Positions 1 through 38,098 of a stretch of DNA of 38,098 bases are shown here, piece by piece. This DNA comes from a virus, in IMG/VR virus record IMGVR_UViG_3300010885_047482, positions 1 to 38,098 of that record; one strand, given 5' to 3'. The notes beneath the pieces were generated by a model, which was not told the origin of the DNA, did not search any database, and was given only the letters and a program-made list of their open reading frames with translations. The position numbers and the translations under genes are program-made. Each line of letters starts with the position of its first letter. Position 1 is the first letter of the stretch.

Positions 1-1076
1 CCAGTACCACCAGTACCAGACGTTCCGCCAGTAGTTACAACTGGGTTAGTTCCTTTACCTGCAAGTTCCCAAAGCTCTTTTAATCGAGCTAGAGTTATTC
101 CAACTTTTGTGCAGTATTTAGCAAGATATTCAACATCATTTGAGTTGACCGCATTATGTTCAGCTTCTTTTGCATCAAAGAACATTCCAAAGGCAGTTGC
201 TGTGTTTGGACCGTAATTACCGTCCGGATTGCCTAATTTATCTTGAACCCTTTTTCCAGCCTCGCCGTATTTCTCAGCAAGAACTTTTTCTTTAAGGATT
301 AGTTGAACGAATTTTACCTCTTGTCCCTTTGACCCTCTAGAAACTTTAATTCCGGTTTGAAGAGCTCTACCGTTAGGATTTGGGTCTTGCTTATTACTAA
401 CAATCTCAAATGCAAGAAGTTTCTCAGTTAAGTATTTTAAAATTTGATCGTCCGCAGCGGTGTCTTTCCAATCCCATGGAAATACTCCGCCAGTACCGCC
501 TGTTCCAGAAGAACCGGCTGATCCAGCTGTACCGGTCGTACCTGCTGTTCCAGAAGAACCACTTGTTCCAGTTTCAACTTTAATAATCTCTGGTTTAACT
601 ACTGGATTTAGGTCGGAATTCATTTTGGTAGCGTCCTCGGCTTTGTATAATTTAAGTTTACCATTTGAACTAGTTAAGAAAGGCTGCGCTTTTGATACGT
701 CGTATTTGGAAGCATCTCTAACAGATAAGATTCCCTTAAAGATTTGTTGGCCTGTTGCTGAACGCTCTTTGTCTTTAGTAACTGCAATGAATACGATATT
801 ATTTGCGACCTTTGACATTACTACTGCGCTCGCTGATAATTGATCAGCTGCATTCTTTTTAGCCTCATCTGGATTCTCAGTTTCCATTTTCATAACGAAA
901 TGAAATGCAGCGATTTCGCCAGCATTAGCGTCCGGCTTATCTTCGTCAACTTTGAATTTTTGATCAGGGGTTAAAAATGAGAGTAGTGCTTCGTTTAGAG
1001 GCATTGTGCCCTTGGTTCCAGTTGACTTAGTATAGCTTTCGTTAATAAAGTCGTCAAATGATTTAAAACTTTTCAT
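1..1076 (-). CDS. Putative internal virion protein with peptidoglycan-binding-type domain (3' end beyond window)
   Basis: About 358 codons are visible; the C-terminus lies past the left edge. The protein starts MKSFKSFDDFINES, which closely resembles the T4 capsid-targeting peptide of the internal proteins (MKTYQEFIAE) and carries an I-N-E/S site of the type cut by T4 prohead protease. A first domain of about 150 residues is unrecognised. A short Gly-rich collagen-like linker (GTS, GSS, GTA, GTG triplets, encoded near 480-570) follows. Then comes a region with G-S-K-G-Q-E-V, a Leu/Ile-rich helix and G-N-Y-G-P-N-T-A-T-A-F, the usual pattern of PG_binding_1 domains. A second Gly-Thr-rich stretch runs into the edge. 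I infer an exported or head-packaged protein that contacts cell wall. It is transcribed away from the plus-strand ATP-grasp gene and is preceded by both promoter families. The function is uncertain; the N-terminal motif and the wall-binding pattern are seen directly. Confidence 0.7.
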   Translation of the reverse strand, partial: MKSFKSFDDFINESYTKSTGTKGTMPLNEALLSFLTPDQKFKVDEDKPDANAGEIAAFHFVMKMETENPDEAKKNAADQLSASAVVMSKVANNIVFIAVTKDKERSATGQQIFKGILSVRDASKYDVSKAQPFLTSSNGKLKLYKAEDATKMNSDLNPVVKPEIIKVETGTSGSSGTAGTTGTAGSAGSSGTGGTGGVFPWDWKDTAADDQILKYLTEKLLAFEIVSNKQDPNPNGRALQTGIKVSRGSKGQEVKFVQLILKEKVLAEKYGEAGKRVQDKLGNPDGNYGPNTATAFGMFFDAKEAEHNAVNSNDVEYLAKYCTKVGITLARLKELWELAGKGTNPVVTTGGTSGTGGT

Positions 1077-1124
1077 TTATTTCTTTGTTTTTTGTTGGCT
1101 TTCACCTTTTTATAATTTGTAAGA

Positions 1125-1134
1125 TTATTTATTC
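1125..1134 (-). promoter_or_regulatory. Family B late-type promoter candidate (GAATAAATAA)
   Basis: Minus-strand GAATAAATAATC, 48 nt before the start at 1076. It shares the ATAAATAA core found upstream of seven other transcription units in the window and resembles the T4 late promoter TATAAATA. It lies just downstream of a family A element, so this gene may have two promoters. Confidence 0.5.
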
Positions 1135-1140
1135 GTGACA

Positions 1141-1158
1141 AGTGTCCACTTTATTATA
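1141..1158 (-). promoter_or_regulatory. Family A promoter candidate (TATAAT-N4-TGGACACT)
   Basis: Minus strand TATAAT, AAAG, TGGACACT. The spacing matches the other four family A sites, but the downstream block is TGGACACT rather than TAAACACT and no AAAACY box lies 16 nt upstream. This is the weakest member of the family. Confidence 0.4.
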
Positions 1159-1170
1159 GGGCAGCTACTC

Positions 1171-1180
1171 TAATAAATAA
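1171..1180 (+). promoter_or_regulatory. Family B late-type promoter candidate (TAATAAATAA)
   Basis: Plus strand CTCTAATAAATAATA, ending 8 nt before the ATG at 1189. The same 15-nt string precedes the 791-aa gene on the minus strand. Such a short distance would give a nearly leaderless mRNA. Confidence 0.55.
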
Positions 1181-1188
1181 TACAGACT

Positions 1189-2313
1189 ATGAAATACTTA
1201 TTTGAATTTGCTCAATACTCTGCACAACCTGCTCATACTGCATCTTTTGGTGTGCTCGGTGATCTGGGTAAAAAGTCTAAATTTGGAGAACAGACTGGAT
1301 ATTTTAAGAGCCTGATGGAAGAAGCTCAAGCTGGAGGCATGGATGCCTTTGTGTTTACAGAGTTTTCACCAGAAGGAGTGACTGCTTGGAGCCTGGACGG
1401 AGATGACTGGCATGAATCAAAAAAGGCTTTACCTTCTGTATTTTACGATAGAAGTTTCAGAAAGAAAGACGGTGCTGGTAAAACTTCAAATACTCGAGCT
1501 CTATGCTCGATGGGTTGCACTCCATTAAACTCACCAGAGTTTAGAAAGCTCGCGCTAGACAAGCATTTAATGTATCAAAATTTAGCAGATCATTCAATTG
1601 ACGGAATGGGCTTACCTCATACTGAGAAGTACAGCGATTCAAAATTGATTCCATTCTTGCAAAAACATCCATCAGCTATTCTTAAACCTAGATTTGGTTC
1701 AGGTGGGCATGGCATAATCAAACTTTCTAAATCGGATTCAGGTTATGGAATCAATTATAAGGAAAATTCAATAGAGTGCCAGGAACCAGAATTGCTAAAT
1801 AAACTTAATGAAATTCGTCAAAAGATGAATGCTAGCAAGAGACTCTATATTATTCAAGAGTGCATTGACTTGCCTAAATACAATAATGGAGTATTTGACG
1901 TTCGCGTAATTTATCAAAAGGGCAAGGGCGGAAGTCCTCTACGTACAGGTATGGCTGTAAGGCTTGCTGCACCAAATAAGGTTACAGCAAATCTACACCA
2001 AGGCGGAAGTCGAGAAACTCTAGGAAATGTATTGGGAACCTTGTTTAATCAAGACATGAATGGAGAAATTGCTGAATCGATTAGAAATTACTCAAAGGAG
2101 ATTTTTGAGATATTAGACAGTAAAGTCGGGCCAATTGGAGAAGTCGGTATAGATTTCCTAATTGATCAAGGAGGTAGAGTTCATCTAATTGAGGTCAACT
2201 CTGTCCCAGGTAGAAACCTATTTCATATCTTACCGGATATTAGAGAGACTGCTATTAAAAGACCAGTCGAATACGCTAAGCACTTACTAGATAAACAAAA
2301 AAAGCCGCAATAA
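1189..2313 (+). CDS. YheC/YheD-like ATP-grasp protein
   Basis: 374 aa with an ATP-grasp fold of the YheC/YheD type (the family first named from Bacillus spore-associated proteins). Visible features are the N-terminal F-V-F-T and L-P-S-V-F-Y-D-R segments (about 54-88), the ATP-binding lysine in I-L-K-P-R-F (Lys166) followed by the glycine loop S-G-G-H-G (171-175), F-D-V-R-V (236-240), G-M-A-V-R and N-L-H-Q-G-G (254-273), and the metal-binding E-V-N-S-V-P-G-R near 335-342. The family is expected to ligate a carboxylate to an amine using ATP; the substrate cannot be read here. The gene is alone on the plus strand, diverges from the peptidoglycan-binding-type gene and ends in the loop of a terminator hairpin. 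The N-terminus MKYLFEFAQY resembles that of the plus-strand nucleotidyltransferase, MKYLLEFKTF. Family assignment is firm; role unknown. Confidence 0.85.
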   Translation: MKYLFEFAQYSAQPAHTASFGVLGDLGKKSKFGEQTGYFKSLMEEAQAGGMDAFVFTEFSPEGVTAWSLDGDDWHESKKALPSVFYDRSFRKKDGAGKTSNTRALCSMGCTPLNSPEFRKLALDKHLMYQNLADHSIDGMGLPHTEKYSDSKLIPFLQKHPSAILKPRFGSGGHGIIKLSKSDSGYGINYKENSIECQEPELLNKLNEIRQKMNASKRLYIIQECIDLPKYNNGVFDVRVIYQKGKGGSPLRTGMAVRLAAPNKVTANLHQGGSRETLGNVLGTLFNQDMNGEIAESIRNYSKEIFEILDSKVGPIGEVGIDFLIDQGGRVHLIEVNSVPGRNLFHILPDIRETAIKRPVEYAKHLLDKQKKPQ

Positions 2314-2330
2314 AGCGGCTTTTCTTTTTA
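2300..2330. terminator. Bidirectional intrinsic terminator
   Basis: AAAAGCCGC, a 6-nt loop containing the ATP-grasp stop codon, then GCGGCTTTT followed by T-rich sequence; A-rich sequence lies on the other side. It sits between two converging genes, so it can serve both strands. Confidence 0.85.
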
Positions 2331-2343
2331 AGTTAATGTCTAA

Positions 2344-2922
2344 TTAAGCTTGCGCTTGGCTAGACTCTTCTTCTTTTAATTTTGCAATTTGATCGTCTAA
2401 TTCTTTCATTTCCATGATTGAACTATTTAACGCAACTGCAATTCTAAATACTCGTTGTGCTGCTTCTAATCCTGAACCTCTGTAACGATTCAATAATAGA
2501 GCGCAGGCTTCGATAGCTGACGCTTGAACCGCTGGAGCTTCTGCTTCAAGTTTTAACTTAACCGCCTGTTCAATTCGAGCAACCGTTGATGCAAAACCTA
2601 AATAGCAATTCATCATCATGAACGCTTCATTCGGTCCATTAAATTCAAATTTGCTATTGCACTGATTTTTGATCCATTTAAGATCAGCTAATTCCAAGTT
2701 TACTGCCCAATAGCCAGTACGTTTGTTAATCAATTTTTGAACTTCGCTTAGTTCTTCAACTGGTTCTGGAATACCTCCTTCTTCTTGTGGGATTTCCATG
2801 TCAATGCTTGGCTCCATTACCTCTTCGGTCGGTTGTTCCATTGCCTCATCAGTAGGCTGTTCAATAGTTACTGCAACGTCTTCGATCAAAGCGTCTGTAA
2901 CAAGGGTGTTTTGTTCTGTCAT
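2344..2922 (-). CDS. Hypothetical acidic protein, 192 aa
   Basis: No family recognised. Residues 1-60 are very acidic and low in complexity (repeated Q-P-T-D/E-E and E-P blocks), consistent with a disordered tail. Residues 60-190 look helical, with Trp, Cys and paired aromatic residues (Y-W-A-V-N, D-L-K-W-I-K, M-M-M-N-C-Y-L-G-F-A-S) and a charged C-terminal helix that may be a coiled coil. It is the last gene before the bidirectional terminator and has its own family A promoter, so it is probably monocistronic. Confidence 0.7.
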   Translation of the reverse strand: MTEQNTLVTDALIEDVAVTIEQPTDEAMEQPTEEVMEPSIDMEIPQEEGGIPEPVEELSEVQKLINKRTGYWAVNLELADLKWIKNQCNSKFEFNGPNEAFMMMNCYLGFASTVARIEQAVKLKLEAEAPAVQASAIEACALLLNRYRGSGLEAAQRVFRIAVALNSSIMEMKELDDQIAKLKEEESSQAQA

Positions 2923-2933
2923 GTGTATAAATT

Positions 2934-2973
2934 ATTGTTTAGTAAATTTTACTCAAAAAGATTCGCAAGTTTT
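2934..2973 (-). promoter_or_regulatory. Family A promoter (AAAACT-N16-TAAAAT-N4-TAAACAAT)
   Basis: Minus strand: AAAACT at 2968-2973, 16 nt, TAAAAT at 2946-2951, 4 nt, TAAACAAT at 2934-2941, then ATG at 2922. Box spacing is identical to the sites at 17175-17214 and 31583-31622. The upstream box overlaps the Nudix stop codon. Confidence 0.6.
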
Positions 2974-3451
2974 AGCGAAGGCGATCTAAAATTATGCGCT
3001 GGGACGCAGAAACGTGTGTGTATGCCTCTTCGACATCCATAAAACCTGCCCAGTCAAGTTCTTCAAGCTGAAGTTGTTCTTTTGGAACACGTAAGCCAGT
3101 CAAGCCGATTTCAGATAGCTCAGAGATTCTGCAAACCAGATAATGAATGTTATTCTTGAATTTAGTCCCGCTCCAAACTTCGGCAGTTTGTATGGCAGGT
3201 TCAACTTGGTCTTGGCGAATCCGAAGACCTGTCTCCTCAAATGTTTCGCGAAACGCTGCTTCTTCTGGAGATTCTCCATCTTCCATTTTTCCCTTGGGAA
3301 TTCCCATAGTGGGTTTAACCCAACTTGAATTAGTTGGATGCACCAATAGGATCATAGGTTTTTGAGTGTCAGCTGGTGTATAAACTATTGCAATACCTGC
3401 CGAATCAGATCGCTTCTTAGGCTTTGTGAAATTATCGAAAGTATCAATCAT
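2972..3451 (-). CDS. Nudix hydrolase
   Basis: 159 aa. The complete Nudix box G-x5-E-x7-R-E-x2-E-E-x-G-L is present at residues 54-76, so the metal-binding and catalytic glutamates are intact. A preceding P-K-G-K and a hydrophobic strand core (M-I-L-L-V-H-P) fit the fold. Nudix enzymes cleave nucleoside diphosphates linked to another group; the substrate (NTP, ADP-ribose, NAD or RNA cap) cannot be told from sequence. The start overlaps the end of the bS21 gene by 8 nt, so the two are translationally linked in the 6748-to-2972 operon. The N-terminus M-I-D-T-F-D-N-F weakly resembles the capsid-targeting-like N-termini of neighbouring proteins. Confidence 0.92.
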   Translation of the reverse strand: MIDTFDNFTKPKKRSDSAGIAIVYTPADTQKPMILLVHPTNSSWVKPTMGIPKGKMEDGESPEEAAFRETFEETGLRIRQDQVEPAIQTAEVWSGTKFKNNIHYLVCRISELSEIGLTGLRVPKEQLQLEELDWAGFMDVEEAYTHVSASQRIILDRLR

Positions 3452-3641
3452 TTGAATTATTATCTAGAAATCGTTGACGATATATTGCGTTCTTTACTTG
3501 GTCTCGACGCTTAACGCTAGGCTTCTTAAATTCTTTTCTATCTCTTAACTCAGTTAGAGTTTTAGTTTTACTGAATTTCTTTTTTAAAACCTTTAGAGCT
3601 CGGTCGATCGAGCCAATTTCTTGTACGTTAACTAATAGCAT
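3444..3641 (-). CDS. rpsU: Phage-encoded ribosomal protein bS21
   Basis: 65 aa, usual length for bS21. The S-I-D-R-A-L-K core, K-K-K-F-S-K-T, L-R-D-R-K and K-K-P-S-V-K-R-R motifs match bS21 of Bacteroidota along the whole length. It also has Tyr at position 54; from published work on Flavobacterium ribosomes, Tyr54 of bS21 helps hide the anti-Shine-Dalgarno sequence of 16S rRNA. bS21 genes are known in some large phages. Here it would be placed in host 30S subunits to change which mRNAs are initiated. The ATG directly follows the stop of the upstream gene (TAAATG) and there is no Shine-Dalgarno sequence. Assignment is from similarity to remembered family sequences; the effect on translation is inference. 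Confidence 0.93.
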   Translation of the reverse strand: MLLVNVQEIGSIDRALKVLKKKFSKTKTLTELRDRKEFKKPSVKRRDQVKNAIYRQRFLDNNSND

Positions 3642-4373
3642 TTATAGAATGTATGGGCATTTTTTCAAAACTTCTTCTCTATTAATATACTCATTTAGAT
3701 AAGTTTTGACAAAATTATTTTGGATTTTATGTTTGTACCAAGTAGGAAGAGGTCCAATATACGATTCGAATACTCTAAAATATAGATCAACTAGTTCAGG
3801 CCGATTTAATTTAAAATTCTCCATCGCTAATAATACCGGACCAGACTCTCCGAGTCCAATTCTGAATCTACTAAAATTAGAGTTAATTTTTGAATTTATT
3901 GATTCAGTAAGTTCGTTAAGCTGATCACGATACGGTAATCGGTCCATGTCTAAATGAACTGGTGTACCGTCAATTATTTGTCGAGCTCCAAATATTTTAC
4001 CACGGTGTGCAGCTATTTGAATTTGATTTTCGAATTTAGGTTTAGTAAAGTAAAGTGAGCCCTTTGGAATAGGAGTCGTATTTACGTGTCTAAATGTCTG
4101 AAATGTTTTGATTTCTGAAATTGGAGAAACTACTGTAATTGGTGTCTTTAATTTCCTTGCTCCAAATTTATTGGAAACAGCCTTTGGAATAAAAGGAGAG
4201 CCTGCAAGTCTACTGAAAACTTGATGAGTTGAAAAATCATTTGGCGAAACTTCGACTGCTACTTCTGAATCATCATCACCGTATAGTTCCGGCATATCAT
4301 GATTTTCACCAATTAGTTTAATTCGTTTTGAATAAGTATCGTATACTTGAAAATCGTCAAATTTCTTTATCAT
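3642..4373 (-). CDS. Hypothetical protein, 243 aa, capsid-targeting-like N-terminus
   Basis: No family recognised. It begins M-I-K-K-F-D-D-F-Q-V-Y, sharing F-D-D-F with the peptidoglycan-binding-type protein at the left edge, and has L-I-G-E/N at residues 20-24, a possible I-x-E protease site. Acidic cluster G-D-D-D-S-E at about 32-37. The C-terminal third is rich in aromatic residues (Y-F-R-V-F-E-S-Y-I-G, T-W-Y-K-H-K-I) and ends with a helical segment. The start overlaps the stop of the 791-aa gene by one base (ATGA), and its own stop abuts bS21, so all are co-transcribed. A co-packaged virion protein is possible but not shown. Confidence 0.7.
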   Translation of the reverse strand: MIKKFDDFQVYDTYSKRIKLIGENHDMPELYGDDDSEVAVEVSPNDFSTHQVFSRLAGSPFIPKAVSNKFGARKLKTPITVVSPISEIKTFQTFRHVNTTPIPKGSLYFTKPKFENQIQIAAHRGKIFGARQIIDGTPVHLDMDRLPYRDQLNELTESINSKINSNFSRFRIGLGESGPVLLAMENFKLNRPELVDLYFRVFESYIGPLPTWYKHKIQNNFVKTYLNEYINREEVLKKCPYIL

Positions 4374-6748
4374 TATCTACGGGTGATTAATTTACCAATC
4401 TTGAAAAATGATTCTTTTAATTCTAGACTGTTATCGCCTATGTGAAGCAATGCTTCAGATGGCACGGTGTCTTCGTTCCAGTGAGTTAGAACTTCTGATC
4501 GGATTTTAGATTTATCAGTTGATTCTATTTCTCCAGCCTTTTCCATCTTATCTAGCGTTGCATCGAGCCTAGACTCGCTTGACTCGTTTGGATAGTACGA
4601 TCCCTTTGAACCATTGTCAATGTAAACATCTGAGAAGTAGGCTTTAAGTAATGGATTTGCTTCGCTTAATGGATGCTGCGCATCAATATTAGAGTCTTCG
4701 CCTAATTGTTTTAGGATACTTGCTTCATATTCATTAAGTCCAGATTCTTCCCATTCTTCAGGAGTTGTTAAATTCGTAACCGGCTTACTTGAATCAATAT
4801 GTGGCTGTTTAATTACACAGCCAGTTGCAGCTTGAGCAACTGAAGCACTTCCTAAACATGGATTAGTTGAAGTTTTTATGTCTTCTGCTAATTTGTGAGT
4901 ATCTTCTTTAGTCTTCTCTATTTGTCCCATTAGAGCTTCATAGCCTTCAGGATTTGCCTCTTTAAATTTTGCAAGATCTTCTGGAGTTACTTCGCTTCCA
5001 ACCTTTTCCATATATGAAGTTTCGGTCTCTATTACAATATTTGATAGCATTTCGTTTGTTGCTGCTAAATTCAAGGTAATTTCGCCGGCTTTATCAGCAG
5101 CAGTCGATTTAACTTTATTTAGCGCGTCTTCTGGACTGCCAGCTAATAGATATTGAGCACAGCTGCTGCCCTTTAGGAAAGCCTTAAGAATGAATACTAT
5201 AAAAGCTCTACCGCTAATTCCACGATAGGCAAGTTTACCCGTAAATTTTGCAAGATCCGCCTGAATTTTTCCAAGATTTTGAGTTCCTTTAATTAGGAGT
5301 TCCGGTGCTTCTTTAAATATAGCGGCAGTCTTAGCAACGTTAGGCGAGACCAATTTATTAAGTTTCGGATTTGTAATTACCTCGTCTAATATTTTAGATA
5401 CGGCAGTTGAATCACCAGCTTTAATTGCGTCAGCTAAAGCTTTGTCACCAATCTTTGAGCCAGACTTGCTAAGTTCAGCAACGATTTCTGGAGATTTTAG
5501 CAATTCGCTTAAACTCTTTCCACTGATTTGACCTTCTTTAGCTAAGATATTCCCAACTAATTTTTCGGTCATTGCACCTTGAATGTACATTTTTTGAATT
5601 GAGTCAGACGCGCCATTCTTCATAATCGCTTTGAAGCCGTCTGACATAATAATCTCGGCCTGCATTGCTTTATTAAATCCTGGAATATCGGCAAATTTTG
5701 CTCCGATTTTCTCAGCATCAGCCGTGACAACACCAGCAGCTTTTGAAGCATCGGTTGCAGCAACTGCAGCCTTTTCTCCACTTGCAACAATTTTAGCGTC
5801 TTCTTTCATTAAGAGTTCGCCAGCTTCAGTCGCGCCTTTTCCAAAAGATGTCATCTTTAGAGCAAGCTCATCGATCCATTTAATTAGTCCAGCAGGTTTT
5901 GGAATAAGTCCAAAACTTACTTTATTGATTGCGGTTCCGATAAAATCAGCAATTCCACGAATCACCTTAAGAGCAGAGGTTGTAATAAATTCGCCAAGCC
6001 CTCTTAGTGCTTTACCCATGGTTTCTATAATTCCACCTGATGCTTTCGCGGCTGCATCAATTTCAAGAGCGCCAGTTTTGAAAGCCATTGTCTCTGCTTT
6101 AATTGCAGCAGTTTCGCCTTTCCATAAAACTGCAAATAGTTTTTCTCCGATTTTTGCAAAAGGCTTGATAATACCCTTTAGCGTTCCACCAATTACTTGG
6201 CCGAATCCTGGAATTGCAATAACTAAGTTAAGGCAACCAATTAGATAATTTCCACGATAGAAAGAGATTGCTGCATTTAATAAGTTAGCGACGGTGTCAA
6301 TTGGAATACCTGCCCAAGAGAATGGAATAAGTCCAATAATGTCTAGGACGAATTGTAGGATCCCGATTGCTGAACCTCCTTCGGTCATCATCATTACAAA
6401 ATCCTTAATCATACCTAATAAACCTTCGTTTATGGAGTTAACACTGTTTAGAGTGTCTCGGTATGAGCCTTCTAGAGTTAAGAAGACTGGATTGTAGCCA
6501 TACTGAATTAGGAGATTTTCTGCAGCATTAGCCTCTTCGATTGTGTCGAATCTATCTAATAATTCAAGTTGATGATTTAGGATAGCATCTGCTTCCTGTG
6601 TGGTACGTGGAGAGTATTGAGTTAGGGTGAGAGTACTTAGGTTTTCCCAAAGTTCAACTGGGACAGCCATTATTGATTCTCGTAGAGAAGTTATTCTAGG
6701 GTCTTCGTTAGTACCAAAGAACTCCTCTGCTGAAGATATGTATTTCAT
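4373..6748 (-). CDS. Large hydrophobic Ala/Lys-rich protein, probable membrane-active virion protein
   Basis: 791 aa, no confident family. It begins M-K-Y-I-S-S-A-E-E-F-F, similar to nearby capsid-targeting-like N-termini, with L-R-E/S at 22-25. Residues of about 110-190 form a strongly hydrophobic pair of helices rich in Gly, Pro and Ile (L-D-I-I-G-L-I-P-F ... V-I-A-I-P-G-F-G), resembling the hydrophobic pre-toxin module in front of toxin domains in polymorphic toxins. A long Ala/Lys/Glu/Ser-rich helical region (about 200-500) follows, then a second hydrophobic stretch at about 500-530 and an acidic, Ser-rich C-terminal third. T4-like heads carry ejected proteins and T7 ejects large helical proteins; a DNA-ejection or membrane-crossing role is inference. 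First gene of the operon leading to bS21 and Nudix. Confidence 0.7.
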   Translation of the reverse strand: MKYISSAEEFFGTNEDPRITSLRESIMAVPVELWENLSTLTLTQYSPRTTQEADAILNHQLELLDRFDTIEEANAAENLLIQYGYNPVFLTLEGSYRDTLNSVNSINEGLLGMIKDFVMMMTEGGSAIGILQFVLDIIGLIPFSWAGIPIDTVANLLNAAISFYRGNYLIGCLNLVIAIPGFGQVIGGTLKGIIKPFAKIGEKLFAVLWKGETAAIKAETMAFKTGALEIDAAAKASGGIIETMGKALRGLGEFITTSALKVIRGIADFIGTAINKVSFGLIPKPAGLIKWIDELALKMTSFGKGATEAGELLMKEDAKIVASGEKAAVAATDASKAAGVVTADAEKIGAKFADIPGFNKAMQAEIIMSDGFKAIMKNGASDSIQKMYIQGAMTEKLVGNILAKEGQISGKSLSELLKSPEIVAELSKSGSKIGDKALADAIKAGDSTAVSKILDEVITNPKLNKLVSPNVAKTAAIFKEAPELLIKGTQNLGKIQADLAKFTGKLAYRGISGRAFIVFILKAFLKGSSCAQYLLAGSPEDALNKVKSTAADKAGEITLNLAATNEMLSNIVIETETSYMEKVGSEVTPEDLAKFKEANPEGYEALMGQIEKTKEDTHKLAEDIKTSTNPCLGSASVAQAATGCVIKQPHIDSSKPVTNLTTPEEWEESGLNEYEASILKQLGEDSNIDAQHPLSEANPLLKAYFSDVYIDNGSKGSYYPNESSESRLDATLDKMEKAGEIESTDKSKIRSEVLTHWNEDTVPSEALLHIGDNSLELKESFFKIGKLITRR

Positions 6749-6767
6749 TAAAACTAGTCACTTTTTA

Positions 6768-6777
6768 TTATTTATTA
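6768..6777 (-). promoter_or_regulatory. Family B late-type promoter (TAATAAATAA)
   Basis: Minus strand CTCTAATAAATAATAAAAAGTG, 19 nt before the ATG at 6748. The core includes the stop codon of the preceding glycosyltransferase gene. An A-run follows the core as in most family B sites. Confidence 0.6.
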
Positions 6778-7836
6778 GAGACGACTAGCTATTTGGGTTA
6801 GAATTTTATAGTAATCACCACGAGAGCAATCTGATATAAATTTACAGATTTCGAAGAAATCGTCAACTGTCTCAAATGACATTGCTGGATGAAATCTTGA
6901 ATCTTTATATGAAACTGGAATTGTTCCAAAAATGACCGATTCATAAACTCTTGCTGGAATAAATCCTTCTTTTAGATATAGATCTTTGCTGACATTTACT
7001 GAGACTTGCGCAAATTGCATATTTTCCCAAATACTAGTTCGGTTATCTCTTGGACATAGTGAGACTCTAGTAAGGTTGCCAATCCAGTTTTCCAAAGTTT
7101 GATCAGATTTTGCAGCAACCATCATGCTAAACGGGCTACCGTCGAATTTGCTAGTGCTGTCAATTTCAGAAATAATATCATTGATGATTGGATTCTTGGA
7201 ATGACCTTCTTTATAATTATCAAATGATAAGTTTCCATAATACATGATATAGTTTGGAGCCTTATTTGAGAATTTTTCATGTACGTCTAAACATGCGTCC
7301 ATAAATTCTTTACTGCAACCTGGCATTGTAATTGATGGAATTTGACGACTTATGCCTAATTCTGAAATCGTACGCAGAAAACTTGGAGATAGGGAAAGAT
7401 CTGTGTCTAGGATAACGATATCAGCTGGATCATATCCTGAGCTAAGGGCAAGTTCGATAATTCTCTCAAAATAAGCAGCATCTCTTAATTTCTTTTGTAG
7501 AGTCGAAAGATTTCTGAAACGAGCCTTTAAGAATAATTTTGAATATTTCTTATTTCGAATATTTTCAATGACTTGGCTTTGGCCTATTTGATATGTCTCG
7601 AGCAATTTATTTGAGAACTTATTAAAGACTTCGCCTAATTTATCATTTGGAAACATTGTTCGCAGTAGCGAGTCTCCATCAGTATGTAGATAATTTACAA
7701 AATCAAATTTTTCAACTGAGTATTTCTTTGAGAGTTCGTCAATTAATCCGAGTTGATAAAAAGTATGACCTGGAATGTTATCGTCGAATATTCCTAATTG
7801 GCCAAAATAGGCGTAGAGTGCTTTGTTCGTTTCCAT
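6775..7836 (-). CDS. Probable glycosyltransferase (GT-B, CgeB-like C-terminus)
   Basis: 353 aa. The C-terminal segment G-F-I-P-A-R-V-Y-E-S-V-I-F-G-T-I-P-V-S-Y (about 292-311) resembles the donor-binding helix and loop of GT-B glycosyltransferases of the CgeB / group 1 type, where a conserved Glu contacts the nucleotide sugar and a G-T-x-P turn follows. The N-terminal half has the mixed alpha/beta character of an acceptor domain (A-L-Y-A-Y-F-G-Q-L-G at the start; D-I-V-I-L-D-T-D-L at about 138-146). It is the last gene of an operon with an FkbM methyltransferase and an MBD4-like glycosylase and overlaps the latter by 43 nt. The acceptor could be DNA, a virion protein or a host glycan. Family call is moderate; acceptor unknown. 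Confidence 0.6.
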   Translation of the reverse strand: METNKALYAYFGQLGIFDDNIPGHTFYQLGLIDELSKKYSVEKFDFVNYLHTDGDSLLRTMFPNDKLGEVFNKFSNKLLETYQIGQSQVIENIRNKKYSKLFLKARFRNLSTLQKKLRDAAYFERIIELALSSGYDPADIVILDTDLSLSPSFLRTISELGISRQIPSITMPGCSKEFMDACLDVHEKFSNKAPNYIMYYGNLSFDNYKEGHSKNPIINDIISEIDSTSKFDGSPFSMMVAAKSDQTLENWIGNLTRVSLCPRDNRTSIWENMQFAQVSVNVSKDLYLKEGFIPARVYESVIFGTIPVSYKDSRFHPAMSFETVDDFFEICKFISDCSRGDYYKILTQIASRL

Positions 7837-8213
7837 AATACGTATTTTACTAGAACACCGTCATTTGGTTCTATGTCAATTCTGTTATTGTAAAAAATAT
7901 CCCAAGAGTCTGCGGCATACTGACCAATTCCGTATAATTCTCGTGGATGTTGCCAATCCGATTCAGACCATTCAGTACTAAATCGGATTAGAGCTTTCGC
8001 TCTGCGATTATAAAAACCAAGTGGACGAAGTAGTTCTGATAATTCTTGAGGATCTGCCTGCGACATTGCTATTGCAGTTGGATACCTTTCAAAAAGTTCA
8101 GCTCTAATTCCGTCCACTTGTACTCTTCTAGTACAGTTCAGGAGAATACAACATACTTGGGATTTCCAAGGGTCGTCATGATAAATCTCCTGAAGTAGTT
8201 CGAATGGGCTCAT
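7794..8213 (-). CDS. MBD4-like HhH-GPD DNA glycosylase
   Basis: 139 aa, nearly all one domain. It matches my recollection of the vertebrate MBD4 glycosylase domain along its length: H-D-D-P-W-K (12-17), L-L-N-C-T-R, E-L-F-E-R-Y-P-T, L-L-R-P-L-G-F-Y-N-R-R-A-K (61-73), the helix-hairpin-helix L-Y-G-I-G-Q-Y-A-A-D-S (93-103), and Asp118 in E-P-N-D-G at the position of the MBD4 catalytic Asp (H-P-E-D). MBD4 removes thymine or uracil from mismatches with G and some damaged pyrimidines; other glycosylases of this superfamily act on modified bases. It lies between an FkbM methyltransferase (stop and start adjacent at 8213/8214) and a glycosyltransferase, so DNA-base modification or its removal is worth considering. 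The fold is well supported; the substrate is not. Confidence 0.85.
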   Translation of the reverse strand: MSPFELLQEIYHDDPWKSQVCCILLNCTRRVQVDGIRAELFERYPTAIAMSQADPQELSELLRPLGFYNRRAKALIRFSTEWSESDWQHPRELYGIGQYAADSWDIFYNNRIDIEPNDGVLVKYVLWKRTKHSTPILAN

Positions 8214-9014
8214 TTACACGTTTTTAAATCCGGCAAAGTGAGTAATAAAATGCTTGTTTGTTCCAGCACTGCGGTTAACAAAAATTCTGTCGAAATTGTT
8301 TTCCATAATTGACATTACTTCGTTAAATTTCTCAGAACGATTTTCCAATAGCCAGCTGTAATGAAAATGGTATTCAACAATGAATAGTTTAATATGACTC
8401 CAGTCAGTAATTGACTTGATCATCTCGTATTCCATACCTTCAATATCCATCTTGACACAATTGACTTTCTTTAATACGTCATTGATATTTTCAGCCGGCA
8501 CAGTTACAACCTTACGACCTTTTACTGGATGGACAGAGTGTTTACCTGAATCTTGTGATAAGAAGAACTCTACTTCAGATTCATGGCCTGGGACAATCGC
8601 CTTTTCGATAATCTCGCAACGGCCCTGTACTCCATTCATTTCTAAATTTTGTTGAGCAAACTCGACATTATTATGAAACGGTTCGTAAGAGTAAACTTTC
8701 TTGATTTTTGGGAATTGGGTTAGCAAACGAGTTGCAAAGATACCAATATGAGCACCTGCGTCTAACCATGTATCTTCTTGATTAAGATCTTCAAGAGTTA
8801 ATGGATTACCGTCCTGTGCATAGTGGGGTAAAAATAGGGGCTTAAAATACTCTCCGCCAGTCGGCTTCATTGAGATATTTTGAGATACATTGAACTTTAT
8901 TTCATCTTCTGAACGAACTAGAAATTGATATTCATGATATTTTGTTTTCTTTTCGAAAACTTGAAGGGTGCCTGCTTCGCGAGCTTCTTCAATCGAGCAT
9001 AATACGTCTGCCAT
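8214..9014 (-). CDS. FkbM-family SAM-dependent methyltransferase
   Basis: 266 aa. Class I methyltransferase motifs are clear: motif I W-L-D-A-G-A-H-I-G-I-F (83-93), acidic end of strand 2 in Y-S-Y-E-P-F-H-N-N (108-116), and V-K-M-D-I-E-G-M-E-Y-E (187-197), which is the FkbM signature. The N-terminal 70 residues form the usual FkbM lead-in. FkbM enzymes O-methylate sugars or small molecules, so a glycan substrate is more likely than DNA; nearby glycosyltransferases agree with this. First gene of a three-gene operon driven by a family A promoter carrying a perfect palindrome. Confidence 0.9.
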   Translation of the reverse strand: MADVLCSIEEAREAGTLQVFEKKTKYHEYQFLVRSEDEIKFNVSQNISMKPTGGEYFKPLFLPHYAQDGNPLTLEDLNQEDTWLDAGAHIGIFATRLLTQFPKIKKVYSYEPFHNNVEFAQQNLEMNGVQGRCEIIEKAIVPGHESEVEFFLSQDSGKHSVHPVKGRKVVTVPAENINDVLKKVNCVKMDIEGMEYEMIKSITDWSHIKLFIVEYHFHYSWLLENRSEKFNEVMSIMENNFDRIFVNRSAGTNKHFITHFAGFKNV

Positions 9015-9015
9015 T

Positions 9016-9034
9016 GTCTAAATAGTGTTTAGAC
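9016..9034. promoter_or_regulatory. Perfect palindrome over leader (GTCTAAA-N5-TTTAGAC)
   Basis: Seven-base arms with a 5-nt spacer, immediately upstream of the FkbM methyltransferase start and overlapping the TAAACAC block of the family A promoter. It fits an operator or a short leader hairpin. The family A site at 17175 has a similar but smaller palindrome, CTAAA-GTG-TTTAG. Confidence 0.5.
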
Positions 9035-9064
9035 TATTATACTACAATTACTTATCTTGGTCTA
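9024..9064 (-). promoter_or_regulatory. Family A promoter (TATAAT-N4-TAAACACT)
   Basis: Minus strand TATAAT at 9036-9041, 4 nt, TAAACACT at 9024-9031, then the ATG at 9014. The upstream box is TAGACC at 9059-9064 with a 17-nt spacer, one base longer than in the other sites and only partly like AAAACY. Confidence 0.6.
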
Positions 9065-9305
9065 AATCAAATGGAGTATCTTGAATAGAAAGTTTCTTAT
9101 CGTCACTTTGGCTTACACCAGATAGTTGATAATCAGTATCCTTTGGCTTTTCAAGTTTTTCGATATCAGCACCTTTGACTCTGAGCATTTTATTGTCAGC
9201 AGTCATTATTTGATAAACTCCATTAATTGGGTCAGTCCCAACTATTCTGCCTGAACGACCGTCATTCAATACAATTCGATTACCGACTTTGTATTTAGAG
9301 GCCAT
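9048..9305 (-). CDS. Small SH3/KOW-like protein, 85 aa
   Basis: Unrecognised by name. Residues 4-50 have the alternating pattern of a small SH3-like beta barrel (V-G-N-R-I-V-L-N-D-G-R-S-G-R-I-V-G, then G-V-Y-Q-I-M-T-A-D-N-K-M-L-R-V-K), seen in KOW and other nucleic-acid or protein-binding barrels. The last 35 residues are acidic and probably disordered. It lies 32 nt downstream of the 512-aa gene and is probably co-transcribed with it. Confidence 0.65.
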   Translation of the reverse strand: MASKYKVGNRIVLNDGRSGRIVGTDPINGVYQIMTADNKMLRVKGADIEKLEKPKDTDYQLSGVSQSDDKKLSIQDTPFDLDQDK

Positions 9306-9337
9306 TGCTGAGACTAGAGTAATATCCTCAGACTCAT

Positions 9338-10876
9338 TTAAGCTTTTTTTTTGGACTGATCTAAAGAGATGTAATGGTTTCTTAGAGAATTTACATTTTT
9401 CTCAATTGAAACTTTTAAATCGCCAAGCTGTGTTTGATATTCAGCTGAAAGACTTGAATCTTTAAGAGCCTCTTCTAATTGGGTGATTGAATTCTCCAAT
9501 TTAGCTAGGTCTTTCTCAACTAATTTTTTCTCTTCGTCAATTTTACGAAGATTTTTTTCGCGCTCTTCAAGTTCAATTGCATAAAGCTCGCTAACGTCAT
9601 AGTTGAAATTTTCCATAACGTAATTGTGGAATGCTAGGCCTTCCATTTTCTTGATAATACGGTTGTTTGCGTATTTTTCAAAAACGTATAGAGTTTCGCC
9701 CATTGTAAATACAATAGAATCTGCGTTTAGTCTTTCATTTACTAATTTCTTAGCAAACTCTAAGTTAACGATCATGTCTAATCCTCTGAATAGAGTAGTT
9801 AATTTAGAACGAGTTTCGATCTGTTCCATTAAGAAGATTTCAGATAATTCAACTTTACTTAAGTCTTCAACAATTGAACCGTTGATTTTTAAGTATAGAT
9901 TACCTGATTCATTGATTGCGAATGAAACCTTTAAACCTCTACCGTTAGATACGATTTCAGTTTCTTTCTCTTGGAAATTTAAAGCTGCGAAAGCTTCACA
10001 TACTTCAAAGAAATCTGGATATTCTGCAACTTCTTCTGCCGTAACTTGTGAAGGGTCTTGATCTTCTTGCAATTTGATAAATTTATTATCAACGTAAACA
10101 ATTGCTGCTGATTCAGAAATTTTGTAGAACGGAGCGATTATTGACTTAACTTTAGCGTCACCATTTCCTACACCGATATTAAATTTACCTTGATCCTTTG
10201 CCTCAACCATGCTTAGAGTGTTAATCAAACGAGTAACAGTAGGCATTGATGGTTTTCCACGCAATTTCATTTTAATTACGTCAGCTGAGAAAGTATTTTC
10301 TAAAAGACAGTTTTCTAATTCAATGATTGATTCGCGGTAAAGTACTGCGCCAGTTTGTCTCATTTCAAAGATTGCATTAATAACTTCTAACTTTGCACGA
10401 TTTTCGTTAACGTATTCTGTTAGCTCAGTCAAAGTTGACATAACATTCTTGTTATAAGAGTATTTACCTAAGCTTTCCAAAACGGTACCAATTACTCTAA
10501 ATTCCGGAAGAGCAGCTAGTTTCTGTTCAATTAACGAAATTGTGTATTTGAAAGTTGGATCTTTGTATAATTTAGATTCTTTAAGAGCCTTTACTTTTAA
10601 AGATAGCCCAGCCTCTTTTGCCATATTCTGAAGGCGTTGAGTTGGTTTTTCTCCAAGTTTTCTAAATTTAGCAACGACTTCTTTAAGATTTTCATTTAAA
10701 GTAGCAGTAGCTAGCTCAGATAGAGTTACTAGGGAATTTTCTAAAATTTCTTCAGATGGAACTCCTAATAGTGTAGAGTTGTTTATAGATTCGAGCACAA
10801 CTTTTACTGCAACGCTATCCTTAACGTTTGGGTTAGATTTTAGCTCTAAGGTTAATTCTTGTATGAGACTGTTCAT
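9338..10876 (-). CDS. Hypothetical virion-type protein with C-terminal coiled coil, 512 aa
   Basis: No family recognised. Residues 1-220 are mainly helical. Residues of about 225-420 look mixed alpha/beta with short strands (A-A-I-V-Y-V-D-N-K-F-I-K-L, L-K-V-S-F-A-I-N-E-S-G-N-L-Y-L-K-I-N-G). Residues of about 430-505 form a strong coiled coil (E-L-E-E-R-E-K-N-L-R-K-I-D-E-E-K-K-L-V-E-K-D-L). Ends K-K-K-A. It has two family B promoter matches upstream and sits between virion-type operons, so an abundant late protein is plausible; nothing in it proves a structural role. Confidence 0.72.
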   Translation of the reverse strand: MNSLIQELTLELKSNPNVKDSVAVKVVLESINNSTLLGVPSEEILENSLVTLSELATATLNENLKEVVAKFRKLGEKPTQRLQNMAKEAGLSLKVKALKESKLYKDPTFKYTISLIEQKLAALPEFRVIGTVLESLGKYSYNKNVMSTLTELTEYVNENRAKLEVINAIFEMRQTGAVLYRESIIELENCLLENTFSADVIKMKLRGKPSMPTVTRLINTLSMVEAKDQGKFNIGVGNGDAKVKSIIAPFYKISESAAIVYVDNKFIKLQEDQDPSQVTAEEVAEYPDFFEVCEAFAALNFQEKETEIVSNGRGLKVSFAINESGNLYLKINGSIVEDLSKVELSEIFLMEQIETRSKLTTLFRGLDMIVNLEFAKKLVNERLNADSIVFTMGETLYVFEKYANNRIIKKMEGLAFHNYVMENFNYDVSELYAIELEEREKNLRKIDEEKKLVEKDLAKLENSITQLEEALKDSSLSAEYQTQLGDLKVSIEKNVNSLRNHYISLDQSKKKA

Positions 10877-10897
10877 TGAACTGGGTGTCTTTTTTTG

Positions 10898-10932
10898 TTA
10901 TTTATTTGGCACGTTCGCTAACTTTATTTATC
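10898..10932 (-). promoter_or_regulatory. Tandem family B late-type promoters (AAATAAATAAC and GATAAATAAA)
   Basis: Minus-strand AAATAAATAACAAAAAAAGACACC (core 10898-10907) lies 21 nt before the ATG at 10876. A second ATAAATAA at 10924-10931 lies farther upstream, in the gap after the 644-aa gene. This is the only gap with two matches. Confidence 0.55.
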
Positions 10933-10952
10933 TATGAACGACTATTGTTATT

Positions 10953-12887
10953 TTATTCTCTGTTGAACGAGGTTGCTGCTGCAGCATTAATATATGAAAC
11001 CTGTTCATCTCTTACCTTATTACGTTTACGTAACTGGGTCTGCAGAGTTATATTGGCCTCTGTTAACGATGTCACCTGGGCACTAAGTGCTGCGATAAGC
11101 TCCTCGTTACCAGCAGCGGTTGCTGCATCTTCTCCAGCTGAAATTACGTCAGCATAATTCGCAGAAGAAGTCCATTTTCCAGTGTATAGGAGAGATTCTG
11201 TACCGTCTGCTTTTGAAATTAGAGTAATTGTAAATAGTGCATCAGTTGAGGCTAAAATCAATTTAGCTTGATCCTTAGGGACTCTAAATGCAATTTCTCC
11301 TAGACTTGGGTTAGTTAGAGTATCATCTACTATTGTTGAAAAAGCGAACTCTGAACCTTCTCCGAAATTTAATCTAAATTCGCTATTATTGTTTAAGTTA
11401 ACCTTTGTCTGATTTGTTGCTTTGCTTGGATCCGTTTGATACACCGTAAATTTAATAACATTATCAGTTGGATCAATTGGTAACGTCATTCTTCCTTGTC
11501 CATAAATTACTTGATCAGTTGCATCGCCAGTTCGGTGAAGCGCATTTTTCTGGCTCAATTTGATTGAGGACTGTTTTATCGGTATGTACTCTGGGATCTT
11601 AACTTCAACCGTTTTAGTAATTACCTCAGTCGTAACTGGTGTTCCAGCATCAACTTGAGTAGATTTTGGAGCAAAGATACTGCCAGTCTCAAAGTTCTTT
11701 TGTACAATTTTATTGTAGACTTTCATAGACTGTGGGCCTTCGGGTAGAGTAATCTTTGCAAGAGATTTACCGTACTTATTTGGATTGATCACGCTTAGTG
11801 AACCCGTTCTAATTATTTGGTCTCCGTTCTTTCTATTAATTAGACGTAGTGTATAGTCAATCGACATTGATACTGCAAAACCGGCTTCTTTTAGAATAGG
11901 TCGGTATGTTAGAACTTGATCAAATGTGTTCTCTTGATAAACAATAATATTACCGGATGGAACTAGCTCTGAGCCAATTTGCTCGTATACTTCTAATTGA
12001 TGAGTAAAGAACCAATCTTGATCTGGCCCACTATCATTTAGAGTATCGATTAAAGCGTCTGGGAAAGCACCGTTCCAGGTTGCAAAGAACTCTAAATAGT
12101 CTCCATCTGTTGCTTCTTGTAAATGACAGCCTAACCCATCAAATTTATTGACTTGTGAAACTGATCCCTCGTAATAGTTAACTATTTGATAGCGATCGTA
12201 GGTTACGTTATTTGGAGCATTGTATTCTTCGTAAGTTGCCTCAGCTAGGAAAACCGATAGAGGAGCTCCTTTAATAAATCCGATTCCACCAGTAATAGCC
12301 CATTCAAAAGATGCATCTCCGAATTGAGTAAAATCTTCGTCTAACCATGCAACTGATGGAATTTTAATATCTACGTATCTGTCATAGATCGTATTTGCTA
12401 AAAATAATGGACGAGTGTTATATGTAAAAATTGATTGAGCAGTTGCTGCGTCTAGTAGGACATTGGCTAATTGCATTTGACCAAGATCGTTAAGCTTGTG
12501 CTTTACTCCAATAATGATGTTCTCTACTTCTGTGAAATTAAAGCCTGACGCAAAATGGACCCTAACTGTGTCCATTACAACATTAGCGCTTAGACTCGAT
12601 GATAATTGCGTTTCAGTAATAAGCGGATCATATTGAGTATAGATTGGAATAAGGGTAATATCGTTGTAGATTGCTTTAGATCCACCAACTGAAATGACGC
12701 TTAGGTCTCTAGAATTATGAGTGATATCTGAATATCCGTCAGTATTATAGATTTGAAGAGTATTTACGTTTTTATTGTCAACTAAGAAATAGTCAGACGA
12801 TAATATTGACGGATTTGGATCGCCCAATGGGGTTGATCTATATTCTAGAACGCAATAATCTGATAGGTTTATGAAACTTGAATTCAT
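10953..12887 (-). CDS. Hypothetical structural-type protein, 644 aa
   Basis: No family recognised. The protein is rich in Asn, Thr, Tyr and Asp and poor in long helices until the end, as in tail, baseplate or fibre proteins. There are several short beta-repeat-like segments (L-R-L-I-N-R-K-N-G-D-Q-I-I, F-T-V-Y-Q-T-D-P-S-K). Residues of about 590-625 form a short coiled coil (A-A-L-S-A-Q-V-T-S-L-T-E-A-N-I-T-L-Q-T-Q), followed by a basic segment. The start lies 2 nt after the stop of the membrane-anchored coiled-coil gene, so it belongs to the 15957-to-10953 operon. A tail or baseplate component is the best guess, unproven. Confidence 0.7.
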   Translation of the reverse strand: MNSSFINLSDYCVLEYRSTPLGDPNPSILSSDYFLVDNKNVNTLQIYNTDGYSDITHNSRDLSVISVGGSKAIYNDITLIPIYTQYDPLITETQLSSSLSANVVMDTVRVHFASGFNFTEVENIIIGVKHKLNDLGQMQLANVLLDAATAQSIFTYNTRPLFLANTIYDRYVDIKIPSVAWLDEDFTQFGDASFEWAITGGIGFIKGAPLSVFLAEATYEEYNAPNNVTYDRYQIVNYYEGSVSQVNKFDGLGCHLQEATDGDYLEFFATWNGAFPDALIDTLNDSGPDQDWFFTHQLEVYEQIGSELVPSGNIIVYQENTFDQVLTYRPILKEAGFAVSMSIDYTLRLINRKNGDQIIRTGSLSVINPNKYGKSLAKITLPEGPQSMKVYNKIVQKNFETGSIFAPKSTQVDAGTPVTTEVITKTVEVKIPEYIPIKQSSIKLSQKNALHRTGDATDQVIYGQGRMTLPIDPTDNVIKFTVYQTDPSKATNQTKVNLNNNSEFRLNFGEGSEFAFSTIVDDTLTNPSLGEIAFRVPKDQAKLILASTDALFTITLISKADGTESLLYTGKWTSSANYADVISAGEDAATAAGNEELIAALSAQVTSLTEANITLQTQLRKRNKVRDEQVSYINAAAATSFNRE

Positions 12888-12889
12888 TT

Positions 12890-13717
12890 TTATCTATTGT
12901 GTAATTTGATAGTTAACCATCTAGGCGAGTAATATACGCCAACTCCAATCATTGGAGCTAGGATCACTGGATTTTGTAAAGTTGCACCGTATCCACCAAA
13001 GATACTTAAACCTAAATATCCGCTAGGCTTTTTATTAAGCTGTTGCTCAATTTGAGTTATTCCGCTTAATTGTATTTTTGCAGGAAACGCTGTTTTTGTT
13101 GTAATATTTGCAATCTTAGTCTTAGGATCTCTTGCGATACCTAATTCAATTCCCATATTAACTGATGTTGTTAAATCTATTTTTCCAGCCTGGATTTTAT
13201 TGTCTTTAAGCTTTGTAAAAACTGTTCCAGTTACTGAGTAATAATTTAGAGTATCATATTTTTTGAAAATATCAATTAGGACAGTTGAGTCATTTAGAAT
13301 TTTGCTGCCGCCTTCTGTGCTAGTAGCTGATTTTAAATTAGCAAGTTCACGATCCTTAAATTTAATTTGTGTGTTTAAGTATGCAATAAGTTCGCCATTC
13401 TTGTTATTATCGTGTACTAAGTCTTTAAATTTTGAATTTAATTCTCGATACTCTGATTTTAGCATGTCCTTATCTGCTGATAGAATCTTTATTTCAGATA
13501 AGTTATTATTGTCACGATCTTTCCAATAGTGCATTGAATCTTTTAGGACTTCAACGTTACCTGATGTAATTTCAGCCTTTTGCTTAAGAGAGGCATTTTC
13601 TCTAGCCAAATCGTCTGCTTTGCTGCATTGTTTCAAAGAGAGCAAAATAAGCAGAATGATTATTGCTGCCATGATGTACTTTAAATTAGTATTAAGCACC
13701 GATAATAGATTCTTCAT
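12890..13717 (-). CDS. N-terminally anchored coiled-coil membrane protein, spanin-like architecture
   Basis: 275 aa. One transmembrane helix at about 14-30 (I-M-A-A-I-I-I-L-L-I-L-L-S-L) is followed at once by K-Q-C-S-K and a long coiled coil (about 32-125) with many heptad Leu/Ile. The C-terminal 110 residues are beta-rich and Gly-containing (Y-L-G-L-S-I-F-G-G-Y-G, M-I-G-V-G-V-Y-Y-S-P), possibly an outer-membrane-facing domain. The layout recalls phage spanins and similar Bacteroidota phage membrane proteins, but there is no lysis gene neighbour to confirm it. The start at 13717 overlaps the upstream gene by 26 nt; Met16 is an alternative, but the first start gives an N-terminus like that of the 97-aa protein at 19447. 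That protein also has TM-x-Q-C-coiled coil. Confidence 0.65.
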   Translation of the reverse strand: MKNLLSVLNTNLKYIMAAIIILLILLSLKQCSKADDLARENASLKQKAEITSGNVEVLKDSMHYWKDRDNNNLSEIKILSADKDMLKSEYRELNSKFKDLVHDNNKNGELIAYLNTQIKFKDRELANLKSATSTEGGSKILNDSTVLIDIFKKYDTLNYYSVTGTVFTKLKDNKIQAGKIDLTTSVNMGIELGIARDPKTKIANITTKTAFPAKIQLSGITQIEQQLNKKPSGYLGLSIFGGYGATLQNPVILAPMIGVGVYYSPRWLTIKLHNR

Positions 13718-13937
13718 TTAGGTCTTGTAAAATTTTATAAAAGTCTGGAACCTGTCCAGTCTCAGTCTTTATTTTATCTATTAGGAGAGTCTCGTCTTCT
13801 CGTATTTGAGCTAACTCCAACTCAACTTGATTTTTCTGAATGGTTAGCTGCTTAGTCTGTTCTTCCAATGATTCTAGTGATTTTCGTATTCTAGAATAAT
13901 CAGACACAATTTTTCTTAATTCGTTTGTGTATTTCAT
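13692..13937 (-). CDS. Small coiled-coil protein, 81 aa
   Basis: Unrecognised. Residues of about 10-60 form an almost continuous coiled coil (L-R-K-I-V-S-D-Y-S-R-I-R-K-S-L-E-S-L-E-E ... Q-V-E-L-E-L-A-Q-I-R-E-D-E). The C-terminus Q-V-P-D-F-Y-K-I-L-Q-D-L-N-E-E resembles a peptide-binding tail. It starts 1 nt after the stop of the 672-aa gene and overlaps the membrane protein downstream. It may be an assembly chaperone or scaffold, by size and position only. Confidence 0.65.
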   Translation of the reverse strand: MKYTNELRKIVSDYSRIRKSLESLEEQTKQLTIQKNQVELELAQIREDETLLIDKIKTETGQVPDFYKILQDLNEESIIGA

Positions 13938-13938
13938 A

Positions 13939-15957
13939 TTAAACTCTAATTTTAATTCCTTGGCCGACTAGGGCATCATATATTGCATGTAGATAATATT
14001 CAGATAAGCCGGATCCAGCATTTGCTTCCTGATTTTTTGTTTCATCAGTATTTTTAGCAGGATCAGACTGGTTTGCGGTAGGATTAACTGAATTTGAATT
14101 ATTTACTGTGCTTAAATTTGAATTATTTACTGTGCTAGACTCTGCAGTTTTAATATTTGAAACTGCTTTATTAATTTCGGTTGCGGTACTTGCAGAAGTT
14201 TGAATGATTGTTTTTCCGAGTTGAGCAACTGCCGCTTCCGTTTTATTGGGAGGGTTAATGATATTGTTTGCCTGATCTCCCTTAAGTAAAGTTTTTGATT
14301 CGGTTTTTACTAGATCAGCAGTCGGTGATTTCGTCTCAGTTTTAGTTGGCTGATCTGCAGAGTCGTCTTTATCAATTTCAGGAGATTCAGCTGTATCAGT
14401 TTTGCCAGCAACAACGTCTGACGGCTTTCCAATAGTGACAGTAGATTCCTTTTTCTTGAGTTCAGCCTCTTCTAGTATTCTCTTGCTCTTCTCAAGCTTC
14501 TCTTCCCTAGTCTTGGTCTTCTTCTCCTCAGTCTCCATCTTAAATTTTCTACGTTCTCCATTGAGAACCGCAATAATATCAGGTAAAGTTCCAGGATCTT
14601 TAGCAAAGGCTTGAGCCATTTGAACCTGTTTGGCCTCATCAAGTTTAAGAAGTTCGGTTCTATATTTTAAACTTTCTTTCCAGTTTGCACCCTGTAGACT
14701 TATGTACAGTTGGCTTCTAGCAGCCTCATTTGATAATGGTTTAACGCTAGCAGCAGACAACACGTCTGAGCCAGTCGATGGCTGTATAGAATTATTGACT
14801 GTGGTATTTTGAACAGACGACTGATTTGTTACGTTCTGCGCAATTTGATCACCAACTTGGGTATTTGAGGTTTGATTCGTTTGATTTTCAACCTTAGGGG
14901 CTACAGGTTTGTCAGAAGTACTTTGGTTTTCTGGAAGTTTAGGTTGGTTCGTTTGAGTAGTAACCGCAACTTCTGGAGAAGTTTCCTCAACTTGAGCCTC
15001 AGCGATTCCTTCTGTGTTTAAGCCGGTATTTTTAACAGTAGGTTCAGATGAACTGGCCGGTGCAGCTTTTGCTGATTGAGTAGACAATACGTTACCAGGA
15101 GTCGGTTGAGCGGGCGCACCGGATTTCTCAACGAGACTTAGTAAAGTTTGACTAGGTTTAAGTTCAGAATATGCAGCGGACTCAAATATAAAGCGGTTTT
15201 CAAATTCAATAATAAATTCGATAACCGGAAAGTTATTTGCTTTTAGCGCAGAATTGTCAACTCCTTTTTTAGAAGTAGTCCCCTGTTCCATTAATACTTT
15301 AATGTGATTTACAACAGACTTATCTGCGATTAATTTTTTAACCTTTGCTACGGTTGCCCCATTCTTTGAATATAAGGGCTCTCCTTTATAGAAGTCAAGT
15401 AACCAACCTGTTACCTGATTATACATTGAATTAAAGTGATCAGTTAAAACTGAATCATCTAGTTTGACTGTTGAATTATTAACTGATTGCCATTTTACAT
15501 GGGAATTTATTGCTAGCGAGTATATGGATTTGACAATAATTGGTGAATCTTCCAATAAATGAAATAGATCTTCTCTAAGCTTATTGAACAGGTCAACTGA
15601 ATCTATGCTGGATCCACCTTGTATAAACTTGAATGAAGGATTTCCAGCAAGAACGTTAAAGTAGCTTCTAACACTTTTTGAGTCTGACGCAGTTAACACG
15701 CTAGTGGGAGGTATGTCTTTCCATTTTGAAGTTGCATACCAAAAACCTCCTTGAGTTTTGTTAAAGTACGCATGTACAAGTTTAATCCACTGCTCTCTAT
15801 GTTCAGGAGTCGATCCAAGGTAGGGAAAAATTAATTGTTCTAGGTCTTCATAGGCCTTGTCATACGCTTCTGCTCCAGCTGAGTAATCTTTATTTAGCTT
15901 AGCGGTAGCATCTCGGTATGCAGTAAGAAAGGCTGGTCTAATTATGTAATCTGCCAA
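13939..15957 (-). CDS. Low-complexity 672-aa protein, TTG start, possible tail hub or scaffold protein
   Basis: The start codon is TTG at 15955-15957; an in-frame TAG lies four codons upstream, so no ATG is available near it. Residues 1-285 look folded (Y-F-N-K-T-Q-G-G-F-W-Y-A-T-S-K-W; L-L-D-F-Y-K-G-E-P-L-Y-S). Residues of about 290-410 and 510-645 are disordered, rich in Gln, Thr, Asn, Pro and Ser, and include the duplicated S-T-V-N-N-S-N-(L/S). A charged helix (about 465-505, E-E-K-K-T-K-T-R-E-E-K-L-E-K) lies between them. The C-terminus Y-Y-L-H-A-I-Y-D-A-L-V-G-Q-G-I-K-I-R-V is a compact conserved-looking tail. It follows the baseplate hub gene; a tape-measure or hub role is possible, not shown. 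Confidence 0.7.
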   Translation of the reverse strand: MADYIIRPAFLTAYRDATAKLNKDYSAGAEAYDKAYEDLEQLIFPYLGSTPEHREQWIKLVHAYFNKTQGGFWYATSKWKDIPPTSVLTASDSKSVRSYFNVLAGNPSFKFIQGGSSIDSVDLFNKLREDLFHLLEDSPIIVKSIYSLAINSHVKWQSVNNSTVKLDDSVLTDHFNSMYNQVTGWLLDFYKGEPLYSKNGATVAKVKKLIADKSVVNHIKVLMEQGTTSKKGVDNSALKANNFPVIEFIIEFENRFIFESAAYSELKPSQTLLSLVEKSGAPAQPTPGNVLSTQSAKAAPASSSEPTVKNTGLNTEGIAEAQVEETSPEVAVTTQTNQPKLPENQSTSDKPVAPKVENQTNQTSNTQVGDQIAQNVTNQSSVQNTTVNNSIQPSTGSDVLSAASVKPLSNEAARSQLYISLQGANWKESLKYRTELLKLDEAKQVQMAQAFAKDPGTLPDIIAVLNGERRKFKMETEEKKTKTREEKLEKSKRILEEAELKKKESTVTIGKPSDVVAGKTDTAESPEIDKDDSADQPTKTETKSPTADLVKTESKTLLKGDQANNIINPPNKTEAAVAQLGKTIIQTSASTATEINKAVSNIKTAESSTVNNSNLSTVNNSNSVNPTANQSDPAKNTDETKNQEANAGSGLSEYYLHAIYDALVGQGIKIRV
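14091..14136. repeat. 22-bp direct repeat inside the low-complexity gene
   Basis: Two copies of AATTTGAATTATTTACTGTG plus CT at 14091-14112 and 14115-14136, giving the repeated S-T-V-N-N-S-N peptide. A recent slippage-type duplication in a disordered region. Confidence 0.8.
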
Positions 15958-15975
15958 TTGTCTCGACTATTTTTG

Positions 15976-15985
15976 TTATTTATTA
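15976..15985 (-). promoter_or_regulatory. Family B late-type promoter (TAATAAATAA)
   Basis: Minus strand TTAATAAATAACAAAAATAG, 18 nt before the TTG start at 15957; same core and A-run as other family B sites. Confidence 0.6.
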
Positions 15986-16000
15986 AGACCCACAACAAGG

Positions 16001-16177
16001 CTATTGATTTGCATCTCCTGGATCCAACTCGAATTTCTCGTTATTTGTTGACCCAGAATCCTTGATTAAGAAATCTAAATATTGGCAGTATTCGTAATAC
16101 GGCAATTCATATAACGTATTAAATGATTGGTTAAGCTTCACGGCAAGAATTCGGTTAATCTCAAATAAGTTCGTCAA
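16001..16177 (-). CDS. Small protein, 58 aa, tail-assembly type, TTG start overlapping hub gene
   Basis: The longest open frame runs back to 16294 inside the hub gene, but the residues before Asn-Leu-Phe-Glu do not look like a real N-terminus. TTG at 16175-16177 gives M-T-N-L-F-E-I-N-R-I-L-A-V-K-L-N with a 17-nt overlap, a much better start. The sequence then has L-P-Y-Y-E-Y-C-Q-Y-L-D-F-L, a pattern (Leu-Pro-aromatic-Glu-aromatic) that I associate with short tail-assembly proteins encoded beside hub genes in T4-like and other tailed phages. The acidic C-terminus ends D-P-G-D-A-N-Q. Function by analogy only. Confidence 0.6.
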   Translation of the reverse strand: MTNLFEINRILAVKLNQSFNTLYELPYYEYCQYLDFLIKDSGSTNNEKFELDPGDANQ

Positions 16178-17165
16178 GTCCGCCTGAAATAAGGAAAAGA
16201 TCTTTGACCGTGAAGCCGGACTGCGAAAAAAGAGGCGTTGAGACCTTGTTTCCGCACTTAGGGCATTGAGTATTAACCATTGATGATCGAGCATCCTCTA
16301 TCATCTCTGTGAATTTCTTAATGAATGTGAATTTATTGATATGCCAAGCAAATGATTCTCGACTTAGATCGTTATACCGCTGTAAGTTTAAAGCTTGCCA
16401 ATCTTGAACAATATAAGGAGCAACTCCAATAAATGCTTTATCTGGTGATTTGCCTGATTTCCTAGAATCTGAAATTCTTGCACGAAGTCTTTCAATTGTT
16501 CCGATAGTCGGCATATACAAGTAGAAAGTCTCTTTTAGTTTTTCTGATTTAATTTCAAAGCATTTGTATTCTGGAGAATAGTACTTCATTACCTCTGCTG
16601 GTAATTCAATAAAGTTTAGCATGTTACTCTTGATTCTGACATCATCTATCCATCTGGTATCTGCTTCGCAACCTGTCGTACATTCAAATTTGACAAATAA
16701 TGAATTTTGATCTGCTGGAAAAGTTAATTCCTGAATCATGAAGATTAATGCAAGGCGATCTAATTCAGAAATATCTCTCCAAGACAACCACGATCTGCCT
16801 CCTTTAATTTTAAAACGGCAACACTTTTCAATAATGTAATTTAACTTATCATCAATGTCTAGCATATCGCCATCATCAATTGTTGACCACTGTCTAATTT
16901 CAGAAACGGTTGCGGCTTTAATTGTGATCTCAGCATCTTCTGGATAAAATAGTCCTTGGGATGGAAGGTTCTCTAGCGGAACGTTTTTCCAAAAAAGATC
17001 ATTAGGTCCTCCAATTGTTGATTCGAGCATTGGAGTTAGGGCTTTGCCTAGAGAGATTGGTTTCTCTTCGGTTGTAGGCGGAACGTCGGTGTTTAATCCG
17101 TAGGCTTTATCCTGCTCTTCTAAGAAGTCAGCAGCTTCATCTAGGACTTTATCCTTCTCTATCAT
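16161..17165 (-). CDS. T4-type baseplate hub protein (gp26-like, PF12322 type)
   Basis: 334 aa. The segment L-P-S-Q-G-L-F-Y-P-E-D-A-E-I-T-I-K-A-A-T (about 67-86), followed by E-I-R and the L-D-I-D-D-K-L-N-Y-I-I-E-K-C-C segment, is the hallmark opening of the T4-like base plate family seen in cyanophages and relatives. Two cysteine pairs, C-T-T-G-C (about 165) and C-P-K-C-G-N-K (about 302), suggest a zinc-binding site. T4 gp26 acts in hub assembly. The protein ends G-G-L-D-E-L-I, and its last codons overlap the start of a 58-aa partner. It is transcribed from a family A promoter just upstream. Confidence 0.75.
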   Translation of the reverse strand: MIEKDKVLDEAADFLEEQDKAYGLNTDVPPTTEEKPISLGKALTPMLESTIGGPNDLFWKNVPLENLPSQGLFYPEDAEITIKAATVSEIRQWSTIDDGDMLDIDDKLNYIIEKCCRFKIKGGRSWLSWRDISELDRLALIFMIQELTFPADQNSLFVKFECTTGCEADTRWIDDVRIKSNMLNFIELPAEVMKYYSPEYKCFEIKSEKLKETFYLYMPTIGTIERLRARISDSRKSGKSPDKAFIGVAPYIVQDWQALNLQRYNDLSRESFAWHINKFTFIKKFTEMIEDARSSMVNTQCPKCGNKVSTPLFSQSGFTVKDLFLISGGLDELI

Positions 17166-17174
17166 TTTTACTAA

Positions 17175-17214
17175 AGTGTTTAGTTAATTATATCACGAAC
17201 TCTAGGAAGGTTTT
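17175..17214 (-). promoter_or_regulatory. Family A promoter (AAAACC-N16-TATAAT-N4-TAAACACT)
   Basis: Minus strand AAAACC at 17209-17214, 16 nt, TATAAT at 17187-17192, 4 nt, TAAACACT at 17175-17182, then ATG at 17165. It overlaps the end of the upstream 150-aa gene. A small palindrome CTAAA-GTG-TTTAG lies at 17171-17183. Confidence 0.65.
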
Positions 17215-17640
17215 CGCTAGATGTGACTTGGACTCGTTTAGGCGATTTAGAGTTTCAGGATAGACTTCAATAGTCTTTAGAGTTTTAGGATCTCTAATGA
17301 ATGCTCTAATTGTTTTAGTTTGCTTATCGATCTTTAGGGATTCGAAATTGCCTATTACGACTTGTGGATTTTTATCCTTGGTAGCAAAAGTTGAATTTAC
17401 CTTTACTCCGCTTATTCTTGAACCCTTCTTAAATTGACGATTCATGGCTTTTATCTCTTCTTCAAATTCGTCAATTTCAACCTGAGCAGGTCTAGAAAGA
17501 TCAGATAGAGGCAACAGCTTTATTGCAATACCATTACTAAACGGCGATTTAGACGCAACGAAATTAAAGTCAGCCTTTCCGTAAAAAGGTAGACCTTGCA
17601 TTGCCTGCTGTCTTTGGCCGAATGTTAGTACTGGTGTCAT
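17188..17640 (-). CDS. Hypothetical protein, 150 aa
   Basis: Unrecognised. Basic, mixed alpha/beta, with strand-like segments I-A-I-K-L-L-P-L and F-A-T-K-D-K-N-P-Q-V-V-I-G-N-F and a possible helix E-I-D-E-F-E-E-E-I-K-A-M-N-R-Q-F-K. It begins M-T-P-V-L-T-F-G, 1 nt after the stop of the 105-aa gene, so it is co-transcribed in the 19740-to-17188 operon. It may be a small baseplate or head accessory protein, by context only. Confidence 0.65.
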   Translation of the reverse strand: MTPVLTFGQRQQAMQGLPFYGKADFNFVASKSPFSNGIAIKLLPLSDLSRPAQVEIDEFEEEIKAMNRQFKKGSRISGVKVNSTFATKDKNPQVVIGNFESLKIDKQTKTIRAFIRDPKTLKTIEVYPETLNRLNESKSHLAKTFLEFVI

Positions 17641-17641
17641 A

Positions 17642-17959
17642 TTAAACTACGCCTGGAGTATTTGTTGTGCCCAATAAGGTAACGTTTCCAGATACTGATA
17701 TTTTTGCAATTCTTGCGTAAAATGTTGAACCTTTAAGTAGGTGAACTGTTACTCCTGCTCCTGAGGTTCCTTGATCAACTGACCAAATGGTAACGTCTTG
17801 TGCGGTAGTTGGATTGTGAACTCCAAAATAGTTTGGCGTCCAAGTTCCAATTGAGCCAGTCGCTGACCCGAAACCTGACCCGTCTGTGAATGTTGGCGTG
17901 TAGTTGTTTGCATTATCACTACTCGTGTGAGTTCTTAAATATCTTGCGATTGGTGTCAT
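17642..17959 (-). CDS. Small beta-rich protein, 105 aa, tail or decoration type
   Basis: Unrecognised. Almost entirely Gly, Thr, Ser, Val and Asn-rich strands with few charges (T-F-T-D-G-S-G-F-G-S-A-T-G-S-I-G-T-W-T; V-T-V-H-L-L-K-G-S-T-F-Y-A-R-I-A), as in small beta-sandwich virion proteins. No cysteine and no membrane segment. It sits between two other unknown small proteins in a probable late operon. An internal ATAAATAA match about 115 nt upstream (18074-18083) lies in the preceding gene. Confidence 0.65.
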   Translation of the reverse strand: MTPIARYLRTHTSSDNANNYTPTFTDGSGFGSATGSIGTWTPNYFGVHNPTTAQDVTIWSVDQGTSGAGVTVHLLKGSTFYARIAKISVSGNVTLLGTTNTPGVV

Positions 17960-17973
17960 TCTATTTTATATTT

Positions 17974-18654
17974 TTAACAAGCGCAATCGCTTGGGTCATT
18001 ATTACTTTTTGTGTAGATAATCATACCTGTAACTTTAATACTGAAGTTAGCATTTGGATTGGTTATCTCTATCTTATTTATTAGACTGTTGGCATCCCTA
18101 GTTTCAGGGTTTGCGAAATGAGCAAAAAATTGGTGTAGAGGAACTTCAAATTCTTCGTTTACTCTGTTTGTGAACTTGAGTTTACACTCATGATCAGCAG
18201 GTAGAGTATCGTCTCCGAGTTTATCTTTGATTGGATACTTTACATATAAGATACAACCTCTAACGTAATTCTTGTCATTTTGAATAACGTGATACAACGG
18301 TGAGCTTGATGGGTCTGCGGAGTCTGATGGAATATACTCTAGTCCTTCCCCTAATGGATAATTAGATGGAGTGCCAGATGGCCCGAATGATGGAATTGAA
18401 TCAGTTGCATTATCGTACACGACTAAAGTTTCTTCTCCGCAAACTTCAAAATCTATCGAGAGACTGCTGTCTACTGGATAGATGAAATTTTCTAGTTCGC
18501 AAAAACTTGCCTCTTTTTTTGATCCATTAAAGATACTAAAGCATCTGTCAAGAAGCTTAAGAGCCTTTTTAGTTGGATCACCTGCGCATAAGTTCGCAAA
18601 AGCATCGCTAACTCTTCTAGCTAGTGGATCATCATTATATTTAATGTACGACAT
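17974..18654 (-). CDS. Hypothetical virion-type protein, 226 aa
   Basis: Unrecognised. The N-terminal 50 residues are helical (D-P-L-A-R-R-V-S-D-A-F-A-N-L-C). The rest is beta-rich with many Asp, Ser and Pro turns and several cysteines, ending D-C-A-C. Strand-like segments include G-C-I-L-Y-V-K-Y-P-I and F-S-I-K-V-T-G-M-I-I-Y. Downstream of a membrane protein and upstream of the 105-aa protein with short gaps, so one operon. The paired C-terminal cysteines may bind metal or form disulphides. Confidence 0.65.
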   Translation of the reverse strand: MSYIKYNDDPLARRVSDAFANLCAGDPTKKALKLLDRCFSIFNGSKKEASFCELENFIYPVDSSLSIDFEVCGEETLVVYDNATDSIPSFGPSGTPSNYPLGEGLEYIPSDSADPSSSPLYHVIQNDKNYVRGCILYVKYPIKDKLGDDTLPADHECKLKFTNRVNEEFEVPLHQFFAHFANPETRDANSLINKIEITNPNANFSIKVTGMIIYTKSNNDPSDCAC

Positions 18655-18670
18655 TCATGATAGACTTTTT

Positions 18671-19447
18671 TTATGGATCGAAAGGTTTCTTTAATCCTGA
18701 GGCGCCGGCTATTGGCATTCCTCTTGCTATTAATTCGTCAATTGATCTAGATCTATCTATTCGAGTGCCGGCTTTAGTTGTTGGCGTTTCAGCAGGTTGA
18801 GTAACGTCCAATACGATATCAAGAGCTTCGGGTTCAGAAGCCGGCTGAGGCTCTTCTACTGCCTGCTCAGGTTCTTCGTATTGATTAAATAGTTCTTGCA
18901 TTGAATCAAACTCCTCAGAAATACCACCATCATCGATAATTACATCGATTCCTGGCTCAATTGCCTGAGTAACAGCATCTGTGATCTGATCATTTACTCC
19001 AACTTTTACAGCATCTTCTGGTTTAATATAGTCGACTAGTGATTTAATAAAGCCTAGCGCAACAATTGGTAGAATCGCTCCACTTACAATTGACAGTACT
19101 CTTTTTTGATAAATTAACTCTTCGTCAACTAGCCCAAATAATTCGATCCAACCTTGAAAATTTTGTAGGTGAGTGAATGCATAATAGGTATTACCCATGG
19201 CTTGCATTGCAGTTAAGATAATGAAAAGGCCCCAAACGATTCCTTTATTCATTTTCTCAAGAGTTATTAATGAAGCAAGGGATGCTGCTGCTCCCACTTC
19301 AAATGCAATTGCTAAACTTATGGCTAACCACCTTGGGTTGGACAGCTCAAAGAATTCAATTACGTGAATCGTTGAAATTACTGAAACCAGTAAATAAAGT
19401 GTAACAAAGGTACCGATTATAAAATAGCCAGTTGTCTTCTTTCCCAT
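18671..19447 (-). CDS. Polytopic membrane protein with long acidic C-terminal tail, 258 aa
   Basis: Four hydrophobic helices are visible at about 7-30, 42-62, 69-90 and 115-138 (Y-F-I-I-G-T-F-V-T-L-Y-L-L-V; G-I-V-W-G-L-F-I-I-L-T-A-M). Residues 150-258 form a soluble tail, acidic and proline-rich (E-E-P-E-Q-A-V-E-E-P-Q-P), ending in a basic stretch R-I-D-R-S-R-S. It overlaps the upstream 97-aa membrane protein by one base, so the two are probably made together. Holin-like and envelope-remodelling roles are both possible; no family recognised. Confidence 0.7.
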   Translation of the reverse strand: MGKKTTGYFIIGTFVTLYLLVSVISTIHVIEFFELSNPRWLAISLAIAFEVGAAASLASLITLEKMNKGIVWGLFIILTAMQAMGNTYYAFTHLQNFQGWIELFGLVDEELIYQKRVLSIVSGAILPIVALGFIKSLVDYIKPEDAVKVGVNDQITDAVTQAIEPGIDVIIDDGGISEEFDSMQELFNQYEEPEQAVEEPQPASEPEALDIVLDVTQPAETPTTKAGTRIDRSRSIDELIARGMPIAGASGLKKPFDP

Positions 19448-19740
19448 TATTTACCTGATTCTAATTTTTTGATCTCGTTATCAATTTCGGTTTGACGATT
19501 AACATCTAGGATTTTACGATCAGTTGATTGAATCATGCGCTTTTCAGCTTTCAGACCTTCGATCTCCAAATACTTGTTAAGCTCTTTGCTTGTGCACATA
19601 GAGTCAAGTTGAGTATTTGTGATTTTCTCCTGTTTTTCAATTTTTGAAATTCGACTTGAGTTACCACATTGCTGTACAAAAATTACTAGAAGTAAACCTA
19701 GTACAATTTTATTAAAGTGTTTGTTTACAAAATTCATCAT
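19447..19740 (-). CDS. Small anchored coiled-coil protein, 97 aa (TM plus Q-C motif)
   Basis: One transmembrane helix at about 10-23 (N-K-I-V-L-G-L-L-L-V-I-F-V) followed by Q-Q-C-G-N-S-S-R and a coiled coil to the end. The layout is the same as the 275-aa protein at 12890 (helix, x-Q-C, coiled coil), in miniature. The cysteine is not in a clear lipobox (V-Q-Q-C). Two Met codons in tandem start it; the first is taken. Possibly an envelope or lysis accessory protein paired with the polytopic protein downstream. Confidence 0.65.
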   Translation of the reverse strand: MMNFVNKHFNKIVLGLLLVIFVQQCGNSSRISKIEKQEKITNTQLDSMCTSKELNKYLEIEGLKAEKRMIQSTDRKILDVNRQTEIDNEIKKLESGK

Positions 19741-19758
19741 TTTAAAACGTCTTTTTAG

Positions 19759-19768
19759 TTATTTATTT
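19759..19768 (-). promoter_or_regulatory. Family B late-type promoter (AAATAAATAA)
   Basis: Minus strand AAAATAAATAAATAACTAAAAAGACG, 18 nt before the ATG at 19740. The core is doubled in register (ATAAATAAATAA) and partly overlaps the end of the upstream 168-aa gene. Confidence 0.6.
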
Positions 19769-20273
19769 ATTTTCGGTGCAATAAGTTGTCAATTACCGTA
19801 GCAATTGCCTGATAATTAAGTGCTCCCTGTACGATCCAGTAGATTAAAAACGTGGCAATTGCTGCCCATGTGATAACGTACACAGAGTCTAGCCAATTAG
19901 AGATCTTACGATATTTGATTTGAATAAGATATGCGTAATATTCTTCGGTTTTTATACGGTCAGTCTGAGCTTCGATTAATTCAGCAAGGCCAGCTGTCTC
20001 AAATGTGCTCTTCTTAAAAGAAATTGACTCGAGCACTCGGCTCTTTTCAAGCTCGAGAGTTTCCATTCCCATCATTAGGGTCTCAGGCTCAAGATTTAAA
20101 ACATAATATGCACGATGGCGCATGTCTAATCGCATACCGAGCTGTTTAAGAGAACCGTTTTTCTCCAGAGTCTTCATTGTTTTTCGATAGAAATTACGAT
20201 TTGCAATGTTTTTAACAATTTGCATAAACGTTTCGTAGAACGTTTTCGGATTAAGTAAGTTAAGTAGTCCCAT
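19767..20273 (-). CDS. Hypothetical protein with C-terminal membrane helix, 168 aa
   Basis: Unrecognised. Basic N-terminal half with N-R-N-F-Y-R-K-T-M-K-T-L-E-K-N-G-S and M-R-H-R-A-Y-Y-V-L-N-L-E-P-E-T-L, a charged helix at about 70-100, then a hydrophobic segment at about 132-158 (V-Y-V-I-T-W-A-A-I-A-T-F-L-I-Y-W-I-V). It starts 2 nt after the sigma-factor stop, so the two are co-expressed. An N-in tail-anchored topology would leave the basic half in the cytoplasm. Confidence 0.68.
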   Translation of the reverse strand: MGLLNLLNPKTFYETFMQIVKNIANRNFYRKTMKTLEKNGSLKQLGMRLDMRHRAYYVLNLEPETLMMGMETLELEKSRVLESISFKKSTFETAGLAELIEAQTDRIKTEEYYAYLIQIKYRKISNWLDSVYVITWAAIATFLIYWIVQGALNYQAIATVIDNLLHRK

Positions 20274-20275
20274 AA

Positions 20276-20902
20276 TTAAAAATATTGTTCTAAGTTATCT
20301 CGCATTTGAGGATTTTTTTCAAGAACTCTGTCTTTTACCATTTTACGAGCCTTTCTGATTTTGGTTTTAACGGTATTCAGGTTCATGCTGTACTTTTCAG
20401 CAATTTCGTTACCTTTCATTAAATGAATCTCCTTGTCTATTAGAATTGACTTTTCAATACAGTCAGGCAGAGCGGCCATTTCCATTTGGGTCATGTTGTA
20501 CAGTGAATCTAGGTAAATCTCTTTATCGAAATTGAAAGCTGAATCATCTTCAATTGCTGGAGGCGAAAGCATATTATCTAAACGAACGGCCCATTGCTTT
20601 TGCAATTTGTGTTTATGCAATAGAGATTCGTTCTTTGCGATTGTATAGATCCAAGTTGTGAATCTGAAATTATCGTTATACGAAGCCAATCCTTTAAATA
20701 TTTTAAAGAGAGTATTATGTAGAACCTCTTCGGTTTCGTCCGGGTCATTAAAAAATTTCCAGATGAAATATTTTAATTTTGGATACATAATAGAGGCTAG
20801 TCTATTTCTATCTCTTTCGGTGTACTCGCCGGCTTTAATTTTTTCGGCAAGTGATTGCATCTCATCGTTGAGCTGTTTGTTAATTAAGTCGTATGACGTC
20901 AT
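20276..20902 (-). CDS. Phage sigma-70-family (ECF-like) sigma factor, candidate late sigma
   Basis: 208 aa. Region 2 spans about 40-95 (Y-F-I-W-K-F-F-N-D-P-D-E-T-E-E-V-L-H-N-T-L-F-K-I-F, then F-R-F-T-T-W-I-Y-T-I-A-K-N), with the polymerase-binding helix and the aromatic melting segment. Region 4 spans about 150-195, with helix-turn-helix G-N-E-I-A-E-K-Y-S-M-N-L-N-T-V-K-T-K-I-R-K-A-R. No region 1.1 or 3, as in ECF and T4 gp55-type small sigmas. It is encoded behind TerL and PhoH in the packaging operon. It is the natural candidate to read the ATAAATAA promoters of this phage, as gp55 reads TATAAATA in T4; that link is inference. Confidence 0.9.
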   Translation of the reverse strand: MTSYDLINKQLNDEMQSLAEKIKAGEYTERDRNRLASIMYPKLKYFIWKFFNDPDETEEVLHNTLFKIFKGLASYNDNFRFTTWIYTIAKNESLLHKHKLQKQWAVRLDNMLSPPAIEDDSAFNFDKEIYLDSLYNMTQMEMAALPDCIEKSILIDKEIHLMKGNEIAEKYSMNLNTVKTKIRKARKMVKDRVLEKNPQMRDNLEQYF

Positions 20903-20913
20903 GTAGTTATTTT

Positions 20914-21636
20914 TTACTTAAAGAATTTATGATTAGGGTTTTCGTCTTTCCATTTTTCGTAGCGTTCTGTGATTTGCACCAAGATTTTATTACGAACAAT
21001 ATCTTCGTCTCCAAATTGATGTATTCCTATTCCATTTATACCTGTCATTAATTTGATAAAATCAGGTAAAGCTACTTTACTCTTATTGATGTCATATTGG
21101 CTTACATCTCCGCAAATTAAAGTTTTAGAATCCTTGCCCATTCGGGTTAAAAACAACATCAGTTGTTTAAAATCAGCATTCTGAGCCTCATCTAAAATCA
21201 TTAAGCAATTATCAAAAGTAGCGCCTCTCATGTAGGCAAGCGGTCTAAATTCAATAACGCCAGCGCCTTCGAGCCAATTAACCAGGTTTGGATCATGTAA
21301 TATTTTTACCAAATTCGATCGGTAACTTTCCATGAATGGGTCAATTTTATCCTTGATTTCACCAGGTAAGAATCCTAATTTTTCTCCAGATTCTTGAATG
21401 GGTTTAGATAGGATGATCTTTTTGATTTTGCCCGAAATATAGAGGTTTAGTGCAGCCAGACATGCTGTAAATGTTTTACTTGTCCCAGCAGGTCCATAAC
21501 AAAAAGTTATGTCATTAGACAAAATTTGATTTAAGTACTTCTGTTGAGATGGTTTAAGAGTTACTGAGCGTAAATCTTTCTCTGTGATTTCAGTGACTGA
21601 TTGTCGTTGTGATTTTTTAGCTGGTCTATTTGACAT
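20914..21636 (-). CDS. phoH: PhoH-like P-loop ATPase
   Basis: 240 aa from the ATG at 21634-21636. An open frame extends to 21774, but its first 46 codons lie inside the 99-aa gene and look unlike PhoH, so M-S-N-R-P is chosen; this leaves an 11-nt overlap. Walker A G-P-A-G-T-S-K-T is at 48-55 and Walker B L-M-I-L-D-E-A-Q-N at about 145-152, with I-L-S-K-P, E-K-L-G-F-L-P-G and the sensor I-C-G-D-V-S-Q in the usual order. PhoH proteins are ATPases linked to RNA metabolism and are common in marine and T4-like phages; exact role in infection unknown. Located between TerL and the sigma factor. Confidence 0.93.
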   Translation of the reverse strand: MSNRPAKKSQRQSVTEITEKDLRSVTLKPSQQKYLNQILSNDITFCYGPAGTSKTFTACLAALNLYISGKIKKIILSKPIQESGEKLGFLPGEIKDKIDPFMESYRSNLVKILHDPNLVNWLEGAGVIEFRPLAYMRGATFDNCLMILDEAQNADFKQLMLFLTRMGKDSKTLICGDVSQYDINKSKVALPDFIKLMTGINGIGIHQFGDEDIVRNKILVQITERYEKWKDENPNHKFFK

Positions 21637-21925
21637 TTCTTTTGGTTTTTTTAATTGGTGTTTGTATTTTGACTTGTAGATCTTTGCAACGTTGACATGC
21701 TTCGTAATCTTCCAGACTTTCAAATAGAGCAAGGGCCTTTTCAAGACAGTCTGGCCAATCTTCTCTATTTGCAATTACATCCAGTGCTTCTTCCATTATC
21801 TGCAACTTTTTGATGTAGATTCGTGGAGCTCCTTTTTTATGAGCACTATCTATTGCATCAACGATTTGACTAAAAATACTGTGTTTATTGTCCAGGTAAT
21901 TTCGGACCTCATCTATCTTCTTCAT
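21626..21925 (-). CDS. Hypothetical helical protein, 99 aa
   Basis: Unrecognised. Wholly helical, with two TPR-like stretches (L-Q-I-M-E-E-A-L-D-V-I-A-N-R-E-D-W and C-L-E-K-A-L-A-L-F-E-S-L-E-D-Y-E-A-C) and one C-Q-R-C pair. Basic C-terminus K-K-T-K-R-N-V-K. It starts right after the terminase stop and overlaps PhoH by 11 nt. It may be a small partner of TerL or PhoH; position is the only evidence. Confidence 0.65.
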   Translation of the reverse strand: MKKIDEVRNYLDNKHSIFSQIVDAIDSAHKKGAPRIYIKKLQIMEEALDVIANREDWPDCLEKALALFESLEDYEACQRCKDLQVKIQTPIKKTKRNVK

Positions 21926-23872
21926 TTACGTATTTCCATAGAATTTTTGTAAAGTCTCCTTGTAATAGTCAACGTAGCTGGAATCTGCCTGCTGTGCAGT
22001 TGACGGCCTCTTTGCTACGCCTGACTGATTTAGATTTCTTAGTGTATCAAAATCGTACTTGGAATCTTTAGCTAAATATACTTCATTTAGGAACCTTGAG
22101 TAGACTTCTGCTAAATATTCTTTTGGCTGATTGTCAAGTTCTTCATTTGCAATCTCCCAGAAGTTTGGAGACTCAAAGAACGATGATGTGTTTACGCAAG
22201 TCATCGCCAAATCGTCATTACCACTTTGGCTGCGATATGAACCGTTTGATGATTTACCGAATGATCCAAGTTCGTGAATTGTCTTAAATTCATTTGGCAA
22301 GATCTTATTAACTGCTGCAAGATACTTAAATCTCTCGCAGAATTTTATCTTATTTGTCATTGTTAATTTTAGGCCAGGTTTCCAGGCTTGAGCAGATTCA
22401 GTATGCTTTGAAAAGACTAGCATGCCGTTCCAATAGGCTTCGTTTTTTGTGATTTTGTCCATCACATACTCGCCCTTATGATTTAATTCAATTAGCATCC
22501 TAACCTTGTCTGGATTAAATATGTTGAATATAATATGCTCTAGCGAATTGCAGAATTCGTTAATATCTTTTTTATTGGTTCGGAACGTTGCAACTTGCAC
22601 TAGCGCAAAGATATCAGTTTCATTTTTAATAAAGTCTTTTACCTGTTCCAACATTTTGATAGGTAGTGCAACGAACTTAAACACGTTAACTACTGAAAAG
22701 TCTCGACTCAGTCCATCGGCTGTATCTACCGAAATTACATAATAGCTGGGATCAGCCTTAATGTCATCTGGGCTTAACTTGTTGAAGTTAGGGTGAACTG
22801 AAATTCCGTCTAATAGTTCCAATCTATCTGGAGTTTGGGACCATTCTGGGATGACGTAGTCTGTGCGGAGATTAAAGATCTTTTTAAGATCCTTTGACGG
22901 TAATAAGAGCTTATCAGATGAGAAAAACTGTAATCCATATTCTTGATTAAAATCTTCTTCTGACCCCAAGTTTGCAATTGTCATCTTCTTCCAAGCATCA
23001 TCACGACCTGGCACCTGCCACCAGTCCACTCTTAGCGGAACGTATGCGTTCTTTTGCTCGAGAGCGTCCATGTAGATTTCATAAAAACGGTTCATTCCAT
23101 TTGGAGTTGAGGTTATTATAATCTTGGAATTGGATGAGGCTGAAATAGTAGGATAAATTGCTCGATAAAAGAAGTCAAGGTACGATGGATTGATGTGAGC
23201 AAACTCATCTATGTATAGTACGTGAATCGTAAAACCAATACCAGTATTTTTGGTAGTAGTACGACCAATTAAACGACACCCATTATCAAATTTCATGGAC
23301 ATTACGTTATTTGAAATGCAACCAGGTTTTAGGAAGAACGGTAAGTTCTCGAATACTGACTTGATTTTATCAAGTACCTCTTTGGTAGTAGACGCGATAT
23401 TGGCTACCGCTAATACGTTTTTATCGGTATGGAATAGTAGGTACCATGCAACGAATACGCCAGACATAACTGTCTTACCGATCTGACGACTTGCCATCAA
23501 GCAGTTAAAACGATTATTCTTAAACGATCTAATAATCTCTTCTTGATAGTCTCGAAGCGTGATTTGCTGAATTCCCTCTTCTGTCATTACCTGCGCGTAC
23601 TTGCTAGCAAAATAAACTGGATCAGCTTTACATCGCTTAATCTCGTCTATCTCTTCTGGCGTGTATTCGAAAACGATATTCGCTTTCTTCCAGACAGGAT
23701 CATTATCTTTAAATGGGGAATTCTTGATTGTCTTAACGTCAATTAAGCCGTTTTCGAAATCTTCAAGTAGTTGGTCTACTTTGGCTGTCGTCCAGATTGC
23801 GTTATTCTCTTGATCAAGATTTGATAGCTTAATCCTAGAGGACCCGCCTGCGTTTGTTAGAAAATCTTTCAT
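21926..23872 (-). CDS. terL: Terminase large subunit (gp17-like)
   Basis: 648 aa. Motor domain: Q motif near L-R-D-Y-Q (about 106-110), Walker A A-S-R-Q-I-G-K-T (127-134), Walker B V-L-Y-I-D-E-F (218-224) and coupling motif T-S-T-P-N-G (254-259). Nuclease domain: first metal-binding Asp in S-V-D-T-A-D-G (Asp383), Glu in L-I-E-L-N, and D-D-L-A-M-T near the C-terminus. All are intact, so this should be an active DNA packaging motor and headful nuclease. The start overlaps the probable small-subunit gene by 4 nt. The protein is similar in length and layout to T4 gp17 (610 aa). Confidence 0.97.
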   Translation of the reverse strand: MKDFLTNAGGSSRIKLSNLDQENNAIWTTAKVDQLLEDFENGLIDVKTIKNSPFKDNDPVWKKANIVFEYTPEEIDEIKRCKADPVYFASKYAQVMTEEGIQQITLRDYQEEIIRSFKNNRFNCLMASRQIGKTVMSGVFVAWYLLFHTDKNVLAVANIASTTKEVLDKIKSVFENLPFFLKPGCISNNVMSMKFDNGCRLIGRTTTKNTGIGFTIHVLYIDEFAHINPSYLDFFYRAIYPTISASSNSKIIITSTPNGMNRFYEIYMDALEQKNAYVPLRVDWWQVPGRDDAWKKMTIANLGSEEDFNQEYGLQFFSSDKLLLPSKDLKKIFNLRTDYVIPEWSQTPDRLELLDGISVHPNFNKLSPDDIKADPSYYVISVDTADGLSRDFSVVNVFKFVALPIKMLEQVKDFIKNETDIFALVQVATFRTNKKDINEFCNSLEHIIFNIFNPDKVRMLIELNHKGEYVMDKITKNEAYWNGMLVFSKHTESAQAWKPGLKLTMTNKIKFCERFKYLAAVNKILPNEFKTIHELGSFGKSSNGSYRSQSGNDDLAMTCVNTSSFFESPNFWEIANEELDNQPKEYLAEVYSRFLNEVYLAKDSKYDFDTLRNLNQSGVAKRPSTAQQADSSYVDYYKETLQKFYGNT

Positions 23873-24606
23873 ATCAGTGAGTTAACGTCATCTGAAAAAT
23901 CTTCTGGAGATTCTTCAGGCTTTATTACATCGGTGAGTCCACGTTCGTTCATTACTTCAGTTTTTCTACCGGGGTGGGTTAAGTGTCGAGAGTCCTCTTC
24001 ATCTTCAACCTCTTCAGCCGTTATCTCTTTAATTAAATTTTTTGTTCCTGCTGTGATGTAGTAATCGCTAGTTGAGGCAAGTAACGGAGTTACTGAACCA
24101 GATCCACCAGACGACTTTTGTTCAATATCACTATGCATCTTTTTATAAGTATCTTCCAGGAATAAGATATAGTTTGCTTGAGTTTTAATAACTGTTGTCA
24201 GCTTATCTTGTAATTGACCAAATACCTCAAATAGACGAGGGTGGGCATTACCTTGATTAATCTCCTCGGCAATTTTTTCAATTGCCATTCGAATCGTCTT
24301 TAACTGAAAGAAAATATTTTGGATATTTGTATTATCTAGATTCTGTTTTTGACGTAAGTAATCATGTTTGTCTAGAACACCTAGATCAACATAGAACTTT
24401 AACATTGATCCAGTAATATCCTTTGCCTGTTTTTCAAATTGAGAGTTCATCTCAACGAAATCTAACGGCGGGGCTGCTGCGATTTCTCCAAGCTGCTCGT
24501 CAACGATATCGTCTTCTCCATTTGGACCTGTTGAGTAACCTCGTAGGAGATCCTCTAACTCACTTTTGATTTGAGCTTTCTTTTGCTTATCGAATACTTG
24601 ACTCAT
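23869..24606 (-). CDS. terS: Probable terminase small subunit (gp16-like)
   Basis: 245 aa. Immediately upstream of TerL with a 4-nt overlap, the T4 order. The central segment Q-G-N-A-H-P-R-L-F-E-V-F-G-Q-L-Q-D-K-L (about 118-136) resembles the conserved H-P-R-A-x-E-V-x-G-x-L helix of T4-type gp16, and helices on either side fit the oligomerising coiled coil. The N-terminal 50 residues and the C-terminal 60 (acidic, E-E-V-E-D-E-E-D-S) are probably disordered. gp16 rings bind DNA and stimulate the gp17 ATPase. The longer length than T4 gp16 (164 aa) comes from these tails. Confidence 0.78.
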   Translation of the reverse strand: MSQVFDKQKKAQIKSELEDLLRGYSTGPNGEDDIVDEQLGEIAAAPPLDFVEMNSQFEKQAKDITGSMLKFYVDLGVLDKHDYLRQKQNLDNTNIQNIFFQLKTIRMAIEKIAEEINQGNAHPRLFEVFGQLQDKLTTVIKTQANYILFLEDTYKKMHSDIEQKSSGGSGSVTPLLASTSDYYITAGTKNLIKEITAEEVEDEEDSRHLTHPGRKTEVMNERGLTDVIKPEESPEDFSDDVNSLI

Positions 24607-24612
24607 ATAATA

Positions 24613-24858
24613 TTAGTTTATGCGGTTTTCGTTTTTATCTAGTGCAGGATTAGCAAATATTTTGATCTGCTTAACTGCTTCAATGTGTTCGTAAATGTAG
24701 GTTTCAAGATAGCTCATGAAGCCGTCTAGTATTGGATTTGCACCAAACATTTGGTTAGACAAAGTCTTCTTTAGAATTGAGTCTTTGTACTTAAAACCCA
24801 GATGCAGGCGTTTGTCCTTGCGATTGTATATTGTCCAGTAGAGAGAATTTCTTATCAT
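24613..24858 (-). CDS. Hypothetical protein, 81 aa, between gp6-like and TerS
   Basis: Unrecognised. Aromatic and basic N-terminus (L-Y-W-T-I-Y-N-R-K-D-K-R-L-H-L-G-F-K-Y) and a helical centre (F-M-S-Y-L-E-T-Y-I-Y-E-H-I-E-A-V). The start overlaps the stop of the gp6-like gene by one base. The size suits a small baseplate or head-completion protein, but no motif identifies it. Confidence 0.65.
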   Translation of the reverse strand: MIRNSLYWTIYNRKDKRLHLGFKYKDSILKKTLSNQMFGANPILDGFMSYLETYIYEHIEAVKQIKIFANPALDKNENRIN

Positions 24859-26543
24859 TATACGATTCCTAATTTTTTACGAACTACTTTCTGTGATTTA
24901 ATTTCAATATTTAGTGCACCTAACGAGCCGTCAGATAGTCCAGTTTGATATGCATTACCGTTTCGATCGGACCAACCTCCTCTGATTACTGGGAATTCGG
25001 CTGATTTAATTATAATATCATTAAATTCGTCTAGTCCAACTCTATCAGTTTCACGTCTATTCGGCCTTTCCGTAAAAGCAACCTCATTCAGTTCAGATAG
25101 TATTGTGATGCTCACTGAGTCAACACCATTTACCTCCTCAACTATTTTAATTAGATCACTCTTTGGAACACGGTCGTTTCGGTTAAGTTTAATAAAGTAG
25201 TTGCCGACTGCGTCTGAAATATCTGACTTAATAATATCATTTGAAACATCGTCAAATGCAATAACGCTGATGTTTAGCACGTATTTAGTAATAACTGGAT
25301 CCAGCAAATTAATTTCACTTGAAATCATTTTTGTTCCAGAGCGTTCAATGTATTTTAGAAGCTCATTTTTTTGAAATTGAGTTAACGTGAATTTGGATAG
25401 AGCCAAGTTAAAATAGTCAGTTCCGGTTTTAAACATTTGCGAAACGTCTGGCACAAGAAATAAGTTAATCATTCTTGCGTCTAACTCATCTAGGAAAACT
25501 CTAATGGTTGAGAACATCTGCATTTTGTGAAGTAGAACTTCGTAATTATCAACGTTAACTAATGCAAAATTCTTTGATGCTTTTGGCGCGATTAATCGAG
25601 TTAAGGCAATCTCTTCAGGATCAACACCAAAACTTGGTGGACTTACTGTGTAAATATCAAAATATTCATTAAGGTTTATCTCTTCTCCGATTGGAGAAAA
25701 TGCAGTCTCAGCGAAAGTAAAGAATACTTGACTTGGATTATCAATTATGATATTTCCGCCAGCACCCTCTGATACTAAGTATTCAACAACGATTTCAGAA
25801 CCGGCTGCTGGAATTTTACCAAATGAACCGTTTCCAAAATAGATGTCTAATCCATTAGTTATCCCGGTTTTAGCAATGAAACCTTTTCCGCCGCGAGGCA
25901 TGTCTAACATTGACTCGTATTTGGTCCATTGTTCTCCATTGACATACACCTTAACCTTAAAATTATCGATGTAGTAATTATTTGGAAAACCTAACTGGTA
26001 ACTCTCAAGAGCTTGGCCCTTTCCAGTAAAAGTTTGGGTCTCAATTTGACCTTGTCGCAGGCTAAAAACTGTTGGGGGTTCATTGCCTGTCAAGTTTAAT
26101 CGGATTTCATCTTGCGGTAATTCAATAACGTAGGTTAGGCCGTTATTATCGCAAGTTACCTTGAACAGATCGTTTAATAGGGCTTTATTAACGGGTGGAG
26201 TTATTCCAGGTTTTCTAACTACTCTGATCTGGGCAGTTGCGCCAATTGCACGGCTTGGATTGTGGCCTGCTAAACTTGCTAATGAATAGATTGAAGATGG
26301 TCGAGTTGCCTCATTGATATTCAACTCAGTAATTGAGTCTTCAATATAATAAAATATTAATTGGCTTAAGTTTTCAAAAACAATCAACAACTGACCAAAT
26401 GGCGAAGCTGCCGTAAAGATGGTCTTTGCCTGCTTGAAACGATTCTGCAAGAATGTGATTGATTCTCCCAAGATATCGTTTATTCGGATCTTTAGGCTCG
26501 TGAAGAGTCTAAGTGATGTATTTTGACTTGATAGGTTTGCCAT
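24858..26543 (-). CDS. Baseplate wedge protein (gp6-like)
   Basis: 561 aa. N-terminal helical region (about 1-75) followed by Y-S-L-A-S-L-A-G-H-N-P-S-R-A-I-G-A-T-A-Q-I-R-V (about 85-107), the characteristic lead into the first beta domain of T4-like gp6. Middle beta-rich domain with G-N-G-S-F-G-K-I-P-A-A-G-S-E-I-V-V-E-Y, typical of gp6 / baseplate J-like wedge proteins. C-terminal part with V-N-V-D-N-Y-E-V-L-L and V-P-K-S-D-L-I-K-I-V-E-E-V-N-G-V-D-S-V, also found in this fold. gp6 forms the ring that joins baseplate wedges. First gene of the packaging operon, behind a family B promoter. T4 gp6 is 660 aa. Confidence 0.8.
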   Translation of the reverse strand: MANLSSQNTSLRLFTSLKIRINDILGESITFLQNRFKQAKTIFTAASPFGQLLIVFENLSQLIFYYIEDSITELNINEATRPSSIYSLASLAGHNPSRAIGATAQIRVVRKPGITPPVNKALLNDLFKVTCDNNGLTYVIELPQDEIRLNLTGNEPPTVFSLRQGQIETQTFTGKGQALESYQLGFPNNYYIDNFKVKVYVNGEQWTKYESMLDMPRGGKGFIAKTGITNGLDIYFGNGSFGKIPAAGSEIVVEYLVSEGAGGNIIIDNPSQVFFTFAETAFSPIGEEINLNEYFDIYTVSPPSFGVDPEEIALTRLIAPKASKNFALVNVDNYEVLLHKMQMFSTIRVFLDELDARMINLFLVPDVSQMFKTGTDYFNLALSKFTLTQFQKNELLKYIERSGTKMISSEINLLDPVITKYVLNISVIAFDDVSNDIIKSDISDAVGNYFIKLNRNDRVPKSDLIKIVEEVNGVDSVSITILSELNEVAFTERPNRRETDRVGLDEFNDIIIKSAEFPVIRGGWSDRNGNAYQTGLSDGSLGALNIEIKSQKVVRKKLGIV

Positions 26544-26564
26544 CGGTAACGGACTTCTTTTTGA

Positions 26565-26574
26565 TTATTTATCA
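26565..26574 (-). promoter_or_regulatory. Family B late-type promoter (TGATAAATAA)
   Basis: Minus strand TGATAAATAATCAAAAAGAAG, 21 nt before the ATG at 26543. It would drive the long gp6-TerS-TerL-PhoH-sigma operon. The gap from here to the tmRNA promoter holds no other gene. Confidence 0.6.
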
Positions 26575-26604
26575 GCCCAATCTTTTCTTTGCAAAACCAT
26601 GACC

Positions 26605-26640
26605 TTGGATAAATACTTTTAGTATAATACTTTTATACTA
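26605..26640 (+). promoter_or_regulatory. Promoter of the phage tmRNA with internal palindrome
   Basis: TTGG at 26605-26608 and TACTTTTA at 26628-26635 fit the Bacteroidota promoter form TTG-N19-21-TAnnTTTG except for the final A, placing the start near the mature 5' end at 26644. TATAAT at 26623-26628 is an alternative -10. A palindrome TAGTATAA-N5-TTATACTA (26620-26627 and 26633-26640) covers the site and could be an operator. Confidence 0.55.
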
Positions 26641-26643
26641 CAT

Positions 26644-27012
26644 GGGGGTGCTTGGATTTGACGCGGATGGTTCAAGTATGCTCGCACGCCGAGGATGATG
26701 CTAAGACTCGCTAAAACGTATCAAAACGATAAGTGGAAACACTAACTTCTGGAGCCTAGTTAACGCTGGCGTTAGCACTCCGGTTACTGAAGAGCTTTTA
26801 GCTGCATAAGTAACCAAGCGGCAACTGCTTGACCGAACCAAAGTTGCAAAACCAGCATGGCGTAGCGGCCAAGTCTAACCGTTACCGACTTTTAGCTCTA
26901 AGTCGTTAAAGAATGAGATAGTTGGTCCAGTTAGAAAATGGGACTAAGCGTGTGAACGAGAGTTTACTCGAAAATCTTGCGGACACGGGTTCGACTCCCG
27001 TCACCTCCACCA
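26644..27012 (+). ncRNA. ssrA: Phage-encoded tmRNA (transfer-messenger RNA)
   Basis: 369 nt. The 5' end GGGGGUG pairs with the 3' CACCUCC to form a 7-bp acceptor stem with G3-U, the alanine identity pair; CCA is encoded. The T arm GGACACGGGUUCGACUCCCGUC and the 5' GGAUUUGACG segment are typical of tmRNA. The tag frame opens at GGA (26735), after AUAAGU, and closes with UAA at 26807-26809. It reads G-N-T-N-F-W at the start and T-E-E-L-L-A-A at the end, 24 residues. Gly as first tag residue is usual in Bacteroidota. It would rescue stalled ribosomes and mark the products for degradation with SmpB; no smpB is seen here. A terminator follows. Confidence 0.95.
26735..26809 (+). other. tmRNA tag-peptide reading frame, 24 codons
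   Basis: In-frame codons from GGA to GCA then TAA. The last residues Leu-Leu-Ala-Ala resemble the A-L-A-A degron that ClpXP-type proteases recognise. The tag is more than twice the length of the usual bacterial tag (8 to 11 residues). The resume codon is assigned by alignment to the E. coli and Bacteroidota pattern, not by experiment. Confidence 0.75.
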
Positions 27013-27018
27013 TGTCTT

Positions 27019-27050
27019 AAAGGCTTCCATTACGGAAGCCTTTTCTTTTT
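27019..27050 (+). terminator. Intrinsic terminator of the tmRNA
   Basis: AAGGCTTCC, a 5-nt loop, GGAAGCCTT, then TTCTTTTT. A strong GC-containing stem with a T-run directly behind the tmRNA CCA end. Confidence 0.9.
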
Positions 27051-27062
27051 AGACAGCCTGAT

Positions 27063-27072
27063 TGATAAATAA
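27063..27072 (+). promoter_or_regulatory. Family B late-type promoter (TGATAAATAA)
   Basis: Plus strand TTGATAAATAAGAGT, 4 nt before the ATG at 27077. Same sequence as the minus-strand site at 26565. If transcription starts six bases after the core as in T4 late promoters, this mRNA would be leaderless. Confidence 0.6.
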
Positions 27073-27076
27073 GAGT

Positions 27077-27829
27077 ATGAAGGCACTTAACACCGACGAT
27101 ATTTTTTTAAGGAATTTAACAATAGCTCTACTTGATCTCCTGAATGGATCAATGACACTTTCTCTGTCTAGAGACGATCATAAAGAGACATTCTCTGTTC
27201 CATTTCTCTATAATTTTGGAACTGATGAGGGTTTCTTAAAGGATTTTTATATTGGACTCCCAGACAACTGTCAAATCCCAGTAGCCGAAGGCACTTACGA
27301 TATTATTCCAAGAGGAATTGTTACCCTAGGATCATTTCAGGTAAAATCATCAGATATTACAAATCGATTCATTCGTGGACAGTACTCCGAATTGGAACGC
27401 GGACCAAACGATCAAAACGTTTTAACTGGATATTCTGCTCAACTCTATTCTCTACCAATGTCAGTTAAGTTTGACGTAAAGATTATTTGCGATAACTTAA
27501 ATAAAGCATTCAAGATTGCTGAGAGAATGTTAGACATTAATTACGCAAATCGTGTAATGTATTTTCAATACAATGGAGTTCGTATTCCGGCTCAATTCCA
27601 GTTTCCAACAAATGAAACGGTTGACAAGGTTTACAAATTTACAATGAATGAAAATAACAAGATCAATGTGAGTCTTTCAATTGATGTTGAGACCTATTTC
27701 CCAAGCTTTGAGCAGAGTTCTAAGAGGCTTAGCACAAATGTTATGGAAAGAGTTAATATCAATAAAAAGGACGATACTGGAAATAATATGACAAGCAGTT
27801 GGGTTGATCAAAATACACCTATCATTTAA
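27077..27829 (+). CDS. Tail sheath stabiliser / completion protein (gp15-like)
   Basis: 250 aa from ATG at 27077. A TTG at 27062 would add five residues but lies inside the ATAAATAA promoter, so it is rejected. The order of features follows T4 gp15 (272 aa): N-terminal helix ending in a basic or polar strand and V-P-F-L-Y (compare V-P-I-T-Y), a central S-L-P-M-S-V-K-F-D-V-K-I-I-C-D-N-L-N-K-A-F-K-I-A-E-R-M-L (gp15: P-I-K-M-I-Y-E-L-S-I-F-T-R-Y-E-D-D-M), and I-N-V-S-L-S-I-D-V-E-T-Y-F-P (gp15: W-S-L-T-F-E-V-N-G-W-M-Y-P). gp15 caps the tail and joins it to the head. It overlaps the next gene by one base (TAATG). Confidence 0.75.
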   Translation: MKALNTDDIFLRNLTIALLDLLNGSMTLSLSRDDHKETFSVPFLYNFGTDEGFLKDFYIGLPDNCQIPVAEGTYDIIPRGIVTLGSFQVKSSDITNRFIRGQYSELERGPNDQNVLTGYSAQLYSLPMSVKFDVKIICDNLNKAFKIAERMLDINYANRVMYFQYNGVRIPAQFQFPTNETVDKVYKFTMNENNKINVSLSIDVETYFPSFEQSSKRLSTNVMERVNINKKDDTGNNMTSSWVDQNTPII

Positions 27830-28611
27830 TGAAGTACTTATTAGAATTTAAAACATTTACAATTACTGAAGGCGGTAACGCTTTTCCTGATGCACAAAGC
27901 CTTGATCGTGGCGCGGTTGAACCGGCTTTTGCTAAATTCCAAGATGCAATGTCAAATGTATTTGGCAAAGCTGAACTTGAATTAATTGGTTCATGGAAAC
28001 AAAAAGAAGTATCTGGTGATCTAGATACTCTATTCTATTCTGACTTAACTCTTCCTGAGATCTCAGCAAAAGTTCAAGAAGCAGGATACGAAACCAAGAT
28101 ATTTTATGGATTTAATATTGTGTCCGTTAAATTTGAAATTTCACCAGAGCATTTTGTTCAATTTGATATGTTCGTTAGGCCGATGGACACCAACCGTGAT
28201 GTAAACGATTTGTTCTATAAATCAACTGATGAAGAACGGTATTCAACAAAGCATCGTGTCTTTTTGATCTTTTGTGCGCTAGATTCTATGAAGTTTGATA
28301 AGATTGAAAAAGACGGTGTGTTAACTCATTTTAAAGGTTATATGCTTCGACCTGACGGTCTCTATCAATTCACGAAAGAGATGAAGAAGATTAATTATAA
28401 GATTATGGATCGCCAAAAGTTAACCGACGACCTTGATCAAATTTCGTTGATCTTATTTGGTAAAGTCTATCCGTATCAACAATGGAATACTTACGAAAAG
28501 ACTCTCACCTTGCTTGAGAAGAATCCTAAATTAGACATGAAGACTATTCTTGACGAATATCGTGCTAAATTGGATGAAGAAGGTCTTGTGGTTCCAGGTG
28601 GAATCAGTTAA
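27829..28611 (+). CDS. Pol-beta-type nucleotidyltransferase, candidate packaged protein
   Basis: 260 aa. Nucleotidyltransferase fold signature: I-G-S-W (Gly54-Ser55), then G-D-L-D (Asp64, Asp66), and third Asp in V-Q-F-D-M-F-V (Asp113) after a beta hairpin. All three metal-binding Asp are present, so it should be active. The N-terminus M-K-Y-L-L-E-F-K-T-F-T-I-T-E/G-G looks like the T4 capsid-targeting peptide with an I-T-E/G protease site, suggesting that it may enter the head and be injected. Substrate (tRNA, protein or small molecule) unknown. Downstream of and overlapping gp15; the stop codons of this gene and the convergent tube-like gene overlap by 4 nt with no terminator between. Confidence 0.75.
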   Translation: MKYLLEFKTFTITEGGNAFPDAQSLDRGAVEPAFAKFQDAMSNVFGKAELELIGSWKQKEVSGDLDTLFYSDLTLPEISAKVQEAGYETKIFYGFNIVSVKFEISPEHFVQFDMFVRPMDTNRDVNDLFYKSTDEERYSTKHRVFLIFCALDSMKFDKIEKDGVLTHFKGYMLRPDGLYQFTKEMKKINYKIMDRQKLTDDLDQISLILFGKVYPYQQWNTYEKTLTLLEKNPKLDMKTILDEYRAKLDEEGLVVPGGIS

Positions 28612-29222
28612 TCAAATTCCAATTCCAAATCAAAATTGAAATACTTAAAATCTACAGTAAATGTCTGAAATTGTGGAGTAACTGACGAGTACGATAGAGT
28701 TATTGCACTCATTTGAGTAATCATTGGTCGGTTAAAGATAATTGAACTTACTCCATACCCTTCATTATTTAAAAGAGTTAATCTGATCGGGCTAAAATAC
28801 GGATGGTTGCCGTGTCTGATTGGACTATTTGTTAGAGCTTGACCCAACGAATTGCCTGTATTCTTTTCGCTTGTGTTTGCAGGCTCAAGGTAATTAAGTA
28901 ACGTATCCATCATGATGAAATAGTTTAAGTAGGCATCAGTTAACTTAAAAGTTAATTTAAGATCCCTATTAAACATGTCAGCAATGGGCTTTGAAGATTG
29001 AACTTCTTGTATTTTACCAAGAGTTCTGGTCTGAGTCGGCAATTGGCTTGTTAATCCAGGAAAGGTTACGCTCTGAATAGTTGATGCCATAAAATCTGAA
29101 ATTGATTTATACGGCAATAACAGATTACGATAGTATTTCTCATACTTCGCATTGACCGCATCATTAAAGAAATCTTGCGGTAAATTAACTAAAAAGCTGT
29201 TCTGTCTAGAATTAAGTATCAT
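28608..29222 (-). CDS. Tail tube-type protein (gp19/gp54-like)
   Basis: 204 aa. The layout matches T4 gp19-fold proteins: S-V-T-F-P-G-L near residue 53 (compare the C-K-A-T-A-L-P-A-G turn of gp19), D-L-K-L-T-F-K-L-T-D-A-Y-L-N-Y-F at about 87-102 (compare W-T-V-T-V-M-N-D), then P-I-R-L-T-L-L-N-N-E-G, and a C-terminal S-V-T-P-Q-F-Q-T-F-T-V-D-F-K-Y-F-N-F (compare N-E-I-Q-T-F-E-V-T-L-A-L-D-Y). It is longer than gp19 (163 aa), so a tube initiator or terminator role (gp54-like) fits as well as the main tube. It is transcribed with the glycosyltransferase fusion, 10 nt downstream. Confidence 0.68.
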   Translation of the reverse strand: MILNSRQNSFLVNLPQDFFNDAVNAKYEKYYRNLLLPYKSISDFMASTIQSVTFPGLTSQLPTQTRTLGKIQEVQSSKPIADMFNRDLKLTFKLTDAYLNYFIMMDTLLNYLEPANTSEKNTGNSLGQALTNSPIRHGNHPYFSPIRLTLLNNEGYGVSSIIFNRPMITQMSAITLSYSSVTPQFQTFTVDFKYFNFDLELEFD

Positions 29223-29232
29223 ACAGAATTAT

Positions 29233-31575
29233 CTATATGAGGCCGAGAGCGGTCTTTATTTTATCAATTACCGTTGATGTTTTGATTGTTCTAGAGCACT
29301 CAAACATTCGGTGAGTTCCTTTGTGTACTGGACACCAGTTCCAATCAGCCGGATCAAGCTTGTGAGTATTGAAACAGCCTGAACATTTGCCGGCTGGTGC
29401 ACAAACTCTATGAGTGTTCTCAACCGTTTCGGTGTAATCATACGAGAATCCTGAAATAAGGACAAGTGGGGTCGTGGTTGCCCAAGCCAACCAGCTTAGT
29501 CCACTACCAATTCCTACAAAGACTTGAGACTCTTCAAGTTCACGAATGACATTCTCGATTGGACCTGACGCTAATTTGCGAACGCTAGTTGGATGAGAAT
29601 TACCCATGAAGCCATCTTCTTCTCTTGACACCAGCACTACTTCATAACCGGTTTCCTTACACCAGTCAACTACTTCTTGCCAGCCGTCTGGATTATTCCA
29701 GTATTTTGCTTGGCATGTGCCGTGAATTGCGATTGCGATCTGTTTTTTCTTTTCAACCTTTGGAATCGCAAGTAGAGGTTTAGTCTCTTTATACTCAAGA
29801 CCCAAGATATCAAATGCACATTTTTGCATTGCCTGATCCTTGACTTCTTTGACGTTTCGGTTTAGATCAATTTTATGATCTTGATCGTAATACCAGCCAA
29901 TATTGTACATTGCAACAATATTATCAACAACATCGCCAGGTTTAATGAACTCAATTTCCGGATACTGTTTTTCAAAAAGTTGGTTTAGATGAGTTGAACA
30001 AATTACCTTGCAACCGTGCTTCTTACGAAACTCTTCAACTGCTGGAAACCAGGCCAAACTATCGCCAAGAGAAGATGAATCTACTGAAATATAGACTCTA
30101 CGATCTTTTAGGCTAATTGACTCGTCTAGGACAAGTTGACCGCTTTCTTTGTGAGTTACCTTAACTCTCCAATCAATATAGTATCGCTTATTTGACTTGA
30201 CCCACATATTACGGGTGATTGTGTCCTTGTGCTCGACCTTGCCAGTTTTCTTATTAATAAACTCAACTAAGTATTCGCCTGGGGCTCCCCCAGTTATCTC
30301 TACGTGTGGTCCATTTACGAAATGATAGTTAATAGTCAAGTCTTTTGCACGCTTTAGATTCACCTCTCTGATGTGACTTGAACGTTCATCAATATGATCA
30401 GCTGCAAGCCGTGCAACTCTATCCCAGTTAAAATCTTGATGGATCTTTTGAGCATCAGCTAGCGCCTTCTCCTTATGTGATTTATAATTTAAGTAGGCAT
30501 CTCTCATTGCTCTACGTAAGTCGTTAAAATCAGGCTCATAATAATTGCCAACGATATCTGCAGTAGTTACGGTCGGTTTATCTTCCGCTGAGCCAAGCGC
30601 TGAGCGTTCGCCAACAATTTTGACTGGAATACCTTTGCCTTCAGCAAACTCCATTTGGCCTGAGCACTCTGAATAGATTGATGGAGTTCCGCAAGCCATT
30701 GCCTCGATTAGTGGCAGATTCCAGCCTTCACTACGCGCACATGATACAAATACGTTAACTGACTTGATTAGGTCAACGTACTCTTTTCTTGGCGGCATGT
30801 GTAATACTTTAATACGGTCGTCTTTGAATTCGTATTTTGCTAAGCGCTCTTCGGTTGTTTGACAACCGTCTGCACTAAAGCCCCATGGATTATCAGCAGA
30901 TAAGATTAGATCTACAGGTTCGTCCGCTGAAAATTCTTCCAAGAAAGCTCTAACTATTTCGGTTGTAGATTTGCGGTAATCCCAACGACCGAATAGGCCG
31001 AATGTAAATCGGTCTTCTCCGGTTAATGGATGAACGACATTTTCAGGAAAGAATGTCTCAATATCAACTCCTTCTGGGATTACAAATATTTTATCAGCTG
31101 GGTAGCCCTGTTTGACTGTGCAATCTCGTTGCCATTTAGACGGAACCCAAACTTCATCAAATTCTAATAACTTATCAAAGAACTCTGATGGCTGTAGCGT
31201 TGATTCCCAAACGTTATAGGCAATCTTGTAATTATCGTAATTGTGATAAAAGTAATGATGATTAGTTTCGTTTAGAATTAGGTCGACATGAGTCTGGCCG
31301 AGGTTTGGCCAAGATTGATATACTTTATGATCGCTAAGAGTACGATCTCCATTCCATAGAGATTGCTCAACAAGTAAAGACTTGATCTGATCTGTCATAT
31401 ACGCCTCACCATTATGAGGTTCGTCAGACATACCCTCCCACGAAGATCCTACTGTGTAGTTTCGGATTTCAAGAGGAAGCCTCTCTGCTAATTTTGTGAA
31501 AAATGATTGAGCATGATTATTATAACCGGTATTGCCAATAAAAGATGTGTGGACCTTGAGTTTTAACTTTGACAC
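29233..31575 (-). CDS. Fused GT4 glycosyltransferase and TibC/Aah-like O-heptosyltransferase
   Basis: 780 aa, GTG start. Residues 1-405 are a GT-B group 1/GT4 enzyme: F-G-L-F-G-R-W-D-Y-R-K-S and S-E-G-W-N-L-P-L-I-E-A-M-A-C-G-T-P (donor-binding Glu present). Residues of about 415-780 match the autotransporter O-heptosyltransferase family (TibC, Aah): a beta domain with M-W-V-K-S-N-K-R-Y-Y-I-D-W, then S-V-D-S-S-S-L-G-D-S-L-A-W, Q-A-K-Y-W-N-N-P-D-G-W-Q-E-V-V-D, G-S-G-L-S-W-L-A-W-A, and four cysteines C-x2-C-x13-C-x11-C, which bind iron in TibC. Those enzymes add heptose to Ser of repeat proteins. The neighbouring upstream gene is a giant Ser/Thr-rich fibre, the obvious acceptor (inference). Confidence 0.9.
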   Translation of the reverse strand: MSKLKLKVHTSFIGNTGYNNHAQSFFTKLAERLPLEIRNYTVGSSWEGMSDEPHNGEAYMTDQIKSLLVEQSLWNGDRTLSDHKVYQSWPNLGQTHVDLILNETNHHYFYHNYDNYKIAYNVWESTLQPSEFFDKLLEFDEVWVPSKWQRDCTVKQGYPADKIFVIPEGVDIETFFPENVVHPLTGEDRFTFGLFGRWDYRKSTTEIVRAFLEEFSADEPVDLILSADNPWGFSADGCQTTEERLAKYEFKDDRIKVLHMPPRKEYVDLIKSVNVFVSCARSEGWNLPLIEAMACGTPSIYSECSGQMEFAEGKGIPVKIVGERSALGSAEDKPTVTTADIVGNYYEPDFNDLRRAMRDAYLNYKSHKEKALADAQKIHQDFNWDRVARLAADHIDERSSHIREVNLKRAKDLTINYHFVNGPHVEITGGAPGEYLVEFINKKTGKVEHKDTITRNMWVKSNKRYYIDWRVKVTHKESGQLVLDESISLKDRRVYISVDSSSLGDSLAWFPAVEEFRKKHGCKVICSTHLNQLFEKQYPEIEFIKPGDVVDNIVAMYNIGWYYDQDHKIDLNRNVKEVKDQAMQKCAFDILGLEYKETKPLLAIPKVEKKKQIAIAIHGTCQAKYWNNPDGWQEVVDWCKETGYEVVLVSREEDGFMGNSHPTSVRKLASGPIENVIRELEESQVFVGIGSGLSWLAWATTTPLVLISGFSYDYTETVENTHRVCAPAGKCSGCFNTHKLDPADWNWCPVHKGTHRMFECSRTIKTSTVIDKIKTALGLI

Positions 31576-31582
31576 AGAATAG

Positions 31583-31622
31583 GGTGTTTATAAGCTTATA
31601 CTCAAGGTCCTCATCAGGTTTT
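31583..31622 (-). promoter_or_regulatory. Family A promoter (AAAACC-N16-TATAAG-N4-TAAACACC)
   Basis: Minus strand AAAACC at 31617-31622, 16 nt, TATAAG at 31595-31600, 4 nt, TAAACACC at 31583-31590, then GTG start at 31575. It contains the 12-bp palindrome TATAAGCTTATA (31589-31600). Confidence 0.65.
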
Positions 31623-32025
31623 ATTCGCAAGGGGTAAACCTAGCAATCATTCCTCCACCGTCATACTGGAAAGAATATCCGCCTATTTCCGAGTCTGACT
31701 CAACGTAATAGTATTGGCCCTGCTGTAAGTTTTCAAACGGCATAGATACTTCGGCATCGAGCCATATTCCAGAAAAGCCGTCGTCAATATACAATCTGCC
31801 CGGGTCAACTGGTATTCCGTTTTTATTGGTTGAGCATGCCGAACCAACATCCAAGAATCCTCCATTGCCTGGAATCATTCCGAATAGCACAACCACATAA
31901 GAGTCACCGCCGCCACTAACACCAGTTAAGTCGACGCCGATCACATTTGAGCTGTTTTGGAGAGAGGCCCCGCTTAGTTCAACTCCGTTGCTTAAGTCTA
32001 CTCCGTTAATGTTTACCTTAGCCAT
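31621..32025 (-). CDS. Small fibre-associated protein, 134 aa
   Basis: Unrecognised. Gly, Asp, Ser and Val-rich, with two near-repeats of V-D-L-(S/T)-(N/G)-V and strand-like segments S-Y-V-V-V-L-F-G-M-I-P and Q-Q-G-Q-Y-Y-Y-V-E-S-D. It resembles the C-terminal knob of the collagen-like protein in style: both contain a V-x-V-L-L/F-F-G motif. So it may be a related tip domain or co-folding partner. It starts 14 nt after the fibre stop and is probably co-transcribed with the fibre. Confidence 0.68.
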   Translation of the reverse strand: MAKVNINGVDLSNGVELSGASLQNSSNVIGVDLTGVSGGGDSYVVVLFGMIPGNGGFLDVGSACSTNKNGIPVDPGRLYIDDGFSGIWLDAEVSMPFENLQQGQYYYVESDSEIGGYSFQYDGGGMIARFTPCE

Positions 32026-32039
32026 TTATATTCCATTTT

Positions 32040-35000
32040 TTAAGGCAATCTAACCCAAGTGTTATCCGGCCAGAATCTTAATATTGGCCAGTCCATTGAG
32101 AATACGTAACCGATAATTCTGACATATTCACCTGAGCCAGTTGGCGGAACTATATCGATCTCACCTGGTGTAGTCTGCATGTACATAGGCTTGCCATTAA
32201 TATAACCATTTCCATTGCACTGTTCGTTTTGAGCAAAGCCAAACAGCAACACGTGTACTTGTTGTCCTTGGTTTGCATCATTTAGCGCAATACCTAACAT
32301 GTTTTCAGACCTAGGGCGGTTTGTACCAGTTGCGTCTGCTTTATACCAGTTAGGCTCCATATTACCATTACCTTGTGTGAATCCGTCCATTACGACTAGA
32401 TCATGCTTTTTAATGGCGTCATCACTCCAACCGACCATGGTTTCGCCAGTATAATTGTCTGCAGTGTAATTAGCAAGAGTTACTATATTGATTACTGATG
32501 CAAATCCGCCAAGCGGTGTCTCAGTGCCAAGGCTTGCTATTGCAGGTAGTTCCTGAGAAAGAGTGGTTCCGTCGAATTGTAGATTCTGTTCTCCATTTAA
32601 TTCTGGAGAAGTACCAGTTGCAGTAACGACATAATTATCGATATTGTTGCTTAGACCTACACCTCCTCCGCCTGCTGGAGAAGTACCTGAACTACCTGAA
32701 GTACCGGATGCTCCACTTGAACCTGACGTACCTGATGTACCTGGTGCTCCAGCTGCTCCACTTGAACCTGAAGTTCCACTTACACCACTTGAACCTGAAG
32801 TTCCACTTACACCACTTGAACCTGAAGTTCCACTTACACCACTTGTTCCAGACGTTCCATAGAACGGAGATATTACGCTCCATGTTGCGCCATTGTATTG
32901 GTATACACGGTTTGCGACAGTATCAATATATAGATCCCTATTGTTAAACGGTCCTGGATATCCGCCTGGAGGCGCGGTGTTTCCAACATATAATTGTTGT
33001 AATCCACTTGTTCCTGAAGAACCTGACGTACCTGCTGCACCAGCTCCTCCACTAGAACCTGAAGTTCCTGAAGAACCTGACGTACCTGGAGAACCAGCTG
33101 CTCCACTTGAACCTGATGTTCCAGAAGAACCTGAAGAACCTGATGTACCCGGTGATCCAGCTGCTCCGCTTGAACCTGATGTTCCGCTTGATCCACTTGA
33201 ACCTGAAGTTCCTGAAGAACCTGACGTACCTGGAGAACCAGCTGCTCCACTTGAACCTGATGTACCGCTTGAGCCGGACGAGCCTGAAGTACCTGAGCTA
33301 CCGGAAGATCCAGAAGTTCCGCTTGAACCGGATGTTCCAGAAGAACCTGATGAACCTGATGTTCCTGAGCTTCCGCTTGTTCCTGAGTTACCTGAAGAAC
33401 CTGAAGTTCCAGAAGAACCTGAAGAACCTGATGTACCGCTTGAGCCGGACGAGCCTGAAGTACCTGAGCTACCGGAAGATCCAGAAGTTCCACTTGAACC
33501 TGACGAACCTGATGTTCCGCTTGCTCCGCTTGAACCTGAAGTTCCAGAAGAACCGCTTGAACCAGATGTTCCACTTGCTCCGCTTACTCCACTTGATCCA
33601 GATGTACCACTTGAGCCTGAAGTTCCAGAAGAACCGCTTGAACCGGATGTACCCGATGCTCCACTAGAACCTGATGTTCCTGAAGAACCAGATGTTCCAG
33701 AAGAACCACTTGATCCTGATGTTCCAGAAGAACCTGACGTACCAGATACTCCACTTGAACCGGACGTTCCAGAAGATCCACTTGAACCTGATGTACCACT
33801 TGAACCTGAGCTACCGGATGTTCCTGAATTACCTGAAGAACCTGAAGTACCCGAAGAACCACTTGAACCTGATGTTCCACTAGAGCCAGAAGAACCAGAT
33901 GTACCTGAGCTACCGGATGTTCCAGAGTTACCAGAAGAACCTGAAGTTCCACTAGAACCAGAAGAACCGCTAGTTCCGCTTGAACCGCTAGAACCTGAAG
34001 TTCCAGAAGATCCGCTTGTTCCAGAGTTACCAGAAGAACCTGAAGTTCCTGAAGAACCGCTAGAGCCTGATGTTCCAGAAGACCCAGAGCTTCCGCTTGT
34101 TCCAGAAGAACCACTTGAGCCTGAAGTTCCTGAAGAACCTGAAGTTCCTGAAGAACCTGAAGTTCCTGAAGAACCACTAGAGCCTGATGTTCCGCTTGAG
34201 CCGGAAGAACCACTAGATCCCGAAGAACCTGATGTACCAGAAGAACCACTTGTTCCTGAGTTACCTGAAGAGCCTGAAGTACCAGAAGAACCGCTTGAGC
34301 CAGAAGAACCTGATGTTCCTGAGCTACCTGAAGAACCTGAAGTTCCACTTGAACCACTTGAGCCCGAAGTTCCACTTGAACCTGAGCTACCAGAAGTTCC
34401 AGAAGAACCTGATGTACCACTTATTCCTGAAGAACCGCTAGTTCCTGAAGAACCAGACGATCCTGATGTGCCTGATGAGCCGGAGCTTCCACTTGTTCCT
34501 GAAGATCCTGATGTTCCGCTTGAGCCTGAACTTCCGCTTGTTCCTGAAGAACCTGATGTTCCGCTTGAGCCTGAACTTCCGCTTGTTCCAGAAGAACCAC
34601 TAGAACCTGATGTTCCTGAGCTACCTGAAGTTCCTGAGCTACCGCTTGAACCAGAAGTTCCAGAAGAACCGCTTGAACCGCTTGTACCTGATGAGCCTGA
34701 GCTACCGCTTGTTCCCGAAGAACCTGATGTTCCTGAAGAACCTGAAGTCCCGGAGTTACCTGAAGAACCTGAAGTTCCAGAAGAACCACTTGAGCCGGAT
34801 GTACCTGAGCTACCAGATGTCCCTGAACTACCTGAGCTTCCGCTAGTTCCAGAAGAACCGCTTGAACCAGAAGTTCCTGAAGAACCGGACGTTCCAGACG
34901 AACCACTTGTTCCTGAGTTACCTGAAGAACCTGAAGTACCGGAAGATCCAGATGAGCCTGATGTACCAGAGCTTCCGCTAGAGCCGGATGTTCCTGAAGA

Positions 35001-38000
35001 ACCTGAAGTTCCCGAGTTACCTGAAGAACCCGAAGTTCCAGAAGAACCTGACGAACCGCTTGTTCCGCTTGATCCACTTGAACCTGATGTGCCTGAAGAA
35101 CCTGATGTGCCTGAGCTACCGCTTGTTCCTGAAGAACCTGAACTACCGGAAGTACCACTTGAGCCTGAAGAGCCTGATGTGCCTGAGCTACCGCTTGTAC
35201 CGCTTGAACCTGAGCTACCAGATGTTCCAGAAGAACCTGATGATCCTGAAGTTCCAGAAGAACCAGACGTTCCGCTTGAACCGGATGAACCAGAAGTTCC
35301 AGAAGAACCGCTTGATCCTGAAGTTCCACTTGATCCAGAAGTTCCCGAGCTACCGCTAGAACCAGATGTTCCGCTTGAGCCTGAAGAACCTGACGTTCCC
35401 GAGCTACCAGAAGTTCCAGAAGAACCTGAAGAACCAGAAGTACCTGAAGAACCTGAGCTACCAGATGTTCCGCTTGAACCTGAAGAACCTGATGTACCAC
35501 TAGAACCCGAAGTTCCTGAAGATCCAGAAGTTCCACTAGAACCACTTGAACCTGATGTTCCTGACGAACCTGAACTACCACTTGTTCCAGAAGAACCAGA
35601 AGTTCCAGAAGAACCGCTTGAACCAGACGTTCCAGAAGAACCTGAACTACCGCTAGTTCCAGAAGAGCCTGAAGTTCCACTTGAACCTGAAGTTCCACTT
35701 GATCCAGAAGATCCGCTAGTTCCTGAAGAGCCTGATGAACCACTAGTTCCAGAAGAACCGCTTGAGCCAGATGTTCCAGAAGAACCTGAAGTGCCTGAGC
35801 TTCCAGAAGATCCAGAAGTTCCGCTAGAACCGCTTGAACCTGATGTTCCTGACGAACCTGATGTACCACTTATACCTGATGAACCACTAGTTCCTGAAGA
35901 ACCAGACGATCCTGATGTGCCTGATGTACCTGAGCTACCAGATGTTCCACTTGAACCGGATGTTCCACTTGAACCTGACGAACCAGATGTACCTGAGCTA
36001 CCACTCGTTCCTGATGAGCCTGAGCTACCGCTAGTTCCTGACGAACCGCTTGAACCTGATGTGCCTGAGCTACCGCTTGTACCTGAAGAACCTGAGCTAC
36101 CAGACGTACCAGAAGAACCGCTTGATCCGCTAGTTCCTGAAGAACCGCTAGAACCTGAAGTTCCAGAAGAACCACTAGAACCAGAAGTCCCAGATGATCC
36201 TGAACTACCTGAAGTACCAGAAGAACCGGATGTACCATTTATACCTGAAGATCCTGAAGTTCCAGAAGAACCACTAGAACCAGAAGTCCCAGATGATCCT
36301 GAACTACCTGAAGTACCAGAAGAACCGGATGTACCATTTATACCTGAAGATCCAGAAGTTCCAGAAGAACCGCTTGAACCTGATGTGCCTGAGCTACCGC
36401 TTGTTCCACTTGAACCTGAAGTTCCGCTTGAACCTGATGATCCACTTGTTCCACTTGAACCTGATGAACCTGATGTTCCAGAAGAACCTGATGTACCAGA
36501 TGAGCCTGAGCTACCGGAAGTTCCACTTGAACCAGAAGATCCAGAAGTTCCAGAAGAACCCGATGTACCGCTTGATCCTGATGTTCCTGACGAACCGGAA
36601 GTTCCAGAAGAACCGCTTGAACCTGAAGTTCCAGAAGAACCGCTTGATCCTGAAGTTCCAGAAGAACCGCTTGATCCTGAAGTTCCGCTTGAGCCGGAAG
36701 AACCTGATGTTCCTGAGGTTCCGCTTGCTCCAGATGCTCCGCTTGAACCTGACGTTCCACTTGAACCTGACGTTCCACTTGATCCTGAGCTACCAGAAGT
36801 ACCTGAAGAACCTGAGCTTCCACTTGTCCCTGAAGAACCAGATGTACCGCTTGAACCTGATGTCCCAGAAGAACCTGAGCTACCTGAACTACCACTTGAT
36901 CCTGAAGAACCTGATGTTCCAGACGAACCTGAACTACCACTTGATCCTGAAGAACCTGATGTACCAGATGAACCTGAAGTTCCCGAGCTTCCACTTGTTC
37001 CTGACGAACCTGAACTGCCGCTAGTTCCTGAGCTACCGCTAGAGCCAGACGTACCTGAGCTACCACTAGAACCTGATGTGCCTGAGCTGCCTGATGTACC
37101 TGAAGAACCAGACGTTCCTGAAGAACCTGAGCTGCCTGAAGTTCCACTAGAACCTGAAGAACCACTTGAACCTGATGTTCCCGAGCTACCAGAAGTTCCA
37201 GAAGAACCTGAAGATCCTGACGTACCAGAAGAACCTGATGTACCTGAAGTACCTGAGCTACCACTAGTTCCGCTTGATCCAGAAGAACCACTTGTTCCTG
37301 ACGAACCGCTAGAGCCTGACGTACCCGATGAACCTGAAGTTCCACTTGAGCCTGATGTTCCCGAGCTACCACTAGAGCCAGAAGTTCCTGACGAACCTGA
37401 TGAACCTGATGTACCTGAGCTACCACTTGTTCCAGAAGATCCAGATGTTCCGCTAGAACCAGAAGTTCCAGAAGAACCACTTGAACCAGAAGTTCCAGAA
37501 GATCCAGAGCTTCCTGATGTTCCGCTTGAGCCAGACGTTCCTGAAGAACCGCTTGAGCCAGATGTACCGCTTGATCCGCTAGAACCTGATGTACCAGAAG
37601 AACCAGAAGTACCTGAGCTACCGCTAGTTCCGCTTGAGCCAGATGTACCGCTTGAACCCGAAGATCCTGAAGTACCAGAAGAACCGGATGAACCTGAGCT
37701 ACCACTTGTTCCTGAAGAACCTGATGTGCCTGACGATCCGGAAGTTCCTGATGAACCAGAAGATCCTGAAGTTCCAGAAGAACCAGAGCTACCTGAAGTT
37801 CCAGAAGATCCGCTAGAACCTGAAGTTCCTGAGCTACCGCTAGTTCCGCTTGAACCTGAGCTACCGGAAGTTCCTGATGAACCGGATGTTCCGCTTGAAC
37901 CACTTGAACCGGAAGTTCCTGAGCTACCGCTAGAACCAGAAGTTCCTGATGAACCGGATGTTCCGCTTGAACCACTTGAACCGGAAGTTCCTGAGCTACC

Positions 38001-38098
38001 GCTAGAACCTGAAGTTCCTGAGCTACCGCTAGTTCCGCTTGAACCTGAGCTACCGGAAGTTCCTGATGAACCAGATGTTCCTGAAGTTCCACTAGATC
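32040..38098 (-). CDS. Giant collagen-like tail fibre protein (5' end beyond window)
   Basis: About 2019 codons are visible without a stop; the start lies past the right edge. The frame reads Gly-Thr-Ser and Gly-Ser-Ser triplets with a few Gly-Val-Ser, Gly-Ala-Ala, Gly-Ser-Pro and Gly-Ile-Asn, about 566 triplets from the edge to 33003. A 48-residue insert follows with D-L-Y-I-D-T-V-A-N-R-V-Y-Q-Y-N-G-A-T-W, a module common in phage tail proteins. A second short collagen block (32683-32859) and a knob of about 200 residues ending W-V-R-L-P come last. Such proteins form long trimeric shafts with a receptor-binding tip. Proline is nearly absent, so the helix would need other stabilisation, for example Thr glycosylation. 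Other frames here are open only because the repeat has period nine. Confidence 0.88.
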   Translation of the reverse strand, partial: SSGTSGTSGSSGTSGSSGSSGTSGSSGTSGSSGSSGTSGSSGSSGTSGSSGTSGSSGSSGTSGSSGSSGTSGSSGTSGSSGSSGTSGSSGTSGSSGSSGTSGSSGSSGTSGSSGSSGTSGSSGTSGSSGTSGSSGSSGSSGTSGSSGSSGTSGSSGTSGSSGTSGSSGTSGSSGSSGTSGSSGSSGTSGSSGTSGSSGSSGTSGSSGSSGTSGSSGTSGSSGTSGSSGTSGSSGSSGTSGSSGSSGTSGSSGTSGSSGTSGSSGSSGTSGSSGSSGTSGSSGTSGTSGSSGTSGSSGSSGTSGSSGTSGSSGSSGSSGTSGSSGSSGTSGSSGTSGSSGTSGSSGSSGTSGSSGSSGTSGSSGSSGTSGSSGTSGSSGTSGSSGSSGSSGSSGTSGSSGSSGSSGSSGSSGTSGSSGTSGSSGTSGSSGSSGTSGSSGSSGTSGSSGTSGSSGASGASGTSGTSGSSGSSGTSGSSGSSGTSGSSGSSGTSGSSGSSGTSGSSGTSGSSGTSGSSGTSGSSGSSGTSGSSGSSGTSGSSGTSGSSGSSGTSGSSGSSGTSGSSGTSGSSGTSGSSGSSGTSGSSGINGTSGSSGTSGSSGSSGTSGSSGSSGTSGSSGINGTSGSSGTSGSSGSSGTSGSSGSSGTSGSSGSSGTSGSSGSSGTSGSSGSSGTSGSSGTSGSSGSSGTSGSSGSSGTSGSSGTSGSSGSSGTSGSSGTSGSSGTSGTSGSSGSSGTSGSSGISGTSGSSGTSGSSGSSGTSGSSGSSGTSGSSGTSGSSGSSGTSGSSGSSGTSGSSGSSGTSGSSGTSGSSGTSGSSGSSGTSGSSGSSGTSGSSGTSGSSGSSGTSGSSGSSGTSGSSGTSGSSGTSGSSGSSGTSGSSGSSGTSGSSGSSGTSGSSGTSGSSGSSGTSGSSGSSGTSGSSGTSGSSGSSGTSGSSGSSGTSGSSGTSGSSGSSGTSGSSGSSGTSGSSGTSGSSGSSGTSGSSGSSGTSGSSGTSGSSGTSGSSGSSGTSGSSGSSGTSGSSGNSGTSGSSGTSGSSGSSGTSGSSGSSGTSGSSGNSGTSGSSGTSGSSGTSGSSGSSGTSGSSGSSGTSGSSGTSGSSGSSGTSGSSGNSGTSGSSGTSGSSGTSGSSGSSGTSGSSGSSGTSGSSGSSGTSGSSGTSGSSGSSGTSGSSGSSGTSGSSGTSGSSGSSGTSGSSGTSGSSGSSGTSGSSGSSGTSGSSGISGTSGSSGTSGSSGSSGTSGSSGSSGTSGSSGSSGTSGSSGSSGSSGTSGSSGNSGTSGSSGTSGSSGSSGSSGSSGTSGSSGSSGTSGSSGTSGSSGTSGSSGSSGTSGSSGSSGTSGSSGSSGTSGSSGNSGTSGSSGTSGSSGSSGTSGSSGSSGTSGSSGNSGTSGSSGTSGSSGSSGTSGSSGSSGTSGSSGNSGTSGSSGSSGTSGSSGSSGTSGSSGVSGTSGSSGTSGSSGSSGTSGSSGTSGSSGASGTSGSSGSSGTSGSSGTSGSSGVSGASGTSGSSGSSGTSGSSGASGTSGSSGSSGTSGSSGSSGTSGSSGSSGTSGSSGSSGTSGSSGNSGTSGSSGTSGSSGSSGTSGSSGTSGSSGSSGTSGSSGSSGTSGSSGAAGSPGTSGSSGTSGSSGSSGTSGSSGAAGSPGTSGSSGSSGTSGSSGAAGSPGTSGSSGTSGSSGGAGAAGTSGSSGTSGLQQLYVGNTAPPGGYPGPFNNRDLYIDTVANRVYQYNGATWSVISPFYGTSGTSGVSGTSGSSGVSGTSGSSGVSGTSGSSGAAGAPGTSGTSGSSGASGTSGSSGTSPAGGGGVGLSNNIDNYVVTATGTSPELNGEQNLQFDGTTLSQELPAIASLGTETPLGGFASVINIVTLANYTADNYTGETMVGWSDDAIKKHDLVVMDGFTQGNGNMEPNWYKADATGTNRPRSENMLGIALNDANQGQQVHVLLFGFAQNEQCNGNGYINGKPMYMQTTPGEIDIVPPTGSGEYVRIIGYVFSMDWPILRFWPDNTWVRLP
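32761..32841. repeat. Three perfect 27-bp tandem repeats in the short collagen block
   Basis: The unit encodes Gly-Val-Ser-Gly-Thr-Ser-Gly-Ser-Ser on the minus strand and occurs at 32761-32787, 32788-32814 and 32815-32841 with no mismatch, so the duplication is recent. Confidence 0.9.
36154..36351. repeat. Perfect 99-bp tandem duplication
   Basis: Copies at 36154-36252 and 36253-36351 are identical, including the unusual Gly-Ile-Asn triplet. This equals 33 residues or 11 collagen triplets, so the frame and register are kept. Confidence 0.9.
37867..38010. repeat. 72-bp tandem duplication, one mismatch
   Basis: Copies at 37867-37938 and 37939-38010 differ only in the last base. This equals 24 residues or 8 triplets, again in register. 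Confidence 0.85.

What the first reader, a model, noticed from the sequence alone, without database searches (positions are those of the whole stretch)
29233..38098. Giant Thr/Ser collagen fibre next to a fused O-heptosyltransferase: a possible self-glycosylated phage fibre
Seen: more than 560 Gly-Thr-Ser/Gly-Ser-Ser triplets with almost no Pro. Two genes downstream is a protein joining a GT4 domain to a full TibC/Aah-type O-heptosyltransferase with its C-x2-C-x13-C-x11-C iron site. Known: TibC-type enzymes glycosylate Ser in repeat proteins, and glycosylated Thr can stabilise collagen that lacks hydroxyproline. Inferred: the phage modifies its own fibre, perhaps for stability, to mask it, or to bind surfaces. 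The FkbM methyltransferase and second glycosyltransferase at 6775-9014 could extend or cap the sugar.
Basis: partly seen in the sequence, partly recalled or inferred. Interest (0 to 1): 0.9.

Follow-up and report, generated by a model that had tools for sequence, protein, structure and literature searches.

The report
Phage collagen fibre with protein O-heptosyltransferase
A very large aquatic phage carries a collagen-like fibre made almost only of Gly-Ser/Thr-Ser, two genes from an enzyme of the family that puts heptose sugars on proteins, plus genes for activating heptose; the same pairing recurs in many phages and some bacteria, so the phage very probably sugar-coats its own fibre.

Summary
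The fibre ORF (32040-38096, open at the window edge) has 585 G-X-Y triplets: 332 GSS, 220 GTS, 4 Pro. Two genes on, a 780-aa protein (29233-31575) joins a GT4 domain to a full TibC-type protein O-heptosyltransferase (TIGR04414, 275 bits, cut-off 200; model against TibC Z 41.6) with catalytic Asp, Lys, Trp and four iron-finger Cys kept. 19 of 50 viral contigs with GTS/GSS collagen carry a TibC domain, against 0 of 50 with Pro-type collagen. In 16 large phage records TibC lies nearer S/T collagen than chance (p 0.003). In bacteria, relatives nearest the phage enzymes sit beside small secreted GTS/GSS proteins (13/16 against 0/64). In 28 of 99 phage loci heptose-activation genes follow TibC, and the 253-kb contig of the window's own phage carries both. 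Best reading: phage-encoded O-heptosylation of a Ser/Thr collagen fibre, extended by the fused GT4. Phage enzymes have lost TibC's adenine-contacting Arg and their nucleotidyltransferases look CTP-like, so the donor may be CDP-heptose. No biochemistry exists. New variant of a known kind.

The parts
32040..38096 (-). Ser/Thr collagen-like tail fibre, C-terminal 2018 aa (5' end outside the window)
   Evidence: ORF and translation; Pfam Collagen and PHROG tail-fibre matches; triplet census
33051..38090 (-). uninterrupted run of 560 G-X-Y triplets, nearly all GSS/GTS: proposed glycan acceptor
32679..32858 (-). second collagen run, 20 triplets
32040..32663 (-). fibre tip (non-collagen C-terminal domain), with homologues at the ends of S/T collagens of other phages (L011, L040, L104)
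31621..32025 (-). 134-aa ORF between fibre and enzyme, no family match; only found in this phage species
29233..31575 (-). GT4-TibC fusion glycosyltransferase, 780 aa
30388..31311 (-). GT4 domain (residues 89-396) with E-x7-E motif at 283-291
29251..30339 (-). TibC/Aah-type O-heptosyltransferase domain (residues 413-775)
   Evidence: TIGR04414 275 bits; model of this part Z 41.6 to 4RAP
30061..30063 (-). codon of Asp505, equivalent of TibC catalytic Asp110
29296..29385 (-). iron-finger segment with Cys731, 734, 748, 760
8214..9014 (-). FkbM methyltransferase, possible glycan-capping enzyme (link to the fibre only weakly supported)
   Evidence: homologues at 92% and 74% in two other TibC/collagen phages G057 and G024
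6775..7836 (-). 353-aa protein of unknown family that goes with the FkbM gene in the same two phages

Best explanation
The locus is a phage-encoded protein O-glycosylation module. In the infected cell the TibC-type domain transfers heptose from an NDP-heptose donor to Ser/Thr side chains of the Gly-Ser/Thr-Ser collagen repeat of the phage's own tail fibre. The fused GT4 domain then adds a further sugar, and methyltransferases elsewhere in the genome may cap it. The donor is made at least partly by phage enzymes, a heptose-7-phosphate-kinase-like and a heptose-1-phosphate-nucleotidyltransferase-like protein. Shown here: domain identity, conserved active site and iron finger, repeated co-occurrence with S/T collagen in phages and bacteria, linkage with heptose-activation genes. 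Inferred: acceptor, sugar, order of steps, purpose. The likeliest purpose is to stiffen, hydrate and protect a collagen that lacks proline/hydroxyproline.
For: TIGR04414 over cut-off; TibC domain model Z 41.6, 2.2 A over 359 residues to TibC, N-terminal barrel included, against about 19 for LPS heptosyltransferases over the catalytic part only; Asp110, Thr226, Lys230, Trp305 and four Cys kept in 56/56 phage domains. 19/50 GTS/GSS-collagen contigs have the enzyme against 0/50 Pro-collagen contigs (size-matched 12/40 against 0/37). Placement near S/T collagen in 16 large records, p 0.003. Bacterial relatives beside small secreted GTS/GSS proteins, 13/16 against 0/64. Heptose nucleotidyltransferase and/or kinase directly after TibC in 28/99 loci, and both in the window's own phage. 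Precedent: SgtA, encoded beside bclA3, O-glycosylates Thr/Ser of its collagen repeat (PMC7157674).
Against: No product has been measured. 31 of 50 GTS/GSS-collagen contigs show no TibC gene (fragments, but not all), and their collagens have the same S/T content. A clade of stand-alone phage TibC enzymes has no collagen nearby. In several records the enzyme is far from the collagen (G041, G025, G028, G061). TibC acts on beta-helical repeats, so a collagen acceptor would be new. Related phages inflate the counts, and the split of bacterial loci into 16 and 64 was made after seeing them.
Confidence: 0.74

Rival explanations
1. The enzyme modifies host surface glycans (LPS or O-chain), for example to block superinfection, and lies near fibres only because phage host-recognition regions collect such genes.
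For: Pelagimyophage rfaE and glycosyltransferases were interpreted this way (PMC7029224); GT9 kinship with LPS heptosyltransferases.
Against: Family match, N-terminal barrel and iron finger are those of the protein-modifying BAHT family, and LPS heptosyltransferase models score far below cut-off. Pro-collagen phages lack it, 0/50. In bacteria the same clade sits by small secreted GTS/GSS proteins outside any tail module.
Confidence: 0.1
2. It is a protein O-glycosyltransferase but its acceptor is another phage protein (a non-collagen S/T-rich fibre, baseplate or tail protein), and the collagen is a bystander in the tail module.
For: Stand-alone phage TibC enzymes lie 3' of about 2000-aa S/T-rich ORFs without collagen; some enzymes are tens of kb from the collagen.
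Against: Enrichment for S/T collagen over Pro collagen and the bacterial pairs whose only neighbouring repeat is GTS/GSS.
Confidence: 0.12
3. The enzyme modifies phage DNA or nucleotides.
For: Many phage glycosyltransferases modify DNA (discussed in PMC12619734).
Against: No TIGR04414 member is known to act on DNA (my knowledge); association with collagen is unexplained by it.
Confidence: 0.02

Closest known systems
TibC / Aah autotransporter heptosyltransferases (BAHT, TIGR04414; PDB 4RAP, 4RB4; PMC4358343)
   Same: Fold over the whole domain, catalytic Asp, phosphate Lys/Thr, heptose-contacting Trp, iron-finger Cys, thumb-tip hydrophobics and Phe368
   Different: Fused to GT4 (or GT2, GT9, methyltransferases); neighbour is collagen, not an SLS beta-helix; Arg286 (adenine) is Val in the window and non-Arg in 55/56 phage domains; Pro300 is Gly
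SgtA-BclA3 of Clostridioides difficile and BclA-type exosporium collagens (PMC7157674)
   Same: Glycosyltransferase gene beside a collagen-like gene; O-glycosylation of Thr/Ser within G-X-Y triplets
   Different: SgtA is an O-GlcNAc transferase of another family acting on Pro-containing GPT triplets; spore, not phage
Virion glycosylation of mycobacteriophages (Freeman 2023, cited in PMC12619734)
   Same: Phage-encoded enzymes put sugars on virion proteins
   Different: Capsid and tail-tube C-termini, other enzymes, no collagen or heptose pathway
HldE (RfaE), ADP-heptose synthase of LPS biosynthesis
   Same: Phage kinase (30% identity to E. coli HldE; TIGR02198 113 bits) and nucleotidyltransferase (39%; TIGR02199 114 bits) match its two halves
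   Different: Two separate genes, scores below equivalog cut-offs, Arg/Lys at the cytidylyltransferase RTEGISTT position where E. coli HldE has Phe
rfaE and glycosyltransferase genes of pelagimyophages (PMC7029224)
   Same: Phage-borne heptose activation and glycosyltransferases in the host-recognition region
   Different: Interpreted there as host LPS modification; here linked to a protein O-heptosyltransferase

Membership tests
BAHT / TIGR04414 protein O-heptosyltransferase | Curated family score | tested here: met
   275 bits, cut-off 200, profile 10-373 of 374
BAHT / TIGR04414 protein O-heptosyltransferase | Catalytic Asp110 and Thr226, Lys230, Trp305 | tested here: met
   All conserved in the window and 56/56 phage domains
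BAHT / TIGR04414 protein O-heptosyltransferase | Iron finger with four Cys | tested here: met
   Cys731/734/748/760, invariant in 54 aligned domains
BAHT / TIGR04414 protein O-heptosyltransferase | N-terminal barrel plus GT-B catalytic fold | tested here: met
   Z 41.6 over model residues 2-370 against 4RAP 21-390
BAHT / TIGR04414 protein O-heptosyltransferase | Thumb tip hydrophobics (Phe265, Val266) and Phe368 needed for the dodecamer | tested here: inconclusive
   Phe, Met and Phe at these sites, but oligomer not tested and the thumb strands are not drawn in the model
BAHT / TIGR04414 protein O-heptosyltransferase | Arg286 that makes the donor ADP-specific | tested here: not met
   Val in the window; R in 14/14 canonical bacteria, 1/56 phages
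BAHT / TIGR04414 protein O-heptosyltransferase | Acceptor is an SLS-repeat autotransporter | tested here: not met
   Neighbour is collagen; no autotransporter in the window; so it is a BAHT-family enzyme, not an autotransporter-specific one
BAHT / TIGR04414 protein O-heptosyltransferase | Heptose transfer activity | not testable with these tools
   needs biochemistry
LPS heptosyltransferase (WaaC/WaaF, GT9) | Best match and full-length match to LPS enzymes | tested here: not met
   27 bits against a cut-off of 185 for heptosyltransferase I; Z about 19 over catalytic part only
Collagen-like protein (PF01391) | Long uninterrupted G-X-Y repeat over curated cut-off | tested here: met
   560 triplets; 41 stretches over cut-off
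Collagen-like protein (PF01391) | Triple helix formation | not testable with these tools
   needs circular dichroism or structure; Pro/Hyp absent
HldE pathway in the window's phage (G001) | Curated score for kinase and adenylyltransferase | tested here: not met
   Best families by far but 113 and 114 bits against cut-offs 345 and 181.5: works like, membership not claimed
HldE pathway in the window's phage (G001) | GmhA isomerase | tested here: not met
   No SIS_2 match in G001; host or a cupin might serve

The most novel reading that the evidence does not exclude
The phages run a glycosylation route with its own donor: the nucleotidyltransferase-kinase pair beside TibC makes CDP-heptose rather than ADP-heptose, and the phage TibC clade has changed its nucleotide pocket to match, so collagen fibres are sugar-coated independently of the host's ADP-heptose. 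Basis: Arg286, which reads adenine in TibC, is lost in 55/56 phage domains but kept in 14/14 canonical ones; all phage nucleotidyltransferase rows (37, some duplicates) carry Arg/Lys at the cytidylyltransferase RTEGISTT position, where E. coli HldE has Phe and two Lachnospiraceae neighbours of TibC have Tyr.
Probability: 0.3. Interest if true: 0.88.

Novelty: new variant of a known kind. Interest (0 to 1): 0.78.

Why it matters
If true, a large set of aquatic phages (at least 589 viral stretches encode the enzyme) carries its own protein O-glycosylation machinery, in places with donor synthesis, for a structural fibre. It would help explain how collagens without proline/hydroxyproline can work in viruses and bacteria, re-assign part of the 'LPS-modifying' auxiliary genes of marine phages to virion modification, extend TibC-type enzymes from beta-helices to collagen, and give a compact enzyme set for glycosylated collagen. 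One isolated phage makes it directly testable.

Tried and rejected
S/T content of collagens with and without a TibC gene on the contig does not differ, so there is no composition signature of the enzyme. The independent-pairs test of fusion against collagen on the tree has too few pairs. SIS/GmhA is missing from nearly all records. S/T-rich fibres and repeats near stand-alone TibC genes (for example the STISGG repeats of L041) matched no SLS target repeat or other NCBIfam/Pfam family of use. The 'cytidylyltransferase-like' protein near the Mel-JY01 enzyme is not HldE-like. The model of the whole fusion was only middling, so the TibC part was modelled alone. Paper searches for phage TibC/collagen glycosylation found no description; subscription journals and bioRxiv are mostly not held.

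Full report
WHAT IS THERE. The window (38,098 bp, an IMG/VR viral record) holds a tailed-phage structural region: terminase 21926-23872, baseplate wedge protein 24858-26543, tail tube 28608-29222. At its end three genes run on the minus strand: a collagen-like fibre (32040-38096, 5' end outside), a 134-aa ORF, and a 780-aa enzyme (29233-31575). The fibre has 585 G-X-Y triplets, 332 GSS and 220 GTS, 560 of them uninterrupted; Ser fills Y in 573 and there are 4 Pro. Codons are mixed, so the repeat is held at protein level. The window matches a 253-kb contig (G001) at 99.98% over 1-32242, and that contig breaks inside the collagen. The phage is therefore a jumbo phage, and G001 stands in for most of its genome.

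THE ENZYME. Residues 89-396 are a GT4 glycosyltransferase with an invariant E-x7-E motif. Residues 413-775 pass the curated cut-off for the TibC/Aah protein O-heptosyltransferase (275 against 200 bits). AlphaFold with 9 relatives gave a middling model of the whole protein (pLDDT 73.6; TibC chains as top Foldseek hits). The TibC part alone with 45 rows gave pLDDT 95.5 and aligned to TibC at Z 41.6, 2.2 A over 359 residues, N-terminal barrel included; LPS heptosyltransferases score about 19 and only over the catalytic part. Compared with the TibC paper (PMC4358343), Asp110, Thr226, Lys230, Trp305, the four iron Cys, Phe368 and a hydrophobic thumb tip are kept. Arg286, which contacts adenine, is Val in the window.

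DOES IT BELONG TO THE FIBRE? A TibC-domain profile finds at least 589 viral stretches. Of 99 loci examined, 43 have G-X-Y runs of at least 8 triplets in the flanks, nearly all of GSS/GTS type. 37 of 62 enzymes fused to another domain have collagen near, against 6 of 37 stand-alone ones. Starting from the other side, 50 contigs of at least 25 kb found only by a GTSGSS-type DNA pattern contain TIGR04414 in 19 cases, while 50 contigs found by a Pro-collagen pattern contain none. Restricting both to 20-100 kb leaves 12/40 against 0/37, p 2e-4. In 16 large records fetched piece by piece, the enzyme lies closer to S/T collagen than random positions do (combined p 0.003; 10 of 16 within 8 kb), although G001 counts against it because its contig ends in the repeat. 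Gene order varies: the nearest collagen gene is upstream and co-directional in 21 of 39 cases and convergent in 12. These sets hold related phages, so the p values are not strictly independent.

A SECOND CONTEXT. Of 80 bacterial loci, the 16 outside the canonical clade and nearest the phage enzymes (L108-L122, L127: Methylobacter, Methylomicrobium, Polaromonas and gammaproteobacterial records among them) have an S/T G-X-Y run within 3 kb in 13 cases; the 64 others have none (the split was made after seeing the hits). In the cases inspected the neighbour is mostly a small protein with a signal peptide or lipobox (by eye) and 10-40 GTS/GSS triplets, often within 1 kb, with no evident phage tail genes around. 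On a tree of 84 domains the canonical clade (14 rows, support 100) has no collagen neighbour, and gains/losses of the collagen neighbour need 10 changes. The association is therefore not one inherited accident, though large parts of it are inherited.

THE DONOR. In 28 of 99 phage loci a nucleotidyltransferase of about 130 aa and/or a PfkB kinase follows the TibC gene on the same strand; the nucleotidyltransferase mostly starts 0-22 bases after the TibC match, or about 400 after it behind a cupin gene. Their best curated families are the two halves of HldE (rfaE_dom_II 114 bits against 68 for glycerol-3-phosphate cytidylyltransferase; rfaE_dom_I 113 bits against 55 for ribokinase), and the kinase keeps HldE's R-x-x-PEAP-x-PV stretch. 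The window's phage carries a cupin, an unknown protein, the nucleotidyltransferase and the kinase in a row at 108-111 kb of G001. Such nucleotidyltransferases are commoner in TibC-positive than in TibC-negative records (13/33 against 6/45, p 0.015). GmhA is not seen; the cupin, with weak mannose-6-phosphate-isomerase likeness, or the host might serve. All phage nucleotidyltransferases carry Arg/Lys where cytidylyltransferases have the Arg of RTEGISTT; E. coli HldE has Phe. With the loss of Arg286 this suggests, but does not show, a CDP-heptose donor.

MECHANISM. Most likely, phage kinase and nucleotidyltransferase (with host or phage isomerase and phosphatase) make NDP-heptose; the TibC domain, perhaps as a ring as in TibC, heptosylates Ser/Thr of the G-S/T-S repeat; the fused GT4 domain extends the sugar. 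In other phages the TibC domain is joined instead to GT2 (L022), to GT9 + GT4 + a weak FkbM match (L025), or to GT4 in a 1227-aa protein annotated as FkbM methyltransferase (Mel-JY01, L027), as expected of a glycan-building line. The window phage's FkbM and the ORF at 6775-7836 are kept together in two other TibC/collagen phages (G024, G057), a weak hint of capping. Shown: sequences, folds, associations. Inferred: acceptor, product and purpose.

KNOWN OR NEW. Glycosylation of a collagen repeat by the product of a neighbouring gene is known for SgtA/BclA3 (PMC7157674). BAHT enzymes on beta-helical adhesins are known (PMC4358343). Phage virion glycosylation is known for mycobacteriophages (cited in PMC12619734). 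Pelagimyophage rfaE and glycosyltransferases were read as host-LPS modification (PMC7029224). I found no paper joining BAHT enzymes, collagen and phages. I rate it a new variant of a known kind, with a possible new donor chemistry.

Noticed in passing
window 26644-27012 (+): A tmRNA gene (tag GNTNFWSLVNAGVSTPVTEELLAA) inside the phage structural region.
   Followed up: no
L108, L112, L113, L115, L116, L118-L122, L127: Bacterial TibC-type genes beside small secreted or lipobox proteins made mostly of GTS/GSS triplets: an apparently undescribed glycoprotein pair in methanotrophs and other proteobacteria.
   Followed up: partly
L046, L049, L051, L056, L090 and similar: Stand-alone phage TibC genes followed by a heptose nucleotidyltransferase and kinase, behind a GT4+methyltransferase gene and a roughly 2000-aa S/T-rich ORF that is not collagen.
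   Followed up: partly
L025:5177-8905: One 1242-aa phage protein with GT9, GT4, TibC-type and (weak) FkbM methyltransferase domains.
   Followed up: no
L027 (PP395634.1) 1-3052: Mel-JY01 has a 1016-aa open collagen frame on the + strand at the record start, but most of it is annotated as a hypothetical protein on the opposite strand.
   Followed up: partly
window 495-569 (-), in ORF 3-1076: A second protein of the phage has a short GTS/GSS/GTA-like linker (Pfam Collagen below cut-off).
   Followed up: no
L582:2818-3198 and L039, L040, L048, L053, L021: A conserved cupin (80% identical between phages) sits between TibC and the nucleotidyltransferase; it might be a heptose-phosphate isomerase replacing GmhA.
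   Followed up: partly
G037, G040, G080, G043 (contigs of L199, L202, L266, L208): Two or more TibC-type stretches in tandem or near each other in one phage.
   Followed up: no
window 1189-2313 (+) and 7794-8213 (-): A YheC/D-type ATP-grasp protein and a short endonuclease III-like HhH-GPD protein that overlaps the ORF at 6775-7836.
   Followed up: no
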